DNA of 64,000 nucleotides from Candidatus Peregrinibacteria bacterium CG10_big_fil_rev_8_21_14_0_10_55_24. GTDB lineage: Bacteria; Patescibacteriota; Gracilibacteria; Peribacterales; Peribacteraceae. Where the stretch lies: assembly GCA_002772745.1 (NCBI GenBank), contig PFDV01000003.1, forward strand, positions 62,001-126,000, given 5' to 3'. The position numbers were made by a program, and so were the translations under genes. Numbering within the stretch: the first letter of the stretch is position 1; each line of letters opens with the position of its first letter. The notes beneath the pieces are model-generated. The model worked only from the letters and a program-made list of their open reading frames with translations, ran no database searches and was not told the DNA's origin. Shown here piece by piece: positions 1 through 64,000 of the stretch.

Positions 1-180
1 TTGGAGATCCTTCTCTGTAATAACAATCGTGCGTTGGGGGTGATGGGAAAGAACGGTACTGAGAATCAGGGCTTTGGCTGTTTCGTTTGAAGCACCGGAA
101 ACCACCAAACGTCGTTTGGTTTTAAGAAGATCCGCCAGGTTTTTGTGCGTCTCACTCCCAAGGAGGAGAGATGGTCGCAT
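1..180 (-). CDS. mfd: Transcription-repair coupling factor, N-terminal fragment (cut by window edge)
   Basis: The minus strand encodes 60 residues from an ATG at 178-180 and runs off the left edge in frame. The start reads MRPSLLLGSETHKNLADLLK, followed by a strand-turn-helix (RRLVVSGASNETAKALIL) and TIVITEKDL. That matches the way Mfd and UvrB-like proteins open their first degenerate helicase-like domain, without an active P-loop. Mfd removes stalled RNA polymerase at DNA lesions and recruits UvrA. The gene lies 66 bases downstream of dnaN on the same strand. The assignment rests on only 60 residues, so another UvrB-like or SNF2-like protein is possible. The right edge of the window carries uvrB. 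Confidence 0.55.
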   Translation of the reverse strand, partial: MRPSLLLGSETHKNLADLLKTKRRLVVSGASNETAKALILSTVLSHHPQRTIVITEKDLQ

Positions 181-246
181 GTGAGACAAAGAAAAATACC
201 TATGAAAACCGGCGCAGAAAACACTTGCGAACCGCGCGGGCGGTGC

Positions 247-1419
247 TCACCCCTCCTGGAGCCGCAGAGGCATAACCAGGTGGAGAAGCTGCTTATTGGA
301 AGGAACCCGAAATACAGCAGGATGCATGCTATCGGTGACGTGAGCTTGCACTTGTTCATCGTCAACGTGACTGAGAAAGTCTAGGAGGTAAGACGAGCTT
401 AACGCAATCTTATTTTGCTCTCCTTCCAGGGTAGTTTCGAGTGTTGCCTCATCGCGGCCGATTTGGGTCTGAGGAGTGATGATATGCACTTTGTTATCGG
501 AGAATTGGAATGTGAGATTATTATTTGTCTCCTTCGCAAAGTAATGCATGCGCTTCACCACTGTAAGAAGCTCTTTTGTGGAGAGCGCCACTATGGTTTT
601 TGCTTCTTTGGGGATAATTTGCTGGTAGTCCGGGAATTTCCCTTCAATAAGACGAGAAAGGAGACGAGTATCCCCCACACTCACCTCAATTTGTTGGTTA
701 CTAAGGGCCACGCCAACAGACTCGTTTGCTGCTTGTTTCTTTTTCCCTTTGTCCCCGCCACTCTTCTCTTCCTTTCCTCCGCCCTCTTCTTTGTATGACC
801 CAAGAATTGTTTTCAATTCTTCGAGTACTTTTGTGGGAATGATGCAGGAAATATCCCCATTGCCGCTGTTGAGTGGGATACGATATTCAGAGAGCCGGTA
901 ACTATCAGTGGCAACAAAAATGAGATTTCCTTTTTCCGCGCGCAGGTAAACTCCGGAGAGCACCGGCCGCAAAGAAGAGCGGGCGGACGCAAACGTCACC
1001 ATGTGGAGTGCATCGAGAAGTGGAGTGGCATCGAGGGTGAAGTTTTCTTCTTTTTTGGTTGCCGCAATTGTCGGATACTCGGAAGCAGATTCTCCTGCAA
1101 TTAATGTTTTTGCATGTTTTGAGGTGCATTTGAGTTGTGTCCCCTCACTGGTTTCCAGGAGTACTTCGGCATCAGAATTGTACTGCGCAAAGTTAAGAAT
1201 TGCTTTGGCTGGAATAGTAATAACTCCTTCATTTTCGATGTTCGCTTCAAACTGTGTGACAATACTCAACTCTAAATCTGTAGCACTTATTGTACAACGC
1301 TTCCCTTCGACTTCTAAAAGAACGTTCCCAAGAATGGGTAATGCTTGCTGATTACTAATTGCGCGTGTAACAAGATGAAGAGCGCGGAGAAGGTCTGTTG
1401 TCTGGCAGGAAAATTTCAT
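247..1419 (-). CDS. dnaN: DNA polymerase III beta sliding clamp
   Basis: DnaN forms the ring clamp that tethers the replicative polymerase. The 390-residue protein has the three-domain clamp fold and starts MKFSCQTTDLLRAL. It ends close to the family's conserved VMPLRL peptide, which forms part of the peptide-binding pocket. The longer upstream reading frame (to 1581) is not clamp-like, so I chose the ATG at 1417-1419. An unusual Lys/Glu/Gly-rich insert occupies about residues 211-233, at the junction of domains 2 and 3, where typical clamps have a short connector. A TATAAT -10 lies at 1451-1456 on the minus strand, giving a leader of about 25 bases. Upstream lies the DnaA-box cluster; dnaA itself is not in this window. 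Confidence 0.95.
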   Translation of the reverse strand: MKFSCQTTDLLRALHLVTRAISNQQALPILGNVLLEVEGKRCTISATDLELSIVTQFEANIENEGVITIPAKAILNFAQYNSDAEVLLETSEGTQLKCTSKHAKTLIAGESASEYPTIAATKKEENFTLDATPLLDALHMVTFASARSSLRPVLSGVYLRAEKGNLIFVATDSYRLSEYRIPLNSGNGDISCIIPTKVLEELKTILGSYKEEGGGKEEKSGGDKGKKKQAANESVGVALSNQQIEVSVGDTRLLSRLIEGKFPDYQQIIPKEAKTIVALSTKELLTVVKRMHYFAKETNNNLTFQFSDNKVHIITPQTQIGRDEATLETTLEGEQNKIALSSSYLLDFLSHVDDEQVQAHVTDSMHPAVFRVPSNKQLLHLVMPLRLQEG

Positions 1420-1450
1420 GGTTCTATATGAAGAGGATAATTGGATAAGT

Positions 1451-1456
1451 ATTATA
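1451..1456 (-). promoter_or_regulatory. Promoter -10 element of dnaN
   Basis: Read on the minus strand this is a perfect TATAAT, 31 bases before the dnaN start codon. A weak -35 (TGTTCC) lies 17 bases further upstream at 1474-1479. The promoter sits inside the DnaA-box region, so DnaA could influence dnaN expression. Confidence 0.5.
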
Positions 1457-1512
1457 CTTAAATCGTCATAGTAGGAACATCTTTTCAAGAAGGATTTTCT
1501 CCAGCCTGTTCC

Positions 1513-1803
1513 TGTGGATATATTCTTCTCTCTGCTAAAATTTTGCCTAAGAAACAGAAGAATTTTCCCTGAAAGGTTCATTTGGAGAATAAGAGCACCT
1601 GTGTATGTTCACTATTTGTGTGTGGGGGGGGTGTGGAAAACCCGTGGAAAACCACCAAAGAAATCCTTTAAAGAGCCAATCTCTATTCCATGGCTCATCA
1701 TAGCCAAAAACAACAATTGTTGTGCATAAAACCAAGTGAAGAGTGGGGAACGAGATCTACGCTTATCCACAGGAATGTGGAGAGAGCTCATTGCTTATCC
1801 AAG
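1513..1803. other. DnaA-box cluster, candidate replication origin (oriC)
   Basis: The gap of about 375 bases between dnaN and the nucleotidyltransferase gene holds no credible gene but several DnaA-box-like 9-mers. A perfect TTATCCACA lies at 1763-1771 and a perfect TTATNCACA match on the other strand at 1721-1729 (TGTGCATAA). One-mismatch copies are TGTGGATAT (1513-1521) and TGTGGAAAA (1632-1640). Weaker copies lie at 1643-1651, 1776-1784 and 1795-1803. A 12-bp palindrome CAACAATTGTTG sits at 1711-1722. Position beside dnaN is typical of bacterial origins; dnaA is usually on the other side but here is replaced by a sugar nucleotidyltransferase. No long AT-rich unwinding tract is obvious. Confidence 0.6.
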
Positions 1804-3105
1804 AGCCTCAGACCGGTACGCTGCCCTTCCACCGGGTTCCAGCGGAGGGGTTTTGTTCGGTCGGATAACGAGTTCTCCTCCCCTCGTAGTGACAAAACTC
1901 CCATCAGGTATGTCCTGAGAAATCAGTGAGTGGCTGCCAATAAAACTCCCAGCCCCGATTTTGCACCCAGGATTTATGCTGGTGTGGATCCCCAAGCGGC
2001 AATGGTCCCCAATAACAGTACCGAATTTCGTGTGCCCGGTGGCAACCGGTTTCCCTTGGATCGCAGAGGAAATCTCCATCTCATCAAGACGAAGATTGCC
2101 AGTCATACTTCCTCCCCCAAAGGAAACGTTGCTCCCGATCACACTGTCTCCTACATAGCTCATATGGGTCCAGACATACTGAGCGAGAACACTGGATTTC
2201 ACCTCGCTGCCAAAGCCAACAACACAATGCTCGCCAATGCTACTCCCGCGGACAAGCGCATTATTCGCGATAACACTCTGAGCTCCAATAACACAGGGGC
2301 CGCGCACAGTGGCATGAGGAAAAACACGAACCCCCTCGCCAAGCACAATGGGGCCATCAAGAACGGCGGTGGGGTGGACTTGTACTGTGGGGTGGATGAC
2401 GGGGGTTTTAATTTCAGAGAGGAGCGCAGGGAGGAGATCAAGAAGGTGCCAGGGATACTTCACCGCTTGCCAGGTTCCTTCGTAAGGAACAGCACGATAT
2501 ACATGATCTTTAAGTAGCGATCCTATGGCTCGCTCGTAGGCCCCATCCGCCTTTCCCTTGGTCTGTTGGAGTGCTACGAAGAGCTTTTCAGGATGGTTGT
2601 GGATGTGCACGACAATATTCATAAGGTTGCTCGGTTCCTTCCCCGGACCGGGCTTTTCCACAATCCCCGTTAGTCGCCCATTGGCATCTTGCTGCAGGTA
2701 TCCACCAGGGAAATACCGCTCTACCCGTTGCGCTAAGAGAGCGCCGCTCACCCCCTTTTGTATTCCCGCAGCAAGGAGAGCTGAGTATCCCTTAGATTCG
2801 ATGATATCATTGGCGCAGACGACGAGCGTGGGTTCCTCATTGCAGGAGGGCAGTGCGCTAAGAAGCGCGCCGCGCATTCCCAAGTCCAAGTCCTCCTGCT
2901 CGATGGTGGGGAGATGGGGAAAGAGCGGTCGGACGAGATCAAGATTGTGCGTCCCTCCAACCACAGTCACATCACGCACGCCGGCTGCCGCAAGACGCTG
3001 AAGAGTAAGAGCGAGCAGATTGGTACCGCAGAGAGGGAAGAGCGTTTTCTCAGAGAGCGGCCAAAACCGCTGCGATCTGCCGGCAACCAGGAGCAGAGTT
3101 TTCAC
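1795..3105 (-). CDS. GlmU-like bifunctional sugar-1-phosphate nucleotidylyltransferase/acyltransferase
   Basis: The 436-residue protein has an N-terminal nucleotidyltransferase domain (about 1-240), opening MKTLLLVAGRSQRFWPLSEK, a variant of the family's G-x-G-T-R signature. From about residue 250 a left-handed beta-helix of hexapeptide repeats follows (for example VIHPTVQVHPTAVLDGPIV and GSFIGSHSLI). This two-domain order is that of GlmU and archaeal Sta/GlmU-type enzymes that make UDP- or dTDP-activated sugars for cell-surface polymers. The exact sugar cannot be told from sequence. The first glycine-rich loop is atypical (AGRSQRF), so activity of the first domain should be considered unproven. 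Translation starts at GTG (3103-3105), preceded by TAGGCT six bases upstream, which suggests a leaderless transcript. Confidence 0.8.
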   Translation of the reverse strand: MKTLLLVAGRSQRFWPLSEKTLFPLCGTNLLALTLQRLAAAGVRDVTVVGGTHNLDLVRPLFPHLPTIEQEDLDLGMRGALLSALPSCNEEPTLVVCANDIIESKGYSALLAAGIQKGVSGALLAQRVERYFPGGYLQQDANGRLTGIVEKPGPGKEPSNLMNIVVHIHNHPEKLFVALQQTKGKADGAYERAIGSLLKDHVYRAVPYEGTWQAVKYPWHLLDLLPALLSEIKTPVIHPTVQVHPTAVLDGPIVLGEGVRVFPHATVRGPCVIGAQSVIANNALVRGSSIGEHCVVGFGSEVKSSVLAQYVWTHMSYVGDSVIGSNVSFGGGSMTGNLRLDEMEISSAIQGKPVATGHTKFGTVIGDHCRLGIHTSINPGCKIGAGSFIGSHSLISQDIPDGSFVTTRGGELVIRPNKTPPLEPGGRAAYRSEALG

Positions 3106-3155
3106 AGGGGAAGCCTACCGTGATGGACAAGCCAGTGGTAGCGGAAAGTAGGGTA

Positions 3156-4001
3156 TTACCGGTCAGGAGTGCCATAAAACATCACAGGAATCGTACCGGA
3201 ATCTTGGGTATTCAGGAGAGGGATATGCAGGGCTTCATACCGCGCGACAGTTGCAGGATTCGGATGCCCAAATGAATTGCCTTCTCCCGAAGAGACAATA
3301 GCAAGCTGCGGAGAGACAGCGAGGAGAAATCCTGTGCAAGAAGATGTGGTGCTGCCATGGTGCGGCACCTTGAGGACATCGGCACGCATGTTTGTACCGG
3401 AGGCGAGGAGAGATTTCTCGCTCTGTTGGGAAATGTCTCCAGTGAGGAGAATACTGCCGCTTCCCGATCGCGCAGAAAGAACAACAGACCGATCATTGGC
3501 CGTTAAGGCATCTCTTTGTTCGTGGGGGGGCCAAAGAACCTTCAAAGATGTTCCATCATTCAAGTGAATACGTGTACCCACTGAGACGATATGGAGAGGA
3601 ACAGTAAACCGTGCAGCAAGATCAAAGAGCGCCCGCAAACGGCCCGTGTGAGGAGCACAATCCTCCGCCGTCAGAATGCCGTGTATCCGGTAGCGTTCTA
3701 GGATTGCAGGGAAAGCAGCGAGATGATCTTCATGGGGATGGGTGAGCACCAAAAGATCAATACTTCGGTCAAAGAATGGCATGTATTCTCCCAAGCGTTC
3801 CAATGCAGAAAAATCGGGTCCCCCGTCTACAAGAATTTGCCGCCCTGTGGGGGTGACAAGAAGCACAGAATCTCCCTGACCTACATCAAAGATGTAGGCA
3901 TGGAATTTCCCATCAGGTAAACGAGAAATCTCGTGCCAGGAAAGCAGCAGTACAAGTACTGCGGCAGAACCAAGCCAAAGGGTGTAGCGCGCCTGTCTCA
4001 T
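3156..4001 (-). CDS. Membrane-anchored MBL-fold hydrolase resembling the ComEC C-terminal domain
   Basis: A single hydrophobic N-terminal segment (YTLWLGSAAVLVLLLSW) is followed by a metallo-beta-lactamase domain. The metal-binding motif is THPHEDH (HxHxDH type), and FDVGQGDSVLL with VDGGPD is the hallmark of the ComEC/Rec2 C-terminal domain. HHGSTTSS supplies a later metal-binding His pair. In ComEC this domain is fused to a DNA-translocating channel; here it stands alone, and no ComEC channel is in the window. It could act as an outward-facing nuclease or phosphodiesterase. I chose the ATG at 3999-4001 rather than a TTG at 4034 because TACACT lies 13 bases upstream and fits a very short leader. 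Confidence 0.8.
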   Translation of the reverse strand: MRQARYTLWLGSAAVLVLLLSWHEISRLPDGKFHAYIFDVGQGDSVLLVTPTGRQILVDGGPDFSALERLGEYMPFFDRSIDLLVLTHPHEDHLAAFPAILERYRIHGILTAEDCAPHTGRLRALFDLAARFTVPLHIVSVGTRIHLNDGTSLKVLWPPHEQRDALTANDRSVVLSARSGSGSILLTGDISQQSEKSLLASGTNMRADVLKVPHHGSTTSSCTGFLLAVSPQLAIVSSGEGNSFGHPNPATVARYEALHIPLLNTQDSGTIPVMFYGTPDR

Positions 4002-4047
4002 GACAAAGGGGCACAGTGTACGCTCCTCCACCAAAGCACACTACGAC

Positions 4048-5424
4048 TTACGCCTGTACGCGTTTGCGCATTTTTCTCCAACCAGCAACACCTCCTGCTA
4101 CTGCGAATGCGAGCAGCGCTGCCGGGGCGCCAGATGAACTCAGTCCACCATGGGATGAAGTTATTTGCGCGGTCGGGGTACCGGCGACTGCCGAAGTCCC
4201 TAAGACGATGTTCTGGAATCCACCGGGGAGGATTCCCCCATCTCTCTGGACGAGCGCAACGGAAAGGCCAAACATTCCAGGGGAGACATCGGGGATCTGT
4301 GCGCCACCGACACCAGGGTTCACCATTTGCGAAGCGCCGAATGTTTTCCCCCCGTCACGAGATTGATTCGTAAGCAAGTACGCCAAAGAATCAATATTTC
4401 CAATGACATCCCATACGGCAGTTACGGTGTAGAGACCGTTCCCCTGTGCCAGAGCGGCAAGCCGGAAATTGGTAAGTTGTGCAGTGCTATTCTGCTGTAC
4501 TTCCGTAGGTGTAGTTTCCGTAGGCACTCCACCCTGCGCACGCGCCTGTTCCCAATCTGCAGGCTGGGGCTGGGGGCCGGTAGGCGCACTCCCCTGAGGG
4601 TGTCCTTCAAAGTACACACGGTTTTGGACAACATCGAGAGGGAGCCCCTGCGGGCTACGTACAGGAGAACGCATGGAGAATTCATAGATACGACCCTGTT
4701 CCTGTTGCGCTGTTGTCACGCGCATGGTTGTTCCCTGGATGATCATCCGTGCAATGCGCAAAGACGTCCCAACAGCATCAACAATACGGAACGCCAGAGG
4801 AGCCTGCTCGGGTTCCACAGTTACGGGCGTGTTGAGCGTAATTTCCACCTCAGTCGGTGAAAGCGCTACCGCAGAGGTCAGCTGTACACTTGTAGGCTCG
4901 CTGGGGAAATCAACACCGGCCTCCGTCGGTATCGTAGGCTGCTCCTGTTCCTCTATGGGCAGTGTAACTGTTTCCTCGCGGATCTCCATTGTCTGCGGCT
5001 CTTCCTCTTCAGATTGAGGCTGTTCCTCTTCCTCTTCCATAGGAGGGCTCACCGTTTCCGTGAGATTTACGGCGACTTCCTCCACAAACAAGTTAATGTC
5101 CTCTCCCGCAGGGCTCACGCCGATCACGGCGATGAAGAGCGTACCCACATCAGGAGGATCCGCAAAAACAAACTCCGTTTGCACCCCGTCGGTCTGCTCA
5201 AAATCATCGTAGAGTCCACCGTTTTCCAGAATAGATTCAAAGCTGTAGTACACACGGTAATACGCCACATCTTCCCCAGGCTGCGCATTCCATTCTACTT
5301 TCACGCTACCATCCTCCTGGAGTTCTGCACGCAGTCCCGTGACGTATGCAGGCGGCGTTGCCAGGGCAACGGATGCACAGAGAAGTGCAATCATTGTGAT
5401 GCAGGTTCGAGAGAGAATACGCAT
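4048..5424 (-). CDS. Exported fibronectin type III surface protein with C-terminal membrane anchor
   Basis: The 458-residue protein opens with a signal peptide (ISLEU-type hydrophobic core MIALLCASVALA, cleavage expected after ATPP region). A fibronectin type III domain covers about residues 27-120 (VKVEWNAQPGEDVAYYRVYY). A strongly acidic, Glu-rich linker follows, then a second beta-rich domain (LSPTEVEITLNTPVTVEPEQ) and a third region with RDGG and GGFQNIVLG. The C-terminus is a hydrophobic helix ending in a basic tail (WRKMRKR), preceded by a Ser/Gly stretch, so the protein is probably tethered to the cell surface. No LPxTG box is present. A TACAAT element lies about 35 bases upstream. The neighbouring Wzx flippase fits a surface-assembly role; the ligand is unknown. 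Confidence 0.75.
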   Translation of the reverse strand: MRILSRTCITMIALLCASVALATPPAYVTGLRAELQEDGSVKVEWNAQPGEDVAYYRVYYSFESILENGGLYDDFEQTDGVQTEFVFADPPDVGTLFIAVIGVSPAGEDINLFVEEVAVNLTETVSPPMEEEEEQPQSEEEEPQTMEIREETVTLPIEEQEQPTIPTEAGVDFPSEPTSVQLTSAVALSPTEVEITLNTPVTVEPEQAPLAFRIVDAVGTSLRIARMIIQGTTMRVTTAQQEQGRIYEFSMRSPVRSPQGLPLDVVQNRVYFEGHPQGSAPTGPQPQPADWEQARAQGGVPTETTPTEVQQNSTAQLTNFRLAALAQGNGLYTVTAVWDVIGNIDSLAYLLTNQSRDGGKTFGASQMVNPGVGGAQIPDVSPGMFGLSVALVQRDGGILPGGFQNIVLGTSAVAGTPTAQITSSHGGLSSSGAPAALLAFAVAGGVAGWRKMRKRVQA

Positions 5425-5526
5425 GGAGTTGCTGTGTATTTCACATCATTGTACCACAGAATCGTGTACGGGCCAAGTGGCAAAATCCTTATCGTGCACC
5501 CAAAGAGAGAGCTCCAAGTGGTAATG

Positions 5527-6987
5527 CTATGTATTGCGTATCCACACAGCGCGAATGAGTCCGGTGCCCCAAGCAAGAAAGAGGAGAAATATGCCGGATA
5601 GAGCGAGACCAACCACTGTGCGGATTTCCGTTGTGAGCAACGGCGCACTCCACCAAAGGCTTATTCCTAGGAACACGGAGAAGAAAAACCACCGTAGCAT
5701 GTATGACATGGGCAAACGGAAAGGCAAAACCCTCCACGCTTCGGCAGTGAGGAGAACGGCGAGCAGCACATGGACGGCAATGGAAGTCCATGCAGCGCCG
5801 ACAAATCCATAGAGCGGGATAAGCCAGAGATTCAATGCGAGAGAAAGCGCAACCCCCAGGAGCAGGCTTAGAACAAGTCGCTTCCATACGCCGCGCGTGA
5901 GGAGCGTGTAAAAACCAAAGAGTACCAATCCGTTGAGAAATATCGGGAAACCAATAAGTTCCAGGGCGGTATCCGATCCCGCTCGCAAGGGCGTAGAAAG
6001 ATATGCGGGGGTGGTGAGAAGGAGGATGAGGGGACGGCTCCACAGTACACAGAAGAGAAGAGAAATGGATCCTAAGGAGAGGAGCATGAGGAGTGTTTTA
6101 CTGAGGAGCGAGTTCATATCCTCCCCGCGCGCGTCGCGTTCACTCAAAATGGGTAATGTGGAATTGAGAAGGAACGTAGGGATAATGAATCCCATGTCAG
6201 CCATGCGCGCCACAAATCCGTAGTACGCATTCTGTAATTCGTAATCCGAACGCAACAGGGCAATAAGCGCCACATCCCACTGCCGGTAGAATGCCATGCA
6301 GAAGAAGGCAATACCGTACGGAGCAGCCTTCCGCAAAAGCTCACGGACAAGCATGCCGTTCCAATGCGGTCGTACACGCACCATACGGTCGGCAGCGGCG
6401 AGAGAAACAAGGAAGAGCACAAAAGCGCCTATTCCTCCGATAAAAAGAAACAGATGATAAATATGCAGGTCATGACTCCCGCGGATTCCCGCAACAATAA
6501 AAAGACCGATGAGAGAAACCGTGATAATGCGTTGAAGCACCTCCGCAATAAAGACGTAATGAAGCCGGTAATTGACCTGGAACACCGACCGAATAATACC
6601 GGCGAGCAAGGTGAAAATAGGAACAAGCGAGGCGATAGTGACCCCAAGGGGCAACGGAGTTCCTTTCCATAAAGGGAGCAACCATACAAAAAGAAGCGTC
6701 CCCCCTACTGCGCAAGAGAGCGTGAGTAACCGAAGAACGATGAGAGCGCCAAGCACCTCCTGTTTCCTCTCCGTGCGGCTGAGCTCTTTTAAGGCAACAG
6801 CATAGAGTCCAAAATCTGCGATGATCCCGGCCAGTTGGAGAATGCCGTAGACAGAGTTGTAGTTTCCGACGAGTTCTTTGCTTAAGCCCAGCGCCACAAA
6901 CTTCACCGTCAGAATGGAGAGCGCCGCCATCATGACTTGGCTCGCGAGCTGCCAAAGTGTTGAAGTGGCGATTTGGCGTGTCGACAT
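5527..6987 (-). CDS. Polysaccharide flippase (Wzx/MATE-like)
   Basis: The 486-residue integral membrane protein has about 12-14 predicted transmembrane helices and the N-terminal pattern of the PST/Wzx family (STLWQLASQVMMAALSILTVKFVALGL, then NYNSVYGILQLAGIIADFGLY). Wzx proteins move lipid-linked oligosaccharides across the membrane for capsule or O-antigen-like assembly. The reading frame is open upstream to 7239, but that extension is low in hydrophobic or family character and overlaps the structured RNA. I therefore chose the ATG at 6985-6987. CACAAT lies seven bases before that ATG, suggesting its own promoter and a leaderless start. The likely lipid-linked sugar donor enzyme is the sugar transferase at 34254-35648. 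Confidence 0.85.
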   Translation of the reverse strand: MSTRQIATSTLWQLASQVMMAALSILTVKFVALGLSKELVGNYNSVYGILQLAGIIADFGLYAVALKELSRTERKQEVLGALIVLRLLTLSCAVGGTLLFVWLLPLWKGTPLPLGVTIASLVPIFTLLAGIIRSVFQVNYRLHYVFIAEVLQRIITVSLIGLFIVAGIRGSHDLHIYHLFLFIGGIGAFVLFLVSLAAADRMVRVRPHWNGMLVRELLRKAAPYGIAFFCMAFYRQWDVALIALLRSDYELQNAYYGFVARMADMGFIIPTFLLNSTLPILSERDARGEDMNSLLSKTLLMLLSLGSISLLFCVLWSRPLILLLTTPAYLSTPLRAGSDTALELIGFPIFLNGLVLFGFYTLLTRGVWKRLVLSLLLGVALSLALNLWLIPLYGFVGAAWTSIAVHVLLAVLLTAEAWRVLPFRLPMSYMLRWFFFSVFLGISLWWSAPLLTTEIRTVVGLALSGIFLLFLAWGTGLIRAVWIRNT

Positions 6988-7016
6988 CGCAGGGATTGTG
7001 GTGCAAGGACGCGAAG

Positions 7017-7203
7017 AAAAAAAGCCCTCTCTTCCTCGGGCGAAGGATAGCAGCAACGGCTGCCGGTGCGAGCGCCTCTTCTGTTCCATAGAGGAAGTGC
7101 TCACGTATGTCCTTCGCCTCTCGAAGAGAGGGTCGTTACTATGACTGCTCCCAACAGGGAAGGGCTTCCAAAGCCACTGCATCCCTGCGCAGTGCATAGC
7201 AAC
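7017..7203 (-). ncRNA. Novel structured non-coding RNA, about 187 nt
   Basis: Read on the minus strand, a promoter (TTGACG, 19-base spacer, TATCAT) predicts a start at about 7202-7203. The first nine bases pair perfectly (one G-U) with 7135-7143 to close a multibranch domain. That domain holds a 6-bp hairpin (7175-7180 with 7189-7194) and a 5-bp hairpin (7163-7167 with 7171-7175). A second domain is closed by a 10-bp perfect helix (7025-7034 with 7123-7132) and an 8-bp helix (7040-7047 with 7110-7117). It contains hairpins at 7050-7063 and 7070-7102. The last helix is followed at once by seven U residues (7017-7023), as at an intrinsic terminator. It lacks tmRNA, SRP and RNase P signatures; rnpB is found elsewhere. 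It may also serve as the wzx leader. Confidence 0.65.
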
Positions 7204-7208
7204 TAAAT

Positions 7209-7239
7209 ATGATAGTAGAATCAGTTGTTTTCGCGTCAA
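7209..7239 (-). promoter_or_regulatory. Promoter of the structured RNA
   Basis: On the minus strand TTGACG (7234-7239) and TATCAT (7209-7214) are separated by 19 bases; an alternative -10 (TACTAT, 7212-7217) gives a 16-base spacer. The predicted start coincides with the first base of the closing helix of the RNA, which ties promoter and structure together. Confidence 0.55.
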
Positions 7240-7249
7240 GGGGTATCCC

Positions 7250-7283
7250 GGAGATTTTCAGGCACTCCTGCAAAAAAATCTCC
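7250..7283. repeat. Nested inverted repeat upstream of the RNA promoter
   Basis: GGAGATTTT (7250-7258) pairs with AAAATCTCC (7275-7283), and inside it CAGG (7259-7262) pairs with CCTG (7267-7270). Flanking TCCCG (7246-7250) and CGGGA (7292-7296) can extend it. It lies directly upstream of the -35 at 7234-7239. It could end read-through from the upstream TSUP gene or be an operator; neither is proven. Confidence 0.5.
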
Positions 7284-7412
7284 AAGCCCCACGGGACATT
7301 TCTTCGGAAGAGTATCGACAGCATCCAAACACTTCCCTACTATGCCCTACGATGCCGCTCTCCTTTAGGCACCTCACCTCAACCAAACAACTCTCTCGGG
7401 AGGATACGGACA

Positions 7413-7451
7413 GCATTCTTTCCGTTGCGCGGAAGATGGAGAATGCTTTTT
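7413..7451 (+). terminator. Intrinsic terminator-like hairpin pointing right, with no gene upstream
   Basis: GCATTCT (7413-7419) pairs with AGAATGC (7440-7446), and inside it TTCCG (7420-7424) pairs with CGGAA (7430-7434). Five T residues follow at 7447-7451. It is a terminator only for rightward transcription, yet no plus-strand gene precedes it. The interval from about 7210 to 7451 may therefore encode a second, divergent RNA. Confidence 0.45.
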
Positions 7452-7492
7452 CCCCAAGGTGTCCTATCTGAAAATGGGGGGAGTACGCTCTA

Positions 7493-8239
7493 TTAGGAAA
7501 TGAGTTTGTACCCAGCAACGGCAAGAGCGAAACCAAAAACAGCTCTCAGCAAGTACCTTTGAATTGCTGGCGGAAACCTTCCCGTTCGTTCGACAATATG
7601 ACCGCCAATATAGCCACCTATGATGGAGCCCAATGCCCAACTTACCCACAGTGGGAAAATAAGCTTTCCGAAGAACATGAAGACGACAATTGCCGCCAGA
7701 GTGTTTATCAATTCTAGGAGAATGGCATCTGCTCTCACCTCAACGATGCGGTCATTATCTGGTATCTGGATACGCAAGAGAGACAAAATAATCAAAGATA
7801 TGCCTGCTCCAATAATACCCCCAAATACCCCAGCCAAGACTGCAACAACAATGTATGTACTCTTGGAAATACGGCCACTAATCCACGGGGCAGCTTCTGT
7901 GACAAGAATAGCAAGAACAATAACTGGTAACACAAACGATTGAGATACGTTTGTAATGCCAAATGCTCCGATGAAGCCACCCGCTAACAGAGCAACGAGA
8001 ATGTGAAATATTTCTCTGATCCGCAGCCGCCTTCGAAGAGGCCAAATTGCAAAAGCATTTCGGATTGCACTTCCAACTTTGATATTTCCCACAAGAGCTC
8101 CCAATGAAAGTTCTGGGAAAAACAATTGGAATATTGGAAGCGAAAGGAACATTGTCCCTCCCAGGACAATTGCGAAAATACCAACCGGAATCCCGGACAA
8201 AAAGACCCAAAGCAACCGCTGGTCAAAGAATGATTCCAT
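7493..8239 (-). CDS. TSUP (TauE/SafE) family anion exporter-like membrane protein
   Basis: The 248-residue protein has about eight hydrophobic helices and the duplicated, glycine-rich architecture of the TauE/SafE/TSUP family (GGIIGAGISLIILSLL, then GSIIGGYIGGHIVERTG near the C-terminus). Family members move sulfonates, sulfite or other organic anions; the substrate here is unknown. The reading frame extends upstream to 8371, but that part overlaps pyrC deeply. I chose the ATG at 8237-8239, which overlaps the pyrC 3' end by 17 bases and implies translational coupling in a pyrB-pyrC-TSUP operon. Given its company it could move a pyrimidine-pathway intermediate, but this is only a guess. Confidence 0.8.
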   Translation of the reverse strand: MESFFDQRLLWVFLSGIPVGIFAIVLGGTMFLSLPIFQLFFPELSLGALVGNIKVGSAIRNAFAIWPLRRRLRIREIFHILVALLAGGFIGAFGITNVSQSFVLPVIVLAILVTEAAPWISGRISKSTYIVVAVLAGVFGGIIGAGISLIILSLLRIQIPDNDRIVEVRADAILLELINTLAAIVVFMFFGKLIFPLWVSWALGSIIGGYIGGHIVERTGRFPPAIQRYLLRAVFGFALAVAGYKLIS

Positions 8240-9512
8240 CAGCCACCTTAAGAATACCATCCACAAATACATGTGTTGCTCTTCCAAATAAAGTTTTTCC
8301 TTCAAATGCGGTATTGCGCCCTTTACTTTCAAACTTTGATGGATCAACCACCCACTCCGTATTCGTATCAAAAATACTCACATCGGCAATGGCTCCTTCG
8401 GAGATGCTTGCTGGGGGGAGGCCAAGTACCAATGCGGGGCCAACAGTTAGCCGTTCGATTGCTGTTGCCATTGTTACAATTCTGGGGCGAACAAGGTAAG
8501 TATTAACGGCAGCGAAAAGTGTTTCTAACCCGACGGTACCGACAGGAGCAATCTGGAAAGGTAAGTACTTTTCAGAGACAAGGTGCGGCGCATGATCTGT
8601 AGCAATCACCGAGAGTGTTCCGTCTGCAATTCCAGCGCGCACCGCTTTGCAATCTACTTCTTCCCGGAGCGGGGGATACATTTTTGCATTTGTATTCCAA
8701 CCAAGACATTCTTCATGGGTCAATGCAAAGTGATGAGGAGTGGCCTCTCCACTGACGGGGAGACTGGCGCTCCTCGCCCTGCGGATTGCCTCTACTCCGC
8801 CTGCGGTTGAGACATGCGCAATGTGCACCTTTGCCCCCGATTCTTCTGCCAAAAGGATACTTCGCTCGATAGCCAAAACTTCCGCCGCTCTCGGTTGTCC
8901 ACTAATTCCCAGTAGCTGTGAAATTTTCCCCTCGTGCATAACGGCATCTTCTTCTCTTGTTAAAGAGGGAATCTCTGCGTGTATCAGGAGCGGGATGTCA
9001 AAAGTGTGTGCCCATTCCATACAGTGCAAGAGCAAAGCTGCGTCATCGACATCCTCTCCGTCATCCGTTATTGCCACGGCCCCAGCATTTTTTAGTTCCC
9101 ACATTTCGGAGATTTTTTCTCCATTTTTCGTAATCTTTCCAGCTGCAAATAACCTTGCGAAATTTAACTCTCTCGCCTTTGAAAGTTGAAAACGAATAAC
9201 AGTCTGATTATCTGCAGATGGTACCGTATTTGGCATGGATAAGACACTTGTAACCCCGCCGCGCAATGCCGCACGCAGACCTGTTTCCAGTGTTTCCTTG
9301 TCTTCCCTCCCAGGTTCTCTAAGGTGTACATGCATGTCAAAGAGTCCGGGCGTTACAATTTTTCCTTTCGCGCTAATTATCTGGGCGCGAGTTTTTTTCA
9401 GTTCATTTCCAACTTTTGCAATCACGCCATTTTCAATGAGTACATCCATCTTTCCGTTATACCCGGATACTGGGTCGATGACGTGGCCGTTCGTAATGAG
9501 ATAAGATACCAT
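8223..9512 (-). CDS. pyrC: Dihydroorotase
   Basis: Dihydroorotase cyclises N-carbamoyl-aspartate to dihydroorotate in de novo pyrimidine synthesis. The 429-residue protein is of the class I (amidohydrolase) type. The metal site DMHVHLREPG lies near residue 58, further metal ligands are in LLIHAEIP and KVHIAHVSTAGG, and the late catalytic Asp is in VIATDHAPH. The ATG at 9510-9512 follows the pyrB stop by four bases and opens MVSYLITNGHVIDP, the usual family start. An in-frame ATG 18 bases earlier would overlap pyrB. It forms an operon with pyrB. pyrD and pyrE are not in the window. Confidence 0.95.
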   Translation of the reverse strand: MVSYLITNGHVIDPVSGYNGKMDVLIENGVIAKVGNELKKTRAQIISAKGKIVTPGLFDMHVHLREPGREDKETLETGLRAALRGGVTSVLSMPNTVPSADNQTVIRFQLSKARELNFARLFAAGKITKNGEKISEMWELKNAGAVAITDDGEDVDDAALLLHCMEWAHTFDIPLLIHAEIPSLTREEDAVMHEGKISQLLGISGQPRAAEVLAIERSILLAEESGAKVHIAHVSTAGGVEAIRRARSASLPVSGEATPHHFALTHEECLGWNTNAKMYPPLREEVDCKAVRAGIADGTLSVIATDHAPHLVSEKYLPFQIAPVGTVGLETLFAAVNTYLVRPRIVTMATAIERLTVGPALVLGLPPASISEGAIADVSIFDTNTEWVVDPSKFESKGRNTAFEGKTLFGRATHVFVDGILKVADGIIL

Positions 9513-9516
9513 TGTA

Positions 9517-10509
9517 TTAAATTGAGTCATAAAGCTTAACTTTCTTGTCTGTACGATCGGCAACCAACCACTCAAGGGCGGTACGGACCGCAAGTCCGTT
9601 TTCGACTTGGTTGAGAATCTTTGTCGTCCCCTTCGTCATAAGAGCATTGTGCACTTCAATGTCACGCATTACCGGGCCTGGGTGCATAAAAATCGCACCA
9701 ACGTTTGCCAGTGCGAAACGTCGTTCGTTGATGCCAAACGTTTTCGAAAATTCCCGAAGCGTTGGCAACCCCTTTCCTCCTCCACGTTCCTCCTGCACGC
9801 GTAAGGCTATAACGATGTCCGTTCCCAACAGCGCCTCTTCAACATTTTGGAATACCTGCACATGGGGGAACGCCTCTCTAAAGCCGTTTCTTACAAAAGT
9901 CTTCGGAGCCGCAACGCGCATTGATGCTCTAAGGCGAGGAAGGATGCGGACAAGTGACCCAAAAACTCGCGAGTGAGAAATATCGCCTACAACAAGTACG
10001 GTTTTGCCGGCAATGTCCCCGTAGTGCTCAATCATTGTGAAAGCGTCCAACAATCCCTGCGAAGGGTGTTCATGCATGCCATCACCCGCATTAATGACAG
10101 CGGCACCGACATGCTTTGCAAGGAACTGAGGAATTCCAGAGTACTCTGTTCTAACAACGATAATATTTGCCCGCATGGCATTGAGCGTTTGAGCTGTATC
10201 ATGGAGCGTTTCACCCTTACTAATAGATGTGCCATTCGACGTGATGTTAATTGTATCTGCGCCGAGTTTTTTCCCAGCGAGTTCAAATGAAGCACGGGTG
10301 CGAGTTGAGCCTTCAAAAAAAACACAAAATACAGTCATGCCTTTGAGGAGAGAAAACTTCTCATTTCCGAGCTCCTTGAATTTTTTTGCGACATCAAAGA
10401 TCAAATGGATATCGTCGTTCGACAAGTCATCAATTGAGACCACGTCAAAAACACTAAGATCCCGGTTCTTTCGGACCTCTCGAGGCAAGTTATTAATATG
10501 TTCGACCAT
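9517..10509 (-). CDS. pyrB: Aspartate carbamoyltransferase catalytic subunit
   Basis: PyrB joins carbamoyl phosphate and aspartate in the committed step of pyrimidine synthesis. The carbamoyl-phosphate loop reads FFEGSTRTRASFE, the HPSQGLLDAFT and GDISHSRV segments match the family, and MHPGPVMRD is the conserved C-terminal aspartate-domain motif. No pyrI regulatory subunit is adjacent. The start is uncertain. The ATG at 10507-10509 has TATAGT nine bases upstream and gives 330 residues. An ATG at 10546-10548 has an AAAGGA Shine-Dalgarno five bases upstream and would add 13 residues. Both extend beyond the shortest homologues. The gene is first in an operon with pyrC. Confidence 0.92.
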   Translation of the reverse strand: MVEHINNLPREVRKNRDLSVFDVVSIDDLSNDDIHLIFDVAKKFKELGNEKFSLLKGMTVFCVFFEGSTRTRASFELAGKKLGADTINITSNGTSISKGETLHDTAQTLNAMRANIIVVRTEYSGIPQFLAKHVGAAVINAGDGMHEHPSQGLLDAFTMIEHYGDIAGKTVLVVGDISHSRVFGSLVRILPRLRASMRVAAPKTFVRNGFREAFPHVQVFQNVEEALLGTDIVIALRVQEERGGGKGLPTLREFSKTFGINERRFALANVGAIFMHPGPVMRDIEVHNALMTKGTTKILNQVENGLAVRTALEWLVADRTDKKVKLYDSI

Positions 10510-10676
10510 TTGGTCGGTACTATAACTAATGGCCCCAAACAACACCATAAAAATCCTTTGTATTACCATGGGCAATCCTCTGGCCAATTACCCCCCAACG
10601 CAGACATGCTCCGTCCTAAGTGTGGTTGGACACCCTACGAAGGATGGCGCGTGCAGGGGAAGGTCACGCGAGTTTT

Positions 10677-11321
10677 CTAGGGGGCGAGCTTCTCGGGGAG
10701 CTCCTGCAGGTCGTCGAGGATCATATCCGCATTCCCCTCGGCACACTGCGGCGTGTACGAACGGCGGATGAGACAGGCAATCATCCCCGCGTTGCGCGCA
10801 GCGCGCATGTCGTAATCTTGATCACCGACGTACACGCAGCGTTTAGGTTGTACCTGCATGTGCTTTGCGAGCTGTTCCAGTCCGTACGGGTTGGGCTTTC
10901 CGCCGCAATGGCGGAAATTATCTGCGGTGGAAACAGCCGGGATACGCGAATACAAGTTTAATTTCTCGTCGATAGCGTCGACATACGTACGCCACGATCC
11001 CGTCAGTATTCCCCTCGAGAGGTGTTCAGGGAGCCCCGCGAGGCAAGCAATGGCATCCGGATACCAGGCAGCATGCTCCTTGAGCAATCCAATGTAGCGC
11101 TGATCACGCTCGGCGCGGAATGCGGACTCCTGTTCGCCGAGCCCCAGGCGGCCCAACATTTCTACCACGTGAACATTCTCGTGGTAAATCTCACGGAAAT
11201 CCTCGGAAGAGAGAGGAGCCCCAAATCCAGCGAATGTCGCAAGAACCGCCTCTTCGTAGAGAGAAGCGGTTCGTACGAGTGTTTCATCAAGGTCGAAGAT
11301 GACAGCGTTCACCGTTGTCAT
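10677..11321 (-). CDS. HAD-superfamily hydrolase (phosphoglycolate phosphatase-like)
   Basis: The 214-residue protein shows all four HAD motifs. Motif I is VIFDLDETL (nucleophile Asp and acid Asp), motif II is ILTGSW, motif III is the Lys in GGKPNPYG, and motif IV is VYVGDQDYDM. A four-helix cap lies between motifs I and II, as in class C1 enzymes such as phosphoglycolate phosphatase and beta-phosphoglucomutase. The substrate is not predictable. Its start overlaps the RNase J stop by four bases, so the two genes are translationally coupled. Confidence 0.85.
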   Translation of the reverse strand: MTTVNAVIFDLDETLVRTASLYEEAVLATFAGFGAPLSSEDFREIYHENVHVVEMLGRLGLGEQESAFRAERDQRYIGLLKEHAAWYPDAIACLAGLPEHLSRGILTGSWRTYVDAIDEKLNLYSRIPAVSTADNFRHCGGKPNPYGLEQLAKHMQVQPKRCVYVGDQDYDMRAARNAGMIACLIRRSYTPQCAEGNADMILDDLQELPEKLAP

Positions 11322-13162
11322 ACTTCGACGATGATAGGCATGATCATCGGTTTACGATTTACCTTGCGGTCGAAGAATCGGAAGAGCGCGCCATTTACAG
11401 CGCGTTTGAGATCCTTGCGATCGGTTTCGCCACGGCCCAGTGATTCCTCGTAGGCCTTACGGGCGATCTTAATTGCTTCGCCGGTAATCGTCGTCTGTTC
11501 CGAACCGTAGATGAGTCCGCGGGAAAGAATATCCGGGTCGCCCACAAGCCGCTTGCTATCCGTGTAGGCTCGCAATACGACAACAATGGCCCCGTTCTCA
11601 CTCATGATTTTACGATCATCAATCACGCGGCGTCCTTCCCCCGCCGAACCGTAACCATCGATAATGACATCCTGCGTCGGGATCTTTTGCTTGCTGCGTC
11701 GCGCATGACCCTGAGGGGAGAACTCCAGCGTTTCTCCGTTGTTGAGCTGATGGATCTGGTTCTCTGGATAGCCCAATTTACGGGCAATATCTCCATGTGC
11801 GGCGCGCATATACGGTTCGCCGTGCTCGGGGATAATGTGACGCGCACGTACCAAACGATGCATGAGCATCAGGTCACCGCTGTGGCCGTGGCCGGTTGTA
11901 TGAATCGCCAGTTCGGTACTCGTCTTCACCGTTGCCCCCTGCATGTGCAGATTGTTGATTACTTTGGCAACGGCACGCTCGTTTCCGATAATGGGATTCG
12001 AGCTCAGGATGACCGTATCACCCGGCTTCACGGAGATGTGCCGGTGGGTTCCTAGGCCGATGCGCGCGAGACCAGCCATCTCTTCACCTTGGCTCCCTGT
12101 GGTAATGATGAGCACCTCCTTGTCGGGGAGTTTCTCCATACCCGGAGCCGCTTTGCGGACAAGACCGCGCGGAGCCTTGAGATATCCCAAGTTTTGAGCG
12201 ATCTCGATATTCGTCTCCATACTTCGGCCGGAGACAAAGACTTTTCGGTTGAATTCCTTTGCATGATCCAGGATTTGTTGGACGCGAGTCAAAAGCGAGC
12301 TGAACGTGGAAATGATCACACGGCCATCAACATCCCGGATGAGTTGGCGGAGCGTCTCGCTGATGTCCGCTTCACTCTTACTGTGTCCGGGTTTCGTCGC
12401 GTTCGTTGAATCTGCGATGATTGCGAGTACTCCTTGTTTTCCTAATTCCGCCAACCGCTGGAAATCCGCGGGGGACTCATTGGTCGGCGTGAGGTCAAAC
12501 TTAAAATCTCCTGTGTGCAGGATTGTCCCGTAAGGGGTGTGCAGAGCGATAGCCGCGGAGTCGGGAATACTGTGGGTTACCTTGAGGAACTCTGCTTCGA
12601 CTTTCCCCAGACGTACGCGCCCACCCAAAGGAACAACATTGATAGGGACTTTTGCAGTGAGCTTCTCCTCATCCAGGCGCTTGCGGACAAAAGCCATAGT
12701 GAGCTTGGTGCCATAACACGGAGGAAAATGCAGCTGCGGCAACAGGTGTTGCGCGGCTCCAATGTGGTCTAGGTGGCCGTGCGTGAAGAGAACCCCCTTA
12801 ATGCGGTTCTCACGACCCCGCAAACAGGAGATATCTGGGATAAGGTAGTCAATCCCCAGCATCCCCTCGTCGGGGAATTGAAGACCCAGGTCAATCAGGT
12901 AGATGTCTCCATCCACCTCAATGACAGTACAATTGCGGCCGACCTGTTCAAAACCGCCTAATGGATAAATGCGGAGAGGGAATCCACGCTCGGTATTCAC
13001 TGCAGCTACTTGGGGACTCTGCTGTGTATGTGGTGGTCCGTTTCTGCGATGGCGAGGACGCCGATGTCTTCGGTGATGCGCAGAAGGAATTGGTTGCGGC
13101 GATGTAGTCCGCTCTCCTTGTGCTGCAGTATTCTTCTGCAGCCATTCCGATACAGATTTCAT
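11318..13162 (-). CDS. rnj: Ribonuclease J
   Basis: RNase J is a combined endonuclease and 5'-3' exonuclease of the beta-CASP MBL group, central to mRNA decay and rRNA maturation in bacteria without RNase E. The 614-residue protein carries the metal motif THGHLDHIG and the beta-CASP signatures HTGDFKFD and SDSTNA-like ADSTNAT. The C-terminal motif HTTGHGHSGDL is followed by a small C-terminal domain. Residues about 20-55 form a basic His/Arg-rich low-complexity tail (HHRRHRRPRHRRNG) not found in Bacillus RNase J and probably RNA-binding. The ATG at 13160-13162 is chosen; the frame extends further but without family character. It heads the operon with the HAD hydrolase. Confidence 0.93.
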   Translation of the reverse strand: MKSVSEWLQKNTAAQGERTTSPQPIPSAHHRRHRRPRHRRNGPPHTQQSPQVAAVNTERGFPLRIYPLGGFEQVGRNCTVIEVDGDIYLIDLGLQFPDEGMLGIDYLIPDISCLRGRENRIKGVLFTHGHLDHIGAAQHLLPQLHFPPCYGTKLTMAFVRKRLDEEKLTAKVPINVVPLGGRVRLGKVEAEFLKVTHSIPDSAAIALHTPYGTILHTGDFKFDLTPTNESPADFQRLAELGKQGVLAIIADSTNATKPGHSKSEADISETLRQLIRDVDGRVIISTFSSLLTRVQQILDHAKEFNRKVFVSGRSMETNIEIAQNLGYLKAPRGLVRKAAPGMEKLPDKEVLIITTGSQGEEMAGLARIGLGTHRHISVKPGDTVILSSNPIIGNERAVAKVINNLHMQGATVKTSTELAIHTTGHGHSGDLMLMHRLVRARHIIPEHGEPYMRAAHGDIARKLGYPENQIHQLNNGETLEFSPQGHARRSKQKIPTQDVIIDGYGSAGEGRRVIDDRKIMSENGAIVVVLRAYTDSKRLVGDPDILSRGLIYGSEQTTITGEAIKIARKAYEESLGRGETDRKDLKRAVNGALFRFFDRKVNRKPMIMPIIVEV

Positions 13163-13420
13163 AGATAAGTTTTTTTGAATGAATAAAAGTGTCTTCGTTG
13201 TATCGACGTTGACATCCCCAGTGTATGCGCAGAAGGGAAAATATGCAAGCAAATCTTGTTGATAAATCGAGTAATTTGGCTTACACACAACAAAAAATAT
13301 ATATATAAAAATTGAATTTATCGAAGAAGTAACTCAGGGAAAGCTCCGGGGTTTACCGTGCCAATCTCAGAAAACTCATCTTGCCCTCTCTACAGACGAA
13401 CGGTAGCCTTTACTACCGTT

Positions 13421-15355
13421 ATGAGCGTGACCGTGCAGACGGGCCACACGAAATCCGCCAGCGGACTTTCGCTGGTTGCGGAGAACTTCCAATCCGGATT
13501 GGAGGAAGATGTTGTTGTATTGCTTCAGATTTACGCTGCATCGCAGGATGCCAAGGTATTGGAGAAGGAATGCATGGCGATTATCAAGCACGCTCTTTTG
13601 GAGACGGAGGGGGATGCCGCAGAACGGTTGGATGGCACACTTAAGGAAATCAACGGACTTCTCAAGGGGCTCCTTGTGTCGCAATCCATTGAAGATATTC
13701 ACGCGATTCTAGGTATCGTTGATCAGCACGGGGTTCTGCATGTTTCTCATGCAGGCCGCGCGGAAGCCTACATCGTGCGCGCAGGAGGAACGAGCCAAAT
13801 TACCGAATATACCAAGGGAAAGCCCACTCCAGCGTTCGTTCACATCGCCAGCGGCGCGCTGGAACCGCGCGATACATTGGTCTTCAGTACGCAGCGATTG
13901 TTGCGTACCGTCACCCCGGCACAACTCGCGCAATTTGCGCAACGCAATGATCAGTTGATGGATGAGCTGACCATGGCATTGGAAGGAGAAAAAGAGAAAG
14001 CAGCTCTCGCAGTCCTGCGCATGGAGGGAAGGGCGACAACAAAGGCTTCCAAGCCACTTCCCGAACGCTCGTCCCGCCGCCGCCAATCCGCAAAAGGAAT
14101 CTCCTCTAAAATCACAGCGGCGCTCTCCGCACTCATCGAGCCCCTGCGCCGATTCACGATTTCCATTGATTGGTTCGGTCGTCTGCGCGCGATTCCGGAG
14201 CGCCTATTAAAAGATCTTAAGAATCCTCAACACAGACGCAGAGCGCACCTGCTCATTCTTGCCTCTGCCGTTGTGGTATTTCTCCTGGTATGGGCGGTGA
14301 CGAACTTAACGACTTCCAGCCAGCGCAGTCAGACTCGTACGGAACTTAAAGAGCTCATGGAGCAGATTGACACCGAAATTCGTACAGCGGAGAACCGGCA
14401 TCTTACGGGTGATCTGGACTCCGCAAATGCCATTTTGCAGAGGGCGGAAGAGCGGGCCAAACAAGTAATCAACAATGAGAACGGGCTCTACCGTACCGAA
14501 GCACTTGATCTCCTTGAGCGCATTCGCATGAAGGGCGAGGAAATGAACAACATCACCAGGCTCTCGCCGCGTGTTGTCGTGAATCTCGCCGCGAAGAGTC
14601 CGGACATTGCCGCTATGGGCGTGGTGGGCGTCGGTGACGGAGAACTCGTGGCGTACGATCGACAGGATCTCTACCGCGTTCTCCTCAATTCAGTGGATGA
14701 TCCCGATCGGCTCACCGAAGAGGAGCTCATTCTGGATGGGACGTACTTCGAGCGGATGCAGACACTCCTTTTCCAGACGACGGGGAACAGCATCATCGAA
14801 GTCATCGCCGATCAGCCCACAGACATAAAAACCGAAGATCCGGCCGGATGGATCACGGGAAAAGCCCTGACAACATACCTGCGGTTCCTCTATGTCCTCT
14901 CTCCGGAGAATAATCAGATCTACAAGTACGAACGGCTCTCAAACCGTTACGCTCCTCCCGCCGAGTACAACATCAACGGCGACCTGTCCGGGGCACTTGA
15001 TTTTGCGATTGATGGTAACGTGTTTGTACTCAAAGAAGGCGGCCAAGTCGTCAAACTCTTCCGAGGAGAGATGCGCCCCTTCTCCATTCGGCATCTCCCC
15101 GAAGGAGTGCTGGAAAAAGCAACGAAGATCTTCAAAGTTCAAGAAGGGAATCTCTACTTCCTCGTACCATCTCTCTCTCGCGTGGTCATTGTGACGGATG
15201 GCGCGGCGAGTGGAGAGTCCTCCTACGTGAAGCAGTACATTCTGGAAGGCGATCAGGTTGGCGAACTTGTGGATTTCTACGTGGATCCGGAGGAACTACG
15301 CCTCTACGTACTCGACGCCAAGCGTGTGTATTCCATCGACTTGGGTACGCGATAA
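13421..15355 (+). CDS. PP2C-phosphatase-like/transmembrane/beta-propeller protein
   Basis: The N-terminal domain (to about residue 200) resembles a PP2C serine/threonine phosphatase, with VSHAGRAEAYIVRAGG and EPRDTLVFSTQ matching the family's late strands. The N-terminal metal-binding aspartates of active PP2C (DGMGG type) are not evident, so it may be a pseudophosphatase. One transmembrane helix (HLLILASAVVVFLLVWAVT) lies near residue 275, followed by a coiled-coil stretch (QIDTEIRTAENRHLTGDL). The remaining C-terminal part has repeated beta-strand blocks typical of a propeller (VFVLKEGGQVVKLFRG, LYFLVPSLSRVVIV). A GTG at 13358 would add 21 residues. I prefer the ATG at 13421 because TTTACT lies six bases upstream and the PP2C fold begins there. 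Confidence 0.6.
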   Translation: MSVTVQTGHTKSASGLSLVAENFQSGLEEDVVVLLQIYAASQDAKVLEKECMAIIKHALLETEGDAAERLDGTLKEINGLLKGLLVSQSIEDIHAILGIVDQHGVLHVSHAGRAEAYIVRAGGTSQITEYTKGKPTPAFVHIASGALEPRDTLVFSTQRLLRTVTPAQLAQFAQRNDQLMDELTMALEGEKEKAALAVLRMEGRATTKASKPLPERSSRRRQSAKGISSKITAALSALIEPLRRFTISIDWFGRLRAIPERLLKDLKNPQHRRRAHLLILASAVVVFLLVWAVTNLTTSSQRSQTRTELKELMEQIDTEIRTAENRHLTGDLDSANAILQRAEERAKQVINNENGLYRTEALDLLERIRMKGEEMNNITRLSPRVVVNLAAKSPDIAAMGVVGVGDGELVAYDRQDLYRVLLNSVDDPDRLTEEELILDGTYFERMQTLLFQTTGNSIIEVIADQPTDIKTEDPAGWITGKALTTYLRFLYVLSPENNQIYKYERLSNRYAPPAEYNINGDLSGALDFAIDGNVFVLKEGGQVVKLFRGEMRPFSIRHLPEGVLEKATKIFKVQEGNLYFLVPSLSRVVIVTDGAASGESSYVKQYILEGDQVGELVDFYVDPEELRLYVLDAKRVYSIDLGTR

Positions 15356-15480
15356 ACCTCGGTATTCTGTATCCAGAATGCAGTCTTAGATGCATCCATG
15401 TATTGATATGCAATACTTCATACAAAAAGACCGCCAGGTTTCTTCCTGTGGATTACAAAGCAGTCAGGTACTCTCTTGCC

Positions 15481-15858
15481 ATGCGCGTTCTTGCCTTCGG
15501 CACTTTTGACGGGTTGCACCCAGGACACCGCTTTTACCTTGATGCGGCTCTCAAGCGCGGAGAACTTTTCATCGTCGTCGCTCTCGATGAGACAGTGCAA
15601 CGCATCAAGGGCAGGATGCCGCGTTTCAATCAACGGGAACGTAAAGCGGCGGTGGAACAGGCATACCCTTCCGCCCATGTTCTTTTAGGTGAGAGCGAGA
15701 ACTACCTACTTCCCGTTCGTCGCATTGCCCCCGAACTCATCGTGCTCGGGTACGATCAAGAATTACCTCCTGGTGTCAAGAATGCAGATCTCCTCTGCCC
15801 CACAGAACGCTTGGAGGCATTTGAGCCGCACAAACACAAAAGCAGTTTAAAAACCTGA
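15481..15858 (+). CDS. Cytidylyltransferase-like nucleotidyltransferase (TagD/FAD synthetase fold)
   Basis: The 125-residue protein carries the nucleotidyltransferase signature GTFDGLHPGHRFYL, in which HxGH binds the nucleotide triphosphate. The family's later RxxxxxS/T motif is less clear; the region around RIAPELIVLGYDQE supplies the next strand. Relatives transfer CMP to glycerol-3-phosphate or AMP to FMN or pantetheine phosphate, so the substrate is open. At 125 residues it matches the compact TagD group. The ATG is preceded by TACTCT six bases upstream, which suggests a leaderless transcript. The previous frame to 15403 has no family match. Confidence 0.75.
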   Translation: MRVLAFGTFDGLHPGHRFYLDAALKRGELFIVVALDETVQRIKGRMPRFNQRERKAAVEQAYPSAHVLLGESENYLLPVRRIAPELIVLGYDQELPPGVKNADLLCPTERLEAFEPHKHKSSLKT

Positions 15859-15919
15859 TGGCAGTGGTGTGTGTAGGGTATTTGTGATACAATGATACGA
15901 AACCCATACCACACTTCTC

Positions 15920-16522
15920 ATGGCCTTAAGCGAGAGACCATCCCTTCTCAAGCAACTTCTTGGCGCAGCAATCGGTGCCACGCTTGCTCTCCTGCTTTAC
16001 GGCATCTATCACGCGGTGGCTCCTCGCCTCACCGCAGTGCTCCGTGTACCTCACACATACTCCAGTGAGAGAGCGCGACTTTCCGAAACGGATCTGGGTG
16101 ACGATAACAGAGCACTGGAGCGCCGTGAACAAAGGAATCAGGAAATCGCCGAACACTTCGCCGCTCCTGTCGAACCAATCGCACCAGAGGTCATAGAGCG
16201 AATTCGCCAGCGCGTGGAAGAGTTTGAGCAAACAGTGACGCCGGAGGAAGAGGCAAGGATCAATGCCGAGCTCGAAGGAGGAACAATACCCCCCCCAGAG
16301 CCTGTGTTTCAGCCGCAATCTCCACCCGAACCAACACCAATGCCAGTTGTTCCCATAGAGGCTCAAGTGCAGTGGGAAGAGCCAGAACACGATGTATACG
16401 TTGGTTCTGATGAGCTTCCCGGTTCTGGTATCGGAGCGGGGGCAGGAGTGTTCGTTGCGCTTATTGCCACGGCGATCACGCGCCGCCGAAGGCTTGTAGC
16501 AATGCTGGGCATGTGCTCGTAG
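15920..16522 (+). CDS. Small membrane-anchored protein with a C-terminal LPGSG sorting-signal-like end
   Basis: I do not recognise this 200-residue protein. It has an N-terminal hydrophobic helix (LLGAAIGATLALLLYGIYHAV) and then a charged, probably helical segment (EVIERIRQRVEEFEQ). A proline-rich stretch (PPPEPVFQPQSPPEPTPMPV) follows. The C-terminus reads LPGSGIGAGAGVFVALIATA and ends in RRRR, which has the order of a sortase sorting signal: LPxxG-like box, hydrophobic helix, basic tail. No sortase is in the window. A promoter with an extended -10 (TG-A-TACAAT, 15885-15893) predicts a 20-base leader. It lies 18 bases before pilD and may belong to the pilus or envelope set. Confidence 0.6.
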   Translation: MALSERPSLLKQLLGAAIGATLALLLYGIYHAVAPRLTAVLRVPHTYSSERARLSETDLGDDNRALERREQRNQEIAEHFAAPVEPIAPEVIERIRQRVEEFEQTVTPEEEARINAELEGGTIPPPEPVFQPQSPPEPTPMPVVPIEAQVQWEEPEHDVYVGSDELPGSGIGAGAGVFVALIATAITRRRRLVAMLGMCS

Positions 16523-16540
16523 AGAGCGTACCATTCTGCC

Positions 16541-17281
16541 ATGCAGGATTCCTTTTCCGTTGTCCTGTTCGTTCTCGTTGGTGCCCTTCTGGGGAGTTTT
16601 GGGAATGTTCTTACATTGCGTTTGCCGCGCGGGGAATCCATTGGCGGTCGTTCGCATTGTCCGCACTGTTCCCGTGTGCTTCGGGCATGGGAACTCATTC
16701 CAGTGGTCAGTTTTATGTTGCTGCGAGGTCGTTGCTCTACATGCCATGGACGCATTGCATGGCGGTATCCGATGGTTGAGGTAAGTAGTGCCGGGCTTTT
16801 TCTCCTCGCACTCTCCCTGGCGCCGGGGGTGGAGGCGGCTGCGCTGCTCGCACTCTCTCTGTGGCTTCTCCTTCTCATTGCGATTATCGACGCGCAGGTG
16901 CAGGGGATTCCTGATGTCCTCAATTTCACTCTTCTCATTGTGGCGGGTGCCTACGCCTTTGTAGTAGGAACGCCGGAGCTCTTTCCTCCGCTTCTCACAG
17001 GAGGGTTCTTCTTCTTTCAGTGGGCCGTGAGCCGAGGTCGATGGACGGGCAGCGGCGACATCATCCTCGGCACAGGGATCGGCCTCCTTCTCCCCACGGT
17101 CGGGCATGCACTTCTCATGTTGGCATGCTCTTACATCCTCGGTGCCGGTGTGGCAACGGTACTGCTTCTCTCTGGGCGCTCGAAACGAACAGATCACTTG
17201 GCCTTTGCTCCCTTCCTCGCGTTAGGAACACTTCTCACGCTTCTGTGGGGGGATGTAATGCTTGGAGTTCTCTTGGGATAA
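16541..17281 (+). CDS. pilD: Type IV prepilin peptidase/methyltransferase
   Basis: PilD cleaves the leader of type IV prepilins at the cytoplasmic face and methylates the new N-terminus. The 246-residue membrane protein has the N-terminal methylase region with two zinc-binding CxxC pairs (Cys40/43 and Cys65/68). The two catalytic aspartates are Asp117 (AIIDAQVQGIPD) and Asp173 in the GxGD motif (GSGDIILG). It is the expected processing enzyme for the pilin-like proteins in this window. The ATG is preceded by TACCAT exactly six bases upstream, indicating a leaderless message. Confidence 0.92.
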   Translation: MQDSFSVVLFVLVGALLGSFGNVLTLRLPRGESIGGRSHCPHCSRVLRAWELIPVVSFMLLRGRCSTCHGRIAWRYPMVEVSSAGLFLLALSLAPGVEAAALLALSLWLLLLIAIIDAQVQGIPDVLNFTLLIVAGAYAFVVGTPELFPPLLTGGFFFFQWAVSRGRWTGSGDIILGTGIGLLLPTVGHALLMLACSYILGAGVATVLLLSGRSKRTDHLAFAPFLALGTLLTLLWGDVMLGVLLG

Positions 17282-17494
17282 TTCTTAAATACAATAAGGG
17301 CTCGCGCCCAGAAAATAATATCGAGAGCAAGCCCTGTATTGACACCGGCACCGCCATACAGATCGGGATTACCCGCTGTCGCTCCCCAAAGGGGAGGAAG
17401 GCTTTGCTGGCTAAGAAGAATTGTACGCTTTTCCGGGGCTGTGTCAATAAGTAGGCATCTCTATGGGCGGATTCGTCAAAGAATTTGTAAGGAA
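17282..17494. other. Intergenic stretch between pilD and the small gene, no gene seen
   Basis: I find no credible coding sequence or tRNA. GGGCTCGC near 17299 can pair imperfectly with GCAAGCCC near 17333 to form a hairpin that may end pilD transcription, but no T tract follows it. Confidence 0.3.
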
Positions 17495-17523
17495 TTGACA
17501 ATATAAGATTTTAGTTTTACAAT
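17495..17523 (+). promoter_or_regulatory. Consensus promoter giving a leaderless message
   Basis: A perfect TTGACA (17495-17500) and TACAAT (17518-17523) are spaced by 17 bases. The predicted start is at 17530-17531, the A of the next gene's ATG. This is the clearest leaderless promoter in the window because both hexamers are near consensus. Confidence 0.75.
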
Positions 17524-17530
17524 CAAAATC

Positions 17531-17815
17531 ATGGTAGATCGTGACGATCTTCTCCATCGATGTGGCTGCGCAGAAGCAGCAAGCTCCGTTGTTACACAGG
17601 ACACGGCACAGGCATTTGGGCGGCTTGTGCGCGCAGAACTTGCCACCTACATGCAAGGATTGGAAAAGCAGGCACTCGGCAGGAACGATCTTCTCGGCTG
17701 CATTACGGTGGTTACACAGTACAGCGAGCAATTTCCTGTAGAGGAAAATACTTGGATATGCGCACAGCGCGACGCTGTTCTCGCGGCGCTTCACGGAGCA
17801 CTGCAAGAGTGTTGA
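17531..17815 (+). CDS. Hypothetical small protein, 94 residues
   Basis: I do not recognise this protein. It is mostly helical, soluble and has four or five cysteines (RCGCAEAA near the start, LLGCITVV and ALQEC at the end). The consensus promoter directly abutting its ATG strongly supports it being expressed. Its stop is 46 bases before the smpB start. A reverse-strand frame over the same bases lacks support. Function is unknown; the CxC motif could bind a metal, but that is speculation. Confidence 0.6.
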   Translation: MVDRDDLLHRCGCAEAASSVVTQDTAQAFGRLVRAELATYMQGLEKQALGRNDLLGCITVVTQYSEQFPVEENTWICAQRDAVLAALHGALQEC

Positions 17816-17861
17816 GTGGAGTGCTATGGTCGCCCACTACGCAGCAGGGCATACTGATCAC

Positions 17862-18302
17862 ATGAAGCCCGTCGCACAGAACCGCCGAGCCCGGTATGAC
17901 TATGCCATCGACGATACCATGGAGGCAGGGCTCATTCTCACAGGACAAGAAGCCAAGTCCTGCCGTGGCGGTCATGTGCATGTGCATGCAGCATACGTTT
18001 CTTTTGTCTCAAATACACCATTCCTCAAAGGGATGAAAATCGCTCCCTACGCCTTTGCATCAGGGCTGAAAGACTACGATCCGGGCCGTGATCGAAAACT
18101 CCTCCTCTCCAAGGCGCAGACAGCTCATCTGCTTGCCGCGGTGCAGGAGAAAGGGGTAACGGTCATCCCAATGGAAGTGCGTGCCGGTAAGTATATCAAG
18201 GTGCTCTTGGGGCTAGGTCGTGGCGTCAAACGCCACGACAAGCGCCAACGCATCCGCGAACGTGAGCAGGAGAAGAAGCTCAAGAAAGGGCAAGAGTACT
18301 AA
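17862..18302 (+). CDS. smpB: SsrA-binding protein SmpB
   Basis: SmpB binds tmRNA and brings it to stalled ribosomes for trans-translation. The 146-residue protein shows the OB-fold signature (NRRARYDYAIDDTMEAGLIL, LTGQEAKSCR) and GLKDYDPGRDRKLLL. A basic, disordered C-terminal tail (KRHDKRQRIREREQEKKLKK) enters the mRNA channel in the family. I chose the ATG at 17862, with CATACT six bases upstream, over an in-frame start at 17826. The tmRNA gene ssrA was looked for but not recognised in the window. Confidence 0.93.
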   Translation: MKPVAQNRRARYDYAIDDTMEAGLILTGQEAKSCRGGHVHVHAAYVSFVSNTPFLKGMKIAPYAFASGLKDYDPGRDRKLLLSKAQTAHLLAAVQEKGVTVIPMEVRAGKYIKVLLGLGRGVKRHDKRQRIREREQEKKLKKGQEY

Positions 18303-18342
18303 TGGAGTATTTCGTATGGAGTATCTAGTATAGGTTCCCGTC

Positions 18343-18942
18343 ATGCCTCTTCTTCCTCCGCAAATCACCAAGGCCATTGAGGAGTTCTCTAAACTCCCAG
18401 GAATCGGCCCCAAGTCGGCTGAACGACTCACCTTCCACCTTCTGCGGAGCTCCAAGGCATCTCCGGAGGGGTTAGGAAAAGCGCTTTCACAACTCAAAAC
18501 AGAACTGAAGTATTGCCACAATTGCGCTATGGTTACTCTCCAAGAGGAGTGTTCAATTTGTACAGATGCCAATCGCGATCATGCAATGATCCTTGTTGTT
18601 GAGAGCCCTCTCGATGTCGTTGCTTTTGAGCGCACGTCGTACCGAGGTGTGTACCATGTACTTCATGGCGTCCTCTCGCCCATTGACGGCATGGGCCCCG
18701 AACAACTCAAACTTGCCGAACTCATTCGGCGTTGCCAATCCAAAGGAGTGAGCGAAGTGATCCTTGCAATGAATCCGGATGTAGAGGGGGAGGCAACGGC
18801 GAGCTATATCGCTGATAAGCTCAGTGGTGTTGTTCCTGTGATCACGCGCCTTGCACACGGGCTCCCCATGGGCGCGGACATCGAGTTTGCAGACCAGGTC
18901 ACTCTCAAGGAAGCACTCGCCGGACGTCGTTCGCTGCCATAA
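18343..18942 (+). CDS. recR: Recombination protein RecR
   Basis: RecR works with RecO and RecF or RecA in daughter-strand gap repair. The 199-residue protein has the helix-hairpin-helix (LPGIGPKSAERLTFHLL), a zinc finger (CHNCAMVTLQEECSIC) and a Toprim domain (ILVVESPLDVVAFE, then AMNPDVEGEATASYIA). It ends with the Walker-B-like RLAHGLPMGADIEFAD. Length and domain order are normal. TATAGG lies eight bases before the ATG, so the leader is at most two bases. Confidence 0.95.
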   Translation: MPLLPPQITKAIEEFSKLPGIGPKSAERLTFHLLRSSKASPEGLGKALSQLKTELKYCHNCAMVTLQEECSICTDANRDHAMILVVESPLDVVAFERTSYRGVYHVLHGVLSPIDGMGPEQLKLAELIRRCQSKGVSEVILAMNPDVEGEATASYIADKLSGVVPVITRLAHGLPMGADIEFADQVTLKEALAGRRSLP

Positions 18943-18966
18943 AGAGATCGTGCTAGAGTGCCCGTG

Positions 18967-19116
18967 ATGCGCCGCCCAGAACAATTTCTCGGCTTCCTCG
19001 GACTCATGGGAATTCGCGGTATTGTAGGGATTGTCAATCAAGACTGGCCGGAAGCGGTTTGGGTGCTCTGGTTTGTGTGGTTCCTCTACTTCCTGCCGGA
19101 GAAGAATGCGAAGTAG
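18967..19116 (+). CDS. 49-residue small membrane protein
   Basis: This short frame begins MRRPEQFLGFLGLMGIRGIV and ends VLWFVWFLYFLPEKNAK, with a hydrophobic core and a charged tail. The repeated FLGFLG pattern and the PEK end resemble small DUF3796-like membrane proteins of Firmicutes; I state this as a resemblance only. A TAGAGT element ends seven bases before the ATG, as in other leaderless genes here. It sits between recR and the palindrome at 19117-19143. Function is unknown. Confidence 0.55.
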   Translation: MRRPEQFLGFLGLMGIRGIVGIVNQDWPEAVWVLWFVWFLYFLPEKNAK

Positions 19117-19143
19117 GCGTGTATATACAATGTATATACACGC
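19117..19143. repeat. 27-bp palindrome between convergent genes (copy 1)
   Basis: A perfect inverted repeat with 12-base arms (GCGTGTATATAC) and a 3-base centre fills the gap between the 49-residue protein and purH, which converge. A 24-base identical sequence recurs at 55650-55673 in opposite orientation. It can form a hairpin in either transcript, but no T run follows. Confidence 0.7.
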
Positions 19144-19145
19144 AC

Positions 19146-20663
19146 CTAATGTCTAAAACCCCTCACTCCGGTAAACACCATCGGAATCTTGAGCTCGTTG
19201 GCTTTGGCGATCACTTCTTCATCCCGAATCGAACCGCCCGGCTGAATGATCGCGCTGATGCCGTGCTTTGCAGCTTCCTCCACGGAATCCGGGAATGGGA
19301 AAAATGCATCGCTGGCCATCACGGCCCCCTTGGCTTTCTCTCCAGCCCTGCGCGCTGCAATAATCGTGGAATCAACCCTGCTGGTTTGTCCTGCGCCGAT
19401 GCCGACGGTTGTGTGGTCTTTGGCGAAGACGATTGCGTTGGATTTGGCATGCTTCACCACACTCCATGCAAAGAGAAGGTCTTCAATTTGCTTTGCCGTC
19501 GGCTTGGCGTCCGTGGAAACCGTGAGATCTGCTTCGCGAACGATGCGTGTATCCAGGTTCTGCACGAGCATGCCGCCGAGTGCCGAACGGAAACTGGGAA
19601 TATCTGAATTCTCCGGGCAGCGATACTCAATAACGCGCAATTTTGGACGTTCCTTGAGGAGAGCGAGGGCTTCGGGAGTGAACCCCGGTGCAATGAGAAG
19701 CTCGGCAAAAATCTTCTGCTCAATAATCTTCTCCATCACTGCCCCCGGGCACGGGCGGTTGAGCGCGATAATAACCCCGAATGCACTCAGGCGGTCCGCA
19801 TCGTAGCTGCGCTGGAACGCCTCGGCGATATCCTCATGTACGGCAACACCAGAAGGATTCGCATGCTTGATGCAGGCGGCGGTCGGCTCAGAGAATTCGC
19901 AGACCAAATTCCACGCGCCGTCAGCATCCAGAATGTTGAGGTAACTCATGGGTTTTCCTTCGGCCTGCTGCACCACGGTCCAACCCGGAGGATCACCATG
20001 AAGCTCGTAGAATGCTCCCCATTGATGAGGGTTTTCTCCGTACCGCAGCGGCATCTTATGGATGAGGAGCATGCCGGAAGTGTCCCCTTCAGAAAGCGTT
20101 TGCGTGATCATAAGATCATAGGCAGCGGTGTGCAGGAAGACCTTCTCCGCAAGTTCACGTCGCAATTCTTGCGATGTTTCCCCTCCGGTCTTGAGTTCCG
20201 CCATCACACGCTCGTAATCCGAAGGATCGCAGAGAACAGTGACACTCTCGGCGTTCTTCGCTGCGCTCCTCAAGAGGGTAGGGCCGCCGATATCGATCTG
20301 TTCGATCAGCTCGAGGCGTGTGATGCCAGGCTTCTTTGCCGTCTCGGCAAACGGGTAGAGGTTGACAACAACAAAATCAATGGGCTTGATACCCAATTCT
20401 TGCGCTTCTTTTTCATGAGAGGGATCTCCTCTACGGTAGAGGATTGCGCCAGCAATGAGCGGATGCAAGGTTTTTACGCGACCGGAAAAACACGCGGGAA
20501 CCCGCGTAACCTCCTCGACGGAAATTACAGGGATTTTGGCTTCTTCTAGTGCTTTTTTGGTTCCTCCTGTCGAGAGGATTTCGTAGCCATTTTCCCAGAG
20601 AACGCGGGCTAAATCGGCGATGCCGGACTTGTCGGAGACGGAGAGAAGGGCGCGCTTGGCCAT
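19146..20663 (-). CDS. purH: Bifunctional AICAR formyltransferase/IMP cyclohydrolase
   Basis: PurH carries out the last two steps of de novo purine synthesis, from AICAR to IMP. The 505-residue protein has the N-terminal MGS-like cyclohydrolase domain (ILSTGGTKKALEEAKIPV, SGRVKTLHPLIAGAIL). The formyltransferase domain follows, with its signatures LRYGENPHQWGAFYE, IKHANPSGVAV and GIGAGQTSRVDS. Length is normal for the family. A TAGAAT element lies on the minus strand about 35-40 bases upstream. The other pur genes are not in the window. Confidence 0.96.
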   Translation of the reverse strand: MAKRALLSVSDKSGIADLARVLWENGYEILSTGGTKKALEEAKIPVISVEEVTRVPACFSGRVKTLHPLIAGAILYRRGDPSHEKEAQELGIKPIDFVVVNLYPFAETAKKPGITRLELIEQIDIGGPTLLRSAAKNAESVTVLCDPSDYERVMAELKTGGETSQELRRELAEKVFLHTAAYDLMITQTLSEGDTSGMLLIHKMPLRYGENPHQWGAFYELHGDPPGWTVVQQAEGKPMSYLNILDADGAWNLVCEFSEPTAACIKHANPSGVAVHEDIAEAFQRSYDADRLSAFGVIIALNRPCPGAVMEKIIEQKIFAELLIAPGFTPEALALLKERPKLRVIEYRCPENSDIPSFRSALGGMLVQNLDTRIVREADLTVSTDAKPTAKQIEDLLFAWSVVKHAKSNAIVFAKDHTTVGIGAGQTSRVDSTIIAARRAGEKAKGAVMASDAFFPFPDSVEEAAKHGISAIIQPGGSIRDEEVIAKANELKIPMVFTGVRGFRH

Positions 20664-20719
20664 GGGAATGTCTGCGCTCCCCTGCGGAGAGGCGGAACCA
20701 TTCTACTGTGCTCTCGCCG

Positions 20720-20748
20720 TTGCCTCAATGCATGTTTTCTGCTACAAT
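20720..20748 (+). promoter_or_regulatory. Promoter of the cheY-like/pilB/pilC operon
   Basis: TTGCCT (20720-20725), a 17-base spacer and TACAAT (20743-20748) predict a start at about 20755, a 15-base leader before the response regulator. No further promoter is obvious before pilC. Confidence 0.55.
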
Positions 20749-20769
20749 TAGAGGATTATTTTGGCTCCC

Positions 20770-21168
20770 ATGCCCGAGAAATCCCCAGATACCAAAACGA
20801 GCACAACCAAGAAAAAGAAAGTCCTCATTGCCGAGGATGAACGTCCGTTGGCACATGCATTGGAGCTTAAATTCGCACACGAGGGATTTGAAACGCACAT
20901 CGCAGGCGATGGTCAGCAGGCACTTGATCTTCTCAAGGCAGAGAAGTTTGCGGCTGTTCTCCTCGATCTCATCATGCCAAAACTTGATGGCTTCGCCTTT
21001 CTTGAGGAGCTTAAGAAGCGCAAGACCAAAATCCCCGTCATTATTCTCTCGAACCTAGGGCAGGACGAAGATATCGAACGCGCAAAGAAACTGGGTGCCG
21101 AAGGATACTTCGTAAAATCCAATACTCCCATCGCGGAGATCGTCAAAGCGATCAAAGCTGCTCTATAA
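20770..21168 (+). CDS. CheY-like single-domain response regulator
   Basis: A receiver domain with no output domain. After a short basic tail, VLIAEDERP supplies the acidic pocket, LLDLIMPKLDG the phosphoacceptor Asp66, and YFVKSNTP the conserved Lys116. As the first gene of an operon with pilB and pilC it probably tunes pilus assembly or the motor. The orphan histidine kinase at 31196-33445 is a candidate partner. A TTG nine bases upstream is also in frame; I prefer the ATG. Confidence 0.85.
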   Translation: MPEKSPDTKTSTTKKKKVLIAEDERPLAHALELKFAHEGFETHIAGDGQQALDLLKAEKFAAVLLDLIMPKLDGFAFLEELKKRKTKIPVIILSNLGQDEDIERAKKLGAEGYFVKSNTPIAEIVKAIKAAL

Positions 21169-21180
21169 CCCTCCTCCTCC

Positions 21181-23001
21181 ATGCCACTCACCGACGAACA
21201 ATTGGGCCAGATCCTCCTCGAGCAGAGTTACATATCGCCAGAAGAATTACAACGTTCCCAGGAGCAGGCAAAAAAGCTCAAACTCAACCTTAAAAGTCTC
21301 CTCACGGATCAGGGTCTCCTCACGCAGCAACTCTACGAGAATGCGCTTGCAGAGCACTTCCATCTCAAATTTTTCGATACCCAGACTACTCCCCCGTCTC
21401 CCGAAGTCATCATGGCGCTCCCGGAGGAAATTGCCCGGGCGTTCTGTGCGGTTGTCGTGAAGAGAGAAGCGAAGAGCGTGGCCGTTGCAACTGCAGACCC
21501 GGGGAATGAGCTTTTGGAAGAAGCGGTTCGTCTTAATCTTGGCAAGAAAGAAGCAATCATGCCCGAACCGTTGCCAAAAGAAGAGCCTGCTGGCAAAGGC
21601 AAGAAGTCCAAGAAGAAAGCTCCGCAAAAGAAGAGCGGGTTCACTTTTGGCGGGAAGAAGAAGGCGGAACCGGAACGATTCGCTGGGAAGGTGGATCTCT
21701 TCTATGCGCCGCAGTCGGTGATTGATGCCCTGCTTTCGCACTACAAGAAACCGCTTGCCACCCGCTTTCAGCAGATCATCGAAACACAGAAAAAAGTTGC
21801 CCCAGAAATTCTGGAGGAGATTATCAACGATGCCATTCAACTGCGCGCATCCGACATTCACTTTGAACCGCAGGAAAAAATCGTCATCGTGCGTTTCCGT
21901 GTGGACGGAGTCATGCACGAGGCAGGACGCATTCCCAAAGAGCATTACGACGGCGTACTCAATCGCATCAAGATCGACGCCACCATGCGTATAGACGAAC
22001 ACTTCGCTGCGCAGGACGGCGCTATTCGTCATCCGCTTCCAACAGGTAGCGCGCTCGACATCCGCGTTTCCATCGTTCCATTGGTGGACGGAGAGAAAGT
22101 GGTGATGCGCCTGCTTTCCGAGTATGTGCGGCACCTCACGCTCGGTGATCTGGGATTTACCGAAGAGAATCAAGCAATTCTCCGTTCCGCTGCACATAAA
22201 CCGTTCGGCATGATCCTTACCACCGGACCGACGGGGTCAGGAAAATCAACGACACTCTACGCACTGATGAAACTCAGGAATTCTCCCGATGTGAACATTT
22301 CGACCATCGAGGATCCCGTGGAGTACAAGATTGCAGGGATCAACCACATTCAGGTGAATTCCAAGGCCAATCTTACCTTTGCAACGGGCTTACGCTCACT
22401 CGTGCGCCAGGACCCGGACATTATTCTGGTGGGCGAAATCCGCGATGGCGAGACCGCAGATATCTCCGTCAACGCGGCACTCACGGGGCATCTCCTCTTT
22501 TCCACACTCCACGCAAACGATGCCGCAACGGCGATACCGCGTTTACTGGAAATGGGCGTAGAACCATTCCTCCTCGCCTCCACTCTGGAGGTAGTGATGG
22601 GTCAGCGCCTGGTCAGGCGGATCTGCCCCAATTGCCGGACAAGTTACACTGTTTCCGGCGCGGAGAAAAAAACGCTCTTCCCTGGTGCGGAAAAATTCTT
22701 TACGGGGGGCGGACCTGTCACGCTCTATCATGGAAAGGGCTGCGAAACCTGTGGCCAAACCGGATACCGCGGACGCGTGGGTATCTACGAACTGATTCAG
22801 ATGAATGAGGACATCGAAGAACTCATCATTGCGCGTGCAACAAGTACAGAACTCAACCGTCTTGCGTGCAAACAAGGTATGAAATTGATGTTTGAAGACG
22901 GGTTTGAAAAAGTAAAAACAGGAATGACGACCGTGGAAGAACTCCTTCGTGTCGCCGCTCCACCCGATGTTCTCCAGAAGTCCCATGGCAAGAAAGCGTA
23001 A
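21181..23001 (+). CDS. pilB: Type IV pilus assembly ATPase PilB
   Basis: PilB powers pilus extension. The 606-residue protein has an N-terminal MshEN-like domain (LTDEQLGQILLEQSYISPEELQ). A basic Lys-rich linker follows (residues about 125-160), much richer in KK than in model PilB. The GspE ATPase core carries Walker A GPTGSGKST (about residues 348-356), the Asp box and HxxND. A zinc finger has Cys481/484 and Cys521/524, ending QTGYRGRVGIYE. It lies 12 bases after the response regulator and overlaps pilC by 17 bases. No PilT retraction ATPase is in the window. Confidence 0.95.
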   Translation: MPLTDEQLGQILLEQSYISPEELQRSQEQAKKLKLNLKSLLTDQGLLTQQLYENALAEHFHLKFFDTQTTPPSPEVIMALPEEIARAFCAVVVKREAKSVAVATADPGNELLEEAVRLNLGKKEAIMPEPLPKEEPAGKGKKSKKKAPQKKSGFTFGGKKKAEPERFAGKVDLFYAPQSVIDALLSHYKKPLATRFQQIIETQKKVAPEILEEIINDAIQLRASDIHFEPQEKIVIVRFRVDGVMHEAGRIPKEHYDGVLNRIKIDATMRIDEHFAAQDGAIRHPLPTGSALDIRVSIVPLVDGEKVVMRLLSEYVRHLTLGDLGFTEENQAILRSAAHKPFGMILTTGPTGSGKSTTLYALMKLRNSPDVNISTIEDPVEYKIAGINHIQVNSKANLTFATGLRSLVRQDPDIILVGEIRDGETADISVNAALTGHLLFSTLHANDAATAIPRLLEMGVEPFLLASTLEVVMGQRLVRRICPNCRTSYTVSGAEKKTLFPGAEKFFTGGGPVTLYHGKGCETCGQTGYRGRVGIYELIQMNEDIEELIIARATSTELNRLACKQGMKLMFEDGFEKVKTGMTTVEELLRVAAPPDVLQKSHGKKA

Positions 23002-24298
23002 GTCCCCCACAACACCACGGCACCTTCCCGCCTCCGCTGAGCGAGAGCAAAAGGCGCAAGGCCAGAAGAACACGGGAAATCCCTCTGTCGCATCAGTGCA
23101 GCAGCAAGAGGAAACTCCGGAACCAAGAGTGTCTGCGGATACAAAGGCTAAGCGCATGCGTCTCTTTGGTCGTCGTACACAGGAGGATGTTTCCTCACAC
23201 AAAGCAAAGAGCAATGCGATTGCAGTGTTCTTTGCCTCCGTCAACAACATCGGTATGGGCAAGAATGCACACATTTTTGTGCAGAGTGCGGCAACCATGC
23301 TCGAGGCGGGACTTCCTCTCATAGAAACACTCAAGATTTTCCAGATGGAAACACGAGGACGGTCCATGCGTAAGATCATCCAGCAGATGATCGAAGAGGT
23401 TGAGAATGGCACCCCGTTCTGGCAGGCAATGGAGAATCGGCGCCTCTTTTCGCCATACGACATTGCCATGGTGCATATCGGCGAAGAGGCGGGGAATCTC
23501 GCGAGAAACATGACGTACCTCGCCGAACAGAAGGAAAAGGATCGCCAGCTGAAACAGAAGGTGAAGATGGCAATGATTTATCCCACGGTGGTTCTCGTGA
23601 TGATGTTCATCGTCATTATGGGATTGGGTCTCTTCGTACTCCCGAATCTCGTGCAGGTGCTCTTTGCACTCAATGCGGAACTTCCCATTACCACAAAGAT
23701 AGTCATCTGGATTTCTCAAATGTTCAGCCTGCACGGCAAGGTGTTCGTGCCGCTCCTTCTCGTATTCTTTGCGTTGTTCTTCCTTCTTATGAAATTCACG
23801 CCTTTGCGTGTTGTGGGGCAATGGATGGTTTTCCACATCCCAGGTGTGGGGAAATTGGCACGCGAAGCAACCATCGCACGCTTCGGGGTTATCCTCGGTG
23901 GCCTCCTCCAGGCGGGCGTCCCCTTTGTCGTAGCTCTGGAGTCTCTCGTGGAGGTAACGCCGACCGTTGCGTACAAGAAATTCTACGCAAAACTTTTGGA
24001 ACATGTGCGAGTAGGCGACTCTTTCAGCAAGGGTTTCGAGGAACTCAAACAAAGCAGGAAACTCCTTCCGGTCTCTGTCCAGCAATTGGTGGTCACCGGA
24101 GAACGATCCGGTTCCCTGGCGGAAAGCCTCTTAAAAGTGGCTTCCATTTACGAAAAACGAGCATCGGAAACCGCACAAGTCCTCCCTGTGATTCTTGAAC
24201 CTATGCTCCTCCTCATCATCGGAGGACTCGTCGCGTTCATAGCACTTGCTATCATTGTTCCTATCTACAGCGTTGTCGGCAACGTCGGCAATGCATGA
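22985..24298 (+). CDS. pilC: Type IV pilus inner-membrane platform protein PilC
   Basis: PilC anchors the assembly machine and rotates with PilB. The 437-residue protein has the two GspF domains (FVQSAATMLEAGLPLIETL and ARFGVILGGLLQAGVPFVVAL), each ending in GEEAGNL or GERSGSL, with three transmembrane segments. An N-terminal, basic, probably disordered extension of about 70 residues is rich in Lys, Arg and Gln. The ATG at 22985 overlaps the pilB end by 17 bases; an upstream start would overlap more. Confidence 0.93.
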   Translation: MARKRKSPTTPRHLPASAEREQKAQGQKNTGNPSVASVQQQEETPEPRVSADTKAKRMRLFGRRTQEDVSSHKAKSNAIAVFFASVNNIGMGKNAHIFVQSAATMLEAGLPLIETLKIFQMETRGRSMRKIIQQMIEEVENGTPFWQAMENRRLFSPYDIAMVHIGEEAGNLARNMTYLAEQKEKDRQLKQKVKMAMIYPTVVLVMMFIVIMGLGLFVLPNLVQVLFALNAELPITTKIVIWISQMFSLHGKVFVPLLLVFFALFFLLMKFTPLRVVGQWMVFHIPGVGKLAREATIARFGVILGGLLQAGVPFVVALESLVEVTPTVAYKKFYAKLLEHVRVGDSFSKGFEELKQSRKLLPVSVQQLVVTGERSGSLAESLLKVASIYEKRASETAQVLPVILEPMLLLIIGGLVAFIALAIIVPIYSVVGNVGNA

Positions 24299-24337
24299 TG
24301 TCCGCTCCTCTCCTCTCCACTCTTCCCCCTTTCTCCC

Positions 24338-27300
24338 ATGGCACGCAAAGCCTTTACTGCCGTTGAGACCCTACTCGCGCTCGGCATTATTGCCGTGACG
24401 GCAGGTATCACTATTCCTCTGTACAACGACTACCAGATCCGAAACGATCTGGATCTTGCGACAGAGCAGCTCATCCAGGCGTTGCGTGCGGCGCAAATAC
24501 ACTCCCAATCTGGAACGCAGGATGCGCAGTGGGGCGTGTATACCCAAGAAGGAATCCTCTTCAAAGGGGACATGTACGCACTCAGAGATCCGGACGAAGA
24601 TCAGGTATTCCCCATTCCACCGTCTATTAATGTCTCTGGTCTTTCGGAGGTGGTCTACTCAAGGATCGATGGAGTTCCGAGCGAAACGGGGGAAATCATC
24701 CTTGAGGCCATTAATGGCGATAGACGTACCATCGTCATCGGAGACGATGGCCTCCTGCAAACAAGCGGGATTCAATCTCTCCCCGAAGGCTTCTTTGATG
24801 ACGGGGGTGACATGGGTGACGATGACGTCGACGGAGACGGTATCCCCGATGTCCAAGAGGGAGATGAGGATACCGATGGCGACGGCACCCCCGATTACCT
24901 GGATCCCGATAGCGACAATGACGGCATTCCCGATGAAGAAGAGGGCGGTGGTGATACCGATGGCGACGGTATCCCTGACTACCAAGATCCTCAGGAAAAC
25001 CCGACGGAGCCGTGCGAGGAGCGTTTTGTCGTAGATGAGAACGGTGCGATTCAAACCACCGGTTCTGTTGATCTTACGGTGAAGGCGCTGGGATCGGCAA
25101 TTACCTACGGAGAGAACGGGCCGAACATTCCCGTACGTGCCGATATAAGTTTGGATGGAGGAGCAACGTGGTCCGAACTTTTCCTTGGCAGAGATATCGA
25201 TGGCGGCGAAACGGAATTCATCGAAAATTTGCCCTCCGGAACGCAGGTGCTCCTGCGAGTGAACGGGCGACACGGGTGGCTCTTCAACAAGACCTATGCT
25301 TCCAACGATCAGTCCGGCCACATTCAGGTTTTGAGGAATGGTGATACGCCTCCTCAGTACCAGGCATACGGAAACCAGTCTTCCCTTGCGAGTTTTGTCC
25401 GCAACATTCTGGATGAACAAGGGCGCATCAGCATCGGTGCTTACGATGCCGTTTTGCTCGTGGAGCTTGGGACACTGGAAACATCGTCATCCGATTTCCA
25501 GGATGCCGTGATTCTGTTGCAGTTCACACAGAAGCCTCAGAGTTGTGCCCTGGCAACAGACCCGCGCTTTAAGGTACTTTTCGAACGCACAGAGAATGTG
25601 GGCAGTGGGGATGCAGCGCGATCTGTCTATGTGGGCGAATCAGCCATCCACTATGGCGAGGCACAGTGGATACCGCTCCAGGTGGCGGGCGTTGCAGCAA
25701 CCGATTCCGGTCTGGTGGAAAATGTACCCGGCCTTGCCGTGGATCGTCAGAGTGGAGTCGTCAAAGTGCTTCTCCATGGTTCACATGCCGGTCTTTCCAA
25801 GGAGATCGTCGATGCGCGTGTCGTCTTCGACAACGCCGTCATAACAAGTCTCGAGAATGCCACGGGGCAGGATGCCTGCGAATCTCCATTTGATGCAATA
25901 GTGAATGATGGCGCCGGTGGAGACGAAGCTACTCAAATAACGGGAGCTCGCGAAGTGTTATTCCAAACGCGGGTGACAATTGAGGACGACGCACTTCTCA
26001 TCCACTGGGCGCGTTCCGGTGCGAATCAAGATACCGATGGCGATGGAATCACCGATAACGAAGAAGGATATGGTGATACTGATGGCGACGGCCTTGCCGA
26101 TTATCTCGACACCGATAGCGACAATGACAATATCAGCGATAATGACGAAGGGGCTGACGATTCCGACGATGACGGCACTGCCGATTACAAGGATACCGAT
26201 AGTGACGATGACGGAATCCCCGATGGTCAGGATCTTGAGGACGAAACGGATGACCAAGTGCCAACCGAAGAAGAGAGTGATCCATGTGCGGCCGCTTTTT
26301 CCCTCAGCAACGGAAACATTGTTCTGCAAGAACTCGCGGATGTCACATTCAAAGTGCTGGGGTCATCCTCTCATTACGGGCGCCGTGGGCCGGAAATCCA
26401 AGTAAGCCTGCAGGCGAGCGTCAACGGTGGAGCCACCTGGCAATCACTCTTCAACAACCGCGACGTAGATGGCAACGAAACGCAAACACTTGCCGATGTG
26501 CCTTCGGGGAGTGAAATTCACGTCAAGGTAGAGGGGCGCTACGGCTGGCTCTTCCGTCGCCGAGTGCAGTCGGGCGGGGCATCAGAAAACTTGCGGATAC
26601 TGCGGCGTGGTGATCCGGTACCGGCAACAACCCCCTTCTCCAGCCCACTAACGCTCAAGAAATTCCTGCGTGACCAGGTGCGTTCGGGTCATGTTGTTGC
26701 AGACAAGCGCAGTGTGCTTCTCATTGCAGAACTCACAGACGTGGGTGTTGCCGCCGACTATCAGGATGCAGTGGTTCAGATTTATATTGAAAAGCCTCAG
26801 AGCGGAGGCATCTGTGGCGCTACGACTGACGATGGCGACGACGATGCCGGTACCGCTGATGACGGAGATACGGGAGAAACTGTTCCAGAAGAGGAAGTAG
26901 TTCCCACGGGATTGAAAATAACCATTTGTCATTTCCCTCCGGGCAATCGCCAGAATCCTGAAACGATCGAAATCGATGAGGCTGCCTGGCCAGCACATCA
27001 AGCCATTGGCGACCGTCGAGGTGCATGCGAGGATGACCAAGATGGAGATGGCGTTCCCAATGCCGACGACCTCTGTCTCAACACCGCAACGCCGGAATCT
27101 GTACCGGAAGAATTCATGCTCTTCGATCGCTATGCTCTTACGGAGGCAGGCACGATCTTCCGTCATGGTCCTCGCAAGAAGGTTGGTCAATACACTCTGG
27201 CACATACCAAGGGGTGCAGTTGTGAGCAGCTTATTGATGTAGCCGAGGGGATGCGCTTCTACTACTTCGATCAGTTCCCCCGTCTCCAACGGGCAATGCG

Positions 27301-27385
27301 CAACTTGTTCCCCTTCTTCACCATAGGAGCACGAAAATACGGGTGCAGCGAAGCTATTATTCGTATGGTGGAGCGAGAACTCTAA
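24338..27385 (+). CDS. Giant type IV pilin-like adhesin with calcium-binding TSP3 repeats
   Basis: The 1015-residue protein begins with a class III-like prepilin leader and helix (RKAFTAVETLLALGIIAV), with Ala instead of Gly before the cleavage site and the conserved Glu5. A thrombospondin type 3-like repeat block (DxDGDGIPD units) covers about residues 162-217 and a second about 563-634, with a third short unit near 899. Each block is followed by a beta-rich module of about 180 residues; the two modules are homologous (VDLTVKALGSAITYGENGPN versus ADVTFKVLGSSSHYGRRGP). Near the C-terminus is the surface-protein motif ITICHFPPGN with PAHQAIGD. It probably sits at the pilus tip and needs calcium. 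It follows pilC by 39 bases. Confidence 0.85.
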   Translation: MARKAFTAVETLLALGIIAVTAGITIPLYNDYQIRNDLDLATEQLIQALRAAQIHSQSGTQDAQWGVYTQEGILFKGDMYALRDPDEDQVFPIPPSINVSGLSEVVYSRIDGVPSETGEIILEAINGDRRTIVIGDDGLLQTSGIQSLPEGFFDDGGDMGDDDVDGDGIPDVQEGDEDTDGDGTPDYLDPDSDNDGIPDEEEGGGDTDGDGIPDYQDPQENPTEPCEERFVVDENGAIQTTGSVDLTVKALGSAITYGENGPNIPVRADISLDGGATWSELFLGRDIDGGETEFIENLPSGTQVLLRVNGRHGWLFNKTYASNDQSGHIQVLRNGDTPPQYQAYGNQSSLASFVRNILDEQGRISIGAYDAVLLVELGTLETSSSDFQDAVILLQFTQKPQSCALATDPRFKVLFERTENVGSGDAARSVYVGESAIHYGEAQWIPLQVAGVAATDSGLVENVPGLAVDRQSGVVKVLLHGSHAGLSKEIVDARVVFDNAVITSLENATGQDACESPFDAIVNDGAGGDEATQITGAREVLFQTRVTIEDDALLIHWARSGANQDTDGDGITDNEEGYGDTDGDGLADYLDTDSDNDNISDNDEGADDSDDDGTADYKDTDSDDDGIPDGQDLEDETDDQVPTEEESDPCAAAFSLSNGNIVLQELADVTFKVLGSSSHYGRRGPEIQVSLQASVNGGATWQSLFNNRDVDGNETQTLADVPSGSEIHVKVEGRYGWLFRRRVQSGGASENLRILRRGDPVPATTPFSSPLTLKKFLRDQVRSGHVVADKRSVLLIAELTDVGVAADYQDAVVQIYIEKPQSGGICGATTDDGDDDAGTADDGDTGETVPEEEVVPTGLKITICHFPPGNRQNPETIEIDEAAWPAHQAIGDRRGACEDDQDGDGVPNADDLCLNTATPESVPEEFMLFDRYALTEAGTIFRHGPRKKVGQYTLAHTKGCSCEQLIDVAEGMRFYYFDQFPRLQRAMRNLFPFFTIGARKYGCSEAIIRMVEREL

Positions 27386-27396
27386 AGAATACATTT

Positions 27397-27432
27397 AGCC
27401 GAAGGCACCTCCCAAAAGAGGTTCCTTCGGCT
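27397..27432 (+). terminator. Hairpin after the giant pilin gene
   Basis: AGCCGAAGG (27397-27405) pairs with CCTTCGGCT (27424-27432), extended by CACCTC and GAGGTT inside. The T run is only TT, so it is a weak or processing-type terminator. A separate -10-like TATGGC stands six bases before the next ATG. Confidence 0.5.
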
Positions 27433-27480
27433 TGAGCAAAGAATCCTGCTAGGATGGCTGGTGCCGTGTATGGCATAACG

Positions 27481-28926
27481 ATGCGTCATCACTCTTTCCG
27501 ATCGGGATTCCTCCTGCTCGATGCTCTCGTGGGGATTACGGTATTCGCATTCTTTGTCGGGATTGCAGGGTTTTCATTGCTCTTAAGTCAGCAGACAGCG
27601 ATTCGCAGCGGCGATCGCGTGCGCGCTTCCATGCTTTCGGAGCAGGCGATCGAAGCAGTCCGAAGCGTGCGTGATGCCGACTTTGGGAATCTTGCCGAGG
27701 GGCAGTATGGAGTGAGTATCGGTACGGATGGTACGTGGCAATTGACGGGAACGGGCTCGCTTTCTGAAGATGGCTTTGTCACGTCGGTACAACTTCAGGC
27801 GCTGGATGATGACCAATTCGAACTCACCGCCACAACAACCTGGACCTTTGATACCGCTCGGTTTGGCAGCGTCATACTCACGGCCCATCTGGCAAATTGG
27901 CGGAAGGAAAAGGAAATTGGCAACTGGGCGGCTCCTGTGCTTGACGGTGCATTTGTCGATACGAGCAACCCTCTCTTCAATGCGGTGACGATAATGGGAG
28001 AATACGCGTTTGTAACGAGTGAAATTTCCTCGGGCGGTGCGGGTTTGTATGTGCTCGACATTTCAAACCCCGCTCTCCCCATACGTGTGTCCGACGGTTT
28101 TTCCTTAGGAGTTTCCGGATACGAACTGATCGTATCGGGGAACGTACTTTTTGTTCTTACGGGAGACGACGCGAATGAAGTGCGTGCGTACAACATCTCT
28201 GATCCTAATCTCCTTTCCTCCGATCAGCTATTAGGCACGTATAATATTCCTGGCGTTGGCCGAGCGCGCTCACTGGCGCTCTTTGGCACTACGCTGTATG
28301 TGGGTGCGCAGGAAAGCACAACCGGGGCGGAGTTCTACGCGCTCGACGTCTCCGCGCCGGCACAGATCTCTCTCATGGGATTTTTGGATATCGAAGGAGG
28401 AGTACTGGATGTCGCTCTCTACGAAGGATATGCCTACCTCGGCAGTACGCAGGATGTGGGGGAACTGGTCGTTATTGATGTCTTTGATCCGCAGGACATG
28501 GTGGTTATGGAGTGCGGGGGATGCAACCTCACCGATGTTCCCGATGGTCAGGCCGTAGGCGCATTCAATGGCATTGTCCTCCTCGGGCGGTCCATCGGGG
28601 ACTTTATCCAAGAGCTCGTGCTCTTCTCCATTGCCGAAGGCCCTGCTCCGGCGCCGCCTCCGCAGCCTAAGTACTACGGTGTTGATGCCAATGTGAATGG
28701 TCTTGCCTGGGAACCAACGGGAACCTATGCCTTCCTTGCCACGGATGATGGCGATCAGGAACTGCAGGTGATTGATATCAATCGTTTCCAAACCGATCAG
28801 TTTCCACGCGTTGCCTCGGTGGATACCACGACGGGGAATGGTCGTTCGGTCACGTATGATGCGTTCCGGGACAGAGTGTTCCTCACAACGAACGGTGCAG
28901 TACTCCTCTATGCTCCAGGTCCATGA
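27481..28926 (+). CDS. Pilin-like protein fused to a beta-propeller (LVIVD-like repeats)
   Basis: The 481-residue protein starts with a prepilin-like end (RSGFLLLDALVGITVFAFFV), with Gly before Phe and Asp instead of Glu at position 5. After a short pseudopilin region (to about residue 150) it has repeated strands of the LVIVD propeller type: YVLDISNPALPIRV, YALDVSAPAQISLM and VVIDVFDPQDMVVM. Such propellers often mediate binding in surface proteins. I chose the ATG at 27481 over the frame start at 27454 because the prepilin leader begins there. It overlaps the next gene by four bases. Confidence 0.8.
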   Translation: MRHHSFRSGFLLLDALVGITVFAFFVGIAGFSLLLSQQTAIRSGDRVRASMLSEQAIEAVRSVRDADFGNLAEGQYGVSIGTDGTWQLTGTGSLSEDGFVTSVQLQALDDDQFELTATTTWTFDTARFGSVILTAHLANWRKEKEIGNWAAPVLDGAFVDTSNPLFNAVTIMGEYAFVTSEISSGGAGLYVLDISNPALPIRVSDGFSLGVSGYELIVSGNVLFVLTGDDANEVRAYNISDPNLLSSDQLLGTYNIPGVGRARSLALFGTTLYVGAQESTTGAEFYALDVSAPAQISLMGFLDIEGGVLDVALYEGYAYLGSTQDVGELVVIDVFDPQDMVVMECGGCNLTDVPDGQAVGAFNGIVLLGRSIGDFIQELVLFSIAEGPAPAPPPQPKYYGVDANVNGLAWEPTGTYAFLATDDGDQELQVIDINRFQTDQFPRVASVDTTTGNGRSVTYDAFRDRVFLTTNGAVLLYAPGP

Positions 28927-29345
28927 AGCGCACGCAGTTCCGCAACGGCTACACCTTTCTCCTCAGTGTGCTCTTCGTGGGGGCCATCGCCATGACGGTG
29001 ACGGGGACCATGGTCCTCCTGGGATGGCTTACCATGCGCACAAGCGCGACCATAGAAAGCTCCACTCAGGCATTTGAACTGGCAATGACATGTGCAGAAC
29101 GGGGACTCCTCTCGCTCTTCGAAGACGGCGGGTACGGCGGGTACGAAGAGTTTTCCATCGGAGAAGGGGTATGCGATATTCTTCCTGTCGGCGGGGCAGG
29201 GAATGAAAACCGCACTCTTTGCGTGGAAGGAACGAAGGGTGGAGTGACACGGCGTCTCGAAATCGTCGTACAGAGAGTGCTCCCGTCCATCCGCATTCTC
29301 TCCTGGCAGGAAGTCGACATGTTCACCTTCTGTACGTACAACTGA
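28923..29345 (+). CDS. PilX-like minor pilin
   Basis: The 140-residue protein has a prepilin-like start (RNGYTFLLSVLFVGAIAMTV), one hydrophobic helix and then the small soluble domain of a minor pilin (TCAERGLLSLFEDGGYGG, VCDILPVGGAG). The Glu5 of major pilins is replaced by Leu, which is common in PilX/GspK-type proteins. It overlaps its neighbours by 4 bases upstream and 1 base downstream, so the three genes are coupled. Confidence 0.75.
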   Translation: MKRTQFRNGYTFLLSVLFVGAIAMTVTGTMVLLGWLTMRTSATIESSTQAFELAMTCAERGLLSLFEDGGYGGYEEFSIGEGVCDILPVGGAGNENRTLCVEGTKGGVTRRLEIVVQRVLPSIRILSWQEVDMFTFCTYN

Positions 29346-29980
29346 TGCGCAATCTCCTCCTACGCCATCGGCCAGGTGTGACCTTTGTAGAACTTCTGCT
29401 CTTTCTTGGCGTCTTTGCAATGTGCTGTGGCGTACTCATTACCGTTCTGGTGTTTTCTCAGGAGCAACGCGTACGCCAACAAACCATCACTGCTGTGGAG
29501 CAAGAAGGTGTGCAACTGCTCCAGATGCTTGCGCGGCGCGTGCGCAATGCCGAAAATATTCTGGACCCACCAGCAGGATCTTCCGGTTCCCTCATTGCCA
29601 TGCAAATGGGGCATGAAGATCTCAACCCCACCATCCTTGCGCAAGGAAGCGGCACAGTTGTAGTTGTTGAGGGAGATACACTACGGTCCATTAGCCCTTC
29701 AGGTCTCCAAATTATAGATCTGCGATTTGCAAATACCTCTGTAGATGCAGAGCGGCAGAGCGCACGCATCTCCTTCGTTGCCCAGCGCACCATACCGCTC
29801 CCCGGGTTCCCTCTCTACCGGCAGCCATTTGCTCTTTCCATTGCGCTCTTTCCGGATAACGATTGGTCAGGTGATGATTGTGCCTGTGTAACGCCCCAAT
29901 GCATTGGAGGAGTGTATCAATGGCAAGTTTGCATCCTTGAAGCCTGTCAGGATGCAACAACGACACTTGTGTGCGAATAA
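29345..29980 (+). CDS. GspJ/PilW-like minor pilin
   Basis: The 211-residue protein has the leader RPGVTFVELLLFLGVFAM with Gly at -1 and Glu5, a hydrophobic helix, and a soluble domain with four cysteines at the C-terminus (CACVTPQCIGG, ACQDATTTLVC). Size and end resemble GspJ/PilW-type minor pilins. It is the last gene of the four-gene tip block. The ATG shares one base with the TGA of the preceding gene. Confidence 0.75.
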   Translation: MRNLLLRHRPGVTFVELLLFLGVFAMCCGVLITVLVFSQEQRVRQQTITAVEQEGVQLLQMLARRVRNAENILDPPAGSSGSLIAMQMGHEDLNPTILAQGSGTVVVVEGDTLRSISPSGLQIIDLRFANTSVDAERQSARISFVAQRTIPLPGFPLYRQPFALSIALFPDNDWSGDDCACVTPQCIGGVYQWQVCILEACQDATTTLVCE

Positions 29981-30085
29981 GATTTTGATGGAGAAGAAGG
30001 ATGAATGCCGAATTCTCGAGAATAAGTGATTACATCCTCGTCGAAGTATTCAGTCAACGAAAAGATGCACTCAGTATAGGCAATT

Positions 30086-30094
30086 TGTTACAAT
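30086..30094 (+). promoter_or_regulatory. Extended -10 promoter of the major pilin genes
   Basis: TG-T-TACAAT is an extended -10 (TGnTAnnnT) with no clear -35. The predicted start at 30101 gives a 56-base leader to the pilin ATG at 30157. The same arrangement (TG-T-TATAAT) precedes the histidine kinase gene. Confidence 0.55.
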
Positions 30095-30156
30095 GACCTG
30101 AAAGGAAGGCTTCGTAATCGAGACCTCCTTCTTACTCTCTTTCCACTCTCCTCCCC

Positions 30157-30621
30157 ATGAAAAAAGGTTTTACGCTCATTGAGCTTCTGCTCGTCATCGG
30201 AATTATCGCCATTCTTGCCTCCATCGTGATCGTGGCGATCAACCCGACCAAACAGCTGGGAGACGCCCGCGACGCGCAACGCCGCAGTGACGTCAACACC
30301 GTTCTCAATGCGGTGTACCAGTATGCGATTGATCACAACGGTAACCTCCCCTCGTGTATCGACACGGAGGAAAAGGGCGTATGTACCTCCGGTTCCGACT
30401 GTGCGGCATATGCCGCTGGTGATAGCGGTGGACCTGCAACGGGATGCAATCTCGACGTACTGACAGGTTCCTACCTCGTCAGCATTCCGGTAGACCCCCA
30501 GGGCACACCCGGTACGTCCGTGGAGTACACGGGGTACAACATTGCACGCACTGCTGCAGGCCGCGTGACTGTCACGGCGCCTGAAGCCGAACAAACTGCT
30601 ACGATTAGTGTCACACGCTAA
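30157..30621 (+). CDS. Type IV pilin (major pilin copy 1)
   Basis: The 154-residue protein has the canonical prepilin start MKKGFTLIELLLVIGIIAIL, cleaved between Gly and Phe by PilD, with Glu5. The conserved helix is followed by DARDAQRRSDVNTVLN and a soluble domain with paired cysteines (CIDTEEKGVC, DCAAYAAG and GCNLDVL). The family's C-terminal VSIPVDPQ and YNIARTAAG motifs are present. It is very similar at the DNA level to the next gene over the first 170 or so bases. Confidence 0.9.
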   Translation: MKKGFTLIELLLVIGIIAILASIVIVAINPTKQLGDARDAQRRSDVNTVLNAVYQYAIDHNGNLPSCIDTEEKGVCTSGSDCAAYAAGDSGGPATGCNLDVLTGSYLVSIPVDPQGTPGTSVEYTGYNIARTAAGRVTVTAPEAEQTATISVTR

Positions 30622-30655
30622 CGCCGTTTTTATTCCATTCCTCTTTCCCCTTCCC

Positions 30656-31096
30656 ATGAAAAAAGGTTTTACACTCATCGAGCTTCTGCTCGTCATCGGA
30701 ATTATCGCCATTCTTGCCTCCATCGTGATCGTGGCGATCAACCCGACCAAACAGCTGGGAGACGCCCGCGACGCGCAACGCCGCAGTGACGTCAACACCA
30801 TTCTCAACGCGGTGTACCAGTACTCCATTGATTTCGATGGAACACTACCCGGAGATATTCCTACAGGTACCGCAAAGCCGATTTGTCTCGGCACGGTCAC
30901 CGGTACGGATTGCACCACGACAGCTGTAGGCGTGGATCTCTCTGCTCTTCTCGGAGACTACGTTGTGAGTATTCCGGCCGATCCGCAGAACACGAGTGCG
31001 ACGGTCACGGGGTACACCATCGTGAAGGATGCCAACGGGCGCATTACGGTTGAGGCAACACCGGAACAGGCAGCCGACATCTCCGTTACCCGCTAA
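30656..31096 (+). CDS. Type IV pilin (major pilin copy 2)
   Basis: The 146-residue protein shares the leader, helix and DARDAQRRSDVNT region of copy 1 and then differs: SIDFDGTLPGDIPTGTAKPI, with fewer cysteines. The first 170 or so bases differ from copy 1 at only a few positions, while the soluble domains are much more divergent. This points to a recent duplication or gene conversion of the 5' part. The ATG at 30656 fits the leader; upstream in-frame codons are not pilin-like. A strong terminator follows at 31120-31144. Confidence 0.9.
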   Translation: MKKGFTLIELLLVIGIIAILASIVIVAINPTKQLGDARDAQRRSDVNTILNAVYQYSIDFDGTLPGDIPTGTAKPICLGTVTGTDCTTTAVGVDLSALLGDYVVSIPADPQNTSATVTGYTIVKDANGRITVEATPEQAADISVTR

Positions 31097-31119
31097 AACA
31101 CGGTTTCTCTTGGAATATT

Positions 31120-31144
31120 GGGCCCCGGAGTCCGGGGCCCTTTT
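31120..31144 (+). terminator. Intrinsic terminator after the pilin genes
   Basis: GGGCCCCGG and CCGGGGCCC form a 9-bp GC hairpin around AGT, followed by TTTT. It ends the two-pilin transcript and separates it from the histidine kinase promoter. Confidence 0.8.
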
Positions 31145-31165
31145 GTAGACTAAAATCAAATTATT

Positions 31166-31174
31166 TGTTATAAT
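31166..31174 (+). promoter_or_regulatory. Extended -10 promoter of the histidine kinase
   Basis: TG-T-TATAAT is a perfect extended -10, with a partial -35 (TAGACT at 31146-31151). The start is predicted at 31181, 15 bases before the ATG at 31196. Confidence 0.65.
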
Positions 31175-31195
31175 AGTAATAAAGATCCATACCGC

Positions 31196-33445
31196 ATGCC
31201 GGCGCAATTGCACCACCCCACTCCGCAGGTTTCTGTGCGCAGGTCCATCCTGACCAAGGCAGTCTGGCAACAGGTCATTTTTGCAACGTGCATTGTGTGC
31301 ACACTCTCTGTCATAGCGTTCCTAATTGCGCGTGCGGCTTTGGAGCAACGGGTGCTTGCTCAACTTTCTTCGATTGTTGCAGCGAAGGAAGACCTCATTG
31401 AGCAAGTATTCCGTGATGATCGCGAGCGGACTGCTCTCCTTGCTTCTCGTAGTGAGATGCAGCAAGTCCTTCTGGGGATTTCTTCTCAGGCAACGCTCCA
31501 GCATGTCCTTGTTCAGTTACATGAGGAGAACATTCCTGCGGAGGGTATAGCGGTTTGGAACCGTGCGGGTGTGCTTGCGGCTTCCGTGGGAGATCCCGGA
31601 GAAGTTCCGACGGTATTTGTACCGCGATCTACCGTCATTCCACAATTCACCTTGCGCGGATGGAACGGATACCTCGTGCTTTCTCCTATCCGATCTTCTG
31701 CCGGAGAATGGGTGGGGACTATCGGTGTTCGTTACGATGAGTCGCCTCTTCTCGCCGCACTGCGCTCGGTGTCTTCTTTAGGGGAAACAGGAGAAGTACT
31801 TTTGGGGAGAGAAGAAGACCACGTACTCGCTCTCTTCGTGCACCGGTCGCCGCTCGGGACAGTGTCGCCGCTCTTGGTTGGTACTGTCGAGGAACAGTAC
31901 GCATTTGGATCTCCTATTGCGCAGGCGCTCCACGGGGAGGAGGGCTTACGCAGGGCGGAGGATTATCAGGGGCACGACGTGTACGTGGCGTATCGATCAC
32001 TTTCCTCGGTCCCCTGGGGCTTGGCGGTCAAAGTGGATCGTGCCGAGGCCCTGCAGGGAACAGCGACGCTTGCATCATTCTTGGCCGCTGCAGGGGTATT
32101 TCTTGCGCTTGCCGCTTCAGTTATCGCTTACATCTTAGCGCAGAGGCTCACAGCTCCAGTTATTCATGTAAGCAAAAAAGTTTCGCAGCTGCGTCCAGGC
32201 CATTGGGGATTCCGCTCCACGGTGCGTACGGGCGACGAAGTGGAAGTGCTCGACCGGACAGCAGCGGATCTTGCCAGCCGGCTCAAGCGTACTTACGAGC
32301 ATCTGGAGGATGAGGTGGCGGCACGTACCGAAGAACTCCGGGAACAGTACGCAAAGGATCGAGCGATCTTGGACAGCGTCGAGCACGGGATTATCGCAGT
32401 GGATCGTCGTGGGTGTATCACAGACATCAATGAAGCTGCCATGCGTATGCTCAGTGATACACAGGAACACCTACGTGGCGCGCAAAACACGGACGTCTTG
32501 CAATTTCTGGGGAAGAAGAACAAAAAGAAGTATCAGGTGCATCCTATCCGTCAGGCGCTTCGCGCACGCAGGGCGTACCGGGCGGATACGCGCGATCATC
32601 TGAGTATTGTACGCAATGATGGGACACTTCTGCCCATCAACATCGTGATTACCCCCCTTATCTCTGGGCGAAAGCTCTGGGGTGCGGTTGCGGTATTCCA
32701 AGATATGACAGAAGAGCGTCGCATCGACTACATAAAGTCAGAGTTCATCTCTCTGGCCTCACATCAGTTGCGTACGCCACTCTCCTCGTTGCAGTGGTAC
32801 TTGGAGCTTCTTACCAGTGAGAAGCACATCAATCTCACTTCGATTCAAAAGGAATCCTTGAGCGAAATGCAACGAGCAGTACAACGCATGGCGAACCTGG
32901 TGGAGACTCTCCTTCATGCGTCACGGTTAGAAGGCGGGGATATCACGCCGAAGATTCAACGTGTCAATGTTACGCAGTTCCTGCGCGATCTTGCCGAAGA
33001 ACTGCAATCCTTGGCGAAGGAGAGAAAACTCTCTTTCAGTGGAGAAATGCCTTCGCAGTCTCTTGCGCTCGACACGGATCCCATCCTGCTCCATGTGGTA
33101 TTCCAGAACATCTTCAGTAATGTGCTGAAGTATTCCAAGGAGGGTGGGAACGTTAATCTGCGGTGTTCTGTAAACAAACAAATGATCACCATCACAGTAC
33201 AAGATACGGGAATCGGGATTCCTAAAGAGGATCAGCCGCGTATTTTTGAGAGACTCTTCCGCGCCCGGAATGCCACAAAGGTTGATACCGATGGGAGCGG
33301 TTTGGGGCTCTACATATCCAGGATGATTCTGGAAACGCTTGGAGGAAAAATTTCCTTCGAGAGTGAGGAGGGCAGGGGTGCTCAATTCACCGTGGTCCTA
33401 CCGCGCCGTCCTCGTGGTACGCCCAAGAGCCCAAGGGGCTCTTGA
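31196..33445 (+). CDS. Membrane sensor histidine kinase (extracytoplasmic sensor, HAMP, PAS)
   Basis: The 749-residue protein has an N-terminal transmembrane helix and an extracellular sensor of about 240 residues (dCACHE-like). After a second transmembrane helix (AAAGVFLALAASVIAYILA) comes a HAMP linker and coiled coil, and a PAS domain (DRAILDSVEHGIIAVDRRGCITDINEAA). The kinase core has an H box ASHQLRTPLSS with the phosphorylated His near residue 523. N, G1 and G2 boxes follow (FSNVLKYSKEGG, DTGIGIPKED, GSGLGLYI). No response regulator is adjacent; the single-domain regulator at 20770-21168 is a candidate partner. A hairpin overlaps the stop codon. Confidence 0.9.
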   Translation: MPAQLHHPTPQVSVRRSILTKAVWQQVIFATCIVCTLSVIAFLIARAALEQRVLAQLSSIVAAKEDLIEQVFRDDRERTALLASRSEMQQVLLGISSQATLQHVLVQLHEENIPAEGIAVWNRAGVLAASVGDPGEVPTVFVPRSTVIPQFTLRGWNGYLVLSPIRSSAGEWVGTIGVRYDESPLLAALRSVSSLGETGEVLLGREEDHVLALFVHRSPLGTVSPLLVGTVEEQYAFGSPIAQALHGEEGLRRAEDYQGHDVYVAYRSLSSVPWGLAVKVDRAEALQGTATLASFLAAAGVFLALAASVIAYILAQRLTAPVIHVSKKVSQLRPGHWGFRSTVRTGDEVEVLDRTAADLASRLKRTYEHLEDEVAARTEELREQYAKDRAILDSVEHGIIAVDRRGCITDINEAAMRMLSDTQEHLRGAQNTDVLQFLGKKNKKKYQVHPIRQALRARRAYRADTRDHLSIVRNDGTLLPINIVITPLISGRKLWGAVAVFQDMTEERRIDYIKSEFISLASHQLRTPLSSLQWYLELLTSEKHINLTSIQKESLSEMQRAVQRMANLVETLLHASRLEGGDITPKIQRVNVTQFLRDLAEELQSLAKERKLSFSGEMPSQSLALDTDPILLHVVFQNIFSNVLKYSKEGGNVNLRCSVNKQMITITVQDTGIGIPKEDQPRIFERLFRARNATKVDTDGSGLGLYISRMILETLGGKISFESEEGRGAQFTVVLPRRPRGTPKSPRGS
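33425..33445. terminator. Hairpin shared by the ends of the kinase gene and rnpB
   Basis: CAAGAGCCC and GGGCTCTTG form a 9-bp hairpin around AAG, ending at the kinase stop codon. The convergent rnpB RNA ends four bases away. No T tract follows on either strand, so it may act as an RNA end-protecting stem rather than as a classical terminator. Confidence 0.45.
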
Positions 33446-33448
33446 GGG

Positions 33449-33816
33449 TCTGCTCTCTCTGTACGCCGGGTTCTGTGTCCCACTTTCGTGGGATGACGAT
33501 CATCTCTCTGGGGTTGGAGTTGCCTCACAACCTCAATGCGGAGGGGCCTGCGGCGCGGCGGAACCACCGCGAATTTCCGTTGGCCCAATTCCTCCTTGCA
33601 CCACCGAGAAGTTTACCAACCCAAAGCTTGCGCTTAGGGTCCTCGGTTTCCGAGGCGTTTCACACCCCGCGAATGCGGAGCTCGTCTCTGTGGCACTGGT
33701 CCGTACCCGTCTTTTAGGTATATGACGGGCAGATGGGTGTTACCCACTCAGCGTTCCGTTGGTGCCCGGACGTTCCTCCCGCGGCGTAAGCCGGGGGCGA
33801 TCGCCCAAAAGAGCAG
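33449..33816 (-). ncRNA. rnpB: RNase P RNA
   Basis: The catalytic RNA of RNase P matures tRNA 5' ends. On the minus strand the conserved GAGGAACGTCCGGGC lies near the 5' end and ACAGAACCCGGC near the 3' end; together these form P4. TCTGCTCT (33810-33817) and AGAGCAGA (33449-33456 region) form the 8-bp P1 helix, setting the ends. A GATACT -10 (33823-33828) predicts a start at 33816, in agreement with P1. Length of about 368 nt is typical of A-type RNase P RNA. Confidence 0.93.
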
Positions 33817-33951
33817 ATAGCAAGTATCGCACGGGGCATTGAACGGTGCAATGCGGCAGAAGAAAATTTGGCTTCGGTATGCGGCACCGCACGCAGGAGG
33901 TCGGTTTCTTAGTTCTTCTGCCGGCAAGGACGCTCTATACTTTCCCTCAGT

Positions 33952-34026
33952 GCCGCCTTAGCTCAGTGGTAGAGCAACGCACTTGTAATGCGTAGGTCCG
34001 GGGTTCAAGTCCCCGAGGCGGCTCCA
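33952..34026 (+). tRNA. tRNA-Thr (anticodon TGT)
   Basis: All arms fold. The acceptor stem GCCGCCT pairs with AGGCGGC, the anticodon loop is CTTGTAA with TGT as anticodon, and the T arm GGGGTTCAAGTCCCC is canonical. The terminal CCA is encoded at 34024-34026. TATACT at 33936-33941 predicts a start at about 33948. Confidence 0.95.
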
Positions 34027-34103
34027 TCGACACGTCGCCTTCGCTTCGGTGCCCAGCCCCGCTCTGTGGGGTGTGTGTGATAAGCAAGGCCTGCTCGCAG
34101 CAG

Positions 34104-34172
34104 CGAGCAATGCACTTGGAATGCGTAGGTCCGGGGTTCAAGTCCCTTAAGGCGGCTCCATCCACACGTCGC
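34104..34172 (+). repeat. Degenerate partial copy of the tRNA-Thr 3' part
   Basis: This stretch repeats 33971-34039 at an offset of 133 bases with only a few mismatches, covering the anticodon arm onward, the T arm and about 13 bases past CCA. It lacks a matching 5' acceptor strand and D arm, and the T stem is damaged (GTCCCTTAAGG), so it is not a working tRNA. It looks like a duplication that carries the tRNA 3' end, as at an integration or slippage site. Confidence 0.75.
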
Positions 34173-34253
34173 TTTTGTTCCATTCCACTGCGGAATCGAA
34201 TCAGCACTCTACTCGCCTACCGACAAGCAACCGCAGACTCTATACTTGACCAC

Positions 34254-35648
34254 GTGAAACGGTCCGAAATCCTCTTCGGGGTACTCAGGATTCCCATGGA
34301 TGTGCTCGCGGTTCTTGCAGCGCTCCTCTTGAGCCACAGGCTTCGCGAGGCGCAAATCGACCTCATTCCACGGGTACAACTCTTAGACCCATCGCCCACG
34401 CTTCCCTCAATTCATGAGTATCTCTGGTCATTTGCGCTGCCTGGAGCAGCTGTGTTCCTCTGTGTTGCGGCGCTCTTAGGGCTCTATGTCCTGCGTTCCA
34501 CGGGGAGCGCGTGGAACGAGATAGGTAAGATTATCATCGCCGGTTTTGTGTGGACTGTTCTCGTGATGGCGTGGTACTTCCTGATTGCCAAGGAGCTTTT
34601 CTACTCACGCATTCTCCTTGCCCACTCGACACTCTTCATCATCCTTTTCGTCATGGTCGCCCGGGCGACCATTATCCTCTTGCAGCGCGCCTGCCTGCGG
34701 ACGGGCATCGGTGTCCGGCTCGTCGTTTCCATTGGCACGCACCCCATTGCCCACACCGCACACACCGCACTTTTACACGACGCGCACTACAAATACCTTG
34801 GACACCTCTCCGATCTTTCGAGGCTGCAATCGCTCTGCAGTACATGCCGTCCTGATTTGGTCGTGCAAACCGACCCCGATCCCAGCGGGAAGAGCACGCT
34901 CACACTCATTGAGTACTGCAGGAGTCATCACCTGGGGTATGCGTTCCTTCCTCCCGTCTTCGCCGATGTCCCGCATCTCCTGCGCGTTGAGCGTCTGGGG
35001 CTTGTCCCCATGTTGCAGTTTTTCCCTACGCCGCTCGATGGCTGGGGACGCGTGCTCAAACGGCTCTTTGATCTCAGCATGAGCGTACTTCTCCTCCTCA
35101 TTCTCTCGCCGTTGCTCCTCCTGATTGCTGTTGCCATAGTTTTGGAATCCGGATTTCCAGTGCTTTACCGCTCCCGACGCATCGGTGAGTATGGGGAAAT
35201 ACCCATCGATGTATGGAAATTCCGCTCCATGATTCGTGGAGCCGATGAGCGCAAGCAGGAGCTTTTACAACAGAACGAACGCAACGACGGTCCGCTCTTC
35301 AAGATCCGCGCCGACCCCCGTGTAACGCGCGTCGGGCGTGTGCTGCGGCGTTTTGATCTTGATGAACTCCCGCAACTTTTCAACGTGCTTTGGGGACAGA
35401 TGTCCCTGGTGGGTCCACGTCCGCATCTTCCTGATGAGGTCAGCCGATACTCGGAGTTCCAACGGCGGGTTTTTGCCATTAAGCCCGGCGTGACGGGGCT
35501 AGCACAGGTCTCTGGGCGCAGTACGCTCAAGTTCGACGAAGAAGTGCGTTTCGATCTTCAATACATTGAAGAATGGTCCCTCGCGCTTGATCTCTGGATT
35601 CTCTGGAGGACACTCTTTGTGGTATTTTGGGGAAAAGAGAACGGATGA
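34254..35648 (+). CDS. Polyprenyl-phosphate sugar-1-phosphate transferase
   Basis: The 464-residue protein follows the WbaP/WcaJ pattern. Four N-terminal hydrophobic helices come first, then a nucleotide-fold region and a re-entrant helix. The C-terminal catalytic domain carries KRLFDLSMSVLLLLILSPLL, YRSRRIGEYGEIPIDVWKFRSM, RRFDLDELPQLFNVL and MSLVGPRPHLPDEV, ending KPGVTGLAQVSGRS. It loads the first sugar phosphate onto undecaprenyl phosphate for surface glycans, which the Wzx flippase at 5527-6987 could export. TATACT lies seven bases before the GTG at 34254. The frame upstream crosses the tRNA remnant and is not coding. Confidence 0.85.
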   Translation: MKRSEILFGVLRIPMDVLAVLAALLLSHRLREAQIDLIPRVQLLDPSPTLPSIHEYLWSFALPGAAVFLCVAALLGLYVLRSTGSAWNEIGKIIIAGFVWTVLVMAWYFLIAKELFYSRILLAHSTLFIILFVMVARATIILLQRACLRTGIGVRLVVSIGTHPIAHTAHTALLHDAHYKYLGHLSDLSRLQSLCSTCRPDLVVQTDPDPSGKSTLTLIEYCRSHHLGYAFLPPVFADVPHLLRVERLGLVPMLQFFPTPLDGWGRVLKRLFDLSMSVLLLLILSPLLLLIAVAIVLESGFPVLYRSRRIGEYGEIPIDVWKFRSMIRGADERKQELLQQNERNDGPLFKIRADPRVTRVGRVLRRFDLDELPQLFNVLWGQMSLVGPRPHLPDEVSRYSEFQRRVFAIKPGVTGLAQVSGRSTLKFDEEVRFDLQYIEEWSLALDLWILWRTLFVVFWGKENG

Positions 35649-35686
35649 AACATGCATACTGCATCGTACAGCGTCCAAGGGGATCG

Positions 35687-38056
35687 TCATGAAAAGAGCG
35701 ACAACTGATTGTCGGGTTTCGCTGTTGTGGCGCGAGGACGCTCCTTCTTTATTGCAGGTGAGCGCTTCTTGTGCGGTTTTGTGGTTGCAGGCGTGCTGGC
35801 GGGTTTTGGTGCGGGCGGAGTTTCTGCGGAGAAGCTCTCCACATAGGCGCGCAACCGATCGCCATAGGACTTCTTCACAAGACGCTCATCAAGGAAGGAC
35901 ACTATTCCAACAGATGTTCTGTGGCGACAGAACGTTCTTAAAAGCCTAAAGAGCCTGTGTTCCAGTCGTGGCAGGGCATACTCCTCGAATGCATTGGCAA
36001 AACGCTCCGAACGACGGGCAAATGCCGGAGCAGAGGGAATGTCAAAAGGCATACTCGCGACGAAGAGCGCGTCGACGGTGTCAGGGGGCAGAGAAATTCC
36101 TTCGTATGTCCACGGTGTCAGCAGCCACACACAGGGGGATTTGGCTGCAAGAAACTCGGCTTGAAGCCGCTGCAATCCTCCACTCAGGTTCTGGCAAATA
36201 AGGCTGACCCCTTTCTTTTCCAGTTTTTCCGTGGCGGTGACAAAGAAGCCCTCGATGAGTCTGCGGCTTGGCAAGAGCACGATGGTTTTTCCCTCAGGAG
36301 GATGTTCCAAAATACTCTCCGCTGTTCGTTGCGGGTCGATGGATATGGGGAGATCAATATCAGCGTGTGGCGGGAGAGTATATGTCGTCGTGGCAAGTTC
36401 CTCAGGGAGAATTGCTTTCAGCGTCCTGGCGCTGCCGTGCGGTATGAGGAGGGTGGTGGGATGCTGGTTGTACAGAAGAGAGGAGAGCAAACGATCAATG
36501 CGCTCGGGAACCGAATGCACAGATTGTGTTCCATCCGTGCGCTCCTCAATCCATACGATGCGACCGCGAGCTGCCTCGGGGCGCAGGATTTCGCAAAGGT
36601 GTGTGAAGGACTGAGAGACGAGAGTGGGAAGAGCATCCAAGAGAGCCTCTTCTAAATGCGAGCGCAGATTGCGGGTTTCGCCCGTTTGCAGATGACTGGC
36701 ATCGAGAAAGTGGACATCCTGCCCCGCACGTGTTTTCTCTATCCACAGTTGTACCAAATCCACGATAGCCATAAGGCGGTCGTCCCCCTCTGCGGCGGCT
36801 CGTAGGTTGTCGAGTGTGCAATGCCAGCCGTACGCTTTGGTCGCGGTGTCTTCCAGCATGGAGGCATCATCAATGATGATATGCGCGCGATCGTCGAGAT
36901 GTTCATTGGCGACGTGTTGAGGATCCTGGAGGAACGAGAGGAGTTGCCAGTGATCCAACAGCACGACGCTCGGCAGGTCGAGGAATTGCTCCCGATACCG
37001 GGGCGAATCCGCCGTACATGCCAACCTGCCGTTCCACACGGCATCCTCCTCGCCATGGAGCGGGAGCTCGCGCCTGGACCGCGGTTCGTACCACGCCAAC
37101 TTGAGCGCCAGCGTTCCCTCATCAGCAGTGTACTGCTCCTGCTGAGCAAACTGCTTTGCGGCATCGAAGTCCAGGAGACGCGATGGAGAGACAATGACGC
37201 GTACTCCGTCGGGGATACGCAAGCGGCTTATAGTCGCATCGAGGTTCTTCACTGCAATCCAGTGTACGGTGGAAGAATCCTCTACGGCGTGGTCCAGAAT
37301 TTGCTGTAAGGAGGAAGGGTCCAGAGGTTCTTCGACAAGCCGCACAGCTCCACGCTCCGGTTTTTCGAATACAGCGGGGACAAGGTCATACCGCGTTTGC
37401 TGTGCTGGAGTTTTTACTTGCGGCATGGAGAGCCACCGAGGCGGTTCCGTTGCGCTTGGAGTGGGCAAAACGGAGAAGAGCGCTCGGTACCCTGGCGATG
37501 AGGCTTCCATGACACGACGCGTGATCTCATGGAGTTCGGGGGGGAGCTCGGTGAGTCGTTCCCAGCAACGTTCCAGGAGTTCGAGCGTTGCGCGAACATC
37601 TCCCAGGGCGCGGTGCACGGGTTCATGGTTGAGCTTAAGAACAGCGCTCACGTATCCCAGGGAGTAACTCGCAAGCTCGGGGAAAACGAGCGAAGCGAGC
37701 ATGGACGTGTCAATCCAGGGACGCTCAGTAAGATCGATCCCTTCCCCTTTGAGCATTTTGAGGTCAAAGGAGACATTCTGTCCGACAATAAGACCTTTCG
37801 TTCCTATGTGCGCGAGTATTTCCTCGCGCAGGTCTTCGATGCCGGGTTTTCCCTCTAAATCCGTTGGGCGAATGTGTGTGAGCACCTGCACGGGCTCAGG
37901 GATAGCCGTAGGAATAGCGAAAAGCTGTTCGTACGTGTCCACAATCTCCGAATCCTCCACGCGTATCGAGGCAAATTCAATGACGCGGTTCGCCCGTGGG
38001 ACGAACCCCGTTGTCTCGGTATCCAGGACGACGAGCGGGATACTGGGCAGCTTCAC
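35687..38056 (-). CDS. DnaQ-like exonuclease fused to a degenerate DinG-type helicase domain
   Basis: The 789-residue protein has an N-terminal 3'-5' exonuclease of the DEDDh type: VVLDTETTG near residue 8, IVGQNVSFDLKML, and HRALGDVRAT (His plus Asp). From about residue 230 it follows the length and order of DinG helicases, but the P-loop GxGxGK is absent, the DEAH box reads DDAS (IIIDDASMLED), and motif VI lacks the Q-GR-R signature. The helicase part therefore appears dead. The extreme C-terminus reads NQLSLFS, the consensus beta-clamp-binding pentapeptide QLSLF at residues 784-788. It may be a clamp-bound proofreading or repair exonuclease. A TAGTAT element is six bases before the GTG start. 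Confidence 0.85.
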   Translation of the reverse strand: MKLPSIPLVVLDTETTGFVPRANRVIEFASIRVEDSEIVDTYEQLFAIPTAIPEPVQVLTHIRPTDLEGKPGIEDLREEILAHIGTKGLIVGQNVSFDLKMLKGEGIDLTERPWIDTSMLASLVFPELASYSLGYVSAVLKLNHEPVHRALGDVRATLELLERCWERLTELPPELHEITRRVMEASSPGYRALFSVLPTPSATEPPRWLSMPQVKTPAQQTRYDLVPAVFEKPERGAVRLVEEPLDPSSLQQILDHAVEDSSTVHWIAVKNLDATISRLRIPDGVRVIVSPSRLLDFDAAKQFAQQEQYTADEGTLALKLAWYEPRSRRELPLHGEEDAVWNGRLACTADSPRYREQFLDLPSVVLLDHWQLLSFLQDPQHVANEHLDDRAHIIIDDASMLEDTATKAYGWHCTLDNLRAAAEGDDRLMAIVDLVQLWIEKTRAGQDVHFLDASHLQTGETRNLRSHLEEALLDALPTLVSQSFTHLCEILRPEAARGRIVWIEERTDGTQSVHSVPERIDRLLSSLLYNQHPTTLLIPHGSARTLKAILPEELATTTYTLPPHADIDLPISIDPQRTAESILEHPPEGKTIVLLPSRRLIEGFFVTATEKLEKKGVSLICQNLSGGLQRLQAEFLAAKSPCVWLLTPWTYEGISLPPDTVDALFVASMPFDIPSAPAFARRSERFANAFEEYALPRLEHRLFRLLRTFCRHRTSVGIVSFLDERLVKKSYGDRLRAYVESFSAETPPAPKPASTPATTKPHKKRSPAIKKERPRATTAKPDNQLSLFS

Positions 38057-38133
38057 ACGAGAATACTAGAGCGATTACCAGCAAGCGGCCAGCAGTACGC
38101 ACTGCATATTCTCAAATGGTGGACACCGTGAAA

Positions 38134-39459
38134 CTACGCAGTCTTCCCTTCTGAGGGTTCCTCTTGCACCACTTCTAATACGTCCTTTTTCTCGTCTTCC
38201 ACCTGCTTTGGTGCCGGTGCCTCTTCATGTTCTTCCGGAGCTTGCGGTTCATCGGCAGGCTGCTGTTCTACTACCTGCGTCTCTTCATCCTTCTTCGCAG
38301 CCTCTGCAGCCGGAACGGAAATCCCCGCGTCCCCTTCCACAACAATATCAACGGCCTCACCGCGCAGTTCTGCGAGTTTGGCTTTGAAGGCGGGGAGTTC
38401 CTCATAGTTGTACATGTCCAGTTCAAAACCGGTGAGCTCGGTGGCAAGGCGAATGTTCTGCCCCTTCTTACCGATCGCCATGGGACGCTGGGCTTCCTCC
38501 ACGAAAACGGCAGCGCGCTTCTTGATGCGACGACCCTCTTCATCCAGATGTTCGGTGTTATTCACGATGATAACAGCGGAGATTGCTGCGGGTTGCAGGG
38601 CCGTAGAAATGAGTTTAATGGGATCATCGGACCATTCGATCATGTCCACACGCTCACCATTGAGTTCCTCCATCACGGCCTGGATGCGTACGCCCTTCTG
38701 CCCGACGCATGCGCCAATAGGATCAATGCGAGGATCATTGCTCTGCACAGCAACCTTGCTGCGGAAACCCGCATCACGGGCAATGGCTCGGATGATCACA
38801 TCGCCATTGCGCACCTCGGGGATTTCGAGTTCGAGGAGTTTCTTCACCAAATTCGAGTGCGTGCGTGAGATCCTCAATTGCGGACCTTTGCCGGTGAGTT
38901 CTACTTTATCCAGGTACACGCGGATGCGTTTGCCCGTGTAGTAGTGCTCGCCGGGAATCTGCTCGCGCCAAGGGAGGGAAACCGTCATTCCCTCGATTTC
39001 GAGGGTCACCCAGTTGGGTTCCACTTTGGTGACTGTGGCTGTCAGGAGCTCCTCCTCACGATCTTTGAACATCTCGTAGAGGCTCTGTTTTTCCGCTTCC
39101 TGGATTTTTTGGAGGATCACCTGTTTGGCTGCCTGAGCTGCAATGCGGCCATATTCCATAGGAGTCACATCAATCTCGATCTCATCGCCCACGCCGATAT
39201 CGGGCTTGATCTTCTTTGCCTCTTTTATACCAATCTCGAAATTCTCGTTCTCCACATCCTCCACCACTTCCTTTATCAGGAGGATTGTCGGCATATCGCG
39301 GCCCTCCTCCAGCTCTACGCGGATTTCCTGCTCCTTATTGCCGTAGTCCTTGCGGTACGCTGTGGCGATGGCCTGCTTGACGGCCTCCAGAACCTGTGAA
39401 GGATTGACGTTCTTCTCTGAACAGATCTGATTGATGGCCGCAATGAATGATGCTCGCAT
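38134..39459 (-). CDS. nusA: Transcription termination/antitermination factor NusA
   Basis: NusA binds RNA polymerase and modulates pausing and termination. The 441-residue protein has the N-terminal domain, an S1 domain (LTATVTKVEPNWVTLEIEGM), and two KH domains (DPIGACVGQKGVRIQAVMEEL and MAIGKKGQNIRLATELTGFE). It ends in an acidic Glu/Pro-rich tail without further helix-hairpin-helix repeats. It is not followed by infB or preceded by rimP as in most bacteria. TACCCC lies seven bases before the ATG. Confidence 0.95.
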   Translation of the reverse strand: MRASFIAAINQICSEKNVNPSQVLEAVKQAIATAYRKDYGNKEQEIRVELEEGRDMPTILLIKEVVEDVENENFEIGIKEAKKIKPDIGVGDEIEIDVTPMEYGRIAAQAAKQVILQKIQEAEKQSLYEMFKDREEELLTATVTKVEPNWVTLEIEGMTVSLPWREQIPGEHYYTGKRIRVYLDKVELTGKGPQLRISRTHSNLVKKLLELEIPEVRNGDVIIRAIARDAGFRSKVAVQSNDPRIDPIGACVGQKGVRIQAVMEELNGERVDMIEWSDDPIKLISTALQPAAISAVIIVNNTEHLDEEGRRIKKRAAVFVEEAQRPMAIGKKGQNIRLATELTGFELDMYNYEELPAFKAKLAELRGEAVDIVVEGDAGISVPAAEAAKKDEETQVVEQQPADEPQAPEEHEEAPAPKQVEDEKKDVLEVVQEEPSEGKTA

Positions 39460-39588
39460 GAGGACAGGGGTAGAAAGAAATCACCGTTCTGATGAGAGAA
39501 CAGTGTGTACGTATCCTTACCACGCTCATTCTACCGTTTGTCTGTAAATCCTGCAATGATTTTTCTCTCTTCTGCTACCATTGCCCCT

Positions 39589-40029
39589 ATGCGGTTCCTC
39601 TGGCTTACCGCTGTGCTCAGTGCCGGTGTTGGCGTCCTTGCCGCGCACAGCGCGAATGTCTGGCTCGATACCCGTATTGCACTCATAGGAGATGCGGTCG
39701 GATTGCAGCATTCTACGAATCCTGGCATTGCCTGGGGAGTGCGCCTTCCCCCTGTGGTGCAGCCGATCCTCATCCTCGTTGCGCTCATTTTTCTCTCCTG
39801 GTTCGCCTGGCGCAATGCACAAACGAGAATTGCTCAAGTCGCTTTCGGGCTTGTCTTGGGCGGAGGTGCGGCCAACGTCATTGACCGTTTGCCGGATGGA
39901 TTGGTCACGGATTTCTTCCAGGTAGGGAGTTTTCCAATCTTCAATCTTGCAGACAGTTGCATCACTATTGGCGTAGGACTGTTACTCCTCGAGCTTCTCA
40001 TCGAACGCTGGCGCGGCAGGGCCGAGTGA
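39589..40029 (+). CDS. lspA: Lipoprotein signal peptidase II
   Basis: LspA removes signal peptides from prolipoproteins in the cytoplasmic membrane. The 146-residue protein has four hydrophobic helices, the conserved NPGIAWG segment, and the catalytic aspartates Asp99 ([10 protein letters not shown]) and Asp122 (FNLADS). TACCAT ends seven bases before the ATG at 39589, predicting a leaderless message; in-frame ATGs upstream at 39556 and 39505 would add non-conserved residues. No lgt gene is in the window. Confidence 0.9.
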
Positions 40030-40090
40030 CAAAGCTGCCAACCGTGCTTCCCGTATGCGGGAAGTCCGCTACAATGGCCCCTCTCTTCTC

Positions 40091-41356
40091 ATGGACACCC
40101 TGTACCGCATTGTCGGAGGCACAGCGCTGCGTGGCGATGCAACGATCAGCGGCTCCAAGAACGCAGCGCTTCCATTGATCGCTGGCAGTGTGCTCTGCAG
40201 CGGGGAAACCGTTATTGAGAATGTGCCGGATCTGCGGGACGTGCGTGCACTTCTTGAGATTCTTGAGTATTTGGGGGCGGAAACTTCGTTCCAAGAAGGC
40301 ACGGTACGTATCCGTACCCATAAACTGCAGAGTAAGCCCATTCCTGCGGAGTACGTCGGCAAACTGCGGGGGTCCATCGTCCTTCTGGGGCCACTCCTCG
40401 CTCGGTTTGGCGTTGCGTCCATGGCGTATCCAGGAGGATGTGTGCTGGGCAAACGCCCCGTGGATGCTCACGCGTCGGTCTTTGAACAGCTCGGGGCGGA
40501 GAATACGAGTCATGACGATGAACTGCACTTTCAAGGCACACTCTCTGCGGCACATGTGGTCCTCCCGGAATTCTCCGTTACAGCGACGGAGAATGCCATT
40601 CTCGCAGCGGCCCTGATTCCCGGAGAAACACGCATTGATCTTGCCGCAGCGGAGCCGCATGTGCAGGAGGTTTGCCGCTTTGTACGGGCAATGGGTGCCC
40701 AAATTGAGGGCATCGGCACCCATACGGTCACGATTCATGGACGTGGAGATTTGCGGTGTGTTACGCACACGCTTACCTCCGATTACTTGGAAGCAGGTGC
40801 ACTTGCCATGGCTGCGGTGGTCACCGGAGGCAAGGTGCGTCTCCATGGCGTTGAGCGCGACCATCTCCTCTCCTTCCTGTCCGTCCTCTCGCGCATGGGA
40901 GTGGAGTGGCGGTTCGATCCTCAGGAAAAACTCCTTTTTGTTGACGGCGAGATTTCCTCTCTGCGCTCGACAAAAGTACAAAGCAATATCTTCCCGGGCT
41001 TCCCCACGGATCTCCTACCCCTTGTTGGAGTGGCCATGACCCAGGCCAATGACGTGAGCCGAATTTTTGAGTGTCTCTTCGAGGGGCGTATGGCATACCT
41101 CTATGAGCTGGAGAAGATGGGTGCGCATATCGAAGTGCTCAATTCACACCAGGCGCTCATCATCGGGCCCACCCCTCTGCGCGGACGTACGGTGGCGAGT
41201 AACGACATTCGTGCAGGGGCCGCCATGGTGCTTGCGGGTTTGTGTGCGGAAGGAGAAACGACCGTGACCGATATCCGGTACATTGAACGGGGTTACGACC
41301 GATTTGACGAAAAACTCCGTAGCCTGGGGGCAAAGATCGAACGGGTGGAAAGCTAG
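40091..41356 (+). CDS. murA: UDP-N-acetylglucosamine 1-carboxyvinyltransferase
   Basis: MurA performs the first committed step of peptidoglycan synthesis. The 421-residue protein has the two inside-out alpha/beta barrels, SGSKNAALPLIAGSV with Lys23 and Asn24, and PGGCVLGKRPVDAH with the active-site Cys117. Cys at this position implies fosfomycin sensitivity, unlike Asp-type MurA enzymes. The late motif RIFECLFEGRMAYLYEL is present, with Phe-Glu replacing the usual E-N. TACAAT at 40070-40075 gives a 9-base leader. Confidence 0.94.
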   Translation: MDTLYRIVGGTALRGDATISGSKNAALPLIAGSVLCSGETVIENVPDLRDVRALLEILEYLGAETSFQEGTVRIRTHKLQSKPIPAEYVGKLRGSIVLLGPLLARFGVASMAYPGGCVLGKRPVDAHASVFEQLGAENTSHDDELHFQGTLSAAHVVLPEFSVTATENAILAAALIPGETRIDLAAAEPHVQEVCRFVRAMGAQIEGIGTHTVTIHGRGDLRCVTHTLTSDYLEAGALAMAAVVTGGKVRLHGVERDHLLSFLSVLSRMGVEWRFDPQEKLLFVDGEISSLRSTKVQSNIFPGFPTDLLPLVGVAMTQANDVSRIFECLFEGRMAYLYELEKMGAHIEVLNSHQALIIGPTPLRGRTVASNDIRAGAAMVLAGLCAEGETTVTDIRYIERGYDRFDEKLRSLGAKIERVES

Positions 41357-41412
41357 AGTTTTTCTTGGAGCACCGCCTTGCACGTCGCGGGGATTTCATT
41401 ATCCTCTGGGGG

Positions 41413-41958
41413 ATGCTGACATTTACATCCCTTGGCGGAGGCGCGGTACGATGTATAGATGGCGGTAAAGCGATTCTCGCTTTTCCGAGCAAACCGAGCG
41501 GAAAGGACATCAACCTGCTTTCCGTGCCGGAGGAAACCCCGCAGGAGGGCGTGATTTCCTGGCCGGGGGAGTATGACCTCGATCAGGTGGCTATTCGCGG
41601 CATCGGGCATGATGAGGGAAAGAAAGTCTCCTATTCAGTGGAGGTGGAAGGTGTGCGTTGCGCGTTCCTCTCTTCTCCTCTGCACGATTGGTCGGACCAC
41701 GAGCTCGAGCTTTTGGGGGATGTTGATGTACTCTGTATTCCTGCGGATGATGTGAAGCTTGCACAGAAGATCATTGACGAGGTGGACCCGCGCGTTCTCA
41801 TTCCCCTCCCCACCAAAAATGAGGACACATTCAGCGAGCTCTTACGTGTGTGTGGAGCGCAAGGCAAGGAATCTCAGGATGATTACAAGCTCAAGAGCAA
41901 GGCTTCCCTCCCCATGGAGGGGCGCGAAGTCGTCATTCTTACATCAAGGAAAGAGTGA
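41413..41958 (+). CDS. MBL-fold-like protein of the lactonase/UlaG type, metal motifs degenerate
   Basis: The 181-residue protein resembles small MBL-fold proteins seen near envelope genes. It begins MLTFTSLGGGAVRCI, continues ISWPGEYDLDQVAIRGIG, and has CAFLSSPLHDWSDHELELLGDVDVLCIPADD. This pattern fits the UlaG-like family. The classical HxHxDH metal motif is not present; only SPLHDW and SDHE supply histidines, so catalysis is doubtful. The ATG at 41413 has TATCCT seven bases upstream; an in-frame start at 41365 is less likely. Confidence 0.55.
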   Translation: MLTFTSLGGGAVRCIDGGKAILAFPSKPSGKDINLLSVPEETPQEGVISWPGEYDLDQVAIRGIGHDEGKKVSYSVEVEGVRCAFLSSPLHDWSDHELELLGDVDVLCIPADDVKLAQKIIDEVDPRVLIPLPTKNEDTFSELLRVCGAQGKESQDDYKLKSKASLPMEGREVVILTSRKE

Positions 41959-42037
41959 GATCTTTCCTACCGGCATTCCCCATCCGTGTGCTCTGCAGTA
42001 GAGTGCTCTTGGGCTTTGGTCCCCGTTCGCAAGTGTC

Positions 42038-42112
42038 GCTCCTGTAGTTCAATGGATAGAACAACCGCGTCCTAAGCGGTGAATGTAGGTTCGATTCCTG
42101 CCAGGAGTACCA
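42038..42112 (+). tRNA. tRNA-Arg (anticodon CCT)
   Basis: Acceptor GCTCCTG pairs with CAGGAGT, the anticodon loop GTCCTAA presents CCT, and the T arm carries GTTCGATTC. The CCA end is encoded (42110-42112). Its 3' 19 bases are repeated at 43755-43773, which marks a small insertion. Confidence 0.94.
42094..42112 (+). repeat. Left boundary repeat of the tRNA-Arg island
   Basis: These 19 bases of the tRNA 3' end (ATTCCTGCCAGGAGTACCA) recur exactly at 43755-43773. Together the two copies bound a 1.64-kb segment with two divergent genes, as attL/attR bound an integrated element. Confidence 0.8.
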
Positions 42113-42131
42113 CATATTCCATTCTTGCGCA

Positions 42132-42851
42132 TCATTGCAACAATTCATGTCTCCCCTCGTTCCGTGACATGCTCTTGTTCTGCGCATCGAATGCATACTC
42201 AATCCGTTTCAGGCTTTGGTTGAAGAACATGGTACTCACGATTCTGCTTCGTATACTGAAGATCTCGTACGCCAGTTGCGTTCCTTCGTCGATCACCTCT
42301 TCTCTCACTCTCACAGGATCATGTTCCCAAAAGGTATATGCCTCATCGCAATCCCGCGTCACCTTTTCGATAATTGCAGCCGTCACACCCCTGCAGCTCA
42401 CTTTAGGCTTTCTATAAGTCCGATATCGCTCTTTCTGTTCGTCGCACATGCCATCAAAACAAGACATCGCAGGTCTGACAACCTGTCGATTGTCGGTATT
42501 TTCCAGGATCGCCAAACGTAAATAATCTTCGGTGAAGACAGAGATGTTCTCCGGATGCATGCCATGCCCGGAGAGCACCTCCTTGTACTCATTCCGGATT
42601 ACAGGATGCAATTGGGACAACGTCAACCTCTTCCATTTTCGTTTGGGGATGGATTGCGCAGGATCGAGAAACTGATCGCCAAATTTTTTTGCATGATCGA
42701 ATGCCACTGCAACACGCCGAACCCGATCCCGAAAAGATGCAGCGAGTTCTATCGCTTTCTGAAAGGCAATAATCTGCGCATCTTCCACAATAACCTCATT
42801 GCGATAGATCTCCACTTTCGGATTGCCGGCGAAAATTCCTACATTTTGCAT
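42132..42851 (-). CDS. Unknown protein of the tRNA-Arg island
   Basis: I do not recognise this 239-residue protein. It begins MQNVGIFAGNPKVEIYRNEV and contains a strand-helix pattern with several charged stretches and Cys-containing CFDGMCDEQKERY and KVSCRGVTA. No transmembrane helix or signal peptide is present. The ATG at 42851 has TATTAT six bases upstream, and a TATGTT-N3-AACATA palindrome overlaps that -10. It is divergent from the TrmB-like gene and inside the tRNA-flanked island, so the TrmB-like regulator probably controls it. Integrase motifs (His-x-x-Arg, Tyr) are not seen. Confidence 0.7.
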   Translation of the reverse strand: MQNVGIFAGNPKVEIYRNEVIVEDAQIIAFQKAIELAASFRDRVRRVAVAFDHAKKFGDQFLDPAQSIPKRKWKRLTLSQLHPVIRNEYKEVLSGHGMHPENISVFTEDYLRLAILENTDNRQVVRPAMSCFDGMCDEQKERYRTYRKPKVSCRGVTAAIIEKVTRDCDEAYTFWEHDPVRVREEVIDEGTQLAYEIFSIRSRIVSTMFFNQSLKRIEYAFDAQNKSMSRNEGRHELLQ

Positions 42852-42861
42852 GAGCAAATAA

Positions 42862-42876
42862 TATGTTATGAACATA
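42862..42876. promoter_or_regulatory. Candidate operator in the divergent intergenic region
   Basis: TATGTT and AACATA form a 6-3-6 palindrome overlapping the -10 element of the leftward gene. The whole gap 42852-42964 is far richer in A and T than its surroundings. A divergent TrmB-like gene next door is the natural regulator, but binding is unproven. Confidence 0.5.
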
Positions 42877-42964
42877 ATATAATTATATTGTAAAGTATCA
42901 ATAAAATGATTGTCACTAAAATAATGATATTCAATATATCCTTTACTTAAGCTAATATATTCAT

Positions 42965-43747
42965 ATGAAAAATGACGATAAATCTGTCAGCAATATAGAT
43001 ATCTCTGGAATTCTCACTCAATTGGGCTACTCAACGCGGGAATCTCGCGCGTATCTTGCCGCACTGGAATTAGGGATTGCACCCGTGAGTGTTATTGCCA
43101 AACGGGCAAGCCTTAAGCGCCCGACAACTTTAGAAATCCTCAAGAAACTTTCGCAGAAGGGCATCGCAGAATTTTACATGCGGAAGAACACGCGTTTCTA
43201 TTCCGTTCTTCCACCGAAGCAGCTCCTTGATAAATACCAAAGGGTCATTGATCAACTCGAGGAGGCCGTGCCGAAGATGATGGCTATTTCCTACAGCATC
43301 GCCCAGAAGCCGCACATCTCCTTTTACGAAGGGAAAGAGGACCTCAAGCGCCTCTATCTCGGTGTCCTTGAGAGCAAAACAGAGGTGCTTAATTACTTTC
43401 TGCCGGAGAAAGTATTCGAATACTTCACTGAAGAGTGGGTGCAAAAATATTTCCTCGCAGAGCGCCTGCGGCGCAAGGTTGCCGTTCGGGGCATTTCCCC
43501 CGACTCGGAGTTCATGCGCGATTTTTTGAAGCGTACCCCAAAAATCATCCGTGAGAATAAGATCATCAATGGCAAGGCTCTCCATTTTACAAACGAAATC
43601 TATCTTTATGACGACAAGAAGATGGTCATTTTTTCCTTCGATGAGGACTTCGCTTTACTCATTGAAAGCAGGGATGTCGTTAACACACAGAAAGTTATAT
43701 TTGAATTAGCATGGCAGAGCGCATTGCTCTTCGATGGGTACAAGTGA
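42965..43747 (+). CDS. TrmB-family transcriptional regulator
   Basis: The 260-residue protein has the winged helix-turn-helix of TrmB proteins (LTQLGYSTRESRAYLAALELG, then SVIAKRASLKRPTTLEILKKL) followed by a coiled region and a C-terminal effector-like domain with KPHISFYEGKEDLKRLYLGV. TrmB proteins regulate sugar or metabolic genes, mainly in archaea, and are frequent in some CPR genomes. TAATAT lies six bases before the ATG. The stop is 7 bases before the right boundary repeat. Confidence 0.85.
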   Translation: MKNDDKSVSNIDISGILTQLGYSTRESRAYLAALELGIAPVSVIAKRASLKRPTTLEILKKLSQKGIAEFYMRKNTRFYSVLPPKQLLDKYQRVIDQLEEAVPKMMAISYSIAQKPHISFYEGKEDLKRLYLGVLESKTEVLNYFLPEKVFEYFTEEWVQKYFLAERLRRKVAVRGISPDSEFMRDFLKRTPKIIRENKIINGKALHFTNEIYLYDDKKMVIFSFDEDFALLIESRDVVNTQKVIFELAWQSALLFDGYK

Positions 43748-43754
43748 GTCATCA

Positions 43755-43773
43755 ATTCCTGCCAGGAGTACCA
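43755..43773 (+). repeat. Right boundary repeat of the tRNA-Arg island
   Basis: Exact 19-base copy of the tRNA-Arg 3' end including CCA. It is 1661 bases from the first copy. Only this fragment is present, so no second tRNA is formed. It lies just before the TACCAT -10 of the next gene. Confidence 0.8.
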
Positions 43774-43790
43774 ATCTCTACCATGAGAGT

Positions 43791-44354
43791 ATGACAACAG
43801 AACAGGCGAACATCATCTTCCTCCATGGCAATAACGGCGGAAAGGGCGATGGAGGGAAGGCAAGCGATTACTGGTTCCCCTATGCAAAGCAGGAATTTGA
43901 AAATCTGGGACTCCAGGTCACGGCACTGGATTTTCCAGATCCAAGGATCGCCCGGATGAACATATGGCTTCCGTTTCTTAAAGATGCATGCGGCGCCAAC
44001 GAATACTCCATCCTGATCGGGCACAGCTCCGGCGCGATAGCCGCCATGCGCTATGCAGAAAAAAACAAAATTCTTGGATCGGTACTTGTCGGTGCGTACT
44101 ACACGGATACGGGGGATGCAATTGAGCGCATGAGCGGGTATTTCGACGAGGAGTGGGATTGGTCCGCCATCAGGAAGAATCAACGGTGGATTATCCAGTT
44201 TGCTTCCGTAGATGATCCATTCTTCTCCATCGAAGAGCCGCGACTTGTGAGTGAAAAGCTACAGACGCAGTACTGTGAATACACAGAGAGGGGGCACTTT
44301 TTTGACGAGACGTTTCCAGAACTTGTGGAAGCAGTGAGGCGCAAGCTCGCGTAA
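43791..44354 (+). CDS. RBBP9/YdeN-type alpha/beta serine hydrolase
   Basis: The 187-residue protein has the nucleophile elbow GHSSGAIAAMRYAE, an early IFLHGNNG loop, and VDDPFFSIEE followed by ERGHFFDETFPEL, which supply the Asp and His of the triad. This is the pattern of the RBBP9/YdeN group of small serine hydrolases. The substrate is unknown. The ATG at 43791 has TACCAT six bases upstream, and the frame to 43734 crosses the boundary repeat, so the shorter start is chosen. Confidence 0.8.
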   Translation: MTTEQANIIFLHGNNGGKGDGGKASDYWFPYAKQEFENLGLQVTALDFPDPRIARMNIWLPFLKDACGANEYSILIGHSSGAIAAMRYAEKNKILGSVLVGAYYTDTGDAIERMSGYFDEEWDWSAIRKNQRWIIQFASVDDPFFSIEEPRLVSEKLQTQYCEYTERGHFFDETFPELVEAVRRKLA

Positions 44355-44363
44355 TTGACGCAC

Positions 44364-45218
44364 TCATACTGCTGAGCTCTTCAGGACTTCTCGTAGATCC
44401 TCTGCCATCTGCTTCGCCGCATTCTTCGCAGCCTCCTGCCAATCTTTTCCTTTGCTCGCAAAGATGATGCCCCGCGCAGAGTTGACGATGGCTCCAGTGC
44501 CATCGGGCAGGAAACCAGGTTTGCAATCCGCCGCCCCTCCGCCCTGCGCACCGTAACCGGGGATCAGGATCACAGCGTGCGGCATAAGGGTGCGCAGGTA
44601 TTTAAGTTCCTCCGGATACGTAGCTCCGACAACAGAACCCACACAGGAAAAGATCGTCTCCTTCCCCAGGTGTGCGCTCCCCCAACTCTCCACCAGTTGT
44701 GCCATGTGCTCGTGCACAACCTCGTCACCCGTGGGCAGATCCTGCAGCTCGCCGGAGCTGGAATTGGAGGTCTTCACAAGAACAAAGACGCCTTTGTTGT
44801 TCTGCGTTGCACGCTCGATGAACGGTTGCACGCCATCCGACCCCAAGTAGGGGCTTACGGTGAGAGCATCAATGGGGCTCGCTGCGCTCAGGTACGCATC
44901 CGCGTACGCTTCGCACGTCGAGCCGATGTCGTTGCGCTTTCCGTCGGCGATGACGAGAAGTCCCTGCTCCTTGGCATAGGTGCAAACTTCCCAGAAGACC
45001 TTCATCCCCTCCCATCCCAAAAGTTCGAAGTACGCCATCTGCGGTTTCACGCAACACGCGACTTCTTTCACGGCGTCTACGATTCCTTTGCAGAAGGTGA
45101 GCACCCCCGCCGGAGTGCGCTCGATTCCCTCAGGGAGTTTCCCAACATTGGGGTCCAGCCCCACACAGACGGGGGACTTGGTTTTGCTCGCTGCGGTGAG
45201 CGCATCGGCGAAGTGCAT
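44364..45218 (-). CDS. pyrF: Orotidine 5'-phosphate decarboxylase
   Basis: PyrF makes UMP from OMP. The 284-residue protein belongs to the longer type 2 branch, with VGLDPNVGKLPEGI at the start and the catalytic DGKRNDIGST tetrad (Asp-x-Lys-Arg-Asn-Asp). Later it has NSSSGELQDL and IPGYGAQGGG, the phosphate loop. It completes, with pyrB and pyrC, part of the pyrimidine pathway in this window. TATCAT is seven bases before the ATG. Confidence 0.93.
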   Translation of the reverse strand: MHFADALTAASKTKSPVCVGLDPNVGKLPEGIERTPAGVLTFCKGIVDAVKEVACCVKPQMAYFELLGWEGMKVFWEVCTYAKEQGLLVIADGKRNDIGSTCEAYADAYLSAASPIDALTVSPYLGSDGVQPFIERATQNNKGVFVLVKTSNSSSGELQDLPTGDEVVHEHMAQLVESWGSAHLGKETIFSCVGSVVGATYPEELKYLRTLMPHAVILIPGYGAQGGGAADCKPGFLPDGTGAIVNSARGIIFASKGKDWQEAAKNAAKQMAEDLREVLKSSAV

Positions 45219-45260
45219 CGGGACGATGATACACGAGGTTTGTGTATGTAAGCAGTGGTT

Positions 45261-45287
45261 TATGACTGGGGTTGGGGTTCGGTCATA
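45261..45287. repeat. GGGGTTGGGGTTC-type repeat with short inverted flanks
   Basis: TATGAC and GTCATA flank a G-rich core (TGGGGTTGGGGTTCG) in the gap between pyrF and the RAYT gene. A related core occurs at 52403-52460. RAYT proteins act on REP-type hairpins, so this may be its substrate, but only sequence resemblance and position support that. Confidence 0.45.
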
Positions 45288-45296
45288 GACATGAGG

Positions 45297-45857
45297 CTAG
45301 TCCAACCAGATTTCCATCGGATCAAGAAACTGTTCGTACCACAGAGAGGACCATGGCCACCCTTCGGGCTCTTCGGTCAAATGGTGGTGCCAAGCGTTGT
45401 ATTGGACGTAGGAAAGAGCATTGGAGAGCTGCTCTGTATCGCGAATACGCTCATCATGGAAGCCATTTTGCCAACGGATGTCTCCAGTATTCGCAACTGG
45501 GGCCCATGATTTTTTGAGAACGACATCCCGTAGCTGGGGTTCATGAACCCCAGCTACGGGAATGATCTTTATGTTGTCTGCTATGGAGGAATAAATCTGC
45601 CGTATGTGCCATGAGCTATTCCGTTTGAACGAATGCATAAATGCGCTGAGTCCTCTCTCACCTGGTTCCAGCAAGATATGGATATGGTTGGGGAGAACAC
45701 AAAACGCGAATACCTGTGCACACTGAATATTCTTCGTCATCACAAGGTTATCCATAAGGAGCTGTGGTATTTCCGGCAGCGTGCACCAGGGAATGCCCTC
45801 CCGCGTGTTCGTGGTGACATGGAAGGTGCCGCGTTGTATGGCATGATGCTGTGTCAT
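45297..45857 (-). CDS. RAYT/IS200-like Y1 transposase (REP-associated)
   Basis: The 186-residue protein has the HUH metal motif (LPNHIHILLEPGE, His58/His60), the REP-family region RWQNGFHDERIRDTEQL, and the presumed catalytic tyrosine in ALSYVQYNAWHH. Single-stranded DNA is the expected substrate. It has no IS-like ends and overlaps the comM stop by four bases, so it behaves like a domesticated gene. A perfect 34-bp palindrome lies inside the reading frame at 45527-45560. Confidence 0.85.
   Translation of the reverse strand: MTQHHAIQRGTFHVTTNTREGIPWCTLPEIPQLLMDNLVMTKNIQCAQVFAFCVLPNHIHILLEPGERGLSAFMHSFKRNSSWHIRQIYSSIADNIKIIPVAGVHEPQLRDVVLKKSWAPVANTGDIRWQNGFHDERIRDTEQLSNALSYVQYNAWHHHLTEEPEGWPWSSLWYEQFLDPMEIWLD
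45527..45560. repeat. Perfect 34-bp palindrome inside the RAYT gene
   Basis: The sequence CCCGTAGCTGGGGTTCAT followed by its exact reverse complement (34 bases, no central loop) encodes about 11 residues of the transposase in frame. It is far beyond chance and could fold as a REP-like hairpin or serve as a recognition site for the protein it encodes. Confidence 0.75.
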
Positions 45858-47359
45858 TCTTCCACTCCCACCTGCTGCCGGTACTGCAGCGCCTCGGCAA
45901 TGTGCTCGGTGGCGATCTCCTGTGCTCCTGCGAGATCCGCAATCGTGCGAGCCACCTTGATCATGCGGTGGTAGCTCCTGGCGGAGAGTCCCAGGCGGTT
46001 CACGGCCTGCTTGAGCAGTGCCTGTGAAGCGGTGTCCAGAGGGCAGAGCGTGTCGATGTGCTTTACAGTCATTTCCTTGTTCGTGCGGATAGGGAGATCG
46101 ATAAAACGCCGCTCCTGTGCGCTGCGGGCCGAAATCACGCGTTGGAGTATTGCGGCGCTTGTTTCGGTGCCTTTCCCCGGGGGCTGCTGCAACTTCTCAA
46201 TGGGAACCGCCTGCACGGCGATCGTAAGATCAATGCGGTCGAGGAGCGGTGCAGAAATACGCCGCTGTATCCGCCTGAGTGACCCGCTGCCGTACTGCGG
46301 TGGGTTCATGGCTGCCACCATGATGAAGTCCGCCGGGAACGTCACCGACCCCTGTGCGCGTGTGATCGTAATTTGGCGATCTTCCAATGGTTGACGCAGC
46401 ACTTCGAGTACGGGTGGCGGGAACTCCGCCAGTTCGTCCAAGAAGAGCACGCCTTTGTGCGCCAGGCTGATCTCGCCTGGGCCGGGAACCTGTCCGCCTC
46501 CGACAATGCTTACACCGCTAGCCGTGTGATGCACCATGCGAAACGGACGGTGGTGTAAAAGCGGGGTATCCGGCGGTAGTAAATTCGCTACGGAGTAGAT
46601 CTGTGTGACCTCAATGGATTCTTCCCGCGTGAGCGGAGGGAGAATGGTACGAAACGCCCTTGCCAGGAGTGTCTTGCCTGCACCAGGCACGCCAGAGAGG
46701 AGCACATTGTGCCCGCCGGCTGCAGCGATCTCCAGCGCACGCTTGGCGTGCTCCTGGCCGCGGACATCGGCAAAGTCCACTCCGTTCGTCGTGTCACTCA
46801 CGGGACTGCAGGCAGGGGAGGCAATGGGCTCGGGCTCCTGCGTGCCGGTGAGGATGGCAATGAGTTCGATGAGGTTACGTGCGCCGATCACCTTGAGCCC
46901 CGGGATGAGCGCCGCCTCGGGTGCATTAACTGCGGGGACGACGATCGTGGAAAATCCCCGCTCCCTGCAGGCGATGGCTGCAGGAAGGATGCCACTCACA
47001 TGACGCAACGATCCGTCGAGCGCAAGCTCGCCTAAGAATGCACTTTGAGCGAGTCGCTCCTCTTCAATCACGAGTGACCCGTTGACGATAAGAAGCCCCA
47101 GGGCGATTGCTAGATCGTAACGGGGACCAACCTTCTTGAGATCCGCTGGTGCCAGATTAACGGTGATTGTCCTCCCCGTGGGGAAGCGATACCCGCTGCT
47201 GCGCAAAGCCATCTTTACACGCTGTTTACTCTCCTGCACGGCGGTATCACCCAGTCCTACGATGTACATGGCAGGTTCCCCGCGCGTGGCACCCACCTCT
47301 ACAGTGATGCACTCACTCTTCAGGCCGATGGTGGCAAACGACGTGAGTTTTGCGAGCAT
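45854..47359 (-). CDS. comM: ComM/YifB-family Mg-chelatase-like AAA protein
   Basis: ComM helps branch migration during natural transformation. The 501-residue protein has the N-terminal subdomain (GLKSECITVEVGATRGEP, VNLAPADLKKVGPRYDLA), the AAA core with Walker A SGVPGAGKTLLARA and Walker B GVLFLDELAEF, and the C-terminal helical domain. The zinc-binding Cys cluster (NPCPCG) usually present reads NPPQYGSGS and lacks Cys. Type IV pilus genes in the window fit a role in DNA uptake. It is upstream of, and overlaps, the RAYT gene. Confidence 0.9.
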   Translation of the reverse strand: MLAKLTSFATIGLKSECITVEVGATRGEPAMYIVGLGDTAVQESKQRVKMALRSSGYRFPTGRTITVNLAPADLKKVGPRYDLAIALGLLIVNGSLVIEEERLAQSAFLGELALDGSLRHVSGILPAAIACRERGFSTIVVPAVNAPEAALIPGLKVIGARNLIELIAILTGTQEPEPIASPACSPVSDTTNGVDFADVRGQEHAKRALEIAAAGGHNVLLSGVPGAGKTLLARAFRTILPPLTREESIEVTQIYSVANLLPPDTPLLHHRPFRMVHHTASGVSIVGGGQVPGPGEISLAHKGVLFLDELAEFPPPVLEVLRQPLEDRQITITRAQGSVTFPADFIMVAAMNPPQYGSGSLRRIQRRISAPLLDRIDLTIAVQAVPIEKLQQPPGKGTETSAAILQRVISARSAQERRFIDLPIRTNKEMTVKHIDTLCPLDTASQALLKQAVNRLGLSARSYHRMIKVARTIADLAGAQEIATEHIAEALQYRQQVGVEE

Positions 47360-47443
47360 GAAGTGCTGGGAGTGTACTTACGTACACCTCTTTTTCAACT
47401 ACTTGGACTGGACGATCGTACACCCCTATGGCACACTCATCCC

Positions 47444-47845
47444 ATGATGGAGCCACGTGCACCAAAGATGACACAGTGTTCCCCTCACTCCACAGCGCGC
47501 GTGGGTGCATACGGGGAGGAGGTTGCTCTGCGATACCTGCGTTCTCTCGGGTATGCGGTTCGCGCAATGAATGAGAGAGTCGCGCACGACGAAATCGACA
47601 TCATTGCCTTCGACCCCGCGGAAAAGTCCCTCATTTTTGCTGAGGTCAAAACGCGCGCCTCCTTCGACCAGGACTTCCCCCCACAACTCAACCTCACTCC
47701 CGCGAAGTGCGCGTGTCTACGACGCTCCGCCCGAGCGTGGGTGGCAGATCACGCATACGAAGGCAGTTACCGCATCGACCTCCTCTGTGTTGCCGCTGGC
47801 AGAGTCGTGGAACACATCAAAGAGATTGCAGAAATTTGTGAGTGA
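47444..47845 (+). CDS. YraN-family (UPF0102) endonuclease-like protein
   Basis: The 133-residue protein has the restriction-enzyme-like PD-(D/E)xK signature of the YraN family: GAYGEEVALRYLRSLGY, DEIDIIAFD and FAEVKTR. Family members have Holliday-junction-resolvase-like folds; the real role is unclear. CACACT lies six bases before the ATG at 47444. Adjacent in-frame ATGs at 47447 and 47468 remain possible starts. Confidence 0.8.
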   Translation: MMEPRAPKMTQCSPHSTARVGAYGEEVALRYLRSLGYAVRAMNERVAHDEIDIIAFDPAEKSLIFAEVKTRASFDQDFPPQLNLTPAKCACLRRSARAWVADHAYEGSYRIDLLCVAAGRVVEHIKEIAEICE

Positions 47846-47859
47846 TGCCGGCAAGTCCG

Positions 47860-48552
47860 TCACTTCCAGTCGGCAAGAACAGTGACATTCCCCGTTTCCA
47901 AGATACGTTTGAGGGGCCAGCGCTCTTCATCCTCATCACTTGCGAGCATCGTCTCCCATGTGCGTCGCTTCTCCTCTCCCCGCAGCAGGAGCACGTGCTC
48001 CTGTGCCGCGGCGATCGCGTTGAGTGCCAGCGAGATGCGATCGTGAACGGCAAACCGATCTGTGACAGTGTGAAGAGTGAAATGCTGATCTCCCAGGGCT
48101 TCGGGCGAAAGTGGAGGAAAGAGTGACGCGATGTGCCCGTCGTCTCCCATACCCAGGATCACAAGGTCGGGGAGGGCATCAGAGAAAAGCGCGCGCAGGG
48201 TATCCGCGTACGTGCTGACGCACTCCTCCATAGGAAGCAGCGTGTCGGGGAACATCACCTGTGTTGGAGGGATAGCTGCGTGTGTGAGAAGCGTTTCGCG
48301 CACCATGTGCTGGTTGCTCTCGGGATTGTCGGGTGGAACGTAGCGCTCGTCCACGAGGAAGACCGAGACCTTCGACCAATCGAGAGACATCGCACCGAGT
48401 GCGGCGTAGATCGGTCGTGGAGTGGAACCGCCGGAGAGTCCTACCGTGCAAGCACCCCGTTCTCTCGTGGTACGAGTAAGAGATTCTTCAAGAAGCTCGA
48501 GGGTACAAGGGGCAAAGTCCGCAGCCGATGTGGGGATGATGCGGTAACTCAT
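47860..48552 (-). CDS. pgl: 6-phosphogluconolactonase
   Basis: Pgl hydrolyses 6-phosphogluconolactone in the oxidative pentose phosphate pathway. The 230-residue protein shows the DevB-type motifs VGLSGGSTPRPIYAAL, FLVDERYVPPDNPESN and LGMGDDGHIASLFP. It follows zwf with 24 bases between them, which makes a pathway operon. No gnd gene is in the window. Confidence 0.93.
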   Translation of the reverse strand: MSYRIIPTSAADFAPCTLELLEESLTRTTRERGACTVGLSGGSTPRPIYAALGAMSLDWSKVSVFLVDERYVPPDNPESNQHMVRETLLTHAAIPPTQVMFPDTLLPMEECVSTYADTLRALFSDALPDLVILGMGDDGHIASLFPPLSPEALGDQHFTLHTVTDRFAVHDRISLALNAIAAAQEHVLLLRGEEKRRTWETMLASDEDEERWPLKRILETGNVTVLADWK

Positions 48553-48576
48553 GAAAAATAAAATCTCTGGGTCATC

Positions 48577-50031
48577 TCATGAAGAAATCCATGCAATCGA
48601 ATCCCGTTCGATCCATGCGTCGGCCTCCTCGGGGCCCCTGCTCCCTGCAGGATACGTATAGAGCGGCGTATCGGGAGCGGACAGATACGCCTGTAGCGGG
48701 TCCATCAAGCGCCAGGCGCAGCGCACTTCCTCAAAGGTCAAAAACCACTGGCGTTTGCCGTGAATGGCTTCCAAGAGGAGCAGGCTGTGCTCAGGAAGAC
48801 AGTCGCCCACGCAGACCAATGGGTCAGTGAGAATCAGAGGCCGAAACGCAGGCACTGTTCCGCCGAGCTTCGTCTGCAGAGTGATGCGCATGCCGGCTTC
48901 GCCCTGGAGAATGAATTCTAAACGATTGGGCTCTGCACCCTTGCCGATCGGATGAGGTTCTTGGAAGACAATAGAAATGCGTGTCTCCTTCTTTGCCAGG
49001 CGCTTGCCGGAACGCAGGTAAAAGGGCACGCCATCCCAACGCGACGAACGGGTCATCAGCTTGAGACACGCGAACGTGTTGGTGCGGGAGGTGGCAGAGA
49101 TGCCCTCCTCTTCGCGGTATCCCAAAACGCTCTCCCCGTGCACGGTGCCGGCGGTGTACTGCCCCTGGAGCACGATCTCACCCAATTTTGCCGTTGACGG
49201 AAGATAGAATTGCTCGAGTGCCTTGGCTCGGTTGTGCACCACGGATTCATCCTTCTCTGTGAGGCGCATGGTGAGGAGTGATCCGATCATCAGGAGATGA
49301 CTCTGAAACATATCGCGCAATGTTCCCGTATGCTCAAAGTATCCTGCACGTCCCTCGAGGCCCTTCTCCTCAAAGGCGGTGATCTCCACATGGTGGATGA
49401 GTGTGTTCTTAAAAATCCGCTCCACGATGGGATTGGCGTAACGCAGGTAGAAGATGTTGCGTACAGCCTCCTTCCCCAGGTAGTGGTCCAAAAGGTAGAG
49501 GTCTTCCTCGCGAGAACAGCTCAAAAACTTTTCTCGAATCTCCTCAAAGCTCTCGCGGTCGTGCCCCACAGGTTTCTCCACAATTGAACGCACGGGGGAT
49601 GTTTCACTGCGTATGCCGCTCTCGCAGAGGTTGTGTGCGATGGACGAAAAAAGATTCGGCGGTACGGAGTAATATGCTAAGCGCACCTGGTTTTTCCATC
49701 CCTTTTCGATTTGTAGGAGTTGTTCCTTAAGCGAAGAAAAACTAGCGAGGTTCGTGTACTGCCCAGTGCAGTAGTACACGTGGGAAAGGAATTCCCCAAG
49801 TACACTCTCGTTCACTTCCAGCATGTGTTCGCGCACGGCCTTTTCCACAAACATGCGAAATGCTGTGGTCTCCATCTCCGTGCGGGAAAATCCCACAATC
49901 GCATACTCCTTGGGCAATCTCTTTTTTAGTGCAAGGACGTAGAGTGCGGGAAAGAGCTTAATGCGTGCCAAATGACCGGAGGCTCCAAAGAGAATCAGAC
50001 TGAAGGGCAATGGTGCACTGAAAATATCCAT
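48577..50031 (-). CDS. zwf: Glucose-6-phosphate 1-dehydrogenase
   Basis: Zwf oxidises glucose 6-phosphate and makes NADPH. The 484-residue protein has the nucleotide-binding start ILFGASGHLARIKLFPALY (GASGDLA with His for Asp) and the active-site signature RIDHYLGKE, here DHYLGKEAVRNIF. EKPVGHD and NPVERIFKN-type segments are also present. The ATG at 50029-50031 has TACAAT six bases upstream, so I rejected a 61-residue extension. It forms an operon with pgl. Confidence 0.93.
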   Translation of the reverse strand: MDIFSAPLPFSLILFGASGHLARIKLFPALYVLALKKRLPKEYAIVGFSRTEMETTAFRMFVEKAVREHMLEVNESVLGEFLSHVYYCTGQYTNLASFSSLKEQLLQIEKGWKNQVRLAYYSVPPNLFSSIAHNLCESGIRSETSPVRSIVEKPVGHDRESFEEIREKFLSCSREEDLYLLDHYLGKEAVRNIFYLRYANPIVERIFKNTLIHHVEITAFEEKGLEGRAGYFEHTGTLRDMFQSHLLMIGSLLTMRLTEKDESVVHNRAKALEQFYLPSTAKLGEIVLQGQYTAGTVHGESVLGYREEEGISATSRTNTFACLKLMTRSSRWDGVPFYLRSGKRLAKKETRISIVFQEPHPIGKGAEPNRLEFILQGEAGMRITLQTKLGGTVPAFRPLILTDPLVCVGDCLPEHSLLLLEAIHGKRQWFLTFEEVRCAWRLMDPLQAYLSAPDTPLYTYPAGSRGPEEADAWIERDSIAWISS

Positions 50032-50125
50032 GGAGTGATTGTACGAGAATGTCACCCGCGCCAAAAGCACGAGGTGCTCAATCTGTTGGTTCGGTGTAGT
50101 ATTGGCGGGCATTTCCCCCTCACCT

Positions 50126-50374
50126 ATGCTCAATGCCAAGGCCTTTGGACTCGCGTGCGGCATTCTATGGGCACTCTGCGTGCTTGTGTTTGCGGCAACG
50201 TCTACCTGGTTCAACTACGGAACCGAGTTCGCCATGATCCTCGCGACCGTGTACAAGGGCTACGCCCCCACGGTTCCCGGTGCCATCATCGGTGCGGTGT
50301 GGGGATTCTTTGACGCCGGAGTCGGCGGGTGGCTCCTTGCACTCCTCTACAACACACTCGCGCGGCGTGTGTAG
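50126..50374 (+). CDS. Small holin-like membrane protein
   Basis: The 82-residue protein has two hydrophobic helices (LACGILWALCVLVFAATSTW and GAIIGAVWGFFDAGVGGWLL) around a YG motif. It matches small bacterial membrane proteins often annotated as bacteriophage holin family, but no phage gene is nearby. Its role is unknown. The frame upstream to 50039 is not needed for the family pattern. Confidence 0.7.
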   Translation: MLNAKAFGLACGILWALCVLVFAATSTWFNYGTEFAMILATVYKGYAPTVPGAIIGAVWGFFDAGVGGWLLALLYNTLARRV

Positions 50375-50396
50375 GGGGCCATGCGTGTGTACCGTT

Positions 50397-50416
50397 CTTG
50401 ACCTGTTTGAGTCAAG
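50397..50416. promoter_or_regulatory. Inverted repeat CTTGAC-N8-GTCAAG
   Basis: A 6-bp inverted repeat with 8-base centre contains a TTGAC -35-like element and lies between the holin-like gene and the 168-residue gene. It could be an operator or a promoter element; no matching protein can be named. Confidence 0.35.
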
Positions 50417-50508
50417 TGTCCTAAACATGTTTTCGATTCTGCTCTTTGTAGAGCCGAAAAATCGGGTATGTTGAACTTGGCATATTCTGAACGTATCGTA
50501 CGAGAGCG

Positions 50509-51015
50509 ATGGAAGTATCTTCTCCGAAATCTCCATTCCGCGCGGCATTCGAAGATTATTCTCGTTGTGCACCTCCCACGGAGGAACACAGAGAGGCAAT
50601 CCTATCAGTATTTTCCGCTCAGGTGCTCACAGAGGGGTCGGATCCACTGCAGAGGTACCCCGAACTTCTGCGTCAGCTGGAGGGCGCACGCGCTGTGTAC
50701 GACCTGAAACCCTGCGAGTTCTGGGATTTACGGGAATTGCTGCACCTCCAACGCGAAATATACCTCAGTCAGATGCTGCAGAGTGGGCGAGCAGACAATC
50801 TCGAGGTCCATGACCGAGAATTGGCATACTTGCAACATCAATTCCGTGAGGACAACAGAGTAGATATTTCCTGCATGCACCTGGAACGTGATACTCGGGA
50901 TCAATGTGCGCAATGTCTACTGGACTCTGGCAGCCGACAACGCTGCACCAGAGTGTGCCGGGCACGACAATCTCAACCTGTGCAGGAATCATCGGAGGAA
51001 CTCTTGCAAGCGTGA
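50509..51015 (+). CDS. Hypothetical protein, 168 residues, Cys-rich C-terminus
   Basis: I do not recognise it. It is charged and helical (EEHREAILSVFSAQVL, LLHLQREIYLSQMLQ) with a cysteine-rich C-terminal third (CMHLERDTRDQCAQCLLDSG, CTRVC). The CxxC pattern could bind zinc. TATCGT lies nine bases before the ATG, leaving about 3 bases of leader. It is followed by the SAM riboswitch of metK, 31 bases later. Confidence 0.5.
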   Translation: MEVSSPKSPFRAAFEDYSRCAPPTEEHREAILSVFSAQVLTEGSDPLQRYPELLRQLEGARAVYDLKPCEFWDLRELLHLQREIYLSQMLQSGRADNLEVHDRELAYLQHQFREDNRVDISCMHLERDTRDQCAQCLLDSGSRQRCTRVCRARQSQPVQESSEELLQA

Positions 51016-51045
51016 GCGTTGCCCGGTAGGCTCGCCCCACATCAT

Positions 51046-51158
51046 CGCTCTATCCAGAGTGGCGCGGAGGGAACCGGCCCCGTGATGCGCCCCCCAACTC
51101 TTACGACTTCTGTCGAAGTAAGTGGGACATCCGGCCCCCCATGGGGAGAGATAGAACT
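51046..51158 (+). promoter_or_regulatory. SAM riboswitch (SAM-I/S-box clan)
   Basis: The RNA upstream of metK carries the conserved core of the SAM-I clan: CCAGAGTGG, GGAGGGAACCGGCCC, a kink-turn GTGATGCG, and CCAACTC. The closing helix P1 pairs TCTATC (51049-51054) with GATAGA (51150-51155), and the end AGAGATAGA fits the family. P3 (CTTAC to GTAAG) is present near 51100-51122. It probably turns metK down when SAM is plentiful. The expression platform (51159-51238) has an imperfect hairpin with no T run, so translational control or another mechanism is possible. Confidence 0.85.
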
Positions 51159-51238
51159 GCATCCAAGCACTCTTCTCCCTCGCGGGGCAGAGCGCTTCAT
51201 CGCAATCATTATCTTTTCACTCTTACCTTCACACTCTC

Positions 51239-52390
51239 ATGTCCTACTACTTCACCTCCGAATCGGTCACCGAGGGGCACCCGGATAAGATCTGCGACCA
51301 GATCTCCGATGCCATCCTCGACAACGCGCTGAAACAGGACCCGCAAGCACACGTTGCCTGCGAGTGTCTGGCGACCACAGGGCTTGTCGTGGTCGCGGGA
51401 GAGATGCGAACCAACGGGTATGTGGATATCGCAGGGGTTACCCGCGAGACCATTCGGGAAATCGGTTACGACGACGCCACCTATGGATTTGATTACAAGG
51501 CCTGTGCCGTCATGGTGAGTATTGACGAGCAGAGTCCGGACATTGCCCAGGGAGTGGATACAGCGATCGGCCACGAACAAGGAGCTGGTGATCAGGGACT
51601 CATGTTCGGATTTGCCTGCGACGAGACTCCCGAGCTCATGCCGCTACCCATCTCGCTTGCGCATCGACTGACCAAACGGTTGGCACAAGTGCGCAGGGGG
51701 AATGGCCTAAAATACCTCCGTCCCGATGGCAAGAGCCAGGTGACGGTCGAGTACAGCGATGAGGGGGTGCCCAAGCGCTTGGAATGTGTGGTGGTCTCCA
51801 CGCAGCACAGCGAAAACGTGGAGCATGCACAAATTCGTAAGGACGTCATCAAGCATGTCATCGAACCCGTATGCGGCGATCTCTTGGACGACCGGACCAA
51901 ATTCCACATCAATCCCACGGGACGGTTCGTGATCGGAGGCCCTCCGGGCGACTGCGGACTCACCGGACGCAAGATCATCGTGGATACCTACGGAGGCATC
52001 GGGCGCCACGGCGGTGGGTGCTTCTCGGGAAAGGATCCGAGCAAGGTGGATCGCTCCGCCGCGTATGCGGCGCGCTGGATCGCCAAGCATGTCGTGCGAG
52101 CGGGGCTCGCACGACGTTGCGAAGTGCAAATCGCCTACGCCATCGGCATAGCGCAACCGGTTTCGGTGCACGTGGAAACCTTTGGTACGGGAACAAAGGA
52201 TGACCGCGCAATCGAACAGGCGGTGCAGAAGGTCTTTGACTTGAGGCCTGCGGCGATCATCGCGGACCTCGATCTCCTGCGTCCGCAGTACAGGGCGCTC
52301 GCCGCCTACGGACACATGGGACGGGAGGACCTTGGGGTTAAATGGGAAGAGACACCGCGAGTCGATTCCCTGTTGCAGGCAGTAGGATGA
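51239..52390 (+). CDS. metK: S-adenosylmethionine synthetase
   Basis: MetK makes SAM from methionine and ATP. The 383-residue protein has the signature [16 protein letters not shown], the P-loop-like [10 protein letters not shown] hexapeptide, and [16 protein letters not shown] near the C-terminus. The length is normal. It is controlled by the SAM riboswitch just upstream. Confidence 0.97.
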
Positions 52391-52402
52391 CAGAGTGAGC
52401 AA

Positions 52403-52460
52403 GGGTTGGGGTTCGGGTTGGACAAATTCTCCTCCCAACCCCAACCCGAACCCGAACCCG
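52403..52460. repeat. G-rich inverted repeat after metK (REP-like)
   Basis: GGGTTGGGGTT (52403-52413) pairs with AACCCCAACCC (52437-52447). Further GGTTCGG/CCGAACC units extend it. It lies between the ends of metK and the amidase-SpoIID gene, which converge, so it can also act as a two-way transcription barrier. Its core resembles 45268-45282 near the RAYT gene. Confidence 0.55.
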
Positions 52461-52462
52461 CA

Positions 52463-54880
52463 TCACGGCAGCGTCTTGATCTGCGTGAGGGGGTAGTAGT
52501 AGCGCAGGATCTCCTCGCCCGTGCGTCCTTCCTCCGCCTGTGCCTCCGCGCCGCAGCCGGACATCCCCACGCCGTGTCCGTTCATGGGGAAGCTCTTGCA
52601 CCAGGGGTCTTCCTTGCTCTGGAACACCTCGGAAAAGGGGAAATGCTTCCACCCCACTTCCTCGGGGGAACGCGTGCGACCGTCATCCGAAGAAAAGTAC
52701 GGGGTCTTTACCACTTGGCCGTCCTTGGTGATCACCTGGAGCGTGGTGCTCTCTACCGCGGCGATCCACCGGGGATTGCGCTGCGCGAAATTGGCTCCTC
52801 GGTACGCCTGAAAACGGGCAGGGGAATCATCGCCATCGTAGGGCATGCCCGGGAATTTGCGATGGAGCGGATCCATGTAGTACGCGGCGTAGCTGCGCGC
52901 GGCGATGGCGAACGCACGCTGTTTTTCGTAAGGCTCCGTGTCGGGTTCTTCCGCGAGTCCTTCCATGTACTTTTCCAGAGGAACTTCGTTGATGAGGACA
53001 AGTTCCCTGTTGAGCACACGGCACTCCAGTATCCCGTGGAACGCGTTGTCCGTCGCACGCAGGCTGGTGAGGGCGAACAGCCCGCTCTGAGGCTCAATGC
53101 GCACCACGCCCGAAGAGAGACGCAACATACCTACGCGGTACGCGCAGCTCTCGCCCTCTCGCTCCAGGAACACCGAAGTCTCCGGATACATGCGGCCGTT
53201 CACGGTGACGTAGCGGCCCGTGGTCACGGTGGCGGTGTCCCCTTGGTGAGAAGAGAGACGGATACGGATGGAACGTTCCGGATTCACATTGAGTGGGGTG
53301 GTGAGTTCCTCCAATACTTCGCTGGGGCGCTGCGGCTGCGCGGGACTCTCGGTGGTAACCGAAGGAGAAGAGTCTCCCGTAAGGGAGCGAAGCCGTCGTC
53401 CTTCACCGCGCAACGTAAAGACGATGTTGCCGATGCGTACGGTGTACGTGTTTGACTGCGGGGGGAGGAGGGCACGGATGCGGATGATCTGTGTCTCACC
53501 ACTCTTGAGTGTGTTGGGCGACAGGAGCTCTTTGCGCACGCGTACTTCCCGCCCGCCAAGTTCCTGCCATAAGCCGACGCGATCATTGGATCGCACGACT
53601 TCCGCCAAGCGCGCACGCTTGGGGACAGCGGCATCCCCGGCGCGATAACGCACCAAGAAGGTCACCTGCCCGCCGGGGAGCGTGGTGTACTCAGTTTCAC
53701 CAACGGCTTCCAGGAGCGGTTCAGTTGTCCGGGTCTCGCGCGCGAGCCGCTCTGTGCGGCGCTCAACGCTTCGATCTTGGTACTCCTTGCGTTCGGGCGG
53801 GATAATGGCGGAGCCCAAGCGACCCGCCAGAATGTGTGACCGCAGTTGCGCCATAACCTCATCCACGTAGTACCCAGGGCAGAGCGTGCTGCCGACATCT
53901 TGGTGACCGACAATCGCGGGCAACGACTCGCCGTGGAAGACCACGCGCTCATTCAGGTTCATGTTGTTCTCCTGCGCAAGGTAACTCAAAAGCCACTTCA
54001 GACTGCGCCACTGTGCTTGCGTGGGCTTCTCGATCTCAAAGTTCCCCATCAGCGCAACCCCCACAGTGCCGACGTTCGCGCAATATGCATGACCGCCCAC
54101 GACGCGGTCATCCTCTCCTTCGCGTCCCTGGTAGATCGCGCCCTTCTCGTCGACGACGTAGTGGTAACCGATGTCTCCCCACCCCAGCGTTCCTGCATGG
54201 TACTGGTAGAGCGCCCGCATGCGCTCCACACCGTTACGCTCGTCTCCGGCCACGGTGAGAGCGGTATGGTGCACGATGAAGAGGCGCACCTTTTGGGCGT
54301 AACTCTGCGGCCAACGCAATTCCTTACCATCGGTATCGGTAGTCACGGTGCGTGCGACTTTGAATTCGTCGGGATACGTGCGCTGTGTCTGGATGCAATC
54401 TGCTACGCGCCGGGAAACATCACCGGTCTCCCCTACGCCGATGGCATCGGGGTCGCTCGCCGGTTCCTCGCCAATGAGAATCTCCTCATCTGCGCCCCAC
54501 TGTTCCCGTGAGAGGATGCGCGGCTTGGTTATGGGGGTCACAGCGGCAACGGTGTAGTGTGCCGGCTCATCGGAAATCGTGAGAGGATGGAGCACATAAG
54601 GAGAACGACTCTCAATACGTACGCGCTCCACTGCGGACCCAAAGACCAGGAGTCCTGTCTCACGCGATCCGGGAGCGGCATCTGCTTCCGTGGCAAGCGT
54701 ATGCCACGAAGTCCAACCAGAAGCGATGCGCCCCTGCACTGCAGCAGATGCCTCCTGCGTAATGAGACCGAGGCTCAACGCATCAACGGGTTCAGGAAAA
54801 TGATGGGTGCGTATGGAGAGCTCTCCCCCAGAGAGAAGGAGAACAGCGCAGAGCACTGTAGCGAGGGTCAGGCGCCGCAT
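52463..54880 (-). CDS. Exported PGRP-type amidase fused to a SpoIID-like domain
   Basis: The 805-residue protein starts with a signal peptide (LTLATVLCAVLLLSGG). An amidase_2/PGRP domain follows, with ILSREQWGADEEILIGE, FIVHHTALTVAGDE (first metal His) and YHYVVDEKGAIYQGREG; HQDVGSTLCPG supplies the other metal ligands. The middle is beta-rich and lacks clear identity. The C-terminal SpoIID domain has LINEVPLEKYMEGLAEEP, QRAFAIAARSYAAYYM and GHGVGMSGCGA. Together it could cleave peptide stems and strip glycan strands in the cell wall. TATACT is eight bases before the ATG at 54880. Confidence 0.88.
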   Translation of the reverse strand: MRRLTLATVLCAVLLLSGGELSIRTHHFPEPVDALSLGLITQEASAAVQGRIASGWTSWHTLATEADAAPGSRETGLLVFGSAVERVRIESRSPYVLHPLTISDEPAHYTVAAVTPITKPRILSREQWGADEEILIGEEPASDPDAIGVGETGDVSRRVADCIQTQRTYPDEFKVARTVTTDTDGKELRWPQSYAQKVRLFIVHHTALTVAGDERNGVERMRALYQYHAGTLGWGDIGYHYVVDEKGAIYQGREGEDDRVVGGHAYCANVGTVGVALMGNFEIEKPTQAQWRSLKWLLSYLAQENNMNLNERVVFHGESLPAIVGHQDVGSTLCPGYYVDEVMAQLRSHILAGRLGSAIIPPERKEYQDRSVERRTERLARETRTTEPLLEAVGETEYTTLPGGQVTFLVRYRAGDAAVPKRARLAEVVRSNDRVGLWQELGGREVRVRKELLSPNTLKSGETQIIRIRALLPPQSNTYTVRIGNIVFTLRGEGRRLRSLTGDSSPSVTTESPAQPQRPSEVLEELTTPLNVNPERSIRIRLSSHQGDTATVTTGRYVTVNGRMYPETSVFLEREGESCAYRVGMLRLSSGVVRIEPQSGLFALTSLRATDNAFHGILECRVLNRELVLINEVPLEKYMEGLAEEPDTEPYEKQRAFAIAARSYAAYYMDPLHRKFPGMPYDGDDSPARFQAYRGANFAQRNPRWIAAVESTTLQVITKDGQVVKTPYFSSDDGRTRSPEEVGWKHFPFSEVFQSKEDPWCKSFPMNGHGVGMSGCGAEAQAEEGRTGEEILRYYYPLTQIKTLP

Positions 54881-54899
54881 GTGGGGGCAGTATAGCGGC

Positions 54900-56018
54900 T
54901 TAGGATTTGTTATGCGATGAGAGAAGTTTTTCGTATGTATCAACCATACGCTCTGCGGTAAAGAGATTCTGAGCCGTCCTGCGGCCGAGCTCTCCCATTC
55001 CCTTTAGTTTCTTCGGGAAGGAAAGACACTTGAGAATCTCCTTCTCGATTGCACGGCTCTCTCCGGCAGGAACGACGATGCCGTCCATGCCGCTCGTCAG
55101 GTACTCGGCAATGCCACAGACATTGGTAACGAGCACAGGAACACCCCGGAGCATCGCTTCGGCAACGACCAGCCCAAAGGGATCATGCTCACGGGAGGGG
55201 AGCACAAAAAGATCAATGTCTGCGTAGAAACCAGAGAGGTCCTCCACCCATTCCTTGCGCACCACACGACTCCCCAGGGGCGAGAGCATCCGATCGATAC
55301 GCTTGCTCCCCCGCCCTTTGCCCACAATTGTCAGATGCGCATGAGGAACATGCTCTACAGCCTCAACGAGGAGGTCGACACCCTTGTCGGGCGTCAGCCG
55401 CGCAACGCATCCGATGCGCAGGGTTTCCGAGTGTTTCTTCTGTGGAGTGGGAGAGGGGGCCGGAACCCCGTTGGGGATGGTAACCACCTTCAAAGGGTCC
55501 CAACCAAGATCTACATACATCTTCTTACTCAAGCCCGAGACGACGACTGTCGTCGCATGGTTGCTCAAACGTCGCAGCGCAGGAAGCCAGGGGTTCTGTG
55601 TGAGCCATCGGCCCACGCGGTCATGCTCCATCCAGAAAACAGGGATAGGGCGTGTATATACATTGTATATACATTCACCAGTAAGCAGCGGCGTGAGGAG
55701 AAGTTTTTCCGAAAGGCTCAGCATGAAAACAGCATCAATGTCACGGAATTCTCTAAAGAGCGCCTCAAGCGCTCTGCGCATACGCGCACGTCGCCAGAGA
55801 AAACTCACGGCACCCCACTTTGTGACGGGAGGGGGGCCGATTTCAAGCTCTGCGCAAGGAATGCCGCGCTCCTTACATTCTTTAAGAAGAACAGGGCAGC
55901 TCCCAAGGAACGCTACGGCATGACCGTGTGCGAGGAATCCCTCCATGAGCGTAAGAGTCTGCGATTCTGCGCCGCCCGGGGCGCTCTCCAACGGAAACCG
56001 GGTAAAGAGAATTTTCAC
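54900..56018 (-). CDS. GT4-family glycosyltransferase
   Basis: The 372-residue protein has GT-B features. The N-terminal Rossmann half contains GGAESQTLTLMEGFLAHGH. The C-terminal half has IGCVARLTPDKGVDLLVEAV and the nucleotide-sugar motif PSREHDPFGLVVAEAML (E-x7-E). It probably extends surface glycans. GTG start with TACAAT six bases upstream. The gene contains the second copy of the 24-base palindrome (55650-55673). Confidence 0.85.
   Translation of the reverse strand: MKILFTRFPLESAPGGAESQTLTLMEGFLAHGHAVAFLGSCPVLLKECKERGIPCAELEIGPPPVTKWGAVSFLWRRARMRRALEALFREFRDIDAVFMLSLSEKLLLTPLLTGECIYNVYTRPIPVFWMEHDRVGRWLTQNPWLPALRRLSNHATTVVVSGLSKKMYVDLGWDPLKVVTIPNGVPAPSPTPQKKHSETLRIGCVARLTPDKGVDLLVEAVEHVPHAHLTIVGKGRGSKRIDRMLSPLGSRVVRKEWVEDLSGFYADIDLFVLPSREHDPFGLVVAEAMLRGVPVLVTNVCGIAEYLTSGMDGIVVPAGESRAIEKEILKCLSFPKKLKGMGELGRRTAQNLFTAERMVDTYEKLLSSHNKS
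55650..55673. repeat. Second copy of the 24-base palindromic repeat
   Basis: It is identical over 24 bases to the reverse complement of 19120-19143 (core TGTATATAC, ATT, GTATATACA). Here it lies within the glycosyltransferase gene and encodes part of GECIYNVYTRPI. Confidence 0.7.
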
Positions 56019-56062
56019 AAAACCATTGTACGCGGTGCGTGCATCTGTACACTACCGCTTCC

Positions 56063-56335
56063 ATGGCGAAGCACTGGACAGGAGATCAGCGGCTGCCTGA
56101 CCCGGATCCTGACTTCGAGCGCTCCATCAAGAATCGTGGAGCATTTGATCGATTGCCGGAGTCTATTCGTCGTATCCTTCGACAATATGAGGGGGATCAG
56201 ATGCAGACGCGTCTCGTCTCGGAGCTCTCCACCTTTCCTCCGGAGCAAGTCCAGCAAATCCGTCGCGACATCATGCAGGCATTTCTCGGTGTTGTACACG
56301 ATGACAGTGGTCCCCGTGAGGATCCCACTCCATAA
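56063..56335 (+). CDS. Hypothetical protein, 90 residues
   Basis: It is not recognised. The sequence is charged and helical (RLPESIRRILRQYEGDQM, QQIRRDIMQAFLGVVH) with a proline-rich end. TACACT (56048-56053) predicts a 3-base leader before the ATG at 56063. Its last 65 bases overlap the response regulator gene on the other strand, an uncommon convergent overlap. A link with that regulator is possible. Confidence 0.5.
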   Translation: MAKHWTGDQRLPDPDPDFERSIKNRGAFDRLPESIRRILRQYEGDQMQTRLVSELSTFPPEQVQQIRRDIMQAFLGVVHDDSGPREDPTP

Positions 56336-56699
56336 GGAGCGAAGAAATGGACTGCTCAACAGTGTCGCTATCGAGCGATGTACAGATATAGGCCTCCGCA
56401 CCGGTCTCTGCCGCATTCTTCTGATAGCGCTCCAAATTGCTCGCACTTACACACGCGATGCGCGCAGAGGGATTTGCGTGTTGCAGAGCGGCGATCACCG
56501 CCGGACCTTCTGCCGTAGGGATCTCGTAGTCCACGAAAGCGAATGCGATCTGCGGACGTTTTGTGATGAGTGCCAACGCTTCTTCGGTAGTGTGGGCACG
56601 CAGGATCTCCACGCGCTTCCCCCACGCGTGTCGCACCATCCCCTCCAGCATCGCAGCTTTAGCATCGCTATCGTCGGCGATGAGGAAGAAAGGCTTCAC
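56271..56699 (-). CDS. Single-domain response regulator, conserved Lys missing
   Basis: The 142-residue receiver domain has the acidic pair in FFLIADDSDA and the phosphoacceptor Asp57 in FAFVDYEIP, then the CVSASN switch serine. The usual lysine after the fifth strand is replaced (EAYICTSLDSD), so activation may differ. TACACT six bases before the GTG at 56697-56699 supports this start over the long frame. It overlaps the 90-residue gene by 65 bases at its 3' end. Confidence 0.75.
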   Translation of the reverse strand: MKPFFLIADDSDAKAAMLEGMVRHAWGKRVEILRAHTTEEALALITKRPQIAFAFVDYEIPTAEGPAVIAALQHANPSARIACVSASNLERYQKNAAETGAEAYICTSLDSDTVEQSISSLLMEWDPHGDHCHRVQHREMPA

Positions 56700-56719
56700 G
56701 CATGCAGTGTAGCATTTTC

Positions 56720-57409
56720 TTAGAAGTACCCCAGCCACAGAAGTCCCCACGAGAGGAAGAGCGCATCGGCAACGATGTGGCTTAAAGCCGCGGCAACTGC
56801 CCCGCCCCGCCGTAACCGCACGAGGAAGCTCCAGACCACACCGGCAGCGGCAAGTCCCAGTGCAATGAGCATGAGGAGTACGGGCGTGAATCCCGGGAGT
56901 CCCCAGAAGATCAAGACATGCATCGTACCGAACGCGGTGGCAGAGAAAACGATGCCGGCCGTATTTCCCCATCGTTTGCTCAATTCCCGATCCAGCCACA
57001 CGCGGAAGTGCAGTTCCTCCACCCACGCGTTGAGGAGTGACAGAAAGAGAACAATGCCCAGTGCCGTGGCGGGAGTCGCGACAAACCGGGCATCCAATCC
57101 TGCGCGGATGATCGCAGGGTCAACGTGCAGGAGAGGACTTGCAAGTTTCACGGCGGCGATAGCCGTTCCTCCAATTCCAAGACCACTGACGATAGCCAAG
57201 AGGCGGGTTTCTCTGCAGGCAGCTCCTTGAGAAAACGGCCAGAGAATATTCCATGTATGCTTTCCGCTGCGCCAGCGCCAGATCGCGGGGATCGCAAGTT
57301 GCAGGATTTTATACAGGGATTGGAGCAGATAGCCGCTTACTCCCAACCAGAGCGTAGCGCCCTTGGCAAGGAAGGGGAGAAGGGCCAGTGCCAGAATGAG
57401 GAAGGCCAT
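56720..57409 (-). CDS. CPBP-type CAAX intramembrane metalloprotease
   Basis: The 229-residue membrane protein has the protease motif EELHFRVWLDREL with Glu131, Glu132 and Arg136. The later histidine motifs are FGTMHVLIFW and LSHIVADALFL. Bacterial CPBP members cleave small proteins or peptides; a role in processing a pilin or exported peptide is possible but not shown. The ATG at 57409 is four bases after the pilin stop, so the two form an operon. Confidence 0.85.
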   Translation of the reverse strand: MAFLILALALLPFLAKGATLWLGVSGYLLQSLYKILQLAIPAIWRWRSGKHTWNILWPFSQGAACRETRLLAIVSGLGIGGTAIAAVKLASPLLHVDPAIIRAGLDARFVATPATALGIVLFLSLLNAWVEELHFRVWLDRELSKRWGNTAGIVFSATAFGTMHVLIFWGLPGFTPVLLMLIALGLAAAGVVWSFLVRLRRGGAVAAALSHIVADALFLSWGLLWLGYF

Positions 57410-57413
57410 AACA

Positions 57414-57845
57414 CTATCGTGAAATGCGAATCGTTTCTCCGCGCTCCGCTCCCAAGGAGTCAACCGTAATACGTCCGTTCTCTTCCTGTACGATAGTGTA
57501 CAGGGTTCCTGTCCCCGTTGCTTTGGGGTCGCTGGGGATGTCCACGGCGTAGAGGCCGATGAGTATGTCCAAATCCACACCGTTCACACAACTCGGTGCA
57601 TTTTTAATGCAGATTTCCTTGGGGGTGAGCGCAGGGATATCCGCAGGGTAGAGGTTATGGTCCACGGCGTACTGGTGCACGGTATTGAGGACTGTCTGCA
57701 CGTCCATACGGCGCTGTGCATTGCGCGTATCGGCCAGTTGCTTGCTGGGATTGATCGCCGTCGTGATGCGCATCACCAGGATCGAGATGATGGCGATCAC
57801 CAGAAGGAGTTCGATGAGCGTAAAGCCGGCGCGCTTTTTCCGCAT
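57414..57845 (-). CDS. Type IV pilin (divergent third copy)
   Basis: The 143-residue protein has the leader KKRAGFTLIELLLVIAIISI, Glu5, and the same family layout as the pilins at 30157-31096 (NPSKQLADTRNAQRRMDVQT). The hydrophobic helix carries an unusual VMRITTAIN segment with Arg inside it. The ending (ETIRISR) echoes the ISVTR end of the other pilins. TAGTAT six bases before the ATG. It heads a unit with the CPBP protease. Confidence 0.88.
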   Translation of the reverse strand: MRKKRAGFTLIELLLVIAIISILVMRITTAINPSKQLADTRNAQRRMDVQTVLNTVHQYAVDHNLYPADIPALTPKEICIKNAPSCVNGVDLDILIGLYAVDIPSDPKATGTGTLYTIVQEENGRITVDSLGAERGETIRISR

Positions 57846-57878
57846 GCGCCAATACTAGCACGCTGCTCGTTGGCGATT

Positions 57879-58208
57879 TCACTGTTCCGGTTCGCAGTGA
57901 AGCAACTCGTAGATCTTGTGGCGCGTGGCGTGATCTTTCTCCAAATTGCGCGTTGCCGCACGGAGAATTCCCTTGTACATGTCGGGGTAGCGTCTGCACA
58001 GCGCTGCTGCCTGTGCCATGGGATCGGGAAGTGGCATACGGACAGTCTCATCCGGCTGTGCCAACGACTCATTTGGGAGCCCTGTTTGTCTCTGGGGTGC
58101 ATCAGAATGTTCCTGTTCTCTGCGTATGCGTTCCTGCACTTTGCGTACGGCATCGATGGCGGCTCCCATCATAGCGATGCGTTCCTCTTCCGAAGGGTGG
58201 TCTTCCAT
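57879..58208 (-). CDS. Hypothetical protein, 109 residues
   Basis: Not recognised. It has an acidic helical N-terminus (MEDHPSEEERIAMMGAAIDA), a charged middle and a C-terminal helix (RILRAATRN-like GILRAATRNLEKDH). A perfect TATAAT lies six bases before the ATG at 58208, which is strong evidence for its expression. No hydrophobic segment is seen. Confidence 0.6.
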   Translation of the reverse strand: MEDHPSEEERIAMMGAAIDAVRKVQERIRREQEHSDAPQRQTGLPNESLAQPDETVRMPLPDPMAQAAALCRRYPDMYKGILRAATRNLEKDHATRHKIYELLHCEPEQ

Positions 58209-58270
58209 AAGAGTATTATACAGATAAATTGATGTTTTATCAAAAGAGACAGGAAACGCGTTGACCAATG

Positions 58271-60337
58271 CTACCGTCGGCGCCGACTCCAAGGAGTCGG
58301 TCCGTGTGTAGGCGTATTAGAAAGTCGTTCGGGGTCATTCACTACTGCCCGGGCCGTGCGATCCGTTCTATCGCCGGGTTTAGTCAATTCTGGTCGCCTT
58401 TCGGAGATCTCTTTGAAGAACTTTCCCCCTCGCAGGTCCGGTATGCGTTGTTCGAGGTAGCGCTCGATTTCCTCATCGCGCATCTGCTGCACCTCGCGTG
58501 TTCGCGCCGTTGTAGTATTCTTGAGAAGCTTTTGTGCTTGGCATCGAGAAAGAGCTCGCGATTCCACCAGTTGCTCCACAAGGTCTCTTACCTGTTCCGG
58601 CTGCACGCAGTGACGCGAGAAGAGTCGTAAGGCCAACAACTGATGTCGTTCGAGGGTGATCTCACCTCCCTTCGGCAGGATTGGCATGATGTACTCAAGG
58701 ATGGACTTGCCCAAATGCGGGTCCAGACAATGCTCGTATCCGATTCTCAACAGCGTTTCTGGGGAGAGCTGCGCAACTTCTCTAAAGAGCATCGTCGCGA
58801 GGGAGTGCTGATGCTGGCGTTTGAGTTCAGCAGCGCAGATTGCACAGGAAGTCGCGCAACCTGCTTGAAGCGGCAACCAGAGCTGTGCGGCTTCTCTAAA
58901 TTTTCTTCTTTGGATGAGGCACCAGGCAAACGCGGCGTAGTTACCAGGGTTCTGTGGCTGCAGCCTTTGGAGAGTGGAGAAAATTTGCCTCGCTACGTCG
59001 GGTTTCTTTTTCCACATACTCGTTGCGGTGGACTGGTAGAGGGTTACCGTATTCGGGGCTGCAGAAAGCACCTCTTCAATATGCATCTCTTCGGACACTT
59101 TCTGTTGAGGTGAAAGGTGCTGTGCGATACGAACGCATTCTCTTGCAATAAGAGGTATCAGTCGGGGGTCATACTGCAGTAGTGGAATCCAGATCCGGAA
59201 TGCACCTGCGCAGTCTCCCTCGGTAACCAATTGACCTGCTTGCGCGAGCCACCGATCAATTGTCTGCGATGTAGTCCCGATGGAGATGGATACATCCAGC
59301 GTCGTCGGTGGAATAGAGCTTCCATGTCCCCCCTTCTGTTTGTCGGTTGGGTTTTTGATGGTATGGAGTAGAGCGTGAGCATGCCTGATAAGCGCGTCAA
59401 TTTCCGGATGGAACTTCTGTGTGTTGAACCTACGAGAGAACCGCAGGAACGCGCGCACCTGATCTGGTGCGTATTGCAGAATTACCGCCCAAATACGATT
59501 GGCGGTCAGCACATAGCCGACCTGAGCGGTGTCGACTGCGAGATTAACCCAACGTGAAAAGGTTGCCCCTCTATCGTTACAAGCGGAAATACTTTTTTCG
59601 CAGAGGTCCGGCACCTGTGCAGTTTGCCCTGTCCGTAGGAGCTCTTTTGCAGTTGCATGATGCGGGTCAAGAGTTACCTCCGCAGAAATCTGCCGGCGGG
59701 CGAGTTCAAAGACAGGGGATTGGCAATGCGCTTTCAAAAACCTGCTGTATGCGCTGCGCACTCTCTCATTATGAGGATTCGCGGATAGTAAGCGTTTCCA
59801 GAGATCGCACGCCTCCTGCGGGCGACCGGCTTCCACATAGGTGTATGTGAGGGCGCATCCTTTGTCGAAGGCTATTGGCAGACCCTGGTTCAGCAGAGAG
59901 AGGAGTTTCTCTCTACTTGCATCGACATTCTCATCGTCACCAAACTGTAACCCAGTCGTCGTCATCTCGTAGAGCATGATGGGGTCGGATGTGTCCCGAG
60001 GAGCATGATCTTGCGCGTCCTCATACAATTGCCGGGCTAATTCCTGTTTCCCTGCAGCCAGAAATTCTTTGGCGAGGATGTAGCTTGTTGACTCCCACTG
60101 AGCACGGCAACCCGCGACGAGGCCATGTACGATTTCCGGCTGATCTCCAAAGCGTTGCGCAAGCGTTTTGAGGATGGCGAACATGCCCCGCCGCGACGTT
60201 CCTTGTATCGTACTGAGTCGGTGCCCGATCTCTTCGGCGGAACCACCGGCGCGGATTTCCTGTTCCAAAGAGTCAACTTGCTCATCGGGATGAGAAGTTG
60301 ATGATGCAGTGCCAGCGTGAGTCGGGCCCTCTTTCAT
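58271..60337 (-). CDS. Large TPR/solenoid-like protein, unknown role
   Basis: The 688-residue protein is almost entirely helical, with repeated helix pairs of TPR type, such as EFLAAGKQELARQLYEDAQ, YVEAGRPQEACDLWKRLLSA and AWCLIQRRKFREAAQLWLPL. The C-terminus is charged and ends TPWSRRRR. No signal peptide or transmembrane helix is present. It may scaffold a complex; none can be named. TATACT lies further upstream, giving about a 33-base leader. Confidence 0.65.
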   Translation of the reverse strand: MKEGPTHAGTASSTSHPDEQVDSLEQEIRAGGSAEEIGHRLSTIQGTSRRGMFAILKTLAQRFGDQPEIVHGLVAGCRAQWESTSYILAKEFLAAGKQELARQLYEDAQDHAPRDTSDPIMLYEMTTTGLQFGDDENVDASREKLLSLLNQGLPIAFDKGCALTYTYVEAGRPQEACDLWKRLLSANPHNERVRSAYSRFLKAHCQSPVFELARRQISAEVTLDPHHATAKELLRTGQTAQVPDLCEKSISACNDRGATFSRWVNLAVDTAQVGYVLTANRIWAVILQYAPDQVRAFLRFSRRFNTQKFHPEIDALIRHAHALLHTIKNPTDKQKGGHGSSIPPTTLDVSISIGTTSQTIDRWLAQAGQLVTEGDCAGAFRIWIPLLQYDPRLIPLIARECVRIAQHLSPQQKVSEEMHIEEVLSAAPNTVTLYQSTATSMWKKKPDVARQIFSTLQRLQPQNPGNYAAFAWCLIQRRKFREAAQLWLPLQAGCATSCAICAAELKRQHQHSLATMLFREVAQLSPETLLRIGYEHCLDPHLGKSILEYIMPILPKGGEITLERHQLLALRLFSRHCVQPEQVRDLVEQLVESRALSRCQAQKLLKNTTTARTREVQQMRDEEIERYLEQRIPDLRGGKFFKEISERRPELTKPGDRTDRTARAVVNDPERLSNTPTHGPTPWSRRRR

Positions 60338-60481
60338 GAGAATGGCTGCACAACGTATCGCAAAGTATAAGGGAGCTCTAGGTAATCATGCAGTATTTGC
60401 ATGTGCATCACTCAATCCTCTCCTTCCCACCTATGGTTTCAATGCCTCGGGAACCGTCACCCCTCGACACACTCAGGGTGA

Positions 60482-61783
60482 CTACCGGGGAACAATCAAA
60501 TCTTGCCCACCCATGTACGGTCGTAATATCTCCGGAACCGTCACCGTGCTGTCCTTATTCTGGTAGATCTCCAGGATCGGAATCAGGATGCGCGGACTTG
60601 CGATGCACGTGTTATTGAGCGTGTGGACAAAGAGCTTTTCACCGCTTTCCGTTTGGTACTTGATGTTGAGTCGCCGCGCCTGGAAATCCCCCAGGTAGCT
60701 GCAGCTGTGCGTCTCCCCGTACCCAGAGCGGCTGGGCATGTAGGTTTCGATGTCCTGCATGAAGACTTTGCCCTTGCCCATGTCGCCGGTGCACACCGTC
60801 ATTACTCGGTAGGGGAGCTCCAATTGCTGCAACACCTCCTCGGCATTCGTGCGGATCTCCTCGAAGAGTGCCATCCCCTCCTCCTCGTCGGCCCTGCAGA
60901 GCACTACCTGCTCTACCTTATCGAACTGGTGGATGCGATAGAGCCCTTTGGTGTCCTTCCCGTAGGTACCGGCCTCGCGTCGGAAGCACGGGGAGTACCC
61001 GGCGTAGCGCTTGGGAAGCTCGCTCTCCTTGAGTACTTCATCCTTGTGGTAGCTGGCTACCGACACTTCCGACGTGCCGATGAGGTAGAGGTCATCTGGC
61101 GTAATGGCATCTCCCCTCTTCTCCTGCGCGCCCACGGCGTAGGTCTGCTCTTCTGCTCCGGGGAAGAACCCCGTGCCCATCAGACAGTCGTAACTGGCAA
61201 GGTAGGGCGGAGTGAAGTGCACCCACCCCTTGGTGGTCAGGTGGTCGAGCGCCAGTTGCAGCACGGCACGGTGGAGCCGCGCTCCATCGCCCTTCAGGAA
61301 GTAGCTGCGTGCTCCGGCCAGCTTCACTCCTCGTGGAATATCGATGATGTCGAGCGCTTCGCCCAGCGTTACGTGGTCCTTTGGTTCAAATGCGAACGTC
61401 GGTACCTTGCCGTGGCGGGAAGCCTCTACATTTTCCTTGTCGGTTTTCCCTACGGGGACACTCTCATGCGGGATCGTGGGGAAGAGAAGTTGTGTCTCGC
61501 GCCAGCGTTCCTCGACGCCCTGCAGCGCCTCCTCTTTCTCCTTGAGTGCACCACTCAGCTTCTGCATTGCGGCAATCGTTTCCTCCTTCTCCTTCCCCTT
61601 GAGCGTGGGCACCTTCTTACTCACCACATTCTTCTCTGCACGTGCCCCCTCTACCTCTGCGATGAGCACGCGGCGCTCTTCGTCGAGTTTAAGGAACGCA
61701 TCAATATCCACGGCGATTCCCTTGTCCTTGGCGGCCTTCGCGTAGGCCTTGGGCCGTTTTTTGAGATCACTCAGGTCAATCAT
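60482..61783 (-). CDS. serS: Seryl-tRNA synthetase
   Basis: SerS charges tRNA-Ser. The 433-residue protein has the N-terminal coiled coil (LKLDEERRVLIAEVEGARAE), the class II core with motif 2 CFRREAGTYGKDTKGLYRIHQF and motif 3 with CSYLGDFQARRLNIKY and GSPRILIPILE-like ASPRILIPIL. TACAAT lies 11 bases before the ATG, a short leader. Length is typical. Confidence 0.96.
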   Translation of the reverse strand: MIDLSDLKKRPKAYAKAAKDKGIAVDIDAFLKLDEERRVLIAEVEGARAEKNVVSKKVPTLKGKEKEETIAAMQKLSGALKEKEEALQGVEERWRETQLLFPTIPHESVPVGKTDKENVEASRHGKVPTFAFEPKDHVTLGEALDIIDIPRGVKLAGARSYFLKGDGARLHRAVLQLALDHLTTKGWVHFTPPYLASYDCLMGTGFFPGAEEQTYAVGAQEKRGDAITPDDLYLIGTSEVSVASYHKDEVLKESELPKRYAGYSPCFRREAGTYGKDTKGLYRIHQFDKVEQVVLCRADEEEGMALFEEIRTNAEEVLQQLELPYRVMTVCTGDMGKGKVFMQDIETYMPSRSGYGETHSCSYLGDFQARRLNIKYQTESGEKLFVHTLNNTCIASPRILIPILEIYQNKDSTVTVPEILRPYMGGQDLIVPR

Positions 61784-61964
61784 GGCGTAAGAGAATTGTA
61801 GACCTATTTTGGCAAAACTATGCCGAATTGCTATCCATATTTCTGCGGGTCACCCATGGGTTCGTTTCGGTGCGGATCCGACTGCGTAGGAAGAGGGCGA
61901 TAGCGTGCTTGTCCATTCCCCTCGGTGCGACGATACTGAGAGGGTTTCTTCCCACTAAACTGTC

Positions 61965-62204
61965 ATGACAGAAACGATCATGCTTACTGCAAGGTTGAGT
62001 GTAGAGAGAGATCAGCTAGAGCGAGCACAAGAGGTCGTCCAAAGAACATTGGAACAGATTGCTGAGCAGTTTGGCGGGCGATTCGCTGGCGTAACCAACC
62101 GCATTGAAGAGTACGGAGAACCCGCAGAGGAGATTACGGAAGATGAGCCTCCATCTTCCGATAGGGATAAGGATGTAGCTGCGAGTGGAGTGCCGCACAG
62201 ATGA
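61965..62204 (+). CDS. Hypothetical small protein, 79 residues
   Basis: The frame encodes a helical, charged protein (ERDQLERAQEVVQRTLEQIA) with an acidic C-terminus. No family is recognised and no -10 element directly abuts the ATG, so the gene is less certain than its neighbours. The start at 61980 is an alternative. Confidence 0.4.
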   Translation: MTETIMLTARLSVERDQLERAQEVVQRTLEQIAEQFGGRFAGVTNRIEEYGEPAEEITEDEPPSSDRDKDVAASGVPHR

Positions 62205-62267
62205 TTCTTGCTGCGCGATACGACTATAGAGCGCGGAACCTACACTGCTGTCGCTAATGTTTGCCTG

Positions 62268-62741
62268 CTATGTTCCTGCCCCCAGTACTCGCACGACTAC
62301 CTCGCGGTAATAACCCTCCACTGCATCGAGAATCCGATGGACACTCACGCGTTCTTCGTACGGAAGATCATCTCTATTGAGCTTGGCAGACTCCTCTTCG
62401 CGTCGGGCAGCGTACATGTGGAGTAAGAGGAGCTTCGCACTGTCTCTGGGAAGATCTCCTAAGAAGTTTTCGTTATCGTGTGGCCGTACAGATGCACAGG
62501 TTTTCCGTGCGGCGGGAATGCTGTGTGCATGGAGAAACTTGCGTCGTATTTTTTCCATCACAGAGAGTGGCCGGCGAACGTAGCCCTCAACATTAGCCCA
62601 GACATTGCCGCGTCGAATGTCGGCTTCTGCTATCCCCAGCGACAGGCTGATGTGATTCCCGCGCGCGTGGCGCAGCAGCAAGCTCTGGTGCAAGTCTGCG
62701 CTGTAGTCGAAGCACCCCTGCATGGCGGCCTTCCTCACTTG
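62268..62741 (-). CDS. Hypothetical helical protein, start uncertain
   Basis: The frame is open to 62867 but starts there at TTG. A GTG at 62741 and an ATG at 62723 are the next in-frame candidates; I give the GTG. The protein is basic and helical (KIRRKFLHAHSIPAARKT, RDSAKLLLLHMYAARREE). No family is recognised. It is divergent from uvrB. Confidence 0.4.
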   Translation of the reverse strand, partial: QVRKAAMQGCFDYSADLHQSLLLRHARGNHISLSLGIAEADIRRGNVWANVEGYVRRPLSVMEKIRRKFLHAHSIPAARKTCASVRPHDNENFLGDLPRDSAKLLLLHMYAARREEESAKLNRDDLPYEERVSVHRILDAVEGYYREVVVRVLGAGT

Positions 62742-62881
62742 TTGGGCGAAGAGCTCGCGTGCCTCTGTAAATGCACCAGAAGCTTCGATGTGCGCCGTTG
62801 GCGGAAAGGCCTCAGACAGAGAAAAGGATGGTATGCCCGGGGGGCTACGTGTACAATAACCCGACAATCTTTTTCCCAGCT

Positions 62882-64000
62882 ATGCCCCAATCGCATCCAT
62901 TCCGGCTCGTCTCCGACTTTCAGCCAACGGGCGACCAGCCCAAGGCGATTGCAGAGCTTCTCGATGGTATCAATAAGGATGAGCGGCATCAGATTCTCCT
63001 GGGTGCCACGGGCACGGGGAAGACTTTTACCATGGCCAACATCGTCGCAGAACTCAACCGTCCTACGCTGGTGCTGGCGCACAACAAGACCCTCACAGCG
63101 CAGCTTGCGAGTGAGTTCCAATCCTTCTTCCCCGATAACGCAGTCAGCTACTTCGTGTCGTACTACGACTACTACCAGCCGGAGGCGTACCTGCCCGCGA
63201 CGGATACGTACATCGAAAAAGATGCGAGTATCAATGAGGAGATCGAGAAGTTCCGCCATGCGGCGACCTACAACCTGCTCACGCGGCGCGATGTCCTCAT
63301 CGTCGCTTCGGTCTCGTGCATCTATGGGTTGGGGAGTGTCTCCGACTACGAAGCGCTGGCTGTGACCATCAAGCGCGGCGAAGCACTGCAGCGCGACAGG
63401 CTCTTGAGGCGCCTCACGGATATCCAGTACAAGCGCAGTGGCATCGAGTTCAAGCAGGGGATGGTCCATGTCTTAGGCGACACCGTGGAGATCTTCCCGC
63501 CTGCCGGCGACACGGTGATCCGCATTGAGATGCCGTTTGACGAAGTGGAGACGATCCAGGAGGTGGACAGCTTCACAGGAGAGCTCATCCATGATTTGCA
63601 GGAAGCCACCATCTTCCCCGCCGTACACACAGTGACGACCAAGGAGAAGATCGACCGAGCGGTCACGGGCATCCTTGCCGATCTCGATATCCGGGAAAAA
63701 GAACTCCTTGTGGCGGGGGAAATCGCCAAGGCGGAGCGCATTCGCCAGCGCACCGAGTACGACATCGAAATGCTCAAAGAGACTGGGTACTGCACGGGCA
63801 TCGAGAACTACGTGCGTTACCTGGAGGGCAATGAGCCCGGCTCTCCTCCCTCCACGCTTCTCGACTACTTCCCCAAAGATTTCCTCCTCTTCGTTGATGA
63901 ATCGCACATGACCATCCCGCAGGTCGGTGGCATGCACGAGGGTAACCGCAGCCGAAAGCAAACGCTCATTGACTACGGTTTCCGTCTCCCGAGCTCGCAC
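62882..64000 (+). CDS. uvrB: Excinuclease ABC subunit B, N-terminal part (cut by window edge)
   Basis: UvrB loads at DNA damage with UvrA and nicks with UvrC. The 373 residues shown include the P-loop GATGTGKTFTMANI, the beta-hairpin YYDYYQPEAYLPATDTYIEKD, and the Walker B DESH in LLFVDESHMT. The gene continues past 64000. TACAAT at 62852-62857 predicts an 18-base leader. Mfd at the opposite edge acts in the same repair pathway. Confidence 0.96.
   Translation, partial: MPQSHPFRLVSDFQPTGDQPKAIAELLDGINKDERHQILLGATGTGKTFTMANIVAELNRPTLVLAHNKTLTAQLASEFQSFFPDNAVSYFVSYYDYYQPEAYLPATDTYIEKDASINEEIEKFRHAATYNLLTRRDVLIVASVSCIYGLGSVSDYEALAVTIKRGEALQRDRLLRRLTDIQYKRSGIEFKQGMVHVLGDTVEIFPPAGDTVIRIEMPFDEVETIQEVDSFTGELIHDLQEATIFPAVHTVTTKEKIDRAVTGILADLDIREKELLVAGEIAKAERIRQRTEYDIEMLKETGYCTGIENYVRYLEGNEPGSPPSTLLDYFPKDFLLFVDESHMTIPQVGGMHEGNRSRKQTLIDYGFRLPSSH

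Follow-up and report, generated by a model that had tools for sequence, protein, structure and literature searches.

How uncultured Patescibacteria find and hold their partner cells is largely an open question. Episymbiosis in Peribacteria has been deduced from genomes, with a host identified in neither PMC4736985 nor PMC9040852. Here we analyse a 64,000-nucleotide window from the genome of a small, as yet uncultured Peribacteria member of the Candidatus Peribacteraceae (Patescibacteria), and ask what is built by four prepilin-like proteins (H, I, K and J) encoded at 24338-29980, between pilB-pilC and the major pilins. We regard it as reasonably probable that together they make up a tip (priming) complex of H/I/J/K type on a type IVa-like pilus, with grafted modules in place of PilY1 as the presumed adhesin. 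The locus comprises the following features:

16541..17281, forward strand: PilD prepilin peptidase
21181..23001, forward strand: PilB extension ATPase
22949..24298, forward strand: PilC platform protein
24338..27385, forward strand: H, modular minor pilin (FimU/GspH position), 1015 amino acids; leader MARKA/FTAVE, Glu5 present
27397..27432, forward strand: RNA hairpin between H and I (-27.5 kcal/mol, z=-5), without a U-run
27454..28926, forward strand: I, minor pilin (PilV/GspI position) with an LVIVD propeller (residues ~157-490), 490 amino acids; Asp at +5
28923..29345, forward strand: K, minor pilin (PilX/GspK position), 140 amino acids; Leu at +5 (no Glu5)
29345..29980, forward strand: J, minor pilin (PilW/GspJ position), 211 amino acids; ATG at 29345, Glu5, Cys-rich C terminus
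30157..30621, forward strand: major-pilin-like A1
30656..31096, forward strand: major-pilin-like A2
31196..33445, forward strand: Cache/PAS sensor histidine kinase, a conserved downstream neighbour

Conservation of gene order in relatives had been set beforehand as one refutation test for a complex. In 30 of the 40 sampled loci the four genes keep the unbroken order H-I-K-J, which favours a real complex, and the commonest arrangement among these loci is pilB-pilC-H-I-K-J-pilA-kinase. The four genes had been described as all coupled. This holds for I-K and K-J, which overlap by 4 nt and 1 nt, respectively, as they frequently do among relatives, but not for H and I, which lie 68 nt apart with the hairpin between them. 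The hairpin was not scored as a terminator; hairpins at this position occur in 11 of the 16 relatives whose spacer is long enough. A PilT retraction ATPase is encoded at C4, with a score above the curated cut-off. A PilM candidate (PF11104 match, C8:268117) was discarded because its open reading frame reads as FtsA and its score is below the cut-off.

H, I, K and J and their orthologues all have N termini resembling those of type IV (class III) prepilins, in agreement with the two minor pilins originally proposed to follow I. Residue 5 is Glu in H and J, Asp or Glu in I, and Glu in none of the 20 aligned K sequences; absence of Glu5 is the signature of the tip-most PilX/GspK (PMC7541494). Only weak profile matches link the proteins to the named H/I/J/K families (for example to ComGE and, for K, to GspK with E=0.047), and the family assignment rests on gene order and the Glu5 pattern. 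H and I, each with a pilin N terminus and a grafted domain that is not pilus-specific, qualify as modular pilins. For J, a TTG at 29219 is unneeded as a start.

The H profile matches type IV pilin N termini in the PDB and the predicted model has a helix at residues 3-57, although the formal N_methyl Pfam score is below the cut-off. H is organized as follows:

24338..24757, forward strand: pilin part (residues 1-140), 41-65% identical in most relatives
24785..24991, forward strand: TSP3 linker 1 (residues 150-218), four DxDxDG motifs, pLDDT <50, unconserved outside a small clade
25007..25537, forward strand: module A (residues 224-400), beta-sandwich with an Asp-box-like S-x-D-G-G-x-T-W motif and weak reelin likeness
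25541..26023, forward strand: module X (domX; residues 402-562), beta-sandwich
26030..26257, forward strand: TSP3 linker 2 (residues 565-640), four DxDxDG motifs, not conserved
26279..26842, forward strand: module A2 (residues 648-835), homologue of module A
26906..27031, forward strand: CHxPPGN...GD motif (residues 857-898), present also in shorter relatives, directly after their pilin part
27026..27382, forward strand: C-terminal domain (residues 897-1015), starting with the sole conserved TSP3-like unit (D900 to C913), conserved cysteines

Two features of H foreseen in the original prediction, a pair of homologous modules and a pair of TSP3-type blocks, are borne out. Modules A and A2 are 36% identical (E=2e-37), and nine D-x-[DN]-x-[DN]-G-x-x-[DN] motifs are present: four in 163-214, four in 565-629 and one at 900. 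Pfam TSP_3 (PF02412) matches residues 896-919 only, and with 21.2 bits falls short of its cut-off of 25. The ligand-binding, calcium-stabilized rod that was also proposed fared differently. The TSP3 blocks are confined to a five-genome clade and are replaced elsewhere by low-complexity linkers rich in Ser, Gly, Thr and Asp; the rod is therefore a spacer variant rather than a conserved ligand binder, and was ruled out as the conserved functional core. The conserved payload of H is instead two weakly reelin-like beta-sandwich modules, domX and the C-terminal domain. Pfam recognizes none of modules A, X and A2 or the C-terminal domain (reelin subrepeat-B at 663-705, within A2, has E=0.012, below the cut-off). 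Foldseek searches of H against PDB and viral structures returned nothing beyond weak matches to beta-sandwich, C2 and reelin folds, and sequence searches of the PDB with modules A and X gave chance-level matches, with sialidases found through the Asp-box motif. No ligand-binding site was recognized in the H modules.

Protein I is, as predicted, a pilin fused to an LVIVD-type propeller. It matches LVIVD (PF08309) at 45.9 bits against a curated Pfam cut-off of 20.2, and 25 of 27 relatives also match; IPR013211 is, we take it, the entry for LVIVD. The predicted model combines a pilin helix (residues 17-75) and a pilin sheet with a WD40-like propeller of roughly seven blades, the fold of which is confident (pLDDT mostly >80; WD40 structural matches with E down to 3e-12). 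The same repeat family occurs in LVIVD-repeat surface proteins, whereas in I it is attached to a pilin. An ATG at 27481 yields a better leader for I. LVIVD proteins near a pilB-like gene in Magasanikbacteria (L121 and L124) bear ordinary signal peptides instead of being pilins, and were rejected as relatives of I on that ground.

On this basis, the pilus would be retractable and type IVa-like, and its minor-pilin tip (priming) complex would consist of H, I, K and J, with K, like PilX/GspK, at or near the very tip. H would display its A-X-A2 sandwich modules and C-terminal domain there through a flexible or putatively calcium-binding linker, and I would display its propeller. These modules may take over the job of the separate PilY1 of diderm bacteria; they would touch the other cell, and PilT-driven retraction would then draw the cells together. 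The large extra domains of H and I probably enable the tip to adhere to other cells. We infer assembly, tip location, ligand binding, adhesion and host attachment of the set. No secretin was detected in a search whose controls were positive, so no secretin gate would restrict the size of the tip. The PilY1 domain PF05567 had no match in the Pfam scan of H and I; a genome-wide PilY1 search also gave no match, but its control was silent too, making it uninformative on the genome. Of the tip adhesin first proposed, the pilus-tip set, the grafted and probably adhesive domains, the Patescibacteria lineage and the conserved order are supported; the calcium rod as binder and the description as a 'new kind' of complex are not, as stated.

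That description is too strong because modular pilins are known and widespread (PMC8179133, PMC9934059), and Saccharibacteria already provide a propeller pilin implicated in host binding. In the same phylum, the minor pilin PilX2 of type IV pilus 2 of Nanosynbacter lyticus TM7x carries a C-terminal seven-bladed propeller and is needed for full host binding, which was lowered by its deletion (PMC12206443). The PilX2 propeller consists of RCC1 repeats rather than LVIVD and sits on PilX, whereas here it sits on a pilin in the I/PilV position that retains a prepilin-like N terminus; no counterpart of the A-X-A2 pilin was described in that system. In the PilA/PilB/PilC tip complex of the monoderm Streptococcus sanguinis, two modular pilins were proposed as filament cap and as adhesins replacing PilY1 (PMC9934059, PMC8179133), but the grafts are vWA and lectin modules and there are three minor pilins, compared with four here. 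The Myxococcus FimU-PilV-PilW-PilX-PilY1 priming complex also has four minor pilins and a PilX/GspK position without Glu5 (PMC7541494); its propeller belongs to PilY1, a separate large protein, and is not fused to a pilin. Candidatus Falkowbacteria, too, have a modular pilin with repeats, of entry IPR013211 (12 copies), but it is a single protein in a database survey that gives no operon context (PMC8179133). A literature search on LVIVD with pili, and on TSP3 repeats with CPR, returned nothing relevant. The four-gene version, which some 30 relatives retain and whose extra domains are absent from domain libraries, appears undescribed.

Minor pilins are generally required for pilus assembly (PMC7541494). 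Relatives with a short H retain the locus, which means that the pilin parts serve an independent role. The set might accordingly prime a competence-type or general twitching pilus, with modules that bind DNA or surfaces and not a host cell; ComEC is encoded in the genome, making DNA uptake possible. We consider this unlikely, as priming has no need of large, lineage-variable modules. H is also very acidic (191 D+E versus 69 K+R), which argues against DNA binding and leaves surface binding unaffected.

H and I could also be minor pilins distributed along the shaft, decorating the filament instead of forming one tip complex. The strong-hairpin spacer that parts H from I-K-J, here and in many relatives, would allow H to be expressed differently, but the order is kept as a unit and, in S. 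sanguinis, modelling placed bulky grafts at the tip as the sole position with room for them (PMC9934059), making a shaft location quite improbable. Least probable is the tip of a type II secretion-like pseudopilus, with the grafted modules as substrate-gathering or plug parts. PilB, PilC and the pilins are homologous to GspE/F/G, and a type II secretion system was annotated alongside type IV pili in the Peribacteria genome paper (PMC4736985); against this stand the undetected secretin, the presence of PilT and the highest score of PilB, which is with the type IV pilus model.

Under the favoured reading of a tip complex, the locus names concrete candidate tip proteins, tied to one conserved operon, for a lineage without a known host, and modules A and X and the C-terminal domain become new targets for binding assays; host range could be tested by setting tip composition against the organisms that co-occur. 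More tentatively, and with considerable doubt, these three may be undescribed receptor-binding families, shuffled by Peribacteria among the H, K and J pilins as host-specificity cassettes, the linkers (TSP3 rod or Ser/Thr/Gly-rich) being swapped separately; tip composition would then predict partner range. Grafted domains do move between pilins: orphan pilin-X proteins exist, and in other genera grafts are found on K or J. Among 380 genomes of the phylum, module A is confined to the H family; module X, by contrast with this restriction, occurs on orphan pilins as well, and on other surface proteins from Patescibacteria.

The genome is 98.8% complete, comprises 1.29 Mb in 13 contigs and has Candidatus Peribacteraceae/Peregrinibacteria as its closest named relatives. 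Its type IV pilus locus lies entirely on the + strand and runs from PilD through to a sensor histidine kinase:

16541-17281, +, PilD
21181-23001, +, PilB
22949-24298, +, PilC, followed by H, I, K, J, two major-pilin-like genes and the kinase
31196-33445, +, Cache/PAS sensor histidine kinase, which in most relatives follows the major pilins directly, and a candidate pilus-linked regulator

PilT is encoded outside this locus, with a score that exceeds the curated cut-off, and the genome also encodes ComEC. No secretin was detected in the genome search, which gave matches in control genomes; its absence is expected for a cell without an outer membrane. In the best-supported model, H, I, K and J (1015, 490, 140 and 211 residues) would be the four subunits of a complex that primes a retractable pilus and forms its tip, where H and I would display their bulky modules. 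The anatomy of these proteins, their conserved gene order and the presence of PilT are established parts of this model.

Conservation in relatives confirms that the four ORFs are real. All four proteins have a prepilin-like leader at the N terminus (H, MARKA/FTAVE; I, MRHHSFRSG/FLLLD; K, MKRTQFRNG/YTFLL; J, ...RHRPG/VTFVE), and the pattern is retained in orthologues. Glu5 is absent from 20/20 aligned K sequences, as it is from PilX and GspK (PMC7541494). The N_methyl Pfam match of H scores under the cut-off, so its assignment as a pilin rests jointly on the leader motif, the orthologues and matches of the H profile to type IV pilins in the PDB, made through the H N terminus.

Among 115 relatives searched, H has a match in 62 and I in 63. 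The grouping of these genes in one block, as originally predicted, holds in relatives: H-I-K-J occur in this order in 30 of the 40 fetched loci and I-K-J, with order kept, in two more, several of the remainder being broken by contig ends. The commonest arrangement is pilB-pilC-H-I-K-J-pilA-kinase. Most loci show a 4-nt overlap of I with K, and most an overlap of K with J, which as called spans 1 to 43 nt, a range that partly reflects uncertain starts. One clearly Peribacteria-type pilus locus (L097) lies on a contig titled Kiritimatiellales bacterium, a label that is probably wrong.

The 68-nt spacer between H and I contains a 36-nt hairpin (27397-27432) and folds at -27.5 kcal/mol (z=-5). The hairpin has no U-run, and terminator scoring did not call a terminator. 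Folding at z<=-3 was found for H-I spacers in 11 of the 16 relatives in which this spacer was measurable, versus 2/23 for the spacer between J and the major-pilin-like gene and 12/25 for that between the latter and the kinase, these z values being generous because they derive from mononucleotide shuffles. In many relatives this spacer folds similarly, with no relationship in sequence. A leaky terminator or mRNA-processing element separating H from I-K-J is plausible.

The predicted structure of I (mean pLDDT 85.6) has a helix of 59 residues, a small sheet of pilin type and, across residues 157-490, ~27 more strands that form a roughly seven-bladed propeller, upholding the proposed pilin-propeller fusion. 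Foldseek matched the model to WD40-type propellers (probability 1.00), and the LVIVD type scored above the cut-off in I and in 25 of 27 relatives. Two LVIVD-like candidates from Magasanikbacteria (L121 and L124) were rejected as relatives of I, being exported proteins of ~1560 residues and not pilins; their genes lie close to a pilB-like ATPase gene.

H is built as follows:

residues 1-140, pilin part
residues 150-218, linker 1, Asp-rich, four DxDxDG-type motifs
residues 224-400, module A, homologous to A2
residues 402-562, module X, between A and A2
residues 565-640, linker 2, Asp-rich, four DxDxDG-type motifs
residues 648-835, module A2, homologous to A
end, CHxPPGN motif, then a C-terminal domain with conserved cysteines

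A ninth DxDxDG-type motif lies at residue 900. The two predicted homologous modules are clear (A versus A2, 36% identity, E=2e-37), and module A contains an Asp-box-like motif. In the predicted structure (mean pLDDT 65), A, X and A2 are beta-sandwiches at good confidence, and confidence is very low for both linkers and for the bulk of the C-terminal domain. Structural matches are weak, with reelin recurring both in Foldseek and, below the cut-off, in Pfam (E=0.012); no Pfam family scored above the cut-off for A or X.

The original prediction also saw in the linkers a calcium-stabilised rod. Among 18 aligned long H proteins, TSP3 motifs occur in linker 1 only in the window (4), L054 (8) and L055 (5), with L056 added by BLAST; linker 2 has four in the window, two in L061 and one in L068. 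In the remaining long H proteins, spacers of about the same length, rich in Ser, Gly, Thr or Asp, take their place. In the PilB tree, L058, which has no TSP3 motifs, joins the four TSP3 carriers in a clade of five (support 95/98). The rod is thus a local spacer variant. A single terminal TSP3-like unit is kept, with D900, D902, D904, D911 and C913 invariant in the H alignment.

The modules also vary in number and location. A single A module is present in shorter H forms such as those of L074, L075 and L078, and H proteins of L083, L091, L092 and L093 have none. Five genomes (L149-L153) encode, at a distance from the locus, orphan pilins of ~300 residues with X as sole module, and two such genes lie directly upstream of H (L061:5754-6656 and L066:11174-12049). 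Long grafts occur on K (L075, L076, L081 and L082) and J (L081), that on the L082 K pilin being module A. In samples drawn evenly from the phylum (380 genomes), searches found A in this family alone, and likewise the H C-terminal domain bar two weak partial matches; X occurred also in four genomes outside the family, on large Patescibacteria proteins whose starts resemble signal peptides or whose ends resemble anchors.

L081:11029-14694, L081:15354-17126, L075:9522-11051, L082:5928-7253, grafted K or J pilins of other genera, up to 1221 residues
L142:2042-6166, L143:2606-4879, L144:146-2824, X-bearing proteins outside the family

This distribution fits the account of Raynaud and colleagues, in which adhesive pilins arise by cut and paste (PMC8179133).

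The strongest outside support for the model is functional: in TM7x, host binding fell from ~10.6% to 4.6% of host cells when PilX2, a pilin with a propeller, was deleted (PMC12206443). In S. sanguinis, which is without PilY1, modular pilins have been proposed to cap the filament (PMC9934059). The four Peribacteria proteins would assemble, sit at the tip and adhere, presumably to a host. Peribacteria are suspected symbionts, judged by genome content, and their large exported proteins vary between strains (PMC4736985); a host is identified in neither PMC4736985 nor PMC9040852.

Adhesins built as modular pilins are a known concept, and a pilin with a propeller is already known from Patescibacteria. 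We take LVIVD to be IPR013211. A 2021 survey lists IPR013211 in a Falkowbacteria pilin (PMC8179133), and may thus already have recorded the LVIVD graft. In the open-access literature, we found no description of a combined tip set of four genes, two of them encoding modular pilins, of its Peribacteraceae-wide conservation, or of modules A and X and the H C-terminal domain.

Elsewhere in the genome, a short GspE/PilB-like ATPase (G000:C8:371504-372532) is the third after PilB and PilT, and an extra prepilin with a strong N_methyl motif lies distant from the pilus locus (57414-57845, minus strand). An 826-residue protein (52463-54943, minus strand) pairs amidase_2 and SpoIID domains and may act on peptidoglycan.
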